A stretch of DNA of 64,000 nt from contig CAMPDV010000014.1 of NCBI GenBank assembly GCA_946699065.1, forward strand, positions 434,001-498,000. The letters are read 5' to 3'. Source of the DNA: Loxodes magnus (Eukaryota > Ciliophora > Karyorelictea > Loxodida > Loxodidae). Positions 1 to 64,000 of this stretch are shown piece by piece (the stretch's first letter is position 1; each line of letters begins with the position of its first letter). Below the pieces are notes generated by a model. The model saw only the letters and a list, made by a program, of their open reading frames with translations. It ran no database searches and was not told where the DNA came from. Both the position numbers and the translations under genes were made by a program.

Positions 1-2720
1 GTGAATCTTTTCATAGTCTGTTTTTCATGGACATTTGTTTAAGTATAATTTTTTTCAATAATCGTGTATTGGTTTTTTTGAAATTGTTTAAGACTGCAAA
101 TATAGTTGCTATTCTAATAATAAATTATTCTAGATTAACTGATGTATAATTATTAGCAATTAATTATTTTTATCTTCTATGAAAATCTTTAATTCTCTTT
201 ATCTTACTCCTTGATTGTAAATTGTTTATTGATAATCTTTGATTGTAGTTTTCATTTAATTGAGCTATAAAAAGAGTTCTTATTTCTTTTAAATCTTGCA
301 TATATTCTTCTAAACTGTAACAATCATAGTTTTACCTTTTTATGAGGAACTTTATTTCTTTTCTAGTTTCTATTATTTCTACAATTTATTTTATGCTTTC
401 TTTTTGCGTTTCTAATTCAATTTTTGGAAAAGCGAATAGATTATTCCATCATCTATTTTTCCTTAGATTTTTTAATAGTTAACTTTGAAGATCTTTAATA
501 TTAAATAAATAAGAGAATTAAAAAATATATTTAACCTATTAGAATTACAGAAAATCTGAATGATATTATGATAGTTACTTTAAGGAATTACTGAAGAATC
601 AATTATACGATAAAAAGTATTGAACCAAGATAAAAATAAATAATTAAGTGCTTTCTTTCTAATTTTAAATTTGATATGTTCTAAACTATCAAAAGTTCAC
701 TATTAATTAAAATAATCATAAGCTATTATACTTAATTATAAAATATCATCTTCTTCCTTTCAATTGGTATTTATTTATCTTTTCATTTAATGCAACTTTT
801 ATAAATATTTAATACTTGCCACAAGAGAATAAAAATAATCTGCCTTTATTGCTTTGATTTATTAGCAGATTAAATTCTTCTAGCAATTAATTTAAATTTT
901 AACTCTACTTTCAATTATTAATTTTAAATAAATAATAAGAAATTTCCTCTTTATTGAGTCTTAATAATTAATTATAAAGGTCTTGCTAAGTAAAACATTA
1001 TTATTGATATAGTTAAAAGTAATTATGCTTAAATTTAGCTTACTTAAAGTTAATTAATTAACTTTATAAAAGAGTTATTTATGAAGCCACTGATTTATTT
1101 CTGATAATTCATTTTATATAAGTTTAAGTTTATTAAAGTCAAGCTTATCTTCTCTTTTGGTTTCTTACAACTTCTTTGAGAAATTTTTATTTAGTTTTTT
1201 GCTTTTTTCACTTTCAATAAGAGTTTTATATTTTTTTATTTTAAGATAAAATCATGAGCTTCAGTCACCATTTGGCTAATTCTTCTTTACATAAATAATA
1301 GTTTTATGTACTCTTAATTTTATCTTTTAGTATCGATATATTTAAGAGCAATATTCCAAGGAAGTCTTCTGTTATTAAAATTTTATTGCGTTATTCCTAA
1401 AGCATTAACTACACTATTCTAAAAAAAATTGAAATACACCAAACATCTAAGTTATCTTGGTCCGCAAAAAAACACAAAAAAATACCTTAAAACTGAATTA
1501 ATGCTTTCAACTATCAAATGAATCGTATAATTTGCAAATCTTATAAAGTAATTACTATTATCTTGGAATATTTTCGCTTGCATTGTAAACTAGTAATACA
1601 TAAATACCAATATGGTAAATGATTAGTTGATCAAAGTGGGCCTAAAAGTTATATAACTAATCAATATTGAGATGTTAGGTTGCTAATATGTAGTCATTAC
1701 AGTATCCATTTACTCTATGTATGAATATATTAGCTTTAGAATCTTTAATAACCTGAAATCATTTTATAAAATAAATTATTTTAGACTCACAATATTATCG
1801 TATTTAATAAGAATATGCTACCATAGTCTATTAGTAATGTGTTAAAGTCACTAAGGAGAATATAAGCTTTTTGGTCAAATATATTAACTATTTTGTTGAA
1901 AATTTCATAGTCTTAATATTTCGTTTCAATATTTGTTATTATCTGGCATGTATCAGGAAGTAATAACCATATAGTCGTTTGATCATTCAAAACCTAAGCT
2001 AGGTTTCATCTTCGAACATATAGCTTAGTTGAGTATTATTTAGATCTCTTTAGTCAGAATACAATATCTCCTCATCCATTAGCGTTTTTTATAATAAGTC
2101 CTAAATCCATATTCTTTAGCAGGTACAAATTAGTCTTTGCCATGCGTTTCTCTTATAGAAAAATGTAAAAATAGTTTTCAATGATGAATTCTTGAATGGA
2201 TAAAGTTTGTTGGAAGACCATCTATATTAATATGACCTAGATTTATTTATTTAATTTACAGATTTGATAAGAACATTCTTTCAGTACAGACTCATAAATT
2301 ACAATTTTCTTTTTTCATCTACTAATTTCAACATGGAGGTATTTTTTAGATGTCTTTTCTAGTAATAAAAAATTATATTATTTAGTAGAGGTATCTTTGC
2401 CTGTAAACTTTCAAATCCCTCCAATTAATGTTCATTTTAACTAAATAACAGTCAATTTATCTTTTTTTAAAGTTCTTAATCAAGTACAATATATCTTTTA
2501 GAGGCATTGCTTAGTAATAAAAACTTCTTCAAAAGTTAGATAAATAGACTCTTTTAGTTTTGCCAAGTCTTTATCATTTTTAATTATCACAAGGTTTTCT
2601 TCTGTTTTGTGTTGAGACGTTATTTATTAAATGGAAGGTATAAAACTGGATATAATATTTTAGGCTTATTTATAGACTCTTCATTTTATGAATTTGCTTG
2701 ATTTACCAAGTTTAGAATTT
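1..2720 (-). mobile_element. LINE (non-LTR retrotransposon) ORF2 fragment with endonuclease domain
   Basis: Read on the minus strand in the reassigned code, roughly 2300 to 1600 resembles an APE-type LINE endonuclease. A segment with LQEKRM (the Gln-Glu motif) lies near 2150, GWGDIVFWLK near 2080, LLSDFNT (the Asp-Phe-Asn motif) at about 1840-1858, and TNHLPYW near 1640, where active families have SDH. The downstream linker, including a Lys/Glu-rich part around 300-450, continues to the left edge, so a reverse transcriptase domain would lie outside the window. The 5' end is not resolved, and the minus-strand frame is readable to about 2720. Some motifs are altered, so this is probably an old copy. 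That it is a LINE is inferred from motif order; no reverse transcriptase is visible here. Confidence 0.6.
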
Positions 2721-2999
2721 ATGGTCAAGAATTATTAAAAATCTAAATTGATAGTTTACAGAATTTGACAGATAGAGCTGCTAAATAGGAAGAATATTGC
2801 TATTTTAAAATTAAAAGCTATTTCAGGTTCTCCATTAAGCTTAAATTTTCTTCTATCCCTTTATCATAATCTTTTACTTTACTAACAAACAAATTTTTAG
2901 TTAGTTGTATTAATGTTTCAAATTCGTATATTTCTTTTCAATGAAGTCGTAACTAGTAATAGAATCCAAAAATAATATATTTGTACCAATGGAAGAATC

Positions 3000-5900
3000 T
3001 AAAATAAAAGTCTATTTACACATTTTTTAATTGCTTTATTAAACTTCAACTATCTTTTGCTAATTCTATAGTAGGTAAATGTTTACTAATGTAAAAGAGT
3101 AATTAAGTGATTGGTATGGTTATTTAAAAGTAAAGATATTTATTTTGAATATAGTAATAATTAATTTAAATATACATAAGGATAAGAAGATTATGGAATT
3201 TATTAAGGATAAAATTAGAAAATTAATATATTTATAAAGAAAAATTAGTCTAAAGTTTAAGTATAAAATGTTCTAAAGAGTTAGGTTGTTAGTTAGAAGT
3301 TTAAAGGATTTACCTCAAAGTTATTTGAAAATAGTTATAATATAAAAATAATGAATAATTTAAGCATAGAATATGAATATATTATACTTAAACATCTTTA
3401 CCTTTATTATAGATATATAGGATAAATTTAGAAGTTACTTTATTTGAAATTAGAATGTTTTTACTAAGTATAATATAATAAAATTAATATTAAAACTGTA
3501 TTAAATTTTTATTAATGGATGATATTATAGAAATGATTTTTTATTTTAGAATAATTACTAATAGTAATATTTCATATTAAAGTATAATTGTAGTTTATTT
3601 GGCATCTAATGCATCCTTAATAAAATTATCATAAGAGTTATATGAAACCATCAATGCTTATTGAGAGTGAAGAGTATTATCATAATAAGAAACAATTTGA
3701 ATGCTGACTTTACTTAAGAGAAAGTTTTAACAATTAAATGAACTACATTTTGATTTATTGCTTAATATTATATATTTTAAAAAATATAAAAAGCATCCAT
3801 AAATCAAAGAAATGTTCTACATTAATAAACTACCTAAATTAAGTTTGTTTATACATATTCAATATACTAATTTTATTTAAAAAAGAACAAACATTTCTAG
3901 AAAAGATAGCTAAAAGATTAGAAGTTAGTTATTTAGACAGAAATTAAATTTCTGGAATAATAATGTTAAATTTTATTTAAATTAAAATATTAAAGGCTTA
4001 ATTATAAGAAGATAATAATACTTATTTTTAAATTAATTATAAAATTAAAACTAAATATAATTAGCAATCAACAATTAATTTACCTTAAGAATCATGTTTA
4101 TAAAAATATATCAATTTAGCTTTTATCTATTCAAAAATATCTATCAAACTTTATTTAGGATCTTCTATAACTAAGATATAAAAGGTAGTGCTTAAACAAT
4201 ATATAATTTTAGTGGTAATTGCTTAAATATAGAAATATTAATATAAATCTGGAGACAAGTTAGATATTTTCTCTGTTGAAGTATAACGCTAAATTTTAAC
4301 TTGCTAAAAGGTTATTTATGAAAATTTAAAGTCTATTAATTTACTAATTTAAGATTATTAAGCCATTTACATATTTTACTTAAAAATATAATATAAATTA
4401 ATTAAATTTCAATTTCTTCCATTCTAAACTTTTCTTTATTATTGCAATAAAAATTTATTTTAAATGTAAGAGTAATTTAAATATTTTTATTCAAAATTAA
4501 ATAAATTGAAAGCTAATTTATTAACAAAATACATAATTATTGTACTTATACAAAAACATAATAGTTTATATTTTTCAAGAAATAAAGATATAAAATACCT
4601 AATAGAAAAGCTTAGTTGGAGAACTTAAATATAATTATTTAAAAGATAAATAAAAAATTTAATAACTAGAATTTATTAATTGAAAGCATAAATTTTTATA
4701 TATTTCTAGTAAATTTTATGTAAAAATCATCTTAATTTAAAATTAAGTTTAGCCTATTATAATAAATCTATTTAAAATACTAATTTTGCTTTGCATTTAT
4801 TTATTATATTCCACAACAAATATTATTATATCTTCATAAGTAATTTGTTGCAATTAGAGATAAATAATTTCTGATAAAAATAAAAAAGAAAGAAATACTT
4901 GAAGAATATTTATTTTATTAATATAAGTATCTTTGGAGTAAAAAAGAGATTAAACGATCATAATGAAAATAATTAAATGAAAATTTAAGAAAATTAATTA
5001 ATAAGTTACTAAATCAGATATATTTTTGTTTTTATTCTATTTTTAGCTAAAAATTAATAATTTGTTATTATTAAAAAATATAATATTTATCATTATAGAA
5101 TTATGTTAAAATTATATTAAAATTCTTAAACTGATCAATAGTATAAAATATAAAAAGCTATATGATATAAATAAAAAAATTGTAGTAAATGAGATAATAA
5201 AAAACTTAATATCATATAATAGTTTACTAGATATCTCATTTTTATTTATAATTTTTAAAAAATGTTATATAGAATCTTATAAATCAAAATAAATGCTTAT
5301 CTTAAACCAAATTTAAAAGAAACTTATTGTATAATGATTTTATATATAAATTTAAGAAAACACTAAAATAGTTCGCTTTTTACTAAATTTTTCTATAAGA
5401 ACGCTTGCTAAGAAAAAAAATAGAGCGTTTTAGTTATTTTAAATGAAATTTCTAGCAAATACATAAAACTTTTCTCTTTTATACAGTAGATAAAAAGCTA
5501 TTATTAAAAACTTATTATTATATTTAATTTTTTAATTTTTATTTATTTTATTATAGTTTTTTACGATTATAGCTCTTTAGATACTTATAAAAATCTAATA
5601 GATTAACTAGAGATGCTTAGTTCATTTTTTCTACCTACAATTTTTAAAGTCTTAGATGATACAAAAATATTTTATTCAATCATAATATATAAAAAATCTT
5701 CTAAAAGAGTTAAATATTTCTGTGAGAAAGTCTTTAAAAAATGATTGAAATAATTTTTGTTAATATTTAGCAAACTAAGTGGATATTTAAATTTTTCCTA
5801 AATTGTTTGTCTAAATTTATTTCTTATAAACTAGTTATTAAAATATATTAAAGTTTGAAATTCTTATAGTTTGTCCTTTGAGTAAAATAATCAAAATATA

Positions 5901-6486
5901 TAAATATTAATAGTTTGCTCTTTTCCTTGAATAATTATTATAGTTTAGTTACTTTGCTATTTACAAGAAATAATTTATTTTAGGCTTTTTTAAATTTGTT
6001 TATCAGATAAAAATATCCTTTATTTAAAATTGTTTGATGAATCATAATTTTTTCTCAAAAAGTAATATGTCTTTGAAAGATGTAAAATTAGCACATGATT
6101 TTAAATAAAAATAATAATATTTTTTATAAAAGATTTATTATATTTTAAATTTATTTAGATTTAAAGCTAAAAAATTAATCTTAACTTGTTAAAATATTTA
6201 AAATTTATTAATATTTAATTAATTTATTGCTTAAATAAAAATGTAATGATGTTTTATAAAATGAACATACTTTATATAATAGAATTTATTTAGTGATATT
6301 TAAAAAATAGTAATTTAATGGATATTATTTTAATATAAAGCTAAAGATAATTTATAAATAGAATTTAAACAATTTATTTCTTAGTTTAGTTAAATATTTA
6401 AAAGGATTCATGATATTCTATTATAATATACTTTTTCTTAACTTTATATTATAAATTAAAAGAAGAATAATAGTTAATAATTGAAA
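3000..6486. other. AT-rich stretch with no supported gene
   Basis: This is mostly A/T runs with no family motif, RNA gene or clear repeat that I can see on either strand. Because no codon always stops, open frames here mean nothing. Confidence 0.5.
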
Positions 6487-6873
6487 AGATGGTGGGAGCT
6501 GACCTTCGTGACAACAATGGGTAGGACCTTTCGCTGAGAAAGTCCCTGGTCAGAACACTTTGAGATTATTCTAGGGGCTTGAAGCCGGCTTTAACGATGG
6601 AGCTCTCTAGCAGCTGTGCCTGGCACAACAAGTTAAAAAGAGAGCGTCGAGTCGTTCAATCGGAAAGGAGTTTCGGCTTTTTAAGTTGAAATTAATTAAT
6701 TGAAGAATAAGTACCAGCTTACCTAGACGCTTCAGAGTCGTAGTAGGTGAGGAAAACAGAAGCTTTCTGAAGGTCTTCTCAATAATCCTAACTCTTAGTA
6801 ACCTTAATATTTGGGAAACAAGCCAACTACGAGGAACGGAAGTAAATCCAGAAAATAACATGCAGAAACATCT
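6487..6873 (+). other. GC-rich leader with strong stem-loops, upstream of a coiled-coil gene
   Basis: Composition jumps from about 20% to nearly 50% G+C at 6487. A perfect six-base stem pairs CTGACC (6499-6504) with GGTCAG (6548-6553). It encloses a hairpin, GGAC/TTTC (6524-6532, one bulged C) against GAAA/GTCC (6538-6545), with a five-base loop. The element GAAAGTCCCTGG resembles conserved region I of RNase MRP/P RNA, but the partner region was not found, so that identity is unproven. The next gene's frame can be read upstream to an ATG at 6517, but that reading is unusually tryptophan-rich, with several TGA codons. I prefer an untranslated RNA leader or an independent RNA. Confidence 0.4.
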
Positions 6874-7677
6874 ATGTCTGAAGAAAAACCTAGGAAGCAG
6901 CCGAAGTCTGTCCTATATCAGGAGGTTTCTGAATTTAATACTTCTGTCCAGATGAGCAGTAAGTATCTCATCAAAATGATACTAAACCTCAAGTAAGAGG
7001 TTAGAAAGCTAAGGAAGGAGAACGAGAATCTAGCCGAACAGATCCAGCAGGGACTGCAAGATACCCTAGATCTCAGGATGCCAAACTAGAAGAGGGAATT
7101 TGACGCTCTTTGGAATTACTAGCATGAGTAATTCCGTTAGAAGAACTCCTAAATGCAGAAGATTCAAGATTAGAATCAGCAGATCGAAAACATATTGCAA
7201 AGCCAGAGAAGCCTCCAAAGCTAGCAGAATCCACTGGAGTTAAATCTAAATTCTGATAAGATGGAAGTAAAAAAGACCTCTAAATTGGAAATGTAACAAG
7301 TATCCAAGGTGAGAAAACTAAGTCATTATTGCAAGAGCTAATGCACCTATGAAGATAATATGGAGCTTTCCAGAAAATTAAGGAGAAATCTTGGAAGGGA
7401 AAAGTGCAACTATCAATAAGGAAAAAGAAAAACTAAATCTGGTGTAGAGAAAATGAGGAAGCTTAGAGGAAAAAATCGAATTTCGCACCGGAAAATCTTG
7501 GAGAAGGAACTAGAATGTAATAAGGCGTAAGAAGAAAGATAAGATGAGTAAGATTCAAGAATTTTAAGACTAGATTCAAGCAAGGAAATTCAAACTTTAA
7601 AACTTCTTTTAAGCAGAGACCTTGATTGTCCCTACTAAACAATTTAATTTTTTTTAAAATCTAAGCATTTAGACTGA
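6874..7677 (+). CDS. Coiled-coil protein, 267 aa, possibly LINE ORF1-like
   Basis: The frame opens at ATG 6874 and runs 267 codons to the first in-frame TGA at 7675-7677. Having no TGA inside is informative, because the other two frames contain several. TAA and TAG are read as Gln many times. After a basic N-terminus there is a strong heptad coiled coil (about residues 35-75, with EVRKLRKENENLAEQI), then a Gln-rich helical stretch to about residue 130 and a basic tail with a few Cys/His residues near residues 155-165. Codon third positions are much richer in G/C than in neighbouring genes, suggesting foreign or mobile origin. A similar coiled-coil gene with a zinc knuckle sits at the other end of the window in mirror orientation. 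Function is unknown, and the LINE ORF1 reading is an inference. Confidence 0.6.
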
Positions 7678-8454
7678 AAACTTTAGTTATTATTAAAGAT
7701 TCTTAAGTTAATGATATTAAAAGAAAAGTGCTCACTAAGAAAAAAATCAAAACTACTTTATAAAAGAGGTTTAGTGCCATATTTTAATTTTTATATTTGA
7801 ATATATTTGAAGAAACTAAATAATTGATTATTATTTTGTTCTTCATTAAAGATTACTATAATTTAATTAACAAGTGATTTTTTATTAGTTATATTATAGC
7901 AATTTGAAAGAAAATGTATTAATAGAAGCAAAATTAAAAATGAAAAACAAAATAGAATCAAAAAATTTATATCCATAATTTCTTATTTAAATGATATACA
8001 TTATTGTTTTTTATATGCGATATTTAATTATTTTTAAATGGAGTAATTTGATAAAATTTTCAAATTACAGTATAATTACAATACTTGTATATGTAATTAT
8101 GATTTATCTATTTTATAGCTAAATTATTCATTTTGAATTGTATATTTTATATTAAAATTTTAAAGAAAAACAAATATAATTTTATTATTTTAAGTGCAGA
8201 AGGTTTTAAATTACCCACAAGAATAATTATATGATAAAAAGAATAAAGTTGAAAAAATAAAATAAGAGCAGGTAAAACCTTTATTTATTATTTAAAAAAT
8301 TGAATATATTTTTATTTTATCAGAGAAAATATCTTATTACAAAATAGAATTTAATTAAAATTTGAAAAAAAATATTCATTTTGATATAGCAAATCCTTAT
8401 TTAATCAAATTTAAAGCTAAACTTATCATAATATTATATATAATAAAATGAATA
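7678..8454. other. AT-rich spacer between coiled-coil gene and structured block
   Basis: Low-complexity A/T sequence with no motif seen. A comparable spacer separates the equivalent two parts near the right end of the window. Confidence 0.4.
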
Positions 8455-8862
8455 GCAGAGTCTGGAGAACTAGTAGGCAATTTGGTTCAGTCCATACTGC
8501 GTTGCGAGCAATCTCGTACTAGATGCCACCACGGGAAGAGTAGACAAACCTTGAAGAGAAAAGCTTAACTTTCCCGAGGGTTCTCGCTTGCAGTATGAAC
8601 GATTTACAGACGGAACTACTAATTCTTAATTACTAATTCTTATATGAACTTTTTCAAGAAGACTGGAACATTTGATTCAAGATTCGAGAGTAATCTTTTA
8701 TAAGCATGTCCCCATTTTGAGAAGCTGGCATGACTGACGTGACTGATTGGACGGCTAGAATAATGACAAGAATTAAGAGAATATTTTTTTTTAATATTAA
8801 ATATTATTATTGAAAGAGTTACGCGCCAACGAAGTGCTAGGGGCTCTAAAATCGTCTTTATT
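8455..8862 (+). ncRNA. Structured RNA-like block, copy A, family unknown
   Basis: A GC-richer block of about 400 bases that is homologous, by eye at roughly 70% identity, to 61965-62372 on the minus strand. Helices are visible: CATACTGC (8493-8500) pairs perfectly with GCAGTATG (8590-8597); inside it CGGGAA (8532-8537) pairs with TTCCCG (8571-8576); GCGAG and CTCGT form a small hairpin with a CAAT loop around 8503-8518. The other copy keeps these pairings with GU pairs or an added base pair. Small one-base indels between the copies argue against a protein. The 3' end has a conserved hairpin beginning GAAAGAG. I could not match it to SRP RNA, RNase P/MRP, U3 or telomerase RNA. Confidence 0.5.
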
Positions 8863-9908
8863 TATTTAATTTTCATTTTTTTATATGTTTTATTGATTTT
8901 ATTTTTATAATTTTTTTAGTTAAATTAATTTATAAACTTACTTGAAGTATAATAAACTCTAAATTAATTTATACAACAGGTTGTAGAAACAATTATCTTT
9001 TAACTTAAATCTTTTATTTAAATTAAAAATAAGAAATATTTTAAGTTGTTCAATTATTTTTTAGAAAAATATGAATCTTTATAACTCAAAAAATAATTAT
9101 AAAAGATTGCTTATTTAAAAGTGAAAAAGCTAAATTAACAGAACTCAAAATACTTGTTCTTAATCTATATATTTTGAGGTATTTTTGATGCTATTAAAGA
9201 TGCTTAATAATTCAAATTCAAATTCAAAATTTAATCTATTTAATATAGCAAATTTCATATTCAACAAATTAAAAAAAAAGTGCTTTTATATCTTTGATCT
9301 ATTCGGATATTTTTATTCTTTAATCTTGCAAAGCTATAAAAATATTAAACTCTTAAATTACACACAATTTTATTACAATTTTTTCTTAATAATAATTTCT
9401 TAACCTTAGATATATATCATTTAGGCTATTATGAAATTTAGAAATTATTTGATAATTTTTATTTTAGCACAATCTTTATTTCAAAAAGCTTAAAGCACTT
9501 TATGATATATTTATAAGTCAATTATAACACTGAAGGAAATTAAGAGTAAAAATTATAATAATAATCTAAATTAAAGTCTATTAATGATATTTAAATATTA
9601 GCTAAAAATGAAAAAGGGTTTAGCAAAATAATTGATTTTCAACAAAAAATAAAGAAATTGAAAGAAAAAAATTATCAAAACATAAACAAATAGAAAATAA
9701 AAAAAATTATAAAAAATTTAAGATTATAACTACAAGAATTAAAAAATGAAAAAGATACACACTTATGAAAATCAGATCTATAAAATGAAGATGCTAATAC
9801 TATATAAAATTAATGTAAAATTAAAATTAAATTTAAGAGAGCATGAATCTTAAAACTTATAAAATATTGAAGATTTATATAACAATAAATAAAAAAATTG
9901 TTCTATCA
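8863..9908. other. AT-rich stretch, no firm gene
   Basis: A plus-strand frame from 9182-9185 onwards gives a readable hydrophobic and Asn-rich peptide. I see no family motif, and all frames are open here, so I do not call a gene. Confidence 0.35.
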
Positions 9909-10268
9909 TCAAAACTTCGTTAATTTCTTTGATTTATTAAATGCATTTTGATAACAACGAACACAAAGACCTTTCGCATACATATTATGCTTTGTATGTT
10001 TGCACTTTGTAGCTTTTTATTATCTTCCTTTCTTATGATAACAATCATTACACATATTTTTGGCATAATGCTTTCTATTTTTATGAGGACATTTCGTTAT
10101 CTACATAATATTCTTATTCTTTTTACTCGTTTCATTCTATTAAACACATGCTTCTTCTTTCATTAATTAAGGAAGCATTTTCATCGAAGATATTGGAGGT
10201 AAAACTTTACTAAGAGGCCATTGACTTCCAAATACTAGTTGTTGACTCGATACTATTAAGCTAGGCAT
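9909..10268 (-). CDS. Small Cys/His-rich zinc-binding-type protein
   Basis: The minus-strand frame from ATG 10268 ends in two consecutive TGA codons (9906-9911), giving 119 aa; the coordinates include the first TGA. The C-terminal half has two repeats of a motif familiar from ciliate proteins. The first reads CPHKNRKHYAKNMCNDCYH; the second has CKHTKHNMYAKG followed by LCVRCY. The pattern is C-x-H, then H/Y-A-K, then C-x2-C-Y, and probably binds zinc. The domain call is good but the N-terminus is not settled. Another frame, one base out of phase, reads convincingly from about 10340 to 10150 and joins the octapeptide encoded by the tandem repeats upstream. A small intron or a frameshift near 10150 could link the two. 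The family has no established function. Confidence 0.55.
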
Positions 10269-10333
10269 TTAGCAGAAGACATTGATTTACTAGATATCTT
10301 TCATTACTAATTATAAGATATTTTTCACTTTCT

Positions 10334-10575
10334 ATTTAAACTTAAAATTTACGTTCCAATTTAAACTTAAATTTACGTTCCAATTTAAACTTAAATTTAC
10401 GTTCCAATTTAAACTTAAATTTACGTTCCAATTTAAACAAAAATTTACGTTCCAATTTAAACAAAAATTTACGTTCCAATTTAAACAAAAATTTACGTTC
10501 CAATTTAAACAAAAATTTACGTTCCAATTTAAACAAAAATTTACGTTCCAATTTAAACAAAAATTTACGTTCCAT
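10334..10575. repeat. 24-bp tandem repeat, about ten units in two variant blocks
   Basis: The unit is AATTTAAAC then TTAAA or AAAAA then TTTACGTTCC. The first four or so units (10334-10429) carry AAACTTAAATTT and the remaining six carry AAACAAAAATTT, so each block is homogeneous. The first unit has one extra A. On the minus strand each unit encodes an eight-residue peptide, ERKFLFKL or ERKFKFKL. The outermost unit has ATG where the others have TTG, so an open frame starts exactly at the array (10575) and runs through it. The array ends about 70 bases upstream of the possible start of the Cys/His-rich gene. It could be a coding minisatellite or an upstream regulatory array. Confidence 0.9.
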
Positions 10576-10579
10576 ATTA

Positions 10580-11320
10580 AAATAAAATTGATGTTTTGTA
10601 ATATGAAAACTTAATTTTAAGATCTTTAAGGCATAATTAAAAATGATCTATTTTTAGAATAATTTATTTAATTTTTATTTTTTTTTACTTTAAAATTTAA
10701 TTCAATCATTTATTTATTTAAATTAAGATTATTTTCATAATTTATTTAAATATTTTAGAAGATAAAATTTATTTTGCTTTTATTTAGTTTTTTTTTTTAA
10801 TAGCTTTTTGTTTATAAAATTTTGAAAATTGTTTAATCATTCAATTTTTTTAGGTAAAATAGATGTTCTATTTCAAATTTTATATATATGCTTATTTTTT
10901 TCATAATTGCTTTATAACTTTTTTTCAACTATTAAAAGATATTTAATTTTTGTTGTATTACAAAAAGATTTTTCTAATTTTTTACCATTTTAAAATTTTA
11001 TCCCATTAAATAATGGGTTTTTAATTTTGAATATTTTATTTAAAGCATATGAGGGATTGCTTTAATGTTATAATTATTATAACTTTTTAAATTTATCATA
11101 TTTTTAGATTTAAAGGCTTTAGATTTGGATTTATATATATTTTAAATATTTTATTGCAAATATCTTAAAGAATAGATTAAACTTTTATAAGCTTTAAAAT
11201 AAAATACTTATTTCAAGATATAAACATTATTTATGAGAGTGTTTAAATTTAATTATTTAGAATTCTTTTTTTAAATAAATTTCGTAAAAATATTTATAAT
11301 ACTTTTCTTCAAATTTTAAT
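10580..11320. other. AT-rich stretch, nothing recognised
   Basis: Homopolymer-rich A/T sequence with no motif seen on either strand. Confidence 0.5.
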
Positions 11321-11325
11321 AAAAA

Positions 11326-11398
11326 TGCCGAAACCCGGGATTGAACCGGGGACCTTTAGATCTTCAGTCTAACGCTCTCCCAACTGAGCTATTTCGGC
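11326..11398 (-). tRNA. tRNA-Phe (anticodon GAA)
   Basis: A 73-base cloverleaf on the minus strand. The acceptor GCCGAAA pairs with TTTCGGC, the D arm contains GCTCAGTTGGGAGAGC, and the T arm has CCCGG/GTTCAATC/CCGGG. The anticodon loop CTGAAGA gives GAA. The discriminator base is A and there is no intron. The matching T5 run just past the 3' end (AAAAA at 11321-11325 on the plus strand) is a likely Pol III terminator. It is identical in sequence to the gene at 51567-51639. Confidence 0.95.
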
Positions 11399-11399
11399 T

Positions 11400-12287
11400 A
11401 TAAGCATTAATACATAAGTAACTTATAATAAGCTTTTTTTAAATAGATTTAGTAAAAAATATTTAAAATAAAGAAAAACGTATAATTATTAGGGAATTTG
11501 CTTCATTTTCTTTTTTAAATCTAATTTTGCTTAATTTTCAAGTAAAAAAATGAAATTTCTATTTAATAAAATCACTAGCACTAGATTTTTTTAAATAATA
11601 AGTTTCTTAATATGCTAATTAATTAACTTAGATTTTGTATAAATGAATGAGTACATTGAGAATATAAATAACTTAAAACTTAGAAAAAAAAACTGAAAAA
11701 AATGAATAAAATATTCAAATCCTTTAATAGTTTTCTCTTTTATAGATATAAAAATTTAGATCTTAATTTTTTATTTAGTAAATAAATTTAGTTTGATCTT
11801 AAGCATATATCTAATATATTTAAATAAGAGCTATTTTAGAAATACATTTTAGTATTATCTCTAACTCTTTTAAAGTATTTAAAACCTTTTAATAGTTATT
11901 TATAGAATTTAATTTGCTACTTATTTTATTTTTATTAAGATAAATTTAAAAAACCTACAACAAAAGTAGTACAATAAAGAAAACTATATGAAGAAATTTA
12001 TCAAAATTTAAGCTATAGAACTTGATTTTATTTCTTCTTAATATTTTGATTGTATTATTTAAATAATTTATCTTAATAAAAATCATTAAAGTTTATAAAT
12101 TAATTATATAAAGAATGTCTTTTTTTAAATTAAGCATCTAATAATTTAATTAATAAAGATTTAATAATTTAAAGCATCTTTTTAATTAAAGGCTGTATAA
12201 TTTAGTTATTTTTCTATTAAATACAATTAAATTAATTGTTTGACTAATGGCTTAAATAAAAAGGTTTTATTTACACATATCCTTTAC
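11400..12287. other. AT-rich stretch, nothing recognised
   Basis: No motif or RNA gene seen. It lies between tRNA-Phe and the end of a possible small minus-strand gene. Confidence 0.4.
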
Positions 12288-12851
12288 TCAACTAGTTTTA
12301 TTATCTTCTATTAAACTTTATATTTCTTCTTCATCAATTTGCTTTCAGTTTTTATTGTCATTTATCAGTTTATTTTAGATTTCTTAAATCTTTTTATTTT
12401 ATTCATAATTTATTTTCAAGTTTGATTTATTATTAAGTCTATAATTTCAATTTTTATCTAGTTTTTTCTCAAATTTTGTTTATTTTTAGTTAATCATATT
12501 TTTTTTAATTTTTAAAAGTTTTATTTATTTATTGTTTTTCTTCTTTATTATTTTTTTCATTTTTTCCAGAAATATTTTTCTATTAAACAAAAATTGCTAT
12601 GGCTTAATAATTTGCTAAGTATTTTTAATTAAATTATATAAGGAAGAAATAAAATGATATTGATAAATAATTAGTGCTTTCACAAATTTAATCTTATTCA
12701 AATGTGATTAATAGTAGAAGAATATACTCAAATATAGATTTTAAAAGTAATTAAATTAGTCATAATGTATTCATTTAAAATAATAATAAAAGATAATCTA
12801 AGTTACTTAAAGTTCTTGGAAGAGTTAAGCAAAAGAATCAAACGCAAACAT
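12288..12851 (-). CDS. Possible unknown protein, 187 aa, Lys/Glu-rich C-terminus
   Basis: The minus-strand frame from ATG 12851 reaches TGA at 12288-12290. The N-terminal 90 residues are aromatic-rich and hydrophobic. The rest is Lys/Asn-rich, ending with an acidic helix (IDEEEIQSLIED). I recognise no domain. The case rests on composition and a sensible TGA end, which is weak evidence in a code where every frame is open. A plus-strand reading of 12652-12885 is also plausible. Confidence 0.35.
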
Positions 12852-13452
12852 ATAAATAAAAATAAGAAAAGGAATATTAAATAAAGCTAATAAACCTTAT
12901 AACAATTTTAATATTTATTTTATCTTTTAATTATTTTTGTATATTTTGATTATCGATTTTGCTAAAATTATTTCAACATCATTAGAATAAAAGAATCCTT
13001 TGTTTAAATAAGTTATTAAGCTCTAATTTTATAATTTGTTTTCCTTTTATTAATACTCAGCTTTATTTAATTATTAAGTCTAAACTTTAAAAATAAATAA
13101 TTAATAAACTTCATATAAATTATAAAATATATTAATAAATTTTTGCTATAGTATTAAATTTACATTTATTATACTTTTTTCAAAATTATAATAAAAAGGT
13201 AAATTAATATGAATAATTGAGTTCCTTTATTAAGTTATAAAGCTTCATAAATAAAATTATTTAATACTTGTAAATAGTGTCTTTGAATGTTTCAACTGAA
13301 CTTATTATAAATAAATTATTATATAAGTTTAATAAAATTACTATTTTCAAAGATTTAGTTAATTTATAAAAAATTGAAAACCAATAAGCTTTCAGCTGAT
13401 TATTTTATTATTTTATTCGATAAATTTTAAATGCTTCTAGTTTATTTTAAGA
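12852..13452. other. AT-rich stretch 3' of the RING-USP gene
   Basis: Nothing recognised. If the RING-USP gene were read past its TAA at 13453-13455, its frame would continue about 280 bases to a TGA near 13175 with no conserved content. Confidence 0.4.
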
Positions 13453-16263
13453 TTAATTCCTCTTTCTATAAAATAGCACGTAAAGAGATTGCTTGATAGA
13501 TTCCTTCAATTCTTGTAATTATTTCATGAATTTTTCTTCAAATTCAATTCTTTACTTTTTTGAATCGTTGTAGAAATGAGTCGTAAAGTTTTTGTTGCTT
13601 GGTCACCAAAGTAATTTGATATTGCAAAGCAGTTGTAAGATAAAGAATTTTAATTGTTTTTTCTTGAAAATTTTGAAAAATCTAATTATTTGATTGGAAA
13701 ATTTACAAATTTGCTTTCCTTAACCACTATATTATTTTAAAGCTTATTCCTTTCTAAAGCCATTATAAGAATTTAAGGAAGTTTATAAAATTTAATTACT
13801 CTATTTGTTTCTGCAAACTTTTTGCATTCTCCACACGACTTAAATATCTCCATATTGGCGAGTGATTAAATGCAATTGACTAAGTTGATTTCCTAAGGGT
13901 TTATCTAAAGCCCAAGCTACTTAAAAATTTATCATCAAACTTATCCAAACTATTTAATAAAATTTTTTAATCTATATTATGATTCCAAGCCACCTCAAGT
14001 CAGAATAGTTTTCCTTATTAATTCATTTTTCTCATCAAATCTTATATTTTCTCTCCTAAAGTATAAGTCAGAAAGCAATTTTCGCATTCCTGCTTATTAC
14101 AAAAACGGCAGAATATTTTTATATCCTATTCAAAGAACCCACATTTTTATATATGTGAATCACTAACAATGTTAAGAAAATAAGGAACTTCTTAATTGTT
14201 CAAAAATTTCTTTTTGTATATAGTTGCTTAGTTATTTTGGCTAATTAAATCTGATTTCTGGATATCTGCAAATATTCTTTAAAATTACTAAAACACAATA
14301 ATATGAATTTCCTATAAAGTAGCATTTTTCTTGACAAAGAATACTGAGGAAATGAAATTTATTCTTTAGATTTATAAAAAAAAATATTTTTTCACTATGA
14401 TAATATAACTGGAATTATAGAATATTTTCTTTTATCATAACCATCTGGAAGTTCATAAACATGAACATTGTCTAACTAGTTTACATCATTTATTTATTTT
14501 TTGTTATATATTTCTATCTTTTAGGTTTTTATATTTATTAGCATTAATTTTTCTTTAGGAATTGTTAAATTAAATGTAATTTTCTCCTTAAAAGGTGAGG
14601 TATTTTCTAAATTGCTTGCAGTTATGCTATCTCTCGTAGGTATTTGCTAATGATTCTTGCTAAAAAAATAAAATTTTATTATTTTATATTCTATATTAGG
14701 GATAGGGTTTTATAGCAGGCTAAAGTTTCAAATGAAATAATTTTGCCTTTGCATGAAGAGCATGTCTAAGTAACTTTGTACTAATCATGCATTAAATCAA
14801 CTATTATGCTCTTGCTTTATTTTAAATAATGATTTCAGGCATTTTGAGATTCTTTTAAATTAGGTCCGCCTTTATAAGTGATTTTGTCTAGTTAAGAATT
14901 TCAGATTTCTTAGTTACAATCTTTATGTAAATTTTCTAATAAATAAATTAAAAATTATTTACTATCTTAATACTCGGTTTAATTAAATTTAGTAGCTTGC
15001 ATGATTAAACTATCTTTAAATTCTGAAAATTGCTAAACTAACTAAATACTATTTTTCATTCTTTGCATAAGTTTATCAAAAATATTTGTTAAGCTATTAC
15101 CTTTTTATTATATTTCACTCTAGAAATTTTCGTTATTCAAGTCATATTTTAAAAAACAATCTTTCAACTCTTTAATATTTACTAAGCACTAAAGTCCAGA
15201 ATTCATAAAAGAAAAATTTTAGATTGATCTAAGTCCTACAAAACTATTGTAAGAAGGAGCCTTTTCAGTTAAAATTTTTCATATTTTTTGTAACTTTATT
15301 CTAATTCTTCATTTTATTAAGTGAAATATTAATTTTATTCAATTTTTATTTCTAACTTTAATTTTTTTCTTCTAAGTTTGGATGTTATGATTGTAGTGTA
15401 AACTTTCTTTATTCATATTTATTATTTTAAAGATTTTAAATTTGAACTTATAACTGATCAACTTACTTCTATAAGCATTTGATTTCCTAATATAAATGCT
15501 TAATTTTTTATACTCGATAAGCTTTTAATCTTATTCTTTTATTTCCATATTCTTGCTATCACATTTGTCACATGCATAATTTTCGCCAATCCAGTTAAAG
15601 GACTTCATGAAGTTTTTGAAATTTATTTATTAAAAATTTGGTATTTTTTCTTCGGGAATTTATACTTCTTGATATTTAAGCAACCTTTTTATAGATTTAT
15701 GAATTTTTTCAAGTTCATCTTATTCTAATTCATTCCAAAAGCTTCGTTTACTGTCTTCATATTATTTAAATATTTTAAAATCTTCTAAAGCTTCTTTGAG
15801 CTATTAAATTGAAGATTCTACTATTCTTTTTTATAAGGTTTAATATTCTTTATTATGCTTCAAAGTCCTTAAAAAAATTCTTTAATACTCTTTTAATGAT
15901 TTACTCAAAATAAACGGAAACTTCCTTCAATTTTTTATATATCCTATTATCATTTCTTTATTGTAAAATTTAAATTTTTTCTTTATTCTTTTAAATAATC
16001 AGTATTCTTTAAAACTTAATCAATTGTATTCTATTTTCCAAGCATATAACCTTGCATAGTTCTTGATCGTGTTTTAAAGTTATTTATTCCTTTGAAATCT
16101 AAAAATTTAGCTTATCAACTGGACAATTAACAAGCTATTAGTCTTGTATATTTTATTCACAACATTATTTGCAAATATCGTGGTTGCACTCTAATTTTAT
16201 AGGAATATGTACTATCAGATCAAAATATTTGGTGCAATTCAAACATTAGAAAATTTCCTACAT
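13453..16263 (-). CDS. RING finger - ubiquitin-specific-protease-like fusion, catalytic residues lost, with frame offsets
   Basis: From ATG 16263 the frame opens with a RING finger: CLNC, a spacer, CNHDICKQCC, then CPVDK, where the last zinc ligand is Asp rather than Cys. A coiled-coil region follows, with a CDKCDSKN knuckle near 15570. The USP domain spans about 15260-13480. The Cys box reads VGLRSIQNFSFMNSGLQCL, with Ser (15210-15212) where active USPs have Cys. Other features are QDSKQFLIYLLENLHKD, then KITYKGG, then DLMHDQYKVTQTCSSC with a second zinc pair (IFKSCGECKKF near 13840). The His box region reads YNCFAISNYFGD and ends in LYVLFYRKRN without the usual GHYT. The core frame is continuous from about 15880 to 13600. 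Two offsets remain: one between RING and USP near 15900 (possible intron or frameshift), and one at an AAAAA run near 13590. No TGA follows closely, so TAA at 13453-13455 is the presumed stop. It is either a pseudo-deubiquitinase or a decaying gene. Confidence 0.75.
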
Positions 16264-19200
16264 GTTTGTATAATTTAAATTAACCCTAAGTAATTTAATT
16301 AAATCTAATTACAATAAATCAAAAAGATTATGCACATTATGAATATTAGTTATCATAGTTACCTTATTTTATCTCAACTCTATATATTTTAACAAATATA
16401 GTAATATTCTAGTTGCGATTTTGCTAAAGATAATCAAATGAAGAGATTCGAAAATTTACAAATTTAAAATTCTTATTTTTATGCTTATAACTAAACAAAT
16501 ACAATTTATAACAATTTAAATTTATTTTTAATATATTAATGAAGGATTTAAAACTATTAACTATATTAAGCAATTACTAAATTGGATGCTTTTCTAATTC
16601 TTTTATTTAAGCTGCAAATTTTTTATCTATTTTGAAAATATTGATTGCACATTCTCATTTATATAAATTTAATTAAAATTAACTATAATTAATTCTATTG
16701 CTTTCTTTATATTAAATTTTTAAATTAAAAGCGAAATGTTCACTTCTTAATAAAAAATAATTTTATAAAGTTAAGAAATTTAATTTTATGGATTTAAATA
16801 ATAAATGTAATTATAATTAACTAATACATTGTATAAACACATTTAAAAATAAATATTAAGAATTGCTTTCTATTATTCAAAATAACTATTTTTTTAAATT
16901 AAAACTATTTCTCTATTTTAAAATACTTCAATTCTTTAAACTAATTATATGAGATATTTATTTTAAACTTGATAAAAGTATTAAGACAGATTTATAATTT
17001 AGGTTTGATTTAATTTTAAAAAGCATATTTAAAATCGTATAATAAATTTATTAAATTAATATAGCCTCATAACTTAAAGGGGCTTTTATTTGATTAATAT
17101 AATATCAAAAATAAGTAAATTATTTATGAATAATTTAAAATATTTTGATTAAACTTTGCATTTTATAGAAGGACAATAACCATCTTTTATAATTAATTTC
17201 TAAATTATTAATAAAATATTTAAAGATTTGATAAGTATAAAATAAATAAATTAAAATTTAATTTTATATTTAAATATTTTAAGTTTATATCTATAGTAAT
17301 TTATATAATCAATAAGCAAAAAATATAAAATTAATATTAATAAATAATTTCAATTCTTCATAAATCAGTTTTTTATAATAAAAAATCTAGAAAATTTCAT
17401 TTTTTAGATTAATATTAAATATTAAATATTTTTCCTTATATATGTAAAATATTAAGGTTTATTATTTATTTTATTATTAAACTTTAAAAATAAACAAATT
17501 ATAAAGAAGATTAAAATTTCTTAGTTTTAATCTCGAAAGTATTAAATTCGTAAATTTTTTTAAGTATATCATAAGATATTAATTAATATAAACATTTTTT
17601 AAATTTTAAATCATAAAATACATTTGTTTACCAAAATGAAAATCTTTAGTCAATTACGTTAATATATTAACTCTCAACAATTAAAACTACATTTTTTTTA
17701 ATTTAAATAATAATATTTAGGTTATAAATTTAAAACTAGTATGATATAAAGCCAATTCTTAAGAAACTCAATAAAATAAATTAGTGTTGAGTTATAATTA
17801 TTAGTGTTATTAATTTAATACACTTATCAAAATTAATAAATTATTGCTAAAATTCTTAAAATATCGGAATAATTAAAAATAGTCAATCATATATTAATTT
17901 GTTTTGTTTCTAATAAAATAGAATATTAGTAATGTAAGTTTTATTTAATCAAGCTATAAAAAGTAAAAAAATATCCTACCTTAATTTTTTGGTTTTTCTT
18001 TTTTATATTAATTTTTATTTCTTAATTAAATTGTAGATTTTAAACTTATTTATTAAATAACGATTATTTATAAATTTTTCTTAAATTTGATTTAATTATT
18101 TAATTAATTCTAAAATTAATTATTTAATGTAATCTTCTTTTAAGGGCTTAATTTAAATCAAAAGTGTTTAATAATATTATAATATTAAAGCTCAACCTTA
18201 CAAATGATTTATTTAAATTTATCACATTATATAAAATGGAGCTTTAAATAAAATAACAATAAATTTTTTGTGGGAGATAATGAAATTTATAAAGTAGAAT
18301 TATTACTTTCCTTTTTATGACAAATTTAATTGTTAACTTGGATGTTGCAATAATAAATGCAAACGAAATTATATAAAAAATTAAATTAAAATTACCAAAT
18401 TTCAGAAATTAGATACAAATCTAAACTTTGAATAACATTCATAATTGAGGTTTTTCGACAGTAAATTTTAGGAAAAAAATTCGAGCAAAATATCTTAATA
18501 AATTGCATTTAATAATAAATCAAGATTAAAGAATATAGAAACTATAATAAAGAAAAGCACATCTCAAATTAATATAATTTAAAATAAATTTTATTAAAAT
18601 TTATTTAATAGTTTATAAAGATAATTATTTTAAGATTTAATTTATATTAAAATTTTAGCTTCTTTAATAAATGTTGTAATATTAAAAAAATTAATCCTTC
18701 AATTTTTATATTTTATAAATTAAATTTATTAAAATTAGATATTTTAAAAAATAAGAAATATTTTAAATAAAAAAAGTTAAAAAAATTATTTTTTATAAAG
18801 TCTAAATAAGCCTAAGATTAACTAAAATTAAATCAACCTTATATAATTATAATATAAATAAATACAATACAGATTTAGATACTATAAATAAAAAATATTT
18901 TTTTTATTTTTTATCCTTTAATTCGATAGAATCTAATAAATTTTAAAATTTATAAAATATTTAAGTTTTATTAAATAAATCTAGGTTAAATTTAATTATT
19001 ACAAAGGAAATATAAATAAACATTTCCATGTCAGAATTTATTCACTTTTTATTTTTTATTTATATAATTAAGCATTTATTTTTCACTCTGTTTGGCATAT
19101 AATAATTTTAAAAAGTTTTAAAATAAAAAATAAAAAAGAATATTCTAGAAATTATTTATTATCTTAATTAAAATTAAAAAAATAAATACTCTTATAATTT

Positions 19201-19305
19201 TACCTTTTTATAGTGATATGTTTGAAATAAATTAAATAAATTAAGATACTCTAATATTTTAACTAATTTAGAAATAAGTAAAATAAAGAAATATTTTTAA
19301 GGCTT
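16264..19305. other. Very AT-rich stretch, no supported gene
   Basis: Long runs of A/T. Around 18310-18560 the sequence is slightly more complex and can be read on the plus strand as a protein in all three frames. None has a recognisable motif, so I leave it uncalled. Confidence 0.4.
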
Positions 19306-20210
19306 TCAACCAAATTTTCTTGTTCTTTCTTTTTTTTAATTACAATGACTGCAAAGCTTAAATATTAGAAATAATAAAAAAATAAAGTAATAATAAAATA
19401 TAGATCATCCTTCTATATATGAGATAATTTCTTTACTAAATGATCTAGCAACTATGGAATTAATACAAAATATTGTAAATGTTATAAGACATACAATCAA
19501 AACTAAAATTCTATATAAAATTTGTATTTTTCTTAATTATTTTTCCTAAAGTACATAATTCTTTTATTTCAATCCTCTTGCATAAAAGATAATAATTAAG
19601 CTTATTATTGCAAGTCATGCTAAATCCAACATACCAATAATTATATAAAATATTTCGATATTTTAACTTAAAAATTTAATACTTTATCATTTGCATTCAG
19701 TGAAATTAAATAAAACTAATGGAACCAAATGGTAATCAAACTGTAAGGAAAATGCTTAATTAAGAGCAAATACTCATAGTTTATTAATATTGCTCTTTAA
19801 TCCTCTCTTCCATTTATATACTAACAATCCTAGTTTTATTAAAAAAGCACAAATATAAAGTATTATAAAGACTGATATCATTGAATCCTGCAAAAAATAT
19901 TTTTTCCTCATTTATTATCACATTTAGTTTTCTAGTGATTTCATAATAATTTGGGGGCGTAAGCAGCTGAAAAAATAAGGATAAGTACATCTATAATTAT
20001 CATTATTATCTTAATAATTTTAAAACACTTTAGTCATGGTTATTTATCTTCTTTATATTTAATTATATCACTATAGCCTTCAATTAAAGGTAGAATAGTT
20101 TAAATTCTTTGCTTTTGTTCTATTTTCTTATTTTCTTATGATTCATCCAGGTTTGTTTCTAAATTTTCTAAGCTTAGTATTTTGTTTTATTAAACTTGGC
20201 TTTATTCCAT
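19306..20210 (-). pseudogene. Diverged third copy of a multi-pass membrane protein gene, frameshifted
   Basis: Minus strand, from ATG 20210 to TGA 19306-19308. It matches, over its whole length and at clearly lower identity, the two intact genes at 27172-28074 and 56686-57588. Shared features include the N-terminal ILPLIEGYS motif, the first membrane segment ending FSAAYAPKLL, the NHQKTKCDNK segment and the later membrane helices. One base is missing just after the CDNK segment (near 19910) relative to the intact copies, shifting the frame, and the total length is not a multiple of three. This suggests a broken paralog, although ciliate frameshifting cannot be excluded. TGA is used for Trp at several places. 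Confidence 0.6.
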
Positions 20211-21240
20211 TTAAAAATATTGTTTACAAAAAAATTTATTTTTTCTCGAATTATTTTAAATTATTGCTTTATCTAGCTCAAGAAAATAAAACAAATAATA
20301 TCTGAAAACCATTAATATTAAAAATATATAAAATAAATCTAAGAAATAAAACTAAAGACACAGTCAGATTTAATAAAGAGGCATAAATAAAAAATTTGAA
20401 ATAAAAAATAAAAAATAGATTTATTATTTTTAATGATAAAAACCTTTTATTTGATTAGATATTTATTTTTATCTTATAATTTGATAATCATTTTTCAAGC
20501 TTATAAATAATTTTTTAAGTCAAATAATTTAAAATATTAACTATTAATAAGTCATTTAACTCTAATTTTATAGTTTTTCTCTTTTTATTTTTCTATAAAG
20601 TTTAATTAATAAAAATAAAGGGATATGAATTATTTAGAATAAATATAAAATAAAAGTTAATAATATGCTTCAATGTATTTATTAAGATTCATATATAATT
20701 TATAATTTCCTTTCTCTTTTATATTTTTTTATGTTTGTTAATAAAAATATTTTTCTGATAAATTTAATCCCAAGAAATCAAGCTATTTAAAGCTATAACT
20801 AAAATTTATTTAATTCTCTATATAAGTTGCTTATGAAAGATTTAATTAAAAAAAAATTTATTAAAAGTTATTAGGTTATAAGCTTAAAGTGCCATTTAAA
20901 GGTTTAGACATAATTTAAATATAAAAAATATCTATCTAATTATTAATAACTTTATATTTTAAATTTATTATATAAATTTATATTTGCTTCAATTTTAGAT
21001 TCTTTTTCTAAAATACAAGCATAAAGTATTATTTGCTTATACTTGTATTTCTTTTAATTTTTTCATAGTCAAATAAAGTAGATCTTCTTTTAAAATAATA
21101 TTAGGAATTTCATAAATTCTTTATATTTTTTTTAAATAAAATGAATTATAATAAAAGTATTAAAGAATTAAGAATTATTCATGCTTTTTTAAAATAATTC
21201 ATATAACTATTTCTTTCTATTTAAAGATTTTTAATATTTT
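20211..21240. other. AT-rich stretch, nothing recognised
   Basis: No motif seen on either strand between the membrane-protein copy and the USP fragment. Confidence 0.45.
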
Positions 21241-21960
21241 ACCTTTTAATTACTCTAAATCTTAGTTAGTTAAAAAATTACTAGAATAATATAGGAAGTC
21301 TGTAAAATTTAATTTTTTTTCTGCATCTTCTATTTTTGTGTTTTCCAAATAGTTAAGGTACTTTTAGTTAAGAAGATTCTGCTTATAATCAAAAAATAAT
21401 ATAAATATTTCCTATAAATTGATCTGTATTTACGAAGAATATACAGGAAAATAAATATATTCTTTAGATGCATAAACCAATTATTTTCACTAGAATATAA
21501 TTGGAATTTATTAAAAGTTTCTATTGTCGTAATTATCTGGAATTTAGCATTAATTTTTATAATCTAATTCATTATCTAGTTCTTTTTATATGCTTATTTT
21601 TAAAGGACTTTATAATAATTTTTTTTCTTATATTTAGATATTAAATTAAATACAATTTTCTCCTTGAAAGTTGGTATGTTTCTAAATTGCTTGCAGTTGT
21701 GATTTTTTTTAAATATTTATTAATAATCCAGTTAAAGAAATAAAGCTTAATTTCTTTGCATTCTAAATTAGAAATAGGAATTTTCATGTATCGAAGGATT
21801 CAAATTAAAGATTTTTTCTTTGCATGAAGTGTATATTTAAGTATTTCATACTAGCCATGCATTAAATCTACTATTATGCTCTTATTATATTTTAAATAAT
21901 GATTCAAGTCATCTTGCTATTCTTCTTAAATATAAAAAATAGGTTTGAACGAATAAATTT
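21240..21960 (-). pseudogene. Fragment of a USP-like paralog
   Basis: This stretch is homologous, with many substitutions and gaps, to the middle of the RING-USP gene (about 13700-14880). The block around 21800-21940 matches the part encoding the zinc-finger approach (the DLMHDQYK region), and 21520-21780 matches the following core. Neither the RING nor the Cys-box part was found in flanking sequence. It is a truncated, degenerate relative and probably not functional. Confidence 0.55.
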
Positions 21961-22829
21961 TAAAGAACCATGAATTTTTTTTAATTTAGTAAGTCTTAAT
22001 CTTGTTGATATATATCTAACTTTCAATATAATAAACTAATATAATTTTCTAGCTTAATTTAAAAGCTTTAATAGCGAAAGCATTAATTAGATTTAAATTA
22101 AATTAATTTAATATACTTTTAACTTTAGTTATTAGAATTTATAAAGTGAACTAAAATAAACCTCTTAATTTAATTAAATATCCTTTAGATAGTTCTAAAA
22201 TAAATAATCAATTTGTTAAAATTAGAAATAAAGTAATAAAATGATAGAAATAAAAAGTTTTAAAAACTTCAAGTTAAAAATACAATAAAGAAAATTTAAT
22301 ACCTATATATAATAATATGAACTAATGAGACTATTAATCTAAATTTAATAGCATCTTAATTATTTAAGGTTATAATTTATTAATTTAATTTAAATATAAG
22401 CTTACTAGTAAAGTGTTGAAAAATTTAATGCTAAAATTTAAACCTTAAAATAGAAATTCTCTTTATTATATTTAAAATGAAGATAAATAAATAAAATATT
22501 TCTTAATATTCTAAAATTAGAAATTAAACTTCTATTAAATAAAAAACTAAAATTCATGAAGTTCTAATTTCATCCTTGGCTATTAAGATTATAATTTAGA
22601 GATATATAAAATAAAAAATCTTTTAAAGCATCCACTTTAAATTTACTAGTGCTTAATTTATATTTCATTGTATGCCCAATTTAATTTTGTACTTTTAAAT
22701 CCACAATTTTTTAGAATTAACAAATATTAGAAATTAAAAAAAATTGATTTAAGAATTTTTAAATTCTATAAAAATAAAATTTTTTTAATTATTTAATTAT
22801 TTTTGTTTCTTGCATTTTATATAAAATTA

Positions 22830-25800
22830 AGACTTGAATTTATATTAATTTGATGTATTATCTTATTTATTTTATTTGTTTCAATTTAAATTTGCTTTAA
22901 TAATTAAATTATTTTAAATGACTTATCTTTAAATAGATTTGAAAGACTTTATATTTATAAATACAATTTATCTTTAAAAGGTAAATCAGCTTTTAAATTT
23001 AATGTCCAGTCTTTATAAAAGAGTAAAATTTCTTAAAATATAAAGCAAATTTAGAACTAAAATGAGTTCTTTTAAAAATTTTAATTAATTATAAAAAAAC
23101 ATTCCTTTAGAAAATGAGATAAAGATATAAAAATTAATAAATTAAAAGATGTTTATACTTTTATTTTGTTTTAAATATCATTCATTATTATTTTGTTTAA
23201 TTTCTTAATCTGATTTTGAAACTATTTATCTCTTTCCATATCTAATTCAAATTAATGTCAAAGCTTTTATAGTTTGATAAATTTAAATAAAACCCTTTCA
23301 TCGGATTAATATTTTTACACTAATTCTTTCTTTACATCGATGAAGGTTTTATTTATTTTGATTGCTTAGCTTTAAAGAGGTATCATAGCCTTTTGAATTT
23401 ATATGCAATGTGTTATTTAATAATTATTCTTTTTTCTTCTTTTTAGGTTTTTTGAGAACTTCGCTTCTATGGTGTGACAAAAAGTTTTCTCATTTAAAAG
23501 CAGCACATATTAGAATCTTATTAATAAGCAAGAGAAGAAAGAGTTAAAAACAAAGTTTAAATTTAGCTTACTAAATTAATAATTTATCTTTTAAAGCTTT
23601 TTTATTTCAATAATTACTTTATGATTGATCAAATAGTCCTCACTTTTTAACATCGGATATTAAATCTAAGAGCTCATTTTAAATTATAAAACTTACTTTT
23701 CTACTCGTTTTAAGTATTTAGATCCAGTTTTAATTTCTTTTCTTAATCAACTTTTTTATTTTTCTTTTATTTCTAGATTTGGAATTTTTTCCCTGCTTTA
23801 TATTTATTTTTTTTGATTGGTCCATAAAGATTTTATAGTATTAAAGGTTTTTAGTTTAGCGCTAATGATTCTCAGTATAATCTTAATTTTTATTATATTT
23901 TTTAATTTTCTTTTTCCTCAAAAATATTTATATTTTCTAAGCTCTATTAAGTTTACTATACTTTAGGTATTTTTTCATCTCGATCTAATGAAATTCTTTA
24001 TTTCGTTAACTTAGAATATAAAGAGATAAAGTGTGAAGGAATCAGAGTTTTGCTACTCTAAGCAAATTAATATTTTTTATAGTTTCTTCATTGTTACTGG
24101 GTATAACTTGTTAAAAGCTTGCAATATATATTGAGTCAATTCTTTGATAAGTACAACTCATCCATTTATTTTAATCCAGACTTCGAAAATTGAATAAATA
24201 TCAGCAATAAAAAAATGGAGAATATTTTATTTTTCTAAGTCTTTATATTTAAAATAAACAGAAACAGCTAATATACATCCATCTTTTATACTAGGAGGAG
24301 TACAAATAATAATTATCTATTCTATTTTTCATTTAATCAGGTAGGTATTTTTATATTGAAACAATTAAGTTAGGGAGAATCATATAATATTTATCTAAAG
24401 TGGGATTTGTTAGAAATAAATAAGAGCAAAAATGTAAAATAAATTGGATCTAGATTAAATTAAGAATAAATAATATTTCTTTTAACTTTTATTTATTTTA
24501 TCTATTTTATAATCTAATAATTTTATATATTTTTAAACATTATGCACTATTTATATGCAATATAGTTGTAATTAGTTTTATTTGAATAGTTATAATTTAA
24601 ATGTGTATATTTAGTATTTTTAATTAATAATATAATTAATAAATATTAAAATAATAATTTATAATATGAATATAATTTCTATAGAATGTCTAGATATATA
24701 TTTAAATTAATTAAAATAAGTGCTTGTTAATAAATAATAATTTCTCTAATTATAAATAATAGTTTATTTAATAAATTTATAATATTAGCTTATTATTTTA
24801 GCTGTAACTATCTCCTTTACTATGAATATAATTCCTTTTTATATAAAACTATTTAGATTCTATAATATTTGGTATGCTATTTAATGGTAATTAAAATGCC
24901 TTATATTGTAATAATAAGGAAATATTAAAATTAAATTATAATTAAGTAGCTACTATAATTAGTATTATAAAGTTAATATAATTAGAAGCTAATAAACTAT
25001 ATTAAATAGCTTATATCATTATTTTATTATCTATTATTTTAACTAAAGCTTATACTTGCTTTCTAAATTATCACATATACATTCACTTTTAAATCCCTAT
25101 TTACCTTATTTGAACCAAATATATAGCAGAGCTTTCTTAAATGAGCTAGATATTTAATTAATATTATAATAAATAAAATGATTTAAAAAATTAAAATGAT
25201 ATCTAAGATTATAAATATAAAAAGCTTTTAATTATTTTAAAATTCTAGCAATGTAAATTAATTAATAGATATAAATAATAGCTATAAATATAATAAAGCT
25301 ATTTATAACTTTATTATATTAAGTTTATCTACCTTTTAATTAATAAATATATTATGGTAAATTATTTACTAAATATCTTTAATATTTATTTTATTATTGC
25401 TATATCTAAGTTAAATAGACACTTATAATTATTATTTTATCCAAGCAACTAAAAATTATTAAACAAAGTTTTAAAAATATTATAAATGATGAAGCTGGAT
25501 TGATAGCTTTTAATAATTGGTTAATAATAAAGCATATAGATATATTAGAAAAGATTGAAGTTTATATTATATAAAATAGAAAGCTTTTAAGTTTACTATT
25601 TAAATTTAAAAGAAATTAAATCTTTTTTAATTTTATATAATTTGTCTATGCTACCAATAATTATAAGGTTTCATTTATATTTTCTAGTAAAGCTAAAAAG
25701 TTAATTTTACATCCTTTAACTTTTAATTAAACTAAAAAAATAAAAGAAATGTTTTAGTAAGAGAATTAAATAGAAAATAAATAAAAATAAATAAAATAAT

Positions 25801-28417
25801 TAATTAAAAATATAAATAAGTAATTTTTATAAAACATACTAAATTATTAAAATATTTAAATCTATTAAGATAAAATCTATATATGTCAATTTAAATCATT
25901 CTAAGCCTTTTATTTAATAACTTGGCTAATTAAAAATAAATAAACTAAATGTTTATTTAGATAGTTTAAACTTTTATTTCATATCTTCTTATATTGGGCT
26001 TTTCAGAGGAAATGCCTACTAATAAAGTATTTTAAAATTTTTACCTTGAATAGATAACAATAATAGCTTTGAAAAATTAGAAGTACAATATAAGTTTAAA
26101 CATAAATTGCTTGCAAGATTCTATTTTGAAGAAATATTTTTAGTTTTGTTTAAACAATAAAATCAAAGAGGCTAACTATCAATTTCTTTGAAAAAATAAA
26201 AAATAAAGAAAAATTACTAAAAATAACATAGAGCTACTATGATTGATTATAAGTTTTATTTTTATTAAGAATAATTAAATTTAAAGGATATATAAGTTAT
26301 GAAAATATCTATAAACATATTTCTTAAATTATAAAGCAACTATCAAATAATTACAATATTTATAAACAAGTTTATGAATAAATAATAACAAATAGATAGT
26401 TTTAGTAAGATAATATATTCCAAATATTTAATACATTTAAATATAAAATCTCTTAGATAAGCTATTTATCTAAAAAGGTAGGTAAATTTATTATTAAATA
26501 AAAGTTATTTTAATAGAATGTTAAATATATTAAATAAAATAAGAAATATATAAATAAAGTTGAATATCATCAAGATACTAATAGAAGGAAATTAAATTAT
26601 ATTGCTAAATATTTTTATTATATAAACCATTCATTTTTATGTGATATTCTTATTTCTGTTTGCTGTTTTGTCTTAGTTATAAATTCTATAATATAATCAA
26701 TAAATTTCTATAAATTAGTTGTTATTAATACTCCACTTTAATAAGTGTGTATTATATATAAAGTTTTATCAAATATCATACAAATTAAATTAAACATATC
26801 ATATAGACTAAAGAATAAAATTGATTTCATAAGTAAATATAATAAAAAGGAAAATTTATTATAAAAATAGCCTAACTCTTAGCAAATAAACCAAATATTA
26901 AAGTTTATAATTTTAAAATATTAAAGTAAGCATTTTTAATAATTAATAACTATATTAAATTATATCTGAAAATAGCAAACATAATTAAAGGTTCTGAATA
27001 TAAAATGTTTAAATTTAAGTTTTTATTAGAATCAATAAATTTAAATGAGTTATAAGCCTTTCTTTTAATTTAGTGCTATAGGGAAGTTTAAAACTAATTT
27101 TATAATCTTTGTATGACTTAAGCTTGAAATAAATAAAATATTAAATTGCTTGTATAAATTAGCTAAACTTAATGGAATCAGATATATAAGAGCAAGGTTA
27201 ATTACTAAGTCTAGAAAATTATAATCTGAATATTAGAGAAAGTTAAGAAACGTAGGAAACTATAAAAAAATAAAAGCCTAAAACTATTCTACCTTTAATT
27301 GAAGGTTATAGTGGTTTCATACAACAGCAAGAAAATAAGTAACCATAACAAAAATATTTTGATAAGATTAAACTGATAATGCTTATTGTTGATATATTTA
27401 TCCTTATTTTTTCAGCTGTTTATGCCCCTGAACTATTATAGAATCACTAGAAAACTAAATGTGATAATAAAGAGAGACAGAAGTATTATTTGCAGGATTC
27501 TATGACATCAGTCTTTATAATACTTTATATTTGTGCTTTTCTAATAAAACTAGGACTGCTAGTATATAAATGAAATAGAGGACTAAAGAGCAATATATTT
27601 AGAATATGAATATTTGTACTTAACTAGGTTTTTTCTTTCTAGTTTGTATTTCATTTGGCTCCTTTAATTCTTTATGACTTTACTGATTGCTCTTGAAAAT
27701 ACTTTAAATTTATGAGTGAACATCTTGAATGATTCTTTGTAATTATTGGAACTCTAGATACGATTTGAGCTTCCATGATGTGCCTAGTAACTATCTTTTA
27801 TATAAAAGGATTAAAACAAAAGAACTATGCCTTTTAGGAAAATTATATAAGGAAAATTAGAATAGTGTATAGAACTTTAGTTCTGACTGTTTGTCTTATA
27901 ACAATTTTAATGTTTTGCATTAATTTATCAGCACAAAATAAAAGTAAATAAACTATAACTTCTATCGAAGGTTATTCCTCAACTTATTATAATCTTATTT
28001 TTATATTTTTTATTCTATAAAAGAGCTGGAAATACTGGAAAAAAACTAAAGAGAGGAAGAGAACTCCTTGCTGATAACATTCAAATATCTTTCTTTAATT
28101 TAATAAATTTTTAAATTATAATATATTATATTATTCACACACTCTATTAGGTAAATTATTAGAAAGCTTAAGTTTTAAATATATTACATTTATCTATATC
28201 AGTTTATCTATTTATATTTTAATGTAGAACTTAATTCTTTTTATTAAGTATGTTTGACAATTTCTTAGTATACAAACGAGCAAAAGGAATTAATTATAAT
28301 AAATTATGCTTTAATCATAATAAAGAAAAGTCTAAATAAACTTAATTATTTAATATTTGTATCTTTAATTTCCTTTTATATTTTAATAACTATTCATATT
28401 ATTAATTGAGGGAGAAA
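22830..28417 (+). repeat. Left arm of a 5.6-kb inverted repeat
   Basis: The whole segment recurs in reverse complement at 56338-61920. Matching landmarks include the sequence around 23280-23340 against 61380-61460, 24060-24480 against 60270-60680, 25490-25560 against 59220-59290, and the gene at 27172-28074 against 56686-57588. Similarity ends abruptly at 28417/56338 after GGGAGAAAGTA. The outer end fades gradually near 22830/61920. By eye, identity is highest (near 99%) around the membrane-protein gene and lower, with small indels, elsewhere. No terminal inverted repeats or target duplications were seen, so it looks like a segmental inverted duplication rather than a transposon. Confidence 0.9.
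27172..28074 (+). CDS. Multi-pass membrane protein, 300 aa, intact copy in left arm
   Basis: ATG 27172 to TGA 28072-28074, which is followed at once by TAA. The protein has a soluble, Gln-rich N-terminal region of about 85 residues with ILPLIEGYSGF. Five or six hydrophobic segments follow: about 88-107 (LIMLIVDIFILIFSAVYA), 135-155, 165-190, 205-230, 250-270 and near 282-292. It ends in a short basic tail (KKTKERKRTPC). Internal TGA codons read as Trp, for example in LVYKWNRG and HLEWFF. Against the copy in the right arm I counted about five base differences in the coding region, four of them synonymous, which suggests protein-level constraint. I recognise no family, so transporter, receptor or structural roles are all possible. 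Confidence 0.75.
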
Positions 28418-31400
28418 GTATCCAGATTTGATAGATAAAAATATTAAAATTTGTATATAATTTATATATAAAATAATGAATTAAATTACTATGCTCTTCT
28501 TTTTTCCTTGCTGAAATATTATTAGTTTATTCTATAAAGATATATTAATTGTTTTTTATATTATATTACATTTTATTAGAATAAGACTGCAAATTTATAA
28601 ATAAAAGTTAAACTTAAATAATTGCAAAGTGGCAGTAGATTATCAACGATTTCTAGTGAAAATTATATTTATTTATTGATTAAAGCAACGTGAAAAGTCT
28701 TTGAATGAGTAAAATTGAGCATAAATAAGAGTATATATGTTTTAGAACTAAGAACTTAAAAATTAAAGATATTAAGGCTAAGATAAATTTGAACAATTAG
28801 GAAATTAAAAATCAAAGAATGCAATTTACTTGAGAAGGGTTTTCATGAAGTACAATAATATTAAGTCCACTTTTAACAAATACCATAAAAATAGAAGATA
28901 AAAGTTAATGAATCTAACTAAAAGTTTTAAAATATTCGAAGGTTACTCTTTAAAACTTTAAAAATATCTTTCGAGTCTTTTTACTTACTAAAACAGAATA
29001 TGGCTTAGATGTTATTTTATTAGCAATTATGTGAGTATTAAAGGATGGAGAAAATTATAAATAATAGTTAAAGAAAAAAAACAAGATGCGCTTTATAAGT
29101 TCAAACTCAACATTTAAAGAAATATTTTTATAGACTTAATTGGTTAATTTTTAAATGTTACATACATGGAAGAATTTAAAGTTTGGTAAAATTATATTTA
29201 GACTTATAAATAAATTCCGACTCTAATATTACTTTTTCTATTTAAGAAAACTAAGAATGAAAATCAGAAATATTTAAAAATTTTGAGAAAATGACCTAGA
29301 ATTTTTAGATAGATGAATAGAATATTGAAGAATGTAAAATTTTCTTGAATAAAGTTTAAAATAAAATAAAGAAAAGTTATTAATGATGCAACAGATAAGA
29401 TCAGATTAAAGCCAACTGCACATTATTATTTTGAAGATATTGATAATGAAGCAGAATAGTTTTCAATTAATCAAATTTTCTAAATTTAGAGAAGAGAAAT
29501 AGTTTTTATTTACAAATTTAAAATTTTTTGCTACATTTTCTAATATGATTTATAATAAAGGTACTAAAAAACTAAGCCCTTTGAGATATTCATCTAATTA
29601 TAGTTAGATAGTTTCTATCATAATTAATCATGTGAAGTTCTTCCAGAACTTATTTAAAATTCAGAATTTAAAATTTATAATTTACTTAAAATCTTAACAT
29701 ATATTTAAATTTATTTTATTCTTAATTTTCATGTTTAAAAGTAGTTTAAATAAAACAATTTTCGTTAAAATTAAATAGAAGAAGAATTTTAATTTTCAAG
29801 TGAAATGATGAATTGCAATAAAGATAGAATCACTTTGATAAAATTGAAATAGAAGAAGAAAAATACAAGCAATAAGAGAAACAGGATTAATAATTTGAAT
29901 GCATAATAAGCTGTTTTTTTATTTATATGAAAATATTATATATGTGTGAAGTCTGCAATTAATTTTATAGTAGTTAAAAACAAAATAGAATTTTATTATT
30001 TTCTTATAACTAAACATTAAATTTAATAATTTATTTGAAGAGCAAAAATAAAGATATTTTCATGATGTGAAAAAATAAAAAAGTTTAGATTTTTTATTTA
30101 AGTTTTTTTAAAGAAAATATAAAAGGGAAATATTTTGGTGAAATGACTAATAACTATTCTTTTAACTTTAGTATAAGCCTTTAATTATTAATTATTTAGA
30201 TTTTTATAATTTTATCTATTAAATCTTATAATTTATTTATTTGATGTTATTCTAAATTTAATCTGAGAATAGAAGCAACAATTCTTAGATTTAAATTTAA
30301 TTTAGATATATATTAAAAGGTATATCAATATAGTTATGAGTAATAATTTAAAATAGATTTTTATGAGCTATTTCTAGTTTAATGGTGAATTATTGTAAAA
30401 ATAACTCAATTTAATAATTTATTCTTAAAATTATTATAATTTAGTTTCTCTAGCTTTAAATTTGAGGATTTATCAAATTAAAAAGTTTAATAGGAAAATA
30501 AAATATTTATTTAAAATATAATAAAATTAATAATGAAATTTTTAAACAACTAAATAAAGAGAAGATAAATCTTTTATTTAATAAATCATTTTAATAACAT
30601 TTAATTATAAAAGCTTAATATGAATTTTAAAATATAAAAATTGATATACTTAGAAAGAGTAATAAAAATAGAGGGAATATATTATAATTTTAAATCTATA
30701 AAATTATTATATCAATTCCACTAAAATAAAAAGGTTATTAAATATAAAATACTTACATAATAATAAATAAATAAAATTAAGTTTCGAGTATATGAATTAA
30801 ATTAGAGATTCCTTAAAAATACTAAAAATAAATTTAAGTCAGCTATAGTAATAAAATTTAGTTTATATAAATATAAAAAATAAATAAGCATGAATAAAAA
30901 GGTACTTTTACTTTAAATAATTAAGTTAAAATTTATTTATTGATATAATTATAAAATAATCCTTAAGATTAGAATAAGTTTATTAAAATTGATCATATAT
31001 TTAAGAATTATAGTTGAATCATTATTCCTTTAGTGAATTGTTTCTTAAGATTAGCATAATGTTTTTTTCTCTTTATGCTGTAAAATAAAATTTATTTTAG
31101 TTACTCAGTTACTAATATTTAAATCTTTTAATAGATATATCACATGAATATAGCTTAGCTTTTTCCTACTTTAATAATAATTTGAAAATAAATGAGTAAT
31201 TAGCTTTAAATAATTTTAAAAAAATTTATAGCTAAATGTCCTGTATGCAAACATTTTAGTAATGCTTAAATTCTAAAGTTAAAGGGTATAATTAATAAGT
31301 GCTAAAGCAATAATTTATTTAGAAAGAATAGTAAATTTATTAAAGTTATGGTTATTTTTAATTAAAAATAAATTCAAATATTTATACACTTATTTTTTAA

Positions 31401-34400
31401 ATAAATTAGATTAAAGAAAGTTAAAATATTATAAATTTAATTATATCATAACACTCTAATATAGAATGCTTTTGTATGATATAGCTTTAATAAAAATAAT
31501 TCGCTTCTAATAGGAAAACTTTCTGAACATTTTTTAAAAAGGTTATGAGAATATTAGTTTTAAGTAGGAAATTAAGCATAAGTAAATTATAGGAAAAGTT
31601 TTATCCTATTATTTTTAATTTTATAATTTTCTTAGAAAATATTGCATTTGATTTAGAAACCAAATCATTAAAAAATTTAATTAAAAAGAGAATTGCTTAT
31701 TTTAATTTAAAGTATTATTTTTATCTCCATTTATTTAATATCTTTAAATCATCAAATTTTTATTAAATAATTAAAAAAACACTCGATTTAACATTTATTA
31801 GCTCTTTTAAAATAGATTATAAATTCTAGTTACTTTATTTTATTCAAAATTAACATAAAATTATTAAAATACTTATAAATAAAAATTTCTTTGAAAAAAA
31901 AATTTTTTTTTATTTAGTTTTTGGTTTAGGTCATACTTCTAAATTTGCTCTTCTATTTAATTTTCTTAAATTTTTGCATTCTTAGATTGCAGAATTTATA
32001 TTCTTATGCAAAATAAATTTAATTCAATTATTCATCGATTTTTTAGGACTTTTTTATTACTATTAAACTGAGAATTTAATCAATGATTTAATTTATCTGA
32101 ATCCTAAATATTGTTTATTAATCATATGATTTTTATAGTTAATATAAAATTATAGTAATAAAATGAACTGAATGTCTATATATTATAGAAAAAATATCTT
32201 TCTTCTTAATTTGAAGCTTAAATCATATATGTAAATTTTCTTAAAAGTAACGAAATAGAAAGGAACAAGTTTGAAAATGTCATAGTGATTAATTATATTT
32301 GAGCACTCTATTTTATTTGCATAATATAAATTTAAAAATTTTTTAACATTTAAGATTAATTTACTTTTATTCATAGGATAATATTTCTTTTTCCCTCAAT
32401 ACAAAATGGAAGCAACTAAACAAGGTCTGGTTTTTATCGTTTACATACTAAATATCTAAAATACATGAAGAAATTAGAAACATTTTGGCTTACAATTAAA
32501 TAAATTTAATGTAAGCATTACAAATTATGATTTGAGCTACATTAATATCTGTTTTAATTATGGTAAGTTAATCATAATTCAAACATGTCCTTACCCAAGT
32601 GCACAATAACTTTTTATAAATATATTAATAAGTCTAAAATATAATATCTTAAATTTAAATCAAAAGTTAAATTCATTTTCTATTTTTTTAGCAATTAAAT
32701 AAGCTTTAATACTAAATTTTATCTCTTTAAGCAATTTAATTTCTTTATTTTATATCTAAATTTAATAGTTGGAACAAAATTAAAGATAAAAACTAAGCTT
32801 ACTTTACTAATATCTATTTTAAAGAAACTTTAACTTGTTTTTATAAAAATGAAAATAAAGCATTGTATAAAATTGAAATGAAATAATTTTAGATATACAA
32901 TTAAAATAATTTCATTATAAATTTAAATTATTTAGAAATACTTTAAAAGAGATTCTAATAATTTTAGCTTTTTCTTAAAATGGATTTAAAATATAGCAGG
33001 GAATTGACGTAAAAAATTTATATGTAAAAAGAAAAAAGAAAAATATTTAAAATTGAAGAACTGTTTAGCATGTGAGAATTAATTCTAATAAATTTAAATA
33101 AAATAGAGAGTTTTTTATGTAAAAAAAATAAATAAAAGTTTAAGAAGGTCTTTAAAACTTTGAAAAAAATAAGGAAATAAGAAAGAGATATTCTAGACTT
33201 ATGAAAAAATAAATGAAAGATATAGTCTACTAAAACATAAAAAAAAATTTATTTTCAATAATAAAAATAATAGAATAATCATAAAAATTTACTTATAATG
33301 TAGGAATACAATAGAAAATTATAAATAAATCGAATTTTGAAGGTATAGATAAGCAGTATCTAAATTAATCTATGAACTGAAGGATTAAAAAGAAAAAAAC
33401 TAGATTTTTGAAAATAAAAATTTCTTAAAAGAAGCATTATCACTACAACTAAAACATTTAGTTAAGATTTATAAAATGTTCTATATAAGGAAAAAAGAAA
33501 AAATTTAATTATTAAAAAGAGCTGGAACTAGAATATATTACAATTAAAGTCACCGATATAGAAGATGATTTAGTTTCACTATGCATCTTACTGAATGTTA
33601 GATGAAAAAAAGAACAAATCTAGTAGCTAAATTAATATAAAAAGTAGAACCGAGGGCTTTAAAACATTCCTTGGCTTTAATAATTTATTTTAAGCACACT
33701 TTTATTATATTTAATAAAGAAAAATATTTTTTCATGAATCGATATATCTTTAAAAATCTATTAATGACAAAATAGAAAAAATTTATGAGGTGTAATATAT
33801 TAATTCTTCAATTTTAACAAATTGAAGTTATATTAATTTTTTATTTGAATAAATGAATAAATGCTTAGCATTTATAAACTTTAACTTACCTAAGAAAAAT
33901 CCTTAAAATATATAATTATAATAAGTAGTACATTGTACTAGAAGCATCATAAAATGTTCTAATATAATAAAATAAGAGAAGAAATTGGTATAATGTGATG
34001 TAAATATTTTATTAATAATAAAGATAAATTTTTTACATAGATATGCTTTGAAATAATATTTTTCAATTTTTTAAATAAAAATCCTTAATAAATTAAATTT
34101 CATAATGTTTCTTATATTCTAATACAATGCTCAAAACTTGGAAGAATTAAATCAAAGAATAATTCAAAAAAAACTTTGAATCAAATTTGTTAAATTTATT
34201 ACCACCTTAAAAAATTAAAAAGAAAAACAGCTTTTAGCATAAAATTGGATATTTTTCTTTTATAAGAGTTAATTATTATATCAATTATTTTTTAAAGAAT
34301 AAGGTTGATTTTTGAAAGGAATAACTTTATTAAATTAAATTAATAAAAATATTTAGTTAAAACAAATAAATGAAAATTATTATTATCATTTTATTTAATT

Positions 34401-35921
34401 GGAACATCTTAAAATAAATTTTGAAATTATTTTTTATCATTAATAAATTTAAGCATATGTGAATTTATTTATAATTAAACTTTTGATTTTAAGGGAAAGG
34501 GAAACTTGCTAAAATTTACTTAAAAAATTGCTTTAAAAAAATTTAAAACTATTAACTTGCAAGATTTTAAATTAATAATACAATTATAGCTTCTACTAAA
34601 TAGTAATTTATTATAAACTTATAATATATTTCTTTTTTTCTTAAGTTAATTAAATCTAAAATAGAAGAATTAACTAAGATAAGTTTAATAAAATGAAGAT
34701 TGTTTTGAAAATATTTTAAATTTATTTTCATCTTGTAAAATTTTAATACATTTGAAGGAGAAAACTAAGCCTATACTTCCTTATACTCACTCTTTAAAAA
34801 TAAGCCATTTCTAAAAGTTTAGGAATTTAAGTTTGTTGCTTTATTTTTATTTCTATAATAAAAAAAAATTATGATATTTGGCAATTATTTTTTATTATAA
34901 TTCCTTCACTTCATTATTTAAAATTTATCCCTAAAAAATCTCCTTTGAATCAACTCAGATAGAAAAAATTTCAATAAACAACGCAAGGCCAATTTATTTA
35001 AAGTGGTAAAAAAGAAATGAATATTTATATTTAAGTATTTTAATTTGGAATAATAAATATTCTACACAAGCATTTTAGATAAAAAATTAAAAATAAAATA
35101 ATTAATTTTGTTAATTATCAGATATATCAATTTACTATTTGGGGTTAAAGTTAAACTTTAATTATTTAATTAGATTATCTAGCTTATTTTTTATTAGTAG
35201 TATCTGCATTTTATTTATTTATACTTGCTCTAATTGTATTTGGATATGATTTTTTTAGATCCAATGTTGTATAATAATCTATTACTAATATTTTTTAATT
35301 TAATGATGAGTTAAGATTGATTGATATTTAGATAGAATAGCTAATAAATGTATTAAATATTTGCTTGCATTTTTAATTTTTTTTATCACTAATATCTTTT
35401 TACCATTAATCTAACTATAAAATTATATATAAATATACAACTATTTCTATATTCTACAACAAATGAAATATCTAAATTTTTAAATTTTTAAGTTAAATCT
35501 TAAATGATATAGGGTTATAAGCATATTTAAAGATGATAATTTATAAGATGATATGCAAATATTTAAGAATAAAACTTGTAAAAATAAATAAAATGGATTT
35601 TGCCTAAAAAACCCTTAAATTTACTAAGCTTTAATAACTTTTTTAAATGTCTTATATTTGAATGTTATACAATGCTAATTTTTTTTAACTTAATTTTTGT
35701 AAATATTCTACTTACAATGCATCTTAGTTAAAGAAAAATTATAATTGATTAAGTCTAGCTAGTTGAATTTAATAGGTATATATAAAATAAAAAATTTGGC
35801 AAGGAAAGAGAAGTTTATTTGAATATAATTTACAAGTGAATATCTAAAAATTAAGTTTTTTAATTGTATAAATTTAAATTTTAAGGCTTAAGAATCAATT
35901 GTAAGTCAAAGTAAAATAAAT
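28418..35921. other. AT-rich stretch with two weak coding candidates
   Basis: Around 28640-29560 the plus strand reads as a Lys/Gln-rich peptide (including KPTAHYYFEDIDNEAEQF). The best frame changes partway, so it may be a decayed gene. Around 33000-33650 there is another Lys-rich readable plus-strand stretch. Neither has a domain I recognise. A minus-strand frame at 32183-32374 lacks support. The rest is low-complexity A/T sequence. Confidence 0.35.
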
Positions 35922-38489
35922 ATGTCTTTTTTATTTGGATTATGGCAGGATAAAGAGACTTCCAGTGATCTTTAGTCTTTTAACATAAAAAGAAAACTAG
36001 AATAAGTCATTATTACTGTGCTCGCAATATCTTTAGTAAAAATCTTCATTTTATTATTGACTTCTGTTCTATATCAATAAAATTTAAATCTTGGAGAGCT
36101 AGTTATTCCTATCATAGATCTAACAATTCCTCTCGTCGCTCTTAAGCTTACTTAAAATTTGCAACTAATGAACTTTGCTTTTTTAATGGTAACTCTCTTG
36201 GAGTTTATGATAAACTGGGGCGAAAGAATAAATAGCCTTTTCATCATAAACATGTCGCTTTCGCCAATGATAACTCTTATCCTTAAAAACTCTTACCTTG
36301 AATAAATTTTTATTTGTTTCTTTTGATGCTGCTTTAATTTTGCCTTTTAGTAATTTAAAAACATTCAGAAAATAGAGAATTCAGAGAAATTTTCAGATAA
36401 TAACAAAAATATTTAAAAGATAGAATTTTCTGAGAATCTTCACTGAATTTAAGAAGATGAAGAAAATTTATTGATTCTATCAATATTACTAGTGACTATA
36501 GTTAGTGGTTTATATGAATATTGAATTAAAAGATGCTTATAATAAATAGAAAAAATATAATCACAGAACGAAGAAAATCTAAGGCAGAAAGATTCATTCT
36601 TTGCGGCTCAAATTCATGAGTTAAGAAATCCACTAAATTGTCTTCTTGGATCAATTGATATTCTTTAGATTTAATCTTCTTACTCTAATCATCAAAAGCA
36701 AATTCTTAAAAACGCGCAAAACTCAGGTGAAATTTTGCTCTGCATAGTAGGGAATATTTTAGAATTTTCCAAGTCTTCTATTAGTTAGTTCCAATCAACT
36801 TATGAACAAGTAGAAATAAGAAAAGTAATATGAAAAGTGTTTTCATGCTTTTAGCAAATAGCTGACAAAAAGAAACTTAATTTTGAGAATTAAGTAGACT
36901 CAAACGTACCAAAGACATTGCTACTTGATTAGACTAAGCTTATTCAAGTACTTATGAATATAATAGGTAACGCTATCAAGTTTACAATACGTGGATTTGT
37001 AATGATTCATGTGAAATGAATTCCTGATATTAATTCAATTTCCTAAGAAGATAAAGATAAGTAGTTATTAATAGAAGACTATTCTATTGAAGATATTTTC
37101 CAAAATTCACATAGTTCAGCTAATTAACTGGGAGAAGAAAATTACGAATCATCCGAACTCATTAGAAGCACCTAATTAGCTCCAAGAACTTAAAATTTAA
37201 AATGCTTCCGTGATTTGATTAGTGAAAATTCAAAAAATTCAGCAAAACTTAGGAAGAAAGCAAGTTGTAATATAGGGAAAAAAAATAATAGATACTGTCG
37301 AATAAAATCTTAAAACTTTGATGAGACTTCAAATGTTTATGCTTATTCATATGAAAAGCAAGGAAAATTAATTATTGAAGTAAAGGATACAGGAATAGGA
37401 ATTTCTAATGAAGATATCTAAAAACTCTTCAATCCCTTTTAGTAAGCAAATGAAAATATATAAAAGTAATTCAAAGGGACAGGACTTGGGCTTTGAATTT
37501 CAAGATAGATTCTTAAATAAATGCAAGGTGATATATAAGTATCAAGCTATTTAGGATTTGGTAGTGTCTTCACAGTCCACTTAAATTCATAAGTTTTTAA
37601 ATAAGAAAATGAAAAAATTTTATCTCCTCTAGTACTAAACAAATCTAAAAAACTCACTGATTAAATTTGGTCAGCAATTCTAGGAGATAAAGATTAAAGT
37701 AGTATAAGTGTTTTTCAAAGCAACTTTTAAAAAAACAAAATAAAAATCCAAGAAATTTAAATTCCAGAGTAAATAATTTAGCATTACAAGCAATAAAAAA
37801 GCTGCTGTTTAATAATTTTAGATTCAAATTATGATGGTAAAGATGGAATTTAAATAGCAGAAGAGTTAAGACAAATTTAAAAACAAAAAATAAAAGAAAA
37901 CTAAAGTTAAAATATGAAAGAAAACTTCCTTTATATTCTGATGATTAATTAAAACTCTATTGAGAAAGAAAGATTTTCGCTTCTTACAGATCAGATCGAT
38001 AAATTTATAATAAGACCTGTGAAATAATCGGAAATAAGGAATATTATTTAAATTGTTGAGCAGAAACTTAAAGAAATTTAAAATGTCAAGGCAGAAAAGT
38101 AATAAAAGTAAATTTTATTGATTGATGATGAACCTATGATAGTTCAATATTATTAAGAAGTACTAGATTTAATTGGAGTTAAAGGTTATTTAAAAGCTTA
38201 CAGTGGTAAAGAAGGATATGAGCTATTTACCTAAAACTCAGAAAATATTGAGCTAATAATTTTAGATTATGAAATGCCAATGGTTAACGGCATTGAATGC
38301 GCTAGATTAATTAGAGAATTTAGTAAAAAGAAACTAGATACTTATTTTTGTCCAATCTTGATTTGCTCTGGAAATGAAGGAAAAATCTATGAAGAACAAG
38401 CAAAAAGTGTTGATGCTTTATATGAAGTAAAGCCTTTAAAAGCCAAAAAAATAGAAGAAATTATTAAGACCTGCCATCTAATAGAATGA
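35922..38489 (+). CDS. Hybrid sensor histidine kinase with receiver domains, 855 aa
   Basis: ATG 35922 to TGA 38487-38489. About five membrane segments fill residues 30-145 and another precedes the kinase near 185-205. The H-box FFAAQIHELRNPLNCLLG has the phospho-accepting His at residue 232. The ATPase domain has an N-box (MNIIGNAIKF, Asn 350), a G1 box (VKDTGIGIS, Asp 489), an F-box (LFNPFQQ) and a G2 box (GTGLGLWISRQI). A Ser/Asn-rich insert separates the N and G1 boxes. A first receiver-like segment (about 620-715) keeps ILDSNYDGKDG but lacks the N-terminal acidic pair, so it is degenerate. The second is complete: LLIDDEP (Asp 735/736), LDYEMPMVNG (Asp 782), ICSG and the Lys-Pro at 837. 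TGA encodes Trp in GLWISR and elsewhere. It probably senses a signal at a membrane and starts a His-Asp phosphorelay. Confidence 0.92.
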
Positions 38490-40422
38490 GGTTTCTTAAT
38501 GACTATTTAAAAATTTATCGTTTATCATTTAATTTATCTAGTATTATTGGATAAATACTTGATTCCTATATATTAATTTAAACTTTCTACCTTAGCTTAT
38601 TAAAATAGAAAAGCATAAAGAATATTCTTTTTAATTCTAGAGAAAATGATTTGAATAAATAAAGCGTATCATATAAGTAAAAAACTAGTTTTTGATAAAA
38701 AGCATATTCAATATGTTTTAAAATACAATTGTTAAATTATCTTCAAATTAGTTTTATTTAAAAAAGTAAACTTCTATTTTTAATTTTTATTTATTCTTCT
38801 CTCAAATTACTAAATCTATCTATATTTCGTTTATTTAAACTAATTCATATATTATAATAATTCATATCAAATAGTGAGACTCTATGTTTAGTTTAAAAAA
38901 TTAGGTATTAAATTTTATCTTTTAAGACGTTAAACAGCCAAATCATTGTAAATTAAATATATAATTTGATTTAAGTGGAAAATATACGAATTTCTAACTA
39001 TATATATAAATAAATATTTGATCCTGGATACATATTAAAATCAGAACTTATATTAATTAATTAATTAACTAAAATTTAAAAATTAATAAATTAATATAAG
39101 TTCAAAGCTTTAAAAAGATTAAGAAAATAGTTATTTACATAAATAACTTAATTATAAACAAAACTTTGTTTAATATCGATATTAATATAATTCAATTAGA
39201 TATGTCTTATTAATTACTATTAAGCACATATTTTTAAAATAATTCGTTTAGGAAAAATTAAAAATATAAGGGCGAAAAATTAAAAAGTAATCAAATTAAA
39301 AAAGTTGTAAAAGAATTAAGAAAGTTCTTTAGATGCCAATAATTTTCACTTTTTATCTACAAAAAATTAAATTTAGATAAAAAAATTGAATCTTTTATAT
39401 AAATTAAAAGTTAATTATATTTAAGAAATATATAATTAAAATAAACTAATTTAACTAGTATTTGGCTACACCTAATTAAAAATTATTATTAATTTATAAA
39501 GAATAAATTAAAATATAATAGAATGTGTATTTAGTAAAGCTTAATAATTAAATATCAATATTAAGTAAACTTAATTTAAAATAAAAGAAATATATAAATC
39601 AAAAATTAGATTTAAATTAAGCTTAATAATTTATTAATGAAAAATTAAGAATAAAATAATTGAATCTTAAGAATATAAAATAAATAAAAATTAAATTACC
39701 TTTATGATAAAATTTTAAATCGAATAATTGAAATTCATCAAATTTATTATATTTAAATAGATAAATTTAATGGTTTTTAAAAATAAATAAATATTTAATA
39801 TAAAATAAATAAAAATAATAATTAGTAATTAATTTATTAAAGTTATTTATTTAAACTAATTATTAATTAAAGACTAAATATAATTAAATAAATATTTTAT
39901 ATTATATTATTATAAATCTTTATTTAGTTAGATTGAATGGAAGAAAAATATAAACATTTATAATGTTTTTAAATTATAATATAAGTCTTTTGAGAATATT
40001 TCCAAAATAATATTAAATTGAACATAAGTTTCTAGATAGATAAATATGACGAATTTTATCAAATAATTACATTTTTCATATTTAATTTCAAGATTTATCA
40101 TTTGCACTATAAACTGAAAAATTAATTTAATTTAATTTAAAAATATTTACTTAATTTAAAGTCATCACTAGATATAGACATATAGGTATTTTATATAGAT
40201 TGATAAATAGAATTATCTTCGGATTATTATTTAACTAAAACACCTTTATTAATTATAAAAAATAATAAAGTTAAAAATAAAGTTTATTTTTATTTTAAAT
40301 CTTCATGTTTACTTAGCAATATATTTTAGTAAGATAAATAACTATTTTAAATTTTAATTAATATCCTAATAGTTTAACTATTAAAACCTAACACTCAGCT
40401 TTTTTATTTAGAAAGCGTTATA
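38490..40422. other. AT-rich stretch, nothing recognised
   Basis: No motif or RNA gene seen between the 3' ends of the histidine kinase and the convergent Ser/Thr kinase. Confidence 0.5.
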
Positions 40423-42570
40423 TCAATTTTTTAATTTGGCTCTCTAAATTACTTTTCTTTTATTTTCCTAATAAGTTCTTGACTTTCATTTTACTTAGTA
40501 GCGTGATCTTTTGCAGTTTCGAAGGGTAGCGACAACTAATCTTTCGGTTGTAAATTTTATCCTATTAGATTTTTTGTTGAAGATTTTCCTTCGAAAAGCC
40601 TTTTGTATAAAATTTACAAATGTCCCTTTTTAGTTCTAAGCTATTAGATAATTTCTTGTTCTTTGTAACCTAAACGCATCTATAATAATTGAATAAATTA
40701 CTATTGTTTAGATTATTTCTATATCATAGTTTCTTTCTGCTTGATTTTCTGGAACACTTTAAAGATTATTTTTTATTAAGTTTTCTTAAACGACAAACTT
40801 TGAAATTGCTGGTTTTTTTAATTTTTCGAGATCAATTTTTTCAGTTAAGTCAGGCCTAACTAAAATTTCCTCTTCTATTGATTTTTAATCATTTTAATTA
40901 CTTAAAAGTAACTACTAGCTCCACTACTTATGCATTATTTGGTCTTTCTATATTTAAACTTGAGGTTAAGGAACTTGAAGCTAAGAAATTTTACTTTCAG
41001 TTGCTATAACTTCATTTTAAGTTTAATTAAGCAGCCAAAAATCTTGCAGGATTTAACTAGATGTCAAACGTTTATACGGGTTTACTACTATCAATTTTAA
41101 AATTAATTCCTTTGCGGCTTAACTTACATAAGGCGGAACAATGAATTATCCTTTCATAATTTTTTTGTATAAATCCTTGTCGTTTACTCCTTTGAAAGGA
41201 AAATGTCCACAAAGCATGGCAAATAAAACAACACCAGATGCTCATATATCAACAGGTGGACCACAGTACTCAGACTTGTTTACAATTTCAGGTGCCATAT
41301 AACTTGGAGTGCCACAAAAAATTTTCATCTTTTTGTTACTTGGCATGCAGGTGCTAAATCCAAAATCTATTATTTTTATATTTTTTTAATCGTCAAGCAA
41401 TAAGTTTTCCAGTTTTATATCTCTATGAGCTATATTTTTAGAATGAAGATAATTAATCCCTTCTATTATCTAAGTGAAAATTTTTCTGGCTTCTAATTCT
41501 TCAAGCTTTCTGCTTGCTTTTTTTTTGAGAAAACTATGCAAAGACATTCCACTCACGAATTCCATGATTAAATTAATTTGTTTTCCATTGTCTATGAACT
41601 CGTAAAGTTTGACTACGTTCTGATGTTCTAATTATTCCATTATTTTTATTTCTCTTCTAACTGCCTTCTTCCTTTAAGGGTTTAAAAGCTTATATTTCTC
41701 GTAAAACTTTATAGCTACTTTTTTATTAGTAGGTCTGAAAACTGCTAATTTTACTTACGCATAAGCTCCTTAGCCTACTTACTTTCCTATTATATAGTTA
41801 TCCATTGACCCAAGCTTAGTTTCGTTTGAAGTAGAAGCTTCTGGCGTTTCTGCATTTAGTAAATTTTATGTTTTTTAATTAGGAATCAATGGCTTAGCAT
41901 TTTAAACTATTTAATTCTTTTGTAGCGTCACGTCTACTGGAGTTCTTGGAGTAACTTTCTTGACTATTCTTTAAGAAGTAGGAATATTGCTTTTTTGAAA
42001 TATCTTATTAATTGGCTTAGGAATGTTTTTATAAGAGTTTTTAAGAATAGGGTTCTAGTACATTTTTCTATTTGGTGTTAAATTAACTTTAGCTACTGCT
42101 GTTTTGGGTTTTTCCTTTTAGCAATTTTCACTTTACATATTTTACTTTTTATCCTTATTGATTAAACCAGTTAATTTGCAAGCTCTATCTAATAGTTTCT
42201 TTCTCTATTCTAGGTAATTTTAATAGTTTGTCTAGGAGTTTTTTTATCATTCTAAAGATATCTTAGAGTAAGAGGAATCAGGATTAGGTGTTTATTCTCC
42301 AATATGAGTTGATTATATATTAGTAAAGTTAAGATTTTTGTCTTTAATTAATTTTTTGATAGGAGAAACAGACTAAGTATCTTGCTTGTGACTAGTATAA
42401 TTAGAAATGTTTATTAAACTATTATCTTCTTATATTTGTCTTTTGCTTGATCTTATAGGAGATATTACATGCTAATTATACTTATGCTCCATACCAGGAG
42501 TTGATGTGTTTAGCAGCAGTTTGAAATGCACTGTTTTAGCATTAGAAGCATTTTAGAATTAGCTCAGCAT
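40423..42570 (-). CDS. Ser/Thr protein kinase of the CAMK/AMPK-MARK type, 715 aa
   Basis: Minus strand from ATG 42570 (a later in-frame ATG is at 42492) to TGA 40423-40425. An earlier in-frame TGA near 40485 could also be the stop. A Lys/Asn-rich N-terminal region of about 254 residues precedes the kinase domain (about 255-515). The glycine loop is IGKQVGQGAYAQVKLA, then VAIKFYEK with the ATP-binding Lys, IAHRDIKLENLL with the catalytic Asp, IIDFGFST, then CGTPSYMAPEIV, VDIWASGVVLFAMLCG and an Arg in NPYKRLTSSQIL. All catalytic residues are present, so it should be active. The activation segment and subdomain IX resemble SNF1/AMPK/MARK kinases. The basic C-terminal tail of about 200 residues may be regulatory. 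Trp in VDIW is encoded by an ordinary codon; TGA-coded Trp occurs in the flanks. Confidence 0.9.
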
Positions 42571-44349
42571 TTTTATAGTTATTTAAGATCTTTGAAATTA
42601 ATAGCTTTGATATATAAAATGGAATTACCTGCTAAGCTATCTCCTCTTTATACTCTTTCTCTCTTCTTTAATCTAATCATCAGCACTATTTTTTGTGCTC
42701 AAACTAAGAAGGGAGTAAATTGACTAAATGGTAATAGCAGATAAATACCAAGCAAGTAAAGATTTGGAAAGAATAATTCACAATATATAGCAATATAAAT
42801 AATAATAAAGAAGCTTTTACACTAAGAAGGCTAATTTACTTATGGACTAAAAATAAAGCATAAGATATGTAAAAAAGCTTTAACTTCCTTAGTAAAACAA
42901 CTAAATCAAATATTTTAGCTGCTATATACTTTTAGCTTAGCTATTAAATAGAACAATAGCTATTTATTTCATTTAAAATCTACAAATTCTTGATATAAAT
43001 CAATAATTCCTGGAAAGTTTTATGTTCATTTTAGAAATTGAAGATATAGTGGAGATAGGTATAGAGTAGCTAAGATTCTTATATTTTTATAATTATCCTT
43101 TAATAGTTGCATATTAAGTTTTCATTTTTGCTACTTACTTAAATAAAAATATTTCATCAATGTAAATTTTAAATTTATGTATGTAATTTAGTGATGTAAC
43201 TAGCTTTAATTCTAAATACACTATTTTGGTTTTCCTCTAGGTTCTTTTTGATTAAAAACTTGCATTAAAAATTTGAAAAAGGAACTTAATTATAATAAAA
43301 CTGAAATGTAGTTATTAAATTTATTACATGGTTTTAGCTTCTATAGCAATAAATCATTTCTAATTATGTTCAGTTTAAAGTGATTAACTTATTATACTGT
43401 TTTTATTTATTTATATCTTTTAAAATGAAAGAGTTAGATAATAGCTTCTTGTATTACAACTTTTTTAACTAAATGTTGGGATTATTAGTTCCAGGCTAGT
43501 TGAATCTGAATGAATTTCTTGCCATCTTTTTCCTAAAATTTTAAGAAATTATATTATATTAAAGTATTGCTAGTGAAGTATTCAAAGCTAAGCATTTTAT
43601 TATATATAAACTTATGGCAATTCATGTAGCTTAAAATCTATAGTAAATTTAACTTTATCAATTCTAGATTAAATTTAAGTCCCTAATTTAAAAAAGCAAA
43701 GCAGGCTTATTAGCTATAAATACCTTAAAAATAGATTCTTCATAATGACCTTATAATTTCTCATCTCAACTATAATTATAGCTTTCTTTAAATATTGGGT
43801 GATATTAATATAAAACTAATAATAGTCGCATAAAGAGTTTAATATAAAATATTAGGATGCTAAAAGAAAGGACTTAATGTAAATTAGATTATAAGAATAA
43901 AGGATTATAAGTAGCTTAGTAATATTAGATATAGCTATTATTATAGTAGCCTGTTTCTTTAATTATTAAAGCTTAATTCATTATATATAGGATTTTTATT
44001 AAAGCTATACTAATATTAGCATCTAAGATATAATCTGTTTCATAAGGCTTCTTCATATTACATCATTTAATTTTAGATAAAGCTATCTAAATGACACCAA
44101 TCAATACATATTGTAAATATATGAGTAATTTAAAAAGGAATAATAGAGAGACTATAATAAATGTATGAAATAAGCTTAGGCAAGTATCTAATTATATAAA
44201 ACATATGTAAAGCTATACAAATCTATTTAAAATATAATAAAAGCTATTATATGCAAACACATTTTATGTGATTGGTCTACTCTTTTAGATTTGATGCCTA
44301 ATTTTAAATTATGTGGTATTAGTAAAAAGTTTAAACAATTATAAATTAA
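42571..44349. other. AT-rich intergenic stretch between divergent kinase and E1-like genes
   Basis: It must hold both promoters. The region 43430-43800 has somewhat higher complexity but no motif I can name on either strand. Confidence 0.45.
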
Positions 44350-47300
44350 ATGAATCTTCAATAAAATTAAGAGTCTTTTTGAAGCTAAATACATACTTAT
44401 GGTATTGAGACAACTTAAAAGCTTATGAAAATTGATGTTTTAATAAGTGGAATGAGAGGAATTGGATCGGAAATAGCTAAAAATTTGGTTTTATCAGGAC
44501 TTCATTCTGTTACGATTCATGATGATAGTTTAACTGAAATAAGAGATTTGGGAAGTAACTTCTTTCTTGCTGAATAAGATATAGGAATACCACGAGCTTA
44601 AGCTTGTTTAAGTAGATTAAGAGAATTAAATACTTTTGTTGAAGTGAAAGTAATTAAAGGTCCTCTAACAAGTGAATAAATTAAACAATTTTAAGCAGTT
44701 GTTTTAACAGAGACACATCTATAAGATATGATAAGATTAAATTAATTTGCCAGATAAAATAATATCAAATTTTTGGCTTGTGATGTTTGAGGTGTTACTG
44801 GATACATATTTGTAGATTTTGGAGATAAATTCCTGGTAGAAGATTAAAGTGATTAAGAAATTAAAAGATAATTCGTGTAAAATATTACTTAAGACAAGGA
44901 AGGAATTGTTTCTTTATCAGATGATTCCAAAAACAGTTTCGATTCAGGTGATCATGTAAAATTTTCCGAAGTTTAAGGTATGGAAGAACTTAATTATGAG
45001 AAACCAAGATAAATCAAAAAGATAAGTTGCTTTTAAGTTTCCATAGGTGATACTTCAAATTTTCATCCGTACATCAGAGGAGGAATTATTGAATAAGTCA
45101 AAATTCCAGAAATAATTACTTTCTCGTGCTTAGAAGAAAAAATAGACAACCTAGATAACTTTGGATTTATTTTGCCTCCTGATACTTCTAAGTTAGGTTA
45201 ATCTGAGTAGCTTCATTTTGCATTTTAAGCTTTATGAGCTTTTAAATAGGAAAAAGGCAGACTACCTGGTTTAAATAATAAAGAGGAAGCTTTAGCAGTT
45301 TTGAATTTAGCAATAAATATAAATGAAAGCTAAAAGGCAAAATAAAAATAGTTTGTTCAAAGTATATAAGAAAATATTATCCTTCAAACTGCTTTATTCA
45401 GCTAAGCACATATCTCACCAATTACTTCTCTTTTTGGAGGAATTTGCGCTCAAGAGATATTAAAATTAACGGGAAAGTTTACAACTTTAAAACAGTGACT
45501 TCATTTAGACTTTTTCGAGCTTTTGCCTTAAGCGATAGTTAATAGATAATTATAAGGATGTCGTTATGACGATTATATAGCGATATTTGGGTAAGAATCT
45601 TTATCTAAAATTTAAAATTCCAAAATTTTTTAAATAGGATCTGGCTCACTTGGCTGTGAAATTTTAAAAGGTTTCTCTCTATTAGGACTTGGGAGTGGTT
45701 CATTAGGTAAAATAATTTTAGCAGACCCTCAACTTATCAAACCCCACAATATAAATAGCTCAATATTCTTTAGAAAAGATTTTTTATTAACTTCTAAGTC
45801 CTAAACTGCTGTTGAAGCTATAAAACGGCAAAATAAGACATTAAATGTAGAATGAATGCAAGAAAAAATTAGTTCCTTAAATGAAAAAGCATTTAATGAT
45901 TAATTCTGAGACTAGCTAGATTTAGTAATAAGCTCTATTTGAAGCAACAATGATATAATAAGCATTGATTAAAAATTAACTTGATACCTAAAACCTTTCA
46001 TTACAGCAAAAGCTTAAGGAGTAAAATGTGATGTCCAAACAGTTGTTCCTTATGAAACTATCAATATTAGCAATATAGAAGCAAATGAATAACTCGACTT
46101 TTTCTACAAATATAGAAATTTTATATTTTAGACTGATTAGAGCTTATTGTATGCAAAGCATGAATATGAGAATAATTTTTTTGAGCTTTGCCAAAACTTA
46201 CAATAATATTTGCAAAACCCTTAGCTCTATTTTTAGAGTCTTTAAATGGAACCTAACTATAAAATCGAAAAATTACGAAGATTTCTATAATTTTTGCAAA
46301 TAAAGCAAATCGGAAATTATGAATCTTGCCTAAATGAGTCAAGGCAATTATTTTAAACTTTCTTTTATGAAAAAATTAAGTAAATTCAACTTTAATTACC
46401 CTATGACTTTAAAAACTAAAATGGCGAATGATTTTGAACTGGAATCAAGAGATTTCCTCAAATTATTTAATTTGATGCTAATAACTAGCTTCACTTGAAA
46501 TTCATTATCTCTGCAGCTAATTTATTTTCCTAAATTTTTGATATTCCTATTATTGAAAATTTAGAAGTTGTAAAGGTAATTTTACAAGAGATTCAACTAG
46601 AATAGAAGAAGCCTATTGAAATAAGAGAATTAAGTAAAGAAGAATAGCAAGTTATAATATAAGACTTATGGCTTTAAATAAGATAGATTGATCTTTCGTT
46701 ATTTAGAGACATAAAGGCTGAAGTAAATCTAGATAAAATATAGAATTCTAACGATAAGATTAACTTCATTTGATCTTTTACTAATTTAAGTGCTTAAAAC
46801 TATTAAATTTAGCAAGAAGAAGAATTTAATATAAAGAAGCATATCTGAAATTCTACACCTATAACTATAGCAACCGCATCTGTAGGAGCAGGAGCTTCTT
46901 TAATAGAAATGTTAAAAATATTGCAAAATTAAATTGCTGGAAGCTATAAAAATTATTATCTCAACCTTTCTCTTTCCAGTTTTATATTTTCTTAGCCAGC
47001 TATTCCATTAAGATAAACATACAAGGAATGAGATCCAATAATGATGGCTCCAAATAAAGCTTACCCCGATAATTTCACTGTTTGAGACTAAATAATAGTT
47101 AAAGGGCCACTAACAATTTAAGAGTTTTAAGAATATTTCGAGCTAAAGCATAGAATATAGATATAATTCATTTTATGCTAAAAAATTCTAATTTACAGTG
47201 ATGTAATTAGAAATAGTATTCAGCTTTTAGACAAGTAAGTCCATGAAATCTATTATCAAAAAAGTAAATAAGTGTAAAACCCTGAAGAGACTTATTTACA

Positions 47301-47382
47301 GCTAGATATTTAAGGAGTATGCATGCAAGACTAAATAGATGTGTAATTACCTCTGATCAAGTATTTCTTTAAATAGAATTGA
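44350..47382 (+). CDS. UBA1-like ubiquitin-activating-enzyme homolog with catalytic residues lost, 1010 aa
   Basis: ATG 44350 (MNLQQNQESFWSQIHTYG matches the start of UBA1) to TGA 47380-47382. The 1010 aa compare with about 1020-1060 in typical UBA1, and the frame is continuous. The inactive adenylation half (VLISGMRGIGSEIAKNLVLSG), the active half (residue 430 onward, IGSGSLGCEILKGF) and a C-terminal ubiquitin-fold-like end are all present. Key positions differ. The catalytic Cys aligns with Tyr 586 (46105-46107, within FFYKYRNF versus CTLKNF), the conserved Asp of ALDNVD is a TGA-coded Trp at 531, and the Arg of NLNRQF is Ser at 470. Asp 459, the Asn pair and Lys 483 remain. TGA encodes a conserved Trp in KQWLHLD (45496-45498). 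It is probably unable to form a thioester, so is likely a pseudoenzyme paralog. A second, active UBA1 should exist elsewhere. Confidence 0.88.
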
Positions 47383-47620
47383 GATGCTAACTAATTTCAA
47401 AACTCATGATACAATACTTTATATAATTAAGATTAGGCATTATCATATAAAACGATTCTTATTATTTACTCAACTTTTAGCTTTTATTCATTAAAGAAAA
47501 AGGTTAATAAGGAAGATTCTCTAAAGCTAAACATAAAGCACTATTAATAATTATAATTTACTTAAATGATTTGAGTAAAATAATAATAGCAAGCTAATAA
47601 TAATTGGTTTAATACTTTAA

Positions 47621-48670
47621 ATGTTAGTAATATATTAATATAAGTGTAGTCATCTTTAATAGATATTGGATATCATTCCAATCTTTAATAATTTGATATA
47701 TAGCTAACTAAATATCTTTTGAAGCTTTTTTTCAAGTTGGTTTTCTTTTATATCCCTAATTAATAATTTAATGATAATTGAATATTAAGTCTTTGTATTG
47801 AAAAATTAGCAAAAACTAACTAACCAAATTTCATTTATTTCAAATCTCAGTATAAAAGATATTAATTATAGAGAAAACTATTTTTGGTAAGTTTCTAGTT
47901 CGTGTGCATTTGAGTTTGAGTTTGAATAAAATCTAGAATAAAAGATAAAAATTAAATAATCTAAGAATGATCTTCAACTAATAAACATATAACTCTAACT
48001 TAAATAAATAAAGGTATCTAATTATAATATTAGCGGATAAACTTATTTAAAATACAAGGGATATTGCTAAGATTCATATTATTTTATAATAGCTTATACA
48101 TTTAAAGCTAATAAGCTTTATATTAATATCTTAGAATTATTTAAATAAGAATATAATAGTAGATAAGAGATTGGTGCTATTACATTTAATATTTGATATA
48201 TTTTTAACTTATATGAATATAATTTAAACTATTGGAAGACAAACTAAATGATTAATGCTTATTTTATTTCATATGAACATCCCAAAATAAATAAATAGAA
48301 TAATAATAATTGTTTATTTAGATTTGAAGAAGAATTAGAGATTTAAATAAATTATCTGAAATACCTAGTCCATATATTTTAGAAATTAGTAAGTTAGAAT
48401 TAATAAAAGAAATATCGAACTATATTTAAAAAGTTGTCGTTGGAGCTTTTCATTTTAGCTTATAAAAATCTAAAAATTCTTCAAATGCTAATTTTAGTGA
48501 AGTTAGATATTTAAAGAAATTAATTTTTAAACCTATAAACTTTAGAGAGATAAATAACTTAATATAGTTCAAACTTTTATTATAGTTCATCTAAGTAAAT
48601 TATAAAAAGATTAATAAGCATAAGTCAAAGTTAAAAAAGAAATGATAGAATAATATAAAATAGTTGCTGA
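47621..48670 (+). CDS. Unknown protein, 349 aa
   Basis: The frame was traced back from a convincing central part to ATG 47621 and forward to TGA 48668-48670. The N-terminal third is hydrophobic and aromatic (around NIFWSFFSSWFSFISLI). The middle has SSSCAFEFEFEQNLEQK, and later parts include GYCQDSYYFIIAYTFKANKL and AYFISYEHPKINK, which read like real protein rather than random A/T sequence. No family recognised. It starts 240 bases after the E1-like gene on the same strand and ends 45 bases before the convergent adenylate kinase stop, so the two transcripts must end in a very short shared region. Confidence 0.5.
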
Positions 48671-48715
48671 ATATTTAATTATTATCACTTATCTGTTTTA
48701 AATTTATATCCAACT

Positions 48716-49393
<678 letters not shown>

Positions 49394-49419
49394 TTTTAAT
49401 TAAGAATCTTCTTTAGTAG

Positions 49420-50382
49420 ACTGTATAAGTGATTTTAAGCCATTAATTAAAAAAGATAAAATACAGGCAATCTAGTTAATAGCAAGCAAACATTAGCTGA
49501 ATAAAATTAGTTCTAATTAGCTTTGGAACTTCAAAAATAATAAAGAATGCTCTATATTATCATGCTACTCACTTAGCTGTCATTTATTATGATAAATTTT
49601 ATATTAATCAAGCTAATGATAACTATAAGCATTTCTTAATTTTAACTTTTTATTCTTAATACGAAATTTAAATTAACATCACTAAGGAAATTCTTATTAA
49701 AGGATTTAGGCAATAATTAAATAAATAAGAAAGCTAAATAAAATCACTAATGGAAAATAAATTTAATGGTATAATAACCATACTTAATATCTTAAACAAA
49801 TAGCATCAAAATTTGATAAGTTTGCTCTATTTCTAAAAATTAATAACAATTTTTAAGGTTTATGATTTAATAGGTAGTATATTTATTAGACTAAAAAGTA
49901 GAAATTATATCTTTTTAACAATTTAGTAAAGCACCACTTAAATAGTTTCTTTATCAATTAAATAAATTTATAACTAATATATTAAAAATATGATTCTTTA
50001 AAATTTAGAATTTATAAGATTGATGATTGTGATAAAGCTGAAAGAGCAAGCATTCTTATAAAGCTTTTTAATTATTTCTCTGTTAATTTAACTATTTTAA
50101 GCTTTATTAATTTCTTTTTATTAGATGCTACAATTTAAATGATTAAAGATATCTAATTATATTAAAATTTAGAAGCTTTTATATAAGATATTTATAAGTG
50201 CTTTATTATTATTAATTATTTTCCATTTTATAAACTTATTTTAATTGTATAAATCTGGCATACTCTATTCCTTTAAATTATTAAAGCCTTTAGGAAATTT
50301 AATTATTATTAATTTATCTTCTTTATCTTCTTTATCTTTTTTACTATTTTATCAATTTTAGTTTTTAATTACTATTATTTGA
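49420..50382 (+). CDS. Cyclin-like protein, 5' end unresolved
   Basis: The plus-strand frame resembles a cyclin box. ISWIKLVLISFG (with Trp from TGA at 49498-49500) matches the R-x-L-x-x-W helix. HATHLAVIYYDKFY matches the LAV-x-x-x-DRF helix. HFLILTFYSQYEIQ matches the LA-x-KYEE helix, and IKSLMENKFNGIITILNI the mE-x-x-iL helix. A hydrophobic helical part follows, ending at TGA 50380-50382. No in-frame ATG exists between the divergent adenylate kinase start (49393) and 49750, so the real start may be upstream through an intron, non-ATG, or lost. The cyclin assignment rests on pattern only; a partner kinase is not predicted. Confidence 0.45.
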
Positions 50383-51560
50383 TTTATAAACTCCTTTTAC
50401 CTTTTAGTATTAAATTATTTTTAGTCTTTAAATTAATTAAAGTTTTAACCTTTTATAATTATAACTTCTGAATTTCTTCTTTAAATCAATCTCTTATAAT
50501 TTATAATTAAAGAATTGTAAACTTTAATATAGCTATTATCAATTAGATTTTAAAGCTTTTTATTAAAGTTTTTTGAACTTATAAAAAGAAATAATTCAAA
50601 TTTGCTCATATTCTATTTATAATCTTTGAAGCATATTAGTTTTATTATTTAAGAGAAAAATACCTTAATTTTTCAAAATAATACTTGGTTAGATATTGTC
50701 TTTCTTAAAATATTTCAGCCTTAAATCTTCATTTTATAATTAAGTTTACTAATAATTACATCTATAAACTAGCTTTTTATTTTAAAAGAGGATAAATTAA
50801 CTATAGCTAAAAATCAAAAAAGAGTTATTAATTATTTGCTTCAAATATATCAATTTGCATAGTGGCTGAATTATAATAATCCTTTATATAGAAAATAAAA
50901 ATAATAGAAGACATATATATATCCCCTATATTAGCAAAACAAAGGTAACTAAGTAGTTATAAAATTCCTTTTATACTATATTGTAAAACAACTTAGATAC
51001 TTAAAGTTTAGTTAATAAGAGTAAATACATTTAAATTAGACCATTTTGCATTAAACTGATAATAATTTCTCTATTTTTAAAATTTAACTAATAATTAAAT
51101 AAGTTATTTATTGTTTTATTTATTGTGTATATCTTTATTATTTCTAGTTATAGAAGTATTTCTAAGTCTGCTTCATTTAAAACTTACATCTTAGTTGTCA
51201 TATTGTCCTTTTTATTAAAGCATATGTAATTATATTGCTTTATAGCCTTACTTAATAATAAACTCTAAGAGGAAATTATTTTAGTGAGTCAATATAGTTT
51301 TTATGCAATTTTAAATTTTAAGATTTAATTATAAGCAATTTTGTAATTTTAGGAATATCTAAGTATATTTAAAATAATAATAATCAGGCTATTTATTATA
51401 TTTGCTGTTATTTAAAAGAAATTGCTAATTATACAATAACTGAGTCTTTTAGATTTATAAGTGCTTAAAATTAATTAATTTATTTATTTTAATAGTCTTT
51501 TGGATGTATTGATGAATTTAATTTTAAAAGTAAATTTAAATACTTCTTAATATATTATAA
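50383..51560. other. AT-rich stretch, nothing recognised
   Basis: No family motif seen between the cyclin-like frame and tRNA-Phe. Confidence 0.45.
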
Positions 51561-51566
51561 TTAACT

Positions 51567-51639
51567 GCCGAAATAGCTCAGTTGGGAGAGCGTTAGACTG
51601 AAGATCTAAAGGTCCCCGGTTCAATCCCGGGTTTCGGCA
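51567..51639 (+). tRNA. tRNA-Phe (anticodon GAA), second copy
   Basis: The same 73 bases as the gene at 11326-11398, here on the plus strand. The cloverleaf is complete, the anticodon loop is CTGAAGA and the discriminator is A. A TTTTT run at 51640-51644 is a likely Pol III terminator. Flanking sequences of the two copies are unrelated apart from A/T richness and the terminators. Confidence 0.95.
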
Positions 51640-51644
51640 TTTTT

Positions 51645-53149
51645 ATAATATTTAATTAAAATAATGGTTTGAAATAACCTAATATATTAGATTTTAAGTC
51701 TATTTTTCCATTTAATCAAATTTTACCTTTTTACCTTACAACTAACAATTTTTGTTTTTCTTAGACTAGCAAGAAATAAGGAATTTCAGTTTAAGGTTTA
51801 TCAATTTCAGAATTTGTATTTTTGATACGAAATATTGCATAAATCTTCATAAATATAATTAAAAAAATTAAATTGAAAACATGATTTATAATCCTGCTTA
51901 TCTAAATATTTATTATTTATTAGGCTTATGCAAAATAGATAGATAACTACTTAATTTAAATTAAATTAAATTAAAATTATAAATTTTTAATAAGTTAGAA
52001 TAAAGTTAATGCTATAATAATCTATTTCAAAACTTTTAGTTAAATCTCATTTTTTTAATTAATATAAGTTATAGCCATATAAACGTATTTTTATATAATT
52101 AAATTTTAAGAAGAGTATTAATATTATAAGCGCTAACTTCTATTTTACTTATAATTTCATTATTATTTTTCATTTGTATTTGAAGCTAGTCCCTAAAATT
52201 ATAAAACTTATTTCATTCAAGTTATCTAATTATTTAAGAACTAAATCAGCATAATAAGTTATATAATTTAAATAACATATTCCCTCATTTATTTAATGTT
52301 TTATATAATAAAAACCTAGAAATTTGATAGCAGCCTATTATTTATTTTAGCATTATAACAATCATTCATATCTTCCTAATATAATTTTAATTATCAAGCT
52401 AAATTTTATTTTCCTAAGATATGATTTATATGATTATTTAATCTAATTAAGTAATTAGTGATTTATAGATCTTAAATTACTCTTAAATTTATAATCATTT
52501 TACTTTGCTCATATTTATACTCTTTTGAATGAAATTTTTTATTTTTAATTGAGTTATTAATGCTCCCTTTTATAAGGTAAATCCTTAACTAATATAGGTT
52601 ATTTGCTTAGTCTTTTTAATTTTATTTAAGATTTTATTAATTTAATCTACCTAATAATTGAGTAGTCAAAGCAAAGGCATTATACTTAGCCTAATTGATA
52701 AATTTGTAATTAAATAGAAAGAAGCTGCTTAAAATGATATTTCTTTTAATTTTAAAAGATAAATAAATTTATCTAAATTTTTATATTTGCTTGGCCTATT
52801 TAAAAATAACTAAACAAAAACTATAAACAAATTATTTTAAAATTGTAAGAGATTCAAATATTAAAGTGGGAAATATCATATGCTTAGTCAATGCGCTAAT
52901 GATATTTTATACCTATTTTTATTTATAACCCTTAAATTTTATATAATTAAGAGTATAAGATATTATGCTGCCTAACTAATATGTTAATTTATATCATATA
53001 GAAAATGTTTATATTGCTAAGAAGTTAGTTAAATGAAGTTAGCTTAAGTCAAATAAATATACTTAAAGCTATGCAAACTAAGCAAGTGTAAATAATTTAA
53101 TTGAGGGTATAAATATCCCTATTTTTAAGGAATTTAGGAATATTTAATA
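51645..53149. other. AT-rich stretch, nothing recognised
   Basis: Intergenic A/T sequence upstream of the choline-kinase-like gene, with no motif seen. Confidence 0.5.
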
Positions 53150-54133
53150 ATGGCTTATATGGATTCTTAGTAGATTAAAGAAACTATAAGCACTTGTTTG
53201 CCTGATTTTGGCGAAATTACTGAAATTATTCCTTAGCATTGCCATACAAATAAAGTATATAAAGTTACAAATTCCTTAGGATAAAGTATATGCTTTAGAG
53301 AGTTTGGAACAAATAACTTAGTTGATCTTGAAGTAGAAAAATAAATTTTCAAAGAGTTGCAAAAATATGGCTATACCAAAATTCTTTTCTAAACTGATAA
53401 GTTCAGAGCTGAAGAATGGCTAAACGGTTCTCAACCTAAAAGAGAAGAATAAAAGGATCCAGAAATTATAAAGTAATTAGCTGAAGGTCTAAAAAGAATT
53501 CATGACTACGAATTATCTTCTATATGTAAGCCAGATTAGTTTATATGGCTCTTGGAGAAATGGATTGAAATTGTTAAAAACAAATACTAAGGCAGTTTTG
53601 TTTCAAATCTTAGCTAAGAGAATTAGCAAAAAGTAGCGACTATTTTAACCCTATGCTAACAAGAGACAAAATAGCAGTTGCTAGATAAATTATATAGCAA
53701 TAACCCATAAATAAAATTTACACATTTAGATTGCAGATATACTAATTTGCTTTGGGATTCTGAGAAAAGGAAACTACATATTATAGATTTTGAATATGGA
53801 GGATATAGTATTCCCTATTTAGATTTAGGAGATATTTTCCAAGAGCCAGGCTTTGATTATAAGTATGATTAATATCCTCATTTTCGCTTTGTTCAAGAGG
53901 ATGCATTTACAGAACAAGATTAACAAGAATTTCTTAAAATTTATGAGCCAGATGAGTAAAGAAGAAATGAAATATAAAAAATGATTCCAGTTTATAAGGC
54001 AGCAGTCAATTATTTAGGTTCTCTCTGGTCTGCAATTACTTTTCAAGGAGAAAATACATATAAATTTGATTTTCTTGCATACGCTATTCTAAGATATGAT
54101 CTCTATGTAAAAAACATGAGTCAAGTAATCTAA
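53150..54133 (+). CDS. Choline/ethanolamine-kinase-like phosphotransferase, 327 aa
   Basis: ATG 53150; the family-like sequence ends at about 54130. The N-lobe has FGEITEIIPQHCHTNKVYKV and ICFREFG in place of the usual VLVRIYG-type strand. The Brenner motif is FTHLDCRYTNLLW, with the catalytic Asp at residue 194 and Asn at 199. The metal-binding motif is IIDFEYGGYSIPYLDLGDIFQE, as in choline and ethanolamine kinases. The C-terminus has NYLGSLWSAI and Tyr-rich helices. It should phosphorylate choline, ethanolamine or a similar alcohol using ATP. Unusually, every Trp uses TGG and there is no in-frame TGA until 54428. The end is therefore placed at TAA 54131-54133, which begins a cluster (TAA at 54131, 54137, 54143, 54155). 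Elsewhere in this same gene TAA is Gln. Confidence 0.85.
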
Positions 54134-54159
54134 GCTTAAACATAACAAATCAATTAAAA

Positions 54160-56337
54160 ATTGAAATTGATTATACGTTATTTTAAACTAAATATTAAGC
54201 TATTAATCATAAGATTAAATCATATTCATATAAATCCTAATTTAAATATGTCTAAATTAATTTTAAACAATTAATATTTAGCATCATTCAATAAAATGAT
54301 ATAACCATTCAGATAAATTAAATAAATTAAATATTTACTATTATAAGTTTTAAGATGGTTAAGACAAAGGTATTAAGTTTGGATTATTTTAAATACCCAG
54401 CGTAAGCTTTATAAAGTTATGATAATTTGAAAGATAAACCTTTATAGAATAAAAAAATTTAACTTTTATACATTTTTAAATATAAGTCCCCAACTTTATC
54501 TATAAACTTAATTAATTCTCAACAAAGAAATTGAATCCGTTATGAGCAATAAATCCATTAAATTTAATTAAATAAAAATCTAAAATTAAATTAAATCTCT
54601 CTAATTTCATTTTAAGATTTATATGTATCTATTATTTTTTAAAATTGATCTTCTCTAAAAATATAATTATTTATAACTAAATCTGGTATAGACTTTATTA
54701 ATAAGCTTGAAAAAACTTTTCAGTTATTATAAAAATCTAATTTTATTATAAATTTTGGAAGATAATATAAAATTAAAATTATGGCTAAACTTTCAGCTAA
54801 TAATAACTATTTAAAGAAAAATCTCGTTTATCTAAAATTTTATTTGGTTACTTCTGAAAAAATTTAAAAGATTTTAGAGTTTTATTCAAAATTTAGCAAT
54901 AGTGATTTTTCAAGAACCATAGGAATCAGTAATTAAAGTTAGAAAAATATTTGAAGAATTAATATCTTAAAAGAGATTTAGCTGATATTTTTTATTTTAA
55001 GATATTAATAAAAAATCTTATTCCTCTATTTGTTAAATACAATCATTTAAATTTTTAAGATATAATGAAAATAAATAAATATAACAAAGTTCTAAGATTA
55101 AGAAGAAGCACTAATTATAATTTATTTTTAATTATTATGCAATATATTTATTAAATTATTTATTACAATTACAAGAAACTTAGACTATTAAAGTTTTTTA
55201 ATACTCTAGACTTCTTTATTAAATTATAAAATTCAAGTTATTAGTTGCCAAAGTCCGAAAAAGTCTTTTATATTAAAATAAAATAAGTCATAATATGTTA
55301 TTATTAGAAATATCTATCTAATGAAATTTAGAAACAAGTTAAGGTTATTTGAATCAACTTAGTGTAAATGGTCTTTGATTTAGTTAAATAAATGTATATC
55401 TATTATTTATTTTAAAGAGGATTCATTGATTCATTGATTCAAAATTTGTTTTTCTTATTTGAATTTAAATTTTTAATAATATAAATATGAACTCAAAATG
55501 ATTTAGATATTTGATAAATTTCGTTAAAAATTAAAAATTATCTTGACTTTTATTATTAATTTTTAATTTTAAAATTATATTATCTTCGAATTTTTAAACT
55601 TATTAATAATAAATTTTATTTTTATTTACAATTTTTTTAATATCAATTTTTAAACTATTATTTATGAATTTTTTTAATTTGGCATGGAAAAAACAATAAA
55701 TATTTTAAGATTCAATTTTAAATAGCATAAATCTAGGCTTTTTTATTTCTTTAATTTTTATAACTTTAAGGTCTATTTATTTTTTATAGGTCTTCTAAAG
55801 GTTTTTAAATCAAATAATTATTAGATTTTTCTTATTTTTTAAAATGATAATATTTAACTCTAAAGCATCTATGCTTTTAAAAAAAATTATTATTCTAAAC
55901 ATTACTAAATAACTTATTATTTATTGCAAATAAATTATTCTGAAAAAAATTATTTTTAATTTAATTATTTAAAGTTAATTATACAATATTAGAAAATTAA
56001 AAGATAACAGTCTTTAATTATTTTTTAAACTATCTAAATATAAATATTTCTCTTAATCTTATCATTTTTAAATATTCATTTTTATTTTTATTTTTTTTAT
56101 TCAAAGATAAATTGAACTCTTTAAAATATCTTTAGTAAATTTTAGTTAAAATTTCCTCATTATTAACTAATATTATAAAAAATAAAGTTTTTTAATTAAA
56201 AATAAATAGATGTAATTACATTAAAGTATTAAATATTTTTATAATAATTATATTCATTAGCAACTATAAATATTTTAAATTAACAACTATAAAAAGATAC
56301 CTTTATTATCTTATATCTAAGATTAATTTTAATTCTG
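54160..56337. other. AT-rich stretch, nothing recognised
   Basis: Low-complexity A/T sequence up to the abrupt inner boundary of the right repeat arm. Confidence 0.5.
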
Positions 56338-59300
56338 TATACTTTCTCCCTCAATTAATAATATGAATAGTTATTAAAATATAAAAGGAAATAAAGATAC
56401 AAATATTAAATAATTAAGTTTATTTATATTTTTCTTTATTATGATTAAAGCATAATTTATTATAATTAATTCCTTTTGCTCATTTGCTATACTAAGAAAT
56501 TGTCAAACATACTTAATAAAAAGAATTAAGTTCTACATTAAAATATAAATAGATAAACTGATATAGATAAATGTAATATATTTAAAACTTAAGCTTTCTA
56601 ATAATTTACCTAATAGAGTGTGTGAATAATATAATATATTATAATTTAAAAATTTATTAAATTAAAGAAAGATATTTGAATGTTATCAGCAAGGAGTTCT
56701 CTTCCTCTCTTTAGTTTTTTTCCAGTATTTCCAACTCTTTTATAGAATAAAAAATATAAAGATAAGATTATAATAAGTTGAGGAATAACTTTCGATGGAA
56801 GTTATAGTTTATTTACTTTTATTTTGTGCTGATAAATTAATGCAAAACATTAAAATTGTTATAAGACAAACAGTCAGAACTAAAGTTCTATACACTATTC
56901 TAATTTTCCTTATATAATTTTCCTAAAAGGCATAGTTCTTTTGTTTTAATCCTTTTATATAAAAGATAGTTACTAGGCACATCATGGAAGCTCAAATCGT
57001 ATCTAGAGTTCCAATAATTACAAAGAATCATTCAAGATGTTCACTCATAAATTTAAAGTATTTTCAAGAGCAATCAGTAAAGTCATAAAGAATTAAAGGA
57101 GCCAAATGAAATACAAACTAGAAAGAAAAAACCTAGTTAAGTACAAATATTCATATTCTAAATATATTGCTCTTTAGTCCTCTATTTCATTTATATACTA
57201 GCAGTCCTAGTTTTATTAGAAAAGCACAAATATAGAGTATTATAAAGACTGATGTCATAGAATCCTGCAAATAATACTTCTGTCTCTCTTTATTATCACA
57301 TTTAGTTTTCTAGTGATTCTATAATAGTTCAGGGGCATAAACAGCTGAAAAAATAAGGATAAATATATCAACAATAAGCATTATCAGTTTAATCTTATCA
57401 AAATATTTTTGTTATGGTTACTTATTTTCTTGCTGTTGTATGAAACCACTATAACCTTCAATTAAAGGTAGAATAGTTTTAGGCTTTTATTTTTTTATAG
57501 TTTCCTACGTTTCTTAACTTTCTCTAATATTCAGATTATAATTTTCTAGACTTAGTAATTAACCTTGCTCTTATATATCTGATTCCATTAAGTTTAGCTA
57601 ATTTATACAAGCAATTTAATATTTTATTTATTTCAAGCTTAAGTCATACAAAGATTATAAAATTAGTTTTAAACTTCCCTATAGCACTAAATTAAAAGAA
57701 AGGCTTATAACTCATTTAAATTTATTGATTCTAATAAAAACTTAAATTTAAACATTTTATATTCAGAACCTTTAATTATGTTTGCTATTTTCAGATATAA
57801 TTTAATATAGTTATTAATTATTAAAAATGCTTACTTTAATATTTTAAAATTATAAACTTTAATATTTGGTTTATTTGATAAGAGTTAGGCTATTTTTATA
57901 ATAAAATTTCCTTTTTATTATATTTACTTATGAAATCAATTTTATTCTTTAGTCTATATGATATGTTTAATTTAATTTGTATGATATTTGATAAAACTTT
58001 ATATATAATACACACTTATTAAAGTGGAGTATTAATAACAACTAATTTATAGAAATTTATTGATTATATTATAGAATTTATAACTAAGACAAAACAGCAA
58101 ACAGAAATAAGAATATCACATAAAAATGAATGGTTTATATAATAAAAATATTTAGCAATATAATTTAATTTCCTTCTATTAGTATCTTGATGATATTCAA
58201 CTTTATTTATATATTTCTTATTTTATTTAATATATTTAACATTCTATTAAAATAACTTTTATTTAATAATAAATTTACCTACCTTTTTAGATAAATAGTT
58301 TATCTAAGAGATTTTATATTTAAATGTATTAAATATTTGGAATATATTATCTTACTAAAACTATCTATTTGTTATTATTTATTCATAAACTTGTTTATAA
58401 ATATTATAATTATTTGATAGTTGTTTTATAATTTAAGAAATATGTATATAGACATTTTCATAACTTATATATCCTTTAAATTTAATTATTCTTAATAAAA
58501 ATAAAACTTATAATCAATCATAGTAGCTCTATGTTATTTTTAGTAACTTTTCTTTATTTTTTATTTTTTCAAAGAAATTGATAGTTAGCCTCTTTGATTT
58601 TATTGTTTAAACAAAACTAAAAATATTTCTTCAAAATAGAATCTTGCAAGCAATTTATGTTTAAACTTATATTGTACTTCTAATTTTTCAAAGCTATTAT
58701 TATTATCTATTCAAGGTAAAAATTTTAAAATACTTTATTAGTAGGCATTTCCTCTGAAAAGCCCAATATAAGAAGATATGAAATAAAAGTTTAAACTATC
58801 TAAATAAACATTTAGTTTATTTATTTTAAAAATTAGCCAAGTTATTAAATAAAAGGCTTAGAATGATTTAAATTGACATATATAGATTTTATCTTAATAG
58901 ATTTAAATATTTTAATAATTTAGTATGTTTTATAAAAATTACTTATTTATATTTTTAATTAATTATTTTATTTATTTTTATTTATTTTCTATTTAATTCT
59001 CTTACTAAAACATTTCTTTTATTTTTTTAGTTTAATTAAAAGTTAAAGGATGTAAAATTAACTTTTTAGCTTTACTAGAAAATATAAATGAAACCTTATA
59101 ATTATTGGTAGCATAGACAAATTATATAAAATTAAAAAAGATTTAATTCTTTTAAATTTAAATAGTAAACTTAAAAGCTTTCTATTTTATATAATATAAA
59201 CTTCAATCTTTTCTAATATATCTATATGCTTTATTATTAACCAATTATTAAAAGCTATCAATCCAGCTTCATCATTTATAATATTTTTAAAACTTTGTTT

Positions 59301-61920
59301 AATAATTTTTAGTTGCTTGGATAAAATAATAATTATAAGTGTCTATTTAACTTAGATATAGCAATAATAAAATAAATATTAAAGATATTTAGTAAATAAT
59401 TTACCATAATATATTTATTAATTAAAAGGTAGATAAACTTAATATAATAAAGTTATAAATAGCTTTATTATATTTATAGCTATTATTTATATCTATTAAT
59501 TAATTTACATTGCTAGAATTTTAAAATAATTAAAAGCTTTTTATATTTATAATCTTAGATATCATTTTAATTTTTTAAATCATTTTATTTATTATAATAT
59601 TAATTAAACATCTAGCTCATTTAAGAAAGCATTGCTATATATTTGGTTCAAATAAGGTAAATAGGGATTTAAAAGTGAATGTATATGTGATAATTTAGAA
59701 AGCAAGTATAAGCTTTAGTTAAAATAATAGATAATAAAATAATGATATAAGCTATTTAATATAGTTTATTAGCTTCTAAGTATATTAACTTTATAATACT
59801 AATTATAGTAGCTACTTAATTATAATTTAATTTTAATATTTCCTTATTATTACAATATAAGGCATTTTAATTACCATTAAATAGCATACCAAATATTATA
59901 GAATCTAAATAGTTTTATATAAAAAGGAATAAACATTTATAGTAAAGGAGATAGTTACAGCTAAAATAATAAGCTAATATTATAAATTTATTAAATAAAC
60001 TATTATTTATAATTAGAGAATTATTATTTATTAACAAGCACTTATTTTAATTAATTTAAATATATATCTAGACATTCTATAGAAATTATATTCATATTAT
60101 AAATTATTATTTTAATATTTATCAATTATATTATTAATTAAAAATACTAAATATACACATTTAAATTATAACTATTCAAATAAAACTAATTACAACTATA
60201 TAGCTTATAAATAGTGCATAATGTTTAAATATATAAAATTATTAGATTATAAAATAGATAAAATAAATAAAAGTTAAAAGAAATATTATTTATTCTTAAT
60301 TTAATCTATATCCAATTTATTTTACATTTTTGCTCTTATTTATTTCTAACAAATCCCACTTTAGATAAATATTATATGATTCTCCCTAACTTAATTGTTT
60401 CAATATAAAAATACCTACCTGATTAAAAGAAAAATCGAATAGATAATTATTATTTGTACTCCTCCTAGTATAAAAGAAGGATATATATTAGCTGTTTCTG
60501 TTTATTTTAAATATAAAGACTTAGAAAAATAAAATATTTTCCATTTTTTTATTGATGATATTTATTCAATTTTCGAAGTCTGGATTAAAATAAATGGATG
60601 AGTTGTACTTATCAAAGAATTGACTCAATATATATTGCAAGCTTTTAACAAGTTATACCCAGTAACAATGAAGAAACTATAAAAAATATTAATTTGCTTA
60701 GAGTAGCAAAATTCTAATTCCTTCACACTTTATATCTTTATATTCTAAGTTAACGAAATAAAGAATTTCATCAGATCGAGATGAAAAAATACCTAAAGTA
60801 TAGTAAACTTAATAGAGTTTAGAAAATATAAATATTTTTGAGGAAAAAGAAAATTAAAAAATATAATAAAAATTAAGATTATACTGAGAATCATTAGCGC
60901 TAAACTAAAAACCTTTAATACTATAAAATCTTTATGGACCAATCAAAAAAAATAAATATAAAGCAGGGAAACAATTCCAAATCTAGAAATAAAATAAAAA
61001 TAAAAAAGTTGATTAAGAAAAGAAATTAAAACTGGATCTAAATACTTAAAACGAGTAGAAAAGTAAGTTTTATAATTTAAAATGAGCTCTTAGATTTAAT
61101 ATCCGATATTAAAAAGTGAGGACTATTTGATCAATCATAAAGTAATTATTGAAATAAAAAAGCTTTAAAAGATAAATTATTAATTCAGTAACCTAAATTT
61201 AAATTTTGTTTCTTAACTCTTTCTTCTCTTGCTTATTAATAAGATTCTAATATGTGCTGCTTATAAATGAGAAAACTTTTTGTCACACCATAGAAGCGAA
61301 GTTCTCAGAAAACTTAAAAAGAAGAAAAAAGAATAATTATTAAAGAACACATTGCATATAAATTCAAAAGGCTATGATACCTCTTTAAAGCTAAGCAATC
61401 AAAATAAATAAAACCTTTATCAGATGTAAAGAAAGAATTAGTGTAAATATTTTAATCCGATGAAAGGGTTTTATTTAAATTTATCAAACTATAAAAGCTT
61501 TGTCATTAATTTGAATTATATATGGAAAGAGATAAATAGTTTCGAAATAAGATTAGGAAATTAAACAAAATAATGATGAATGATATTTTTTAAAAAAAGT
61601 ATAAGCATCTTTTAATTTATTAATTTTTCATATCTTTATCTCATTTTCTAAAAGTATGTTTTTTTTTAATTAATTAAAATTACTTATTTATAATTTTATT
61701 TATTTATAAATTGTTTTAAGAAGCTTTTATTTTTATAAAGCCTATACTTTAGCTTTTAAAGCTGATTTATCTTTAAAAAATTAGATATAAACTATTAAAA
61801 ATCTATTTAAAAAATGATTATTTAAAATAATTTTATTATTAGAGAAAATTTAAAATAGAAACAAAATGAAATAAATAAGATAATACCATCAAATTAATAT
61901 AAATTAATGTCTACAATTTA
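56338..61920 (-). repeat. Right arm of the 5.6-kb inverted repeat
   Basis: Reverse-complement partner of 22830-28417. The spacer between the arms is about 28 kb. Single-base indels relative to the left arm are visible, for example in the A/T-rich part at about 59150 (one A fewer) and near 61420 (one base more), so these parts do not keep a shared reading frame. Apart from the membrane-protein gene I find no constrained coding sequence in the arm. Confidence 0.9.
56686..57588 (-). CDS. Multi-pass membrane protein, 300 aa, intact copy in right arm
   Basis: Minus strand, ATG 57588 to TGA 56686-56688, the same length as its twin at 27172-28074. Differences I can see are mostly silent (AGC/AGT Ser, ATT/ATC Ile, TCT/TCC Ser, CTT/CTC Leu), with one Gly-to-Ser change in the luminal or cytosolic loop IEGYSSTYY. 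Domain layout is as in the left copy: a Gln-rich soluble N-terminus, five or six membrane helices and a basic C-terminus. Both copies appear functional, and the twin genes point toward each other across the spacer. Confidence 0.75.
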
Positions 61921-61964
61921 TTTAAACTATAAGAATTGTATGTAAATAAATTAATTAATTAAAA

Positions 61965-62372
61965 TGGTTATAGAGCGCGTAGCACCTCATTGATGCGCAG
62001 CTCTTTCAATATTAATATTTAATATTAAGAAATTTTCTCATGTTTCTTGGTAAATTTCTAGAAGCTCAATGATTCATGTCAGCTTCTCCAAATGGGGAAT
62101 CTTCTTATTAAAAATTATTCTAAAATCTTGAGTCAAATGCTTCAGTCTTCTTGAATAAGGTCCAAATAAGAGGTAGTTATTAAGTCGGTAATTAGAAGGC
62201 CCGTCAGTCAAACTTTCATACTACTAGAGAGAACCCTCGGGGTAAGTTAGGTATGTCACAACGGATCTTATCCACTCTTCCCCGTGGAGGCATCTAGTGC
62301 GATATTACTCGCAATGCAGCATACACTACACCAGATTACCTACTAGTTTTTCTGACGCGGCCGACATCCATT
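61965..62372 (-). ncRNA. Structured RNA-like block, copy B, family unknown
   Basis: Homolog of the block at 8455-8862. The inner helix here is one base pair longer (fwd 62277-62284 against 62238-62246, CGGGGAAG with CTTACCCCG): an extra G is matched by an extra C, a compensatory change. The outer helix UAUGCUGC/GUAGUAUG keeps pairing through GU pairs where copy A has Watson-Crick pairs. The 3' hairpin starting GAAAGAGC is conserved. The block has its own ATG-led open frame, but copy A disrupts it with one-base indels, so I take that frame as chance. It lies 40-odd bases outside the repeat arm. Confidence 0.5.
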
Positions 62373-62640
62373 TTATATAATATTATAATAAAATTTATAA
62401 TCTAAACATCTTTCAAACTTTAATATCTCCCATCAAAAATAAAATTTTTGATAATTTTTAGGAGAAATTTAAAATGCTTTTGGCGTTATAATTTAAAAGT
62501 AAAATCAAGAGGCAATAAGAAACTATTATAATATAATTATATTTAAATCAAATCTAAGTAAAGTTATAGGACATATTCCTTATAGTAAATTTATATTATA
62601 TATTTAAAGCAAAATTAGTATATAATAATAATTATTATTA
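62373..62640. other. AT-rich spacer
   Basis: Separates structured block B from the ORF1-like gene, mirroring the arrangement at 7678-8454. Confidence 0.4.
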
Positions 62641-63372
62641 TTAATTTACGTGATTCACCATTATTTGGTTAATCACAAATCAATAGTTTAATGTTAAATG
62701 AAAGAAACTTCATATTTGCTTGGATCATGTTTATCATAAGTCCTAAGTATTTTTAATTTGTTTTTTCTGAGACTTTACGATAGGTCGATTCCCATTCATT
62801 TCTTATTGAATTCGTTAATTACATGCTGCTTATTTGGAGCTTCTTTGTATAGTTGGAGTATTTTTTTTTAATAAAGTAAACCTTCACTTGTGCAGTATAG
62901 TCAAAATGTGTCTTACCGTTTATTTTATATTAATATCTTTTATTTTTATTAAATTGACAACAATTTCTTACCTTATGTCCTGAACGCTTGCAATATCATA
63001 TATCATTATTTTCCTATAGGGAATATATTTTGTTACAGACTGTTATTCAATTTCCATTTAGTAATTTCGTATTTAGGATTGCTCTGACTTAAATATTCTC
63101 GAGTTTTAAATTTCTCTTACTATTTGTTCTGTCTGTAAAATTCTACCCTAAATTTGTTGCAAGTAAAGGTTTAGAGCTAATTCCTATCGTAGTGTTGAAT
63201 TTTCTGATTTTAGAATTTCCATAGAGTTTAATAATTCATTAGTTCTTGATAAGATCTTTAATAAAATTTACTAATTCTTAATTCTCTATCTAAGAAGGCA
63301 GAGATCATTGGCTTCAATATGCTAAGTGTTATTTGATTTTGCTGTGGAATACTTTTATTTCTTAGGTGCCAT
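62640..63372 (-). mobile_element. LINE ORF1-like gene with coiled coil and zinc knuckle, truncated or frameshifted
   Basis: Minus strand from ATG 63372 (MAPKKQKYSTAKSNN). A Gln/Glu/Leu coiled coil of about 110 residues follows (for example NELLNSMEILKSENSTLRQE). Then, one frame over, comes a CCHC-type knuckle, IWYCKRSGHKVRNC (62947-62990), in which the first Cys position is Ile. The same second frame continues to MKFLSFNIK near 62690, which resembles the start of a LINE endonuclease (SFN-x-x-GL). It then fades into A/T sequence at about 62640. The layout fits ORF1 plus the first residues of ORF2, so this is probably an incomplete LINE copy, but the knuckle with a missing ligand makes the family call tentative. 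Confidence 0.5.
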
Positions 63373-63842
63373 TTTATTTTTATATGTAATATAATATTAA
63401 TTTATAAATTTAACGCTGTAATTAAACTTAAATTAAAAAAATAAAAAATCTCTGTAAAGAGGCATTCAATTATGCTAATTTAAATAAAGTTTAAATATAT
63501 ATTAAATAAACAGTAAAGTTAAATATAAAAAATATTTTATTTTTCATAATTAGTTAAATAATTAAAGATAAATAATCATAAAAGTAGAATTTAAATTAGA
63601 GTATTAAATAAGGAAATTTATAAACATATGAATATATTTTCAATTTTAAATGTAAAAAAAACAATTTTTGAAACAGCATATCTTAATGCTCGAAATTCAA
63701 ATTGCACAATTTGTCAATAGGTATATTTTAATTTTGATAAAATCAAATATTAGATATATATTTATTTATTTGTGTAATATTTTTAAATATTTTATTTATT
63801 TTCAATAATAAAAAAGTTAAAAAAATTTATTATATATATAAA
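63373..63842. other. AT-rich intergenic stretch
   Basis: Lies between two divergent starts (63372 minus, 63843 plus), so promoters are expected here. No motif recognised. Confidence 0.45.
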
Positions 63843-64000
63843 ATGGCTTCTAAGAAATAACAGAACTTTGAACAAAACATTTAAACAGGAAAATTCTCTA
63901 AAAAATAAAAAAACGAAATAATTACAATGAGTGAAAGTGAGAAATATAATTGATATGACGAACATTAACCACTTGGAAATCCAGAATTAAAAAAACTTCC
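63843..64000 (+). CDS. 5' end of an unknown gene, cut by window edge
   Basis: ATG 63843 opens a frame of 52 complete codons to the edge. It begins MASKKQQNFEQNIQTGKF and later has MSESEKYNWYDEHQPLGNPE, with TAA/TAG as Gln and one TGA as Trp. The sequence is hydrophilic and protein-like, preceded by a very A/T-rich TATATATA tract at about 63830. Too little is visible for a family. Confidence 0.5.

Follow-up and report, generated by a model that had tools for sequence, protein, structure and literature searches.

Karyorelict ciliates such as Loxodes and Parduczia use a genetic code (NCBI table 27) in which UAA and UAG encode Gln, while UGA serves both as Trp and as stop. For Loxodes magnus, PMC11441545 gives this code with UGA as the sole stop. 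Condylostoma (table 28) resembles this system in that all 64 codons can be sense codons, with termination depending on the transcript end (PMC4967479). A tRNA-Trp with an anticodon stem of only 4 bp has also been described, and Loxodes is among its bearers according to PMC13092985.

Here we characterized a window of 64,000 nt, i.e. the whole stretch of DNA under analysis, and searched the corresponding genome assembly (705,730,643 bases) for paralogues, tRNAs and the release factor eRF1. From the data we infer the species name Loxodes magnus. We are highly confident that the window is macronuclear DNA of this karyorelict that is read with NCBI code 27, probably by a mechanism involving particular tRNAs, an altered eRF1 and the mRNA 3' end. 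In the features tested no difference from table 27 was found. The core observation of the original prediction, that all three stop codons occur as sense codons and that TGA is Trp as well as stop, was confirmed: it is real, had been read correctly from the raw sequence and is already known for Loxodes. Since the code and its tRNA have been published for this genus, the addition made here consists of the paralogue proof, a tally of the tRNA-Trp forms and the eRF1 positions.

Stop codons inside five conserved genes

No standard-code open reading frame of 150 amino acids exists anywhere in the window. Many in-frame TAA, TAG and TGA codons lie inside five genes, which encode a ubiquitin-activating enzyme E1, an adenylate kinase, a MARK/SNF1-like protein kinase, a choline kinase and a hybrid histidine kinase (Table 1). 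All five family matches persist when an X is placed at the stop codons. For E1, which matches the Pfam families ThiF, UBA_E1_SCCH, E1_FCCH, E1_4HB and E1_UFD, the comparison with PDB 6dc6 then yields 8e-155. At least six genes with clear family motifs had been predicted, of which five obtained family support. For the region of the proposed cyclin-like motif ISwIK (49492-49506, + strand) no Pfam match was found at E ≤ 0.1 in the three forward frames of 49300-52800 and the three reverse frames of 49500-52900. Likewise, in other coding-like or adjacent stretches no Pfam family exceeded its cut-off, with only weak matches below it, at 1-4500 (both strands), at 6200-9100, 38400-40300 and 42600-44300 (+ strand) and at 6000-10900 and 61700-64000 (− strand).

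Table 1. Features of the window, with positions counted from its first nucleotide.
Feature	Position	Strand	Details
Hybrid histidine kinase, HisKA to receiver	36588-38489	+	Pfam HisKA, HATPase_c, Response_reg; likely stop TGA 38487-38489
Histidine-kinase G2-box TGA	37494-37496	+	within GLGLwIS 37482-37502; TGG in paralogues
MARK/SNF1-like protein kinase domain	41026-41811	−	Pfam PF00069 2.3e-75; PDB 2hak
TGA at kinase DxW position	41244-41242	−	faces Trp in solved relative
Ubiquitin-activating enzyme E1 gene	44371-47382	+	from the first residue with homology through TGA 47380-47382; actual start may differ
In-frame TGA read as Trp, KQWLHLD	45496-45498	+	Trp in 6dc6, Phe in 6nya, TGG in E1 paralogue L002
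In-frame TGA read as Trp, E1	46435-46437	+	Trp in both structures, TGG in paralogue L002
Likely E1 stop TGA	47380-47382	+	fifth codon past last residue aligned to human UBA1
Adenylate kinase gene	48716-49393	−	Pfam PF00406 1.5e-46; PDB 2rgx 9.2e-51; likely stop TGA 48718-48716
Choline/ethanolamine kinase domain with in-frame TAA, TAG	53243-54106	+	Pfam PF01633 3.5e-34; PDB 2cko 1.9e-15
Putative 19-nt GT-AG intron, choline kinase end	54107-54125	+	read from sequence alone

With X at every stop codon we tabulated the facing residues over 3,114 aligned cells. For the MARK/SNF1-like kinase and choline kinase the table draws on one of four listed alignments each, and for the other three proteins on two of four; it omits the final E1 alignment rows as well as the final row of one adenylate-kinase alignment, and from domain 2 of 7p8e it takes only the opening block. 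Gln was the best-scoring residue for both TAA (154 cells) and TAG (49 cells). For TGA (34 cells) it was Trp at a net score of -9, such that the comparison with outside relatives provides by itself weak support for Trp. Among the sense codons that occupy 8 or more cells, the codon's own residue came out first for 45 of 51.

The TGA codons in the motifs KQwLHLD, FPVwDFY (48818-48838, − strand) and GLGLwIS were found where they had been placed. Whether such codons fall at conserved Trp positions depends on the site. This holds for the E1 codon at 46435 and for the DxW codon of the kinase, the picture is mixed at 45496 and 45907 (Phe/Trp in two solved relatives for the latter), and it fails for FPVw, where TGA stands opposite Ile in solved relatives, and for the G2 box, where it stands opposite Ser or Val. 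Opposite several TGA codons the solved relatives have Arg, His, Asp, Pro or Gly.

It is the comparisons within the genome (E1 paralogue, 36 kinases, histidine-kinase paralogues) that make the assignment of TGA to Trp firm. The E1 paralogue carries TGG opposite 7 of the 15 window TGA codons (P = 1.3e-12) and no TGG opposite the other 8. The DxW column of the 36 kinases, comprising the best 35 of 136 scored kinase matches and the window's own kinase, contains 24 TGG, 10 TGA and 2 TAT codons; the TGG row of the kinase enrichment table is uninformative because same-codon rows were dropped. In all seven histidine-kinase paralogues fetched (loci cut out among 150 scored places) the G2-box codon is TGG, where the number of independent cases is smaller than seven because several are near-identical copies on a single contig (C164). 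The adenylate-kinase paralogues were too divergent for a TGA/TGG comparison at FPVw.

At the window's TAA and TAG positions, 33 TAR and 15 CAR codons were found among 56 paralogue cells. In the raw counts of the E1 paralogue Lys (15) is no less frequent at these positions than Gln (12), and in the kinase columns Lys and Glu are commoner beside TAA/TAG than Gln, which is only the most enriched residue. Overall, the reading of TAA and TAG as Gln codons, and of TGA as a Trp codon that is also used as stop, is supported.

Alternatively, the code could be closer to the standard one, with the genes being decayed pseudogenes or their stop codons lying in introns or being removed by editing. L. magnus introns are indeed very short (19.3 bp on average and mostly up to 25 bp; PMC11441545), such that they could account for some of the single in-frame codons. 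However, the homology to human E1 stays in one frame across query residues 59-1055, and where one paralogue has TGA or TAR another can have TGG or CAR, respectively. Furthermore, 135 of the 136 scored kinase matches contain at least one stop codon and still score 225-267 bits, and even the gene for eRF1 has TAA and TAG codons all along it. This makes an explanation by decay, introns or editing extremely improbable.

Gene ends

In three of the five genes (E1, adenylate kinase and histidine kinase) a TGA is located 5-8 codons beyond the end of the homology. For E1 the last residue aligned to human UBA1 is 2 residues short of the end of that chain. These TGA codons are the likely stops of the three genes, and the choline kinase would have such an end if an intron is assumed. 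The further claim that such a TGA is often followed by another stop-type codon was not confirmed, the directly following codon being of this type in 0 of 3 genes. A stop-type codon is reached within 4-7 codons, which means little at a GC content of 20%.

The choline kinase is the gene on which a Condylostoma-type code (table 28), in which UAA and UAG are ordinary stops besides UGA, could be based. Shortly past its domain an in-frame TAA is found (54131-54133), while without the assumed intron no in-frame TGA follows for about 100 codons. Seah et al. 2022 reportedly noted that UAA serves as a minority stop codon in karyorelicts, which would favour such a code as well. On the other hand, removal of the putative intron brings TGA-Asn-TGA into frame and would thus provide a TGA end also for this gene. 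In contrast to Condylostoma, all ends that could be placed (three of five genes) are TGA, and UGA is the sole stop of the published L. magnus code (PMC11441545). We therefore consider a Condylostoma-type code very unlikely. Of the two codes to which the window had originally been likened, the karyorelict one appears to fit better.

tRNAs and eRF1

The tRNA loci were counted by pattern searches; a general tRNA search had scored 63 of 42,786 first-look candidates. The pattern for tRNAs with UUA or CUA anticodons gave 251 matches compared to 0 in the reversed control. For the UCA anticodon, 18 matches faced 16 in the reversed-pattern control. One UCA match was rejected since ARAGORN found no tRNA, and a separate Trp-like pattern match was rejected as not being a tRNA.

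Structures of tRNA-Trp(CCA) were drawn by ARAGORN for the fetched loci. At 124 of the 126 loci found by pattern the anticodon stem is one pair short (4 bp) because positions 27 and 43 are unpaired. These open forms (52 A.C and 72 U.C loci) lie in arrays, while the remaining two loci have a paired 27-43 and thus a 5-bp stem. Loxodes shares the open top pair of the anticodon stem with other systems possessing a 4-bp-stem tRNA-Trp but differs from them by its two open forms in arrays and its two paired loci. In its bases the U.C form seems to agree with what PMC12005148 gives for Amoebophrya and Condylostoma; in PMC13092985 the open pair is written 26C.42U rather than U.C at 27.43 as here.

The same source reports the 4-bp stem for Blepharisma as well, in agreement with a code in which UGA alone is reassigned to Trp and UAR codons remain stops. 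Such a code would account for the reading of TGA as Trp. It is excluded, however, by the in-frame TAA and TAG codons throughout all five genes, which lie within conserved domains and read as Gln, and by the presence of tRNAs with UUA and CUA anticodons, leaving it a negligible probability.

The eRF1 gene encodes a protein altered at Glu55, Thr58, Ser60, Ser70 (Ser70Ala) and Tyr125. It is not the best PF03463 match, which by eye looks like Pelota rather than eRF1. Blastocrithidia eRF1 carries Ser70Gly, whereas that of Loxodes combines Ser70Ala with other changes; also, UAR encodes Gln in Loxodes and not Glu as in Blastocrithidia. A literature search for eRF1 S70A in connection with UGA found none.

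Proposed mechanism of termination at a sense codon

Within the preferred karyorelict code, UAA and UAG would be decoded as Gln by the tRNAs with UUA and CUA anticodons. UGA inside genes would be read as Trp, mainly by the tRNA-Trp(CCA) with the shortened anticodon stem, while as the regular stop it would be recognized by an eRF1 with changes at positions involved in codon recognition. Whether UGA is read as Trp or as stop probably depends on how close the codon lies to the 3' end of the mRNA, a rule published for this group.

More tentatively, the two kinds of tRNA-Trp(CCA) may divide the work, though we consider this rather doubtful. The 124 array loci with open 27-43 would set the default of UGA to Trp and the two loci with a 5-bp stem would serve UGG alone; together with an eRF1 lacking Glu55, Ser70 and Tyr125, UGA termination would become weak and dependent on the 3' end. 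If true, a measurable balance between tRNA gene dosage and eRF1 would set whether UGA acts as stop or as sense codon.

The paralogue proof, the tRNA-Trp tally and the eRF1 positions make this mechanism easier to test. In a code that makes all codons available as sense codons and also uses one of them as stop, termination can hinge on where in the mRNA the codon lies.

Gene content of the window

The window has a GC content of ~20% and contains no standard-code ORF of at least 150 aa. A codon-usage scan provided 11 coding-like segments, which were translated with TAA and TAG as Gln and TGA as Trp for family matching. Five of them (histidine kinase, MARK/SNF1-like kinase, E1, adenylate kinase and choline kinase) matched a family, against at least six genes with family motifs in the original prediction, whose cyclin-like example gave no Pfam match at E<=0.1. 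The same five genes also matched solved structures when every stop codon was set to X, and the family matches are therefore independent of the assumed residues. Among 150 scored places in the assembly, the ATPase domain of the histidine kinase has many relatives, with numerous copies on single contigs (e.g. C164, C137, C86); the family is expanded.

Features of the window
Feature	Positions	Strand	Remarks
Coding-like segment	6462-7622		strongly coding-like; up to 39% GC vs 20% in the window; no Pfam match in three + frames at E<=0.001
Coding-like segment	9899-10573	-	contains the 24-nt repeat
24-nt tandem repeat	10334-10587		10.5 copies, 96% match; could encode an 8-residue repeat
Inverted 133-nt copies	11312-11444; 51521-51653	opposite strands	81% complementary; each with tRNA-Phe(GAA)
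Inverted ~5.35-kb copies	23077-28429; 56331-61681		individual pieces about 86-99% complementary, the largest spanning 2,343 nt at 99%; a probable mobile element; six frames of 23100-28050 gave no Pfam family above cut-off
Hybrid histidine kinase	36588-38489	+	
MARK/SNF1-like kinase domain	41026-41811	-	DxW codon 41244-41242
Ubiquitin E1 (first homologous residue to TGA)	44371-47382	+	
Adenylate kinase	48716-49393	-	
Choline kinase domain	53243-54106	+	Pfam domain
Putative intron	54107-54125	+	19-nt GT-AG stretch directly after the domain
TAA	54131-54133	+	first in-frame stop-type codon past the choline kinase domain

Meaning of TAA, TAG and TGA

The assembly comprises 705,730,643 bases in 7,843 contigs (706 Mbp for the published macronuclear assembly, PMC11441545). 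The same paper states the table 27 code for L. magnus, and the code itself is thus not new. In a tabulation of 3,114 aligned cells between the window genes and outside relatives, Gln was the top-scoring residue for both TAA (154 cells) and TAG (49 cells). As a control, 51 sense codons had 8 cells or more, and 45 of them ranked their own residue first. Trp ranked first for TGA (34 cells), though with a negative net score, such that outside relatives taken alone only weakly suggest TGA to be Trp. A relative carried Trp at only four TGA positions (45496, 45907, 46435 and 41244); at other TGA the relatives have residues such as Arg, His, Asp, Pro or Gly. Of the examples named in the prediction, 45496 in E1 thus faces Trp in a relative, while the adenylate-kinase and G2-box positions carry residues other than Trp in the solved structures.

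Comparisons within the genome were more telling for TGA. An E1 paralogue (45.6% identity, 981 aligned codons) has nine TGG, seven of which face one of the 15 TGA of the window E1 (hypergeometric P 1.3e-12). Neither human nor yeast E1 has Trp at three of the seven positions (44788, 45235, 45982), which thus look like Trp residues of the lineage's own. For the kinase, 36 rows were aligned, i.e. the window's own and the 35 best-ranked of 136 scored; the DxW column held 24 TGG, 10 TGA and 2 TAT. In kinase columns with TGA, Trp made up a mean fraction of 0.613 among the other sense codons, 81.5 times background. The G2-box codon of the histidine kinase, TGA in the window, was TGG in all seven paralogues fetched, several of them near-identical. 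Opposite the TAA/TAG positions of this stretch the paralogues had TAA/TAG in 33 and CAA/CAG in 15 of 56 cells. If the window genes were pseudogenes, or their internal stop codons sat in removed introns, the TGA-TGG and TAA/TAG-CAA/CAG exchanges would be hard to explain.

In the kinase columns with TAA or TAG, Gln shows the strongest enrichment of all residues (5.6-fold for TAA, 7.1-fold for TAG), but Lys and Glu occur more often. The 108 E1-pair cells opposite TAA/TAG likewise hold Lys (15), TAA/TAG (15), Gln (12) and Glu (11). These Lys and Glu counts argue against a clean Gln picture.

Gene ends

TGA follows the last homologous residue after 5 codons in E1, 6 in adenylate kinase and 8 in the histidine kinase. 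Likely ends at TGA, as predicted, were placed in these three genes, while the further stop-type codon said to follow often was the next codon in none of them. In L. magnus the median length of the 3' UTR is 41 bp, and UGA and UAA are depleted over about 20 codons upstream of the stop (PMC11441545). In choline kinase, about 100 codons pass without a TGA in frame. Removal of the 19-nt GT-AG stretch directly behind its domain would give TGA-Asn-TGA; since the mean intron length published for L. magnus is 19.3 bp (PMC11441545), this stretch is likely an intron.

tRNAs, eRF1 and a possible mechanism

Patterns for UUA- and CUA-anticodon tRNAs gave 251 matches vs 0 in the control, whereas the UCA pattern gave 18 vs 16, such that only the former two of the three proposed anticodons stood out. 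The codon tests suggest Gln identity for the UUA/CUA tRNAs. For tRNA-Trp(CCA) we obtained 238 pattern matches vs 111 in the reversed control; divergent forms would fall outside the patterns used. The dominant forms were A27.C43 (52 loci) and U27.C43 (72 loci), in both of which the top anticodon-stem pair is open in ARAGORN structures of the fetched loci. The paired U27-A43 form occurs at two loci of contig C110; with Rfam scores of 60.4 and 59.6 bits vs 58.2 for the array form, these are not obviously decayed.

Genes for tRNAs are arrayed head to tail, separated by short spacers (contigs C67, C148, C214, C130, C78, C103, C158; e.g. loci L063-L065, L068, L110, L111). The spacing is ~187 nt (C67) and 241 nt (C148) for tRNA-Trp, ~275 and 588 nt for UUA and CUA tRNAs (C214, C130), and 527 or ~1,752 nt for tRNA-Lys, partly paired with tRNA-Ala.

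PMC13092985 and PMC12005148 both describe a Loxodes tRNA-Trp(CCA) with a 4-bp stem, with reference to Swart and colleagues. The word 'tRNA' is absent from the main text of the genome paper (PMC11441545). The two tRNA-Trp forms, their copy numbers and the eRF1 changes are not listed in the literature passages compared, and we do not claim them as new.

Contig C196 carries two related genes of the eRF1 type at a distance of 35 kb (19713-20081, L004, and 54613-54981, L005); the analysis concerns L004. It matches human eRF1 at 8e-159, and all four of its internal Trp codons are TGG. Changes in eRF1, which the original prediction suggested looking for, are present at five positions (Glu55->Ala, Thr58->Arg, Ser60->Gln, Ser70->Ala, Tyr125->Phe) that PMC12153298 places among the stop-recognition motifs.

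A mechanism may be proposed in which the open-stem tRNA-Trp(CCA) would read UGA, while the changed eRF1 would release at UGA only. Closeness to the transcript end would decide between UGA as stop and as sense codon, following the rule described in PMC4967479 and PMC11441545.
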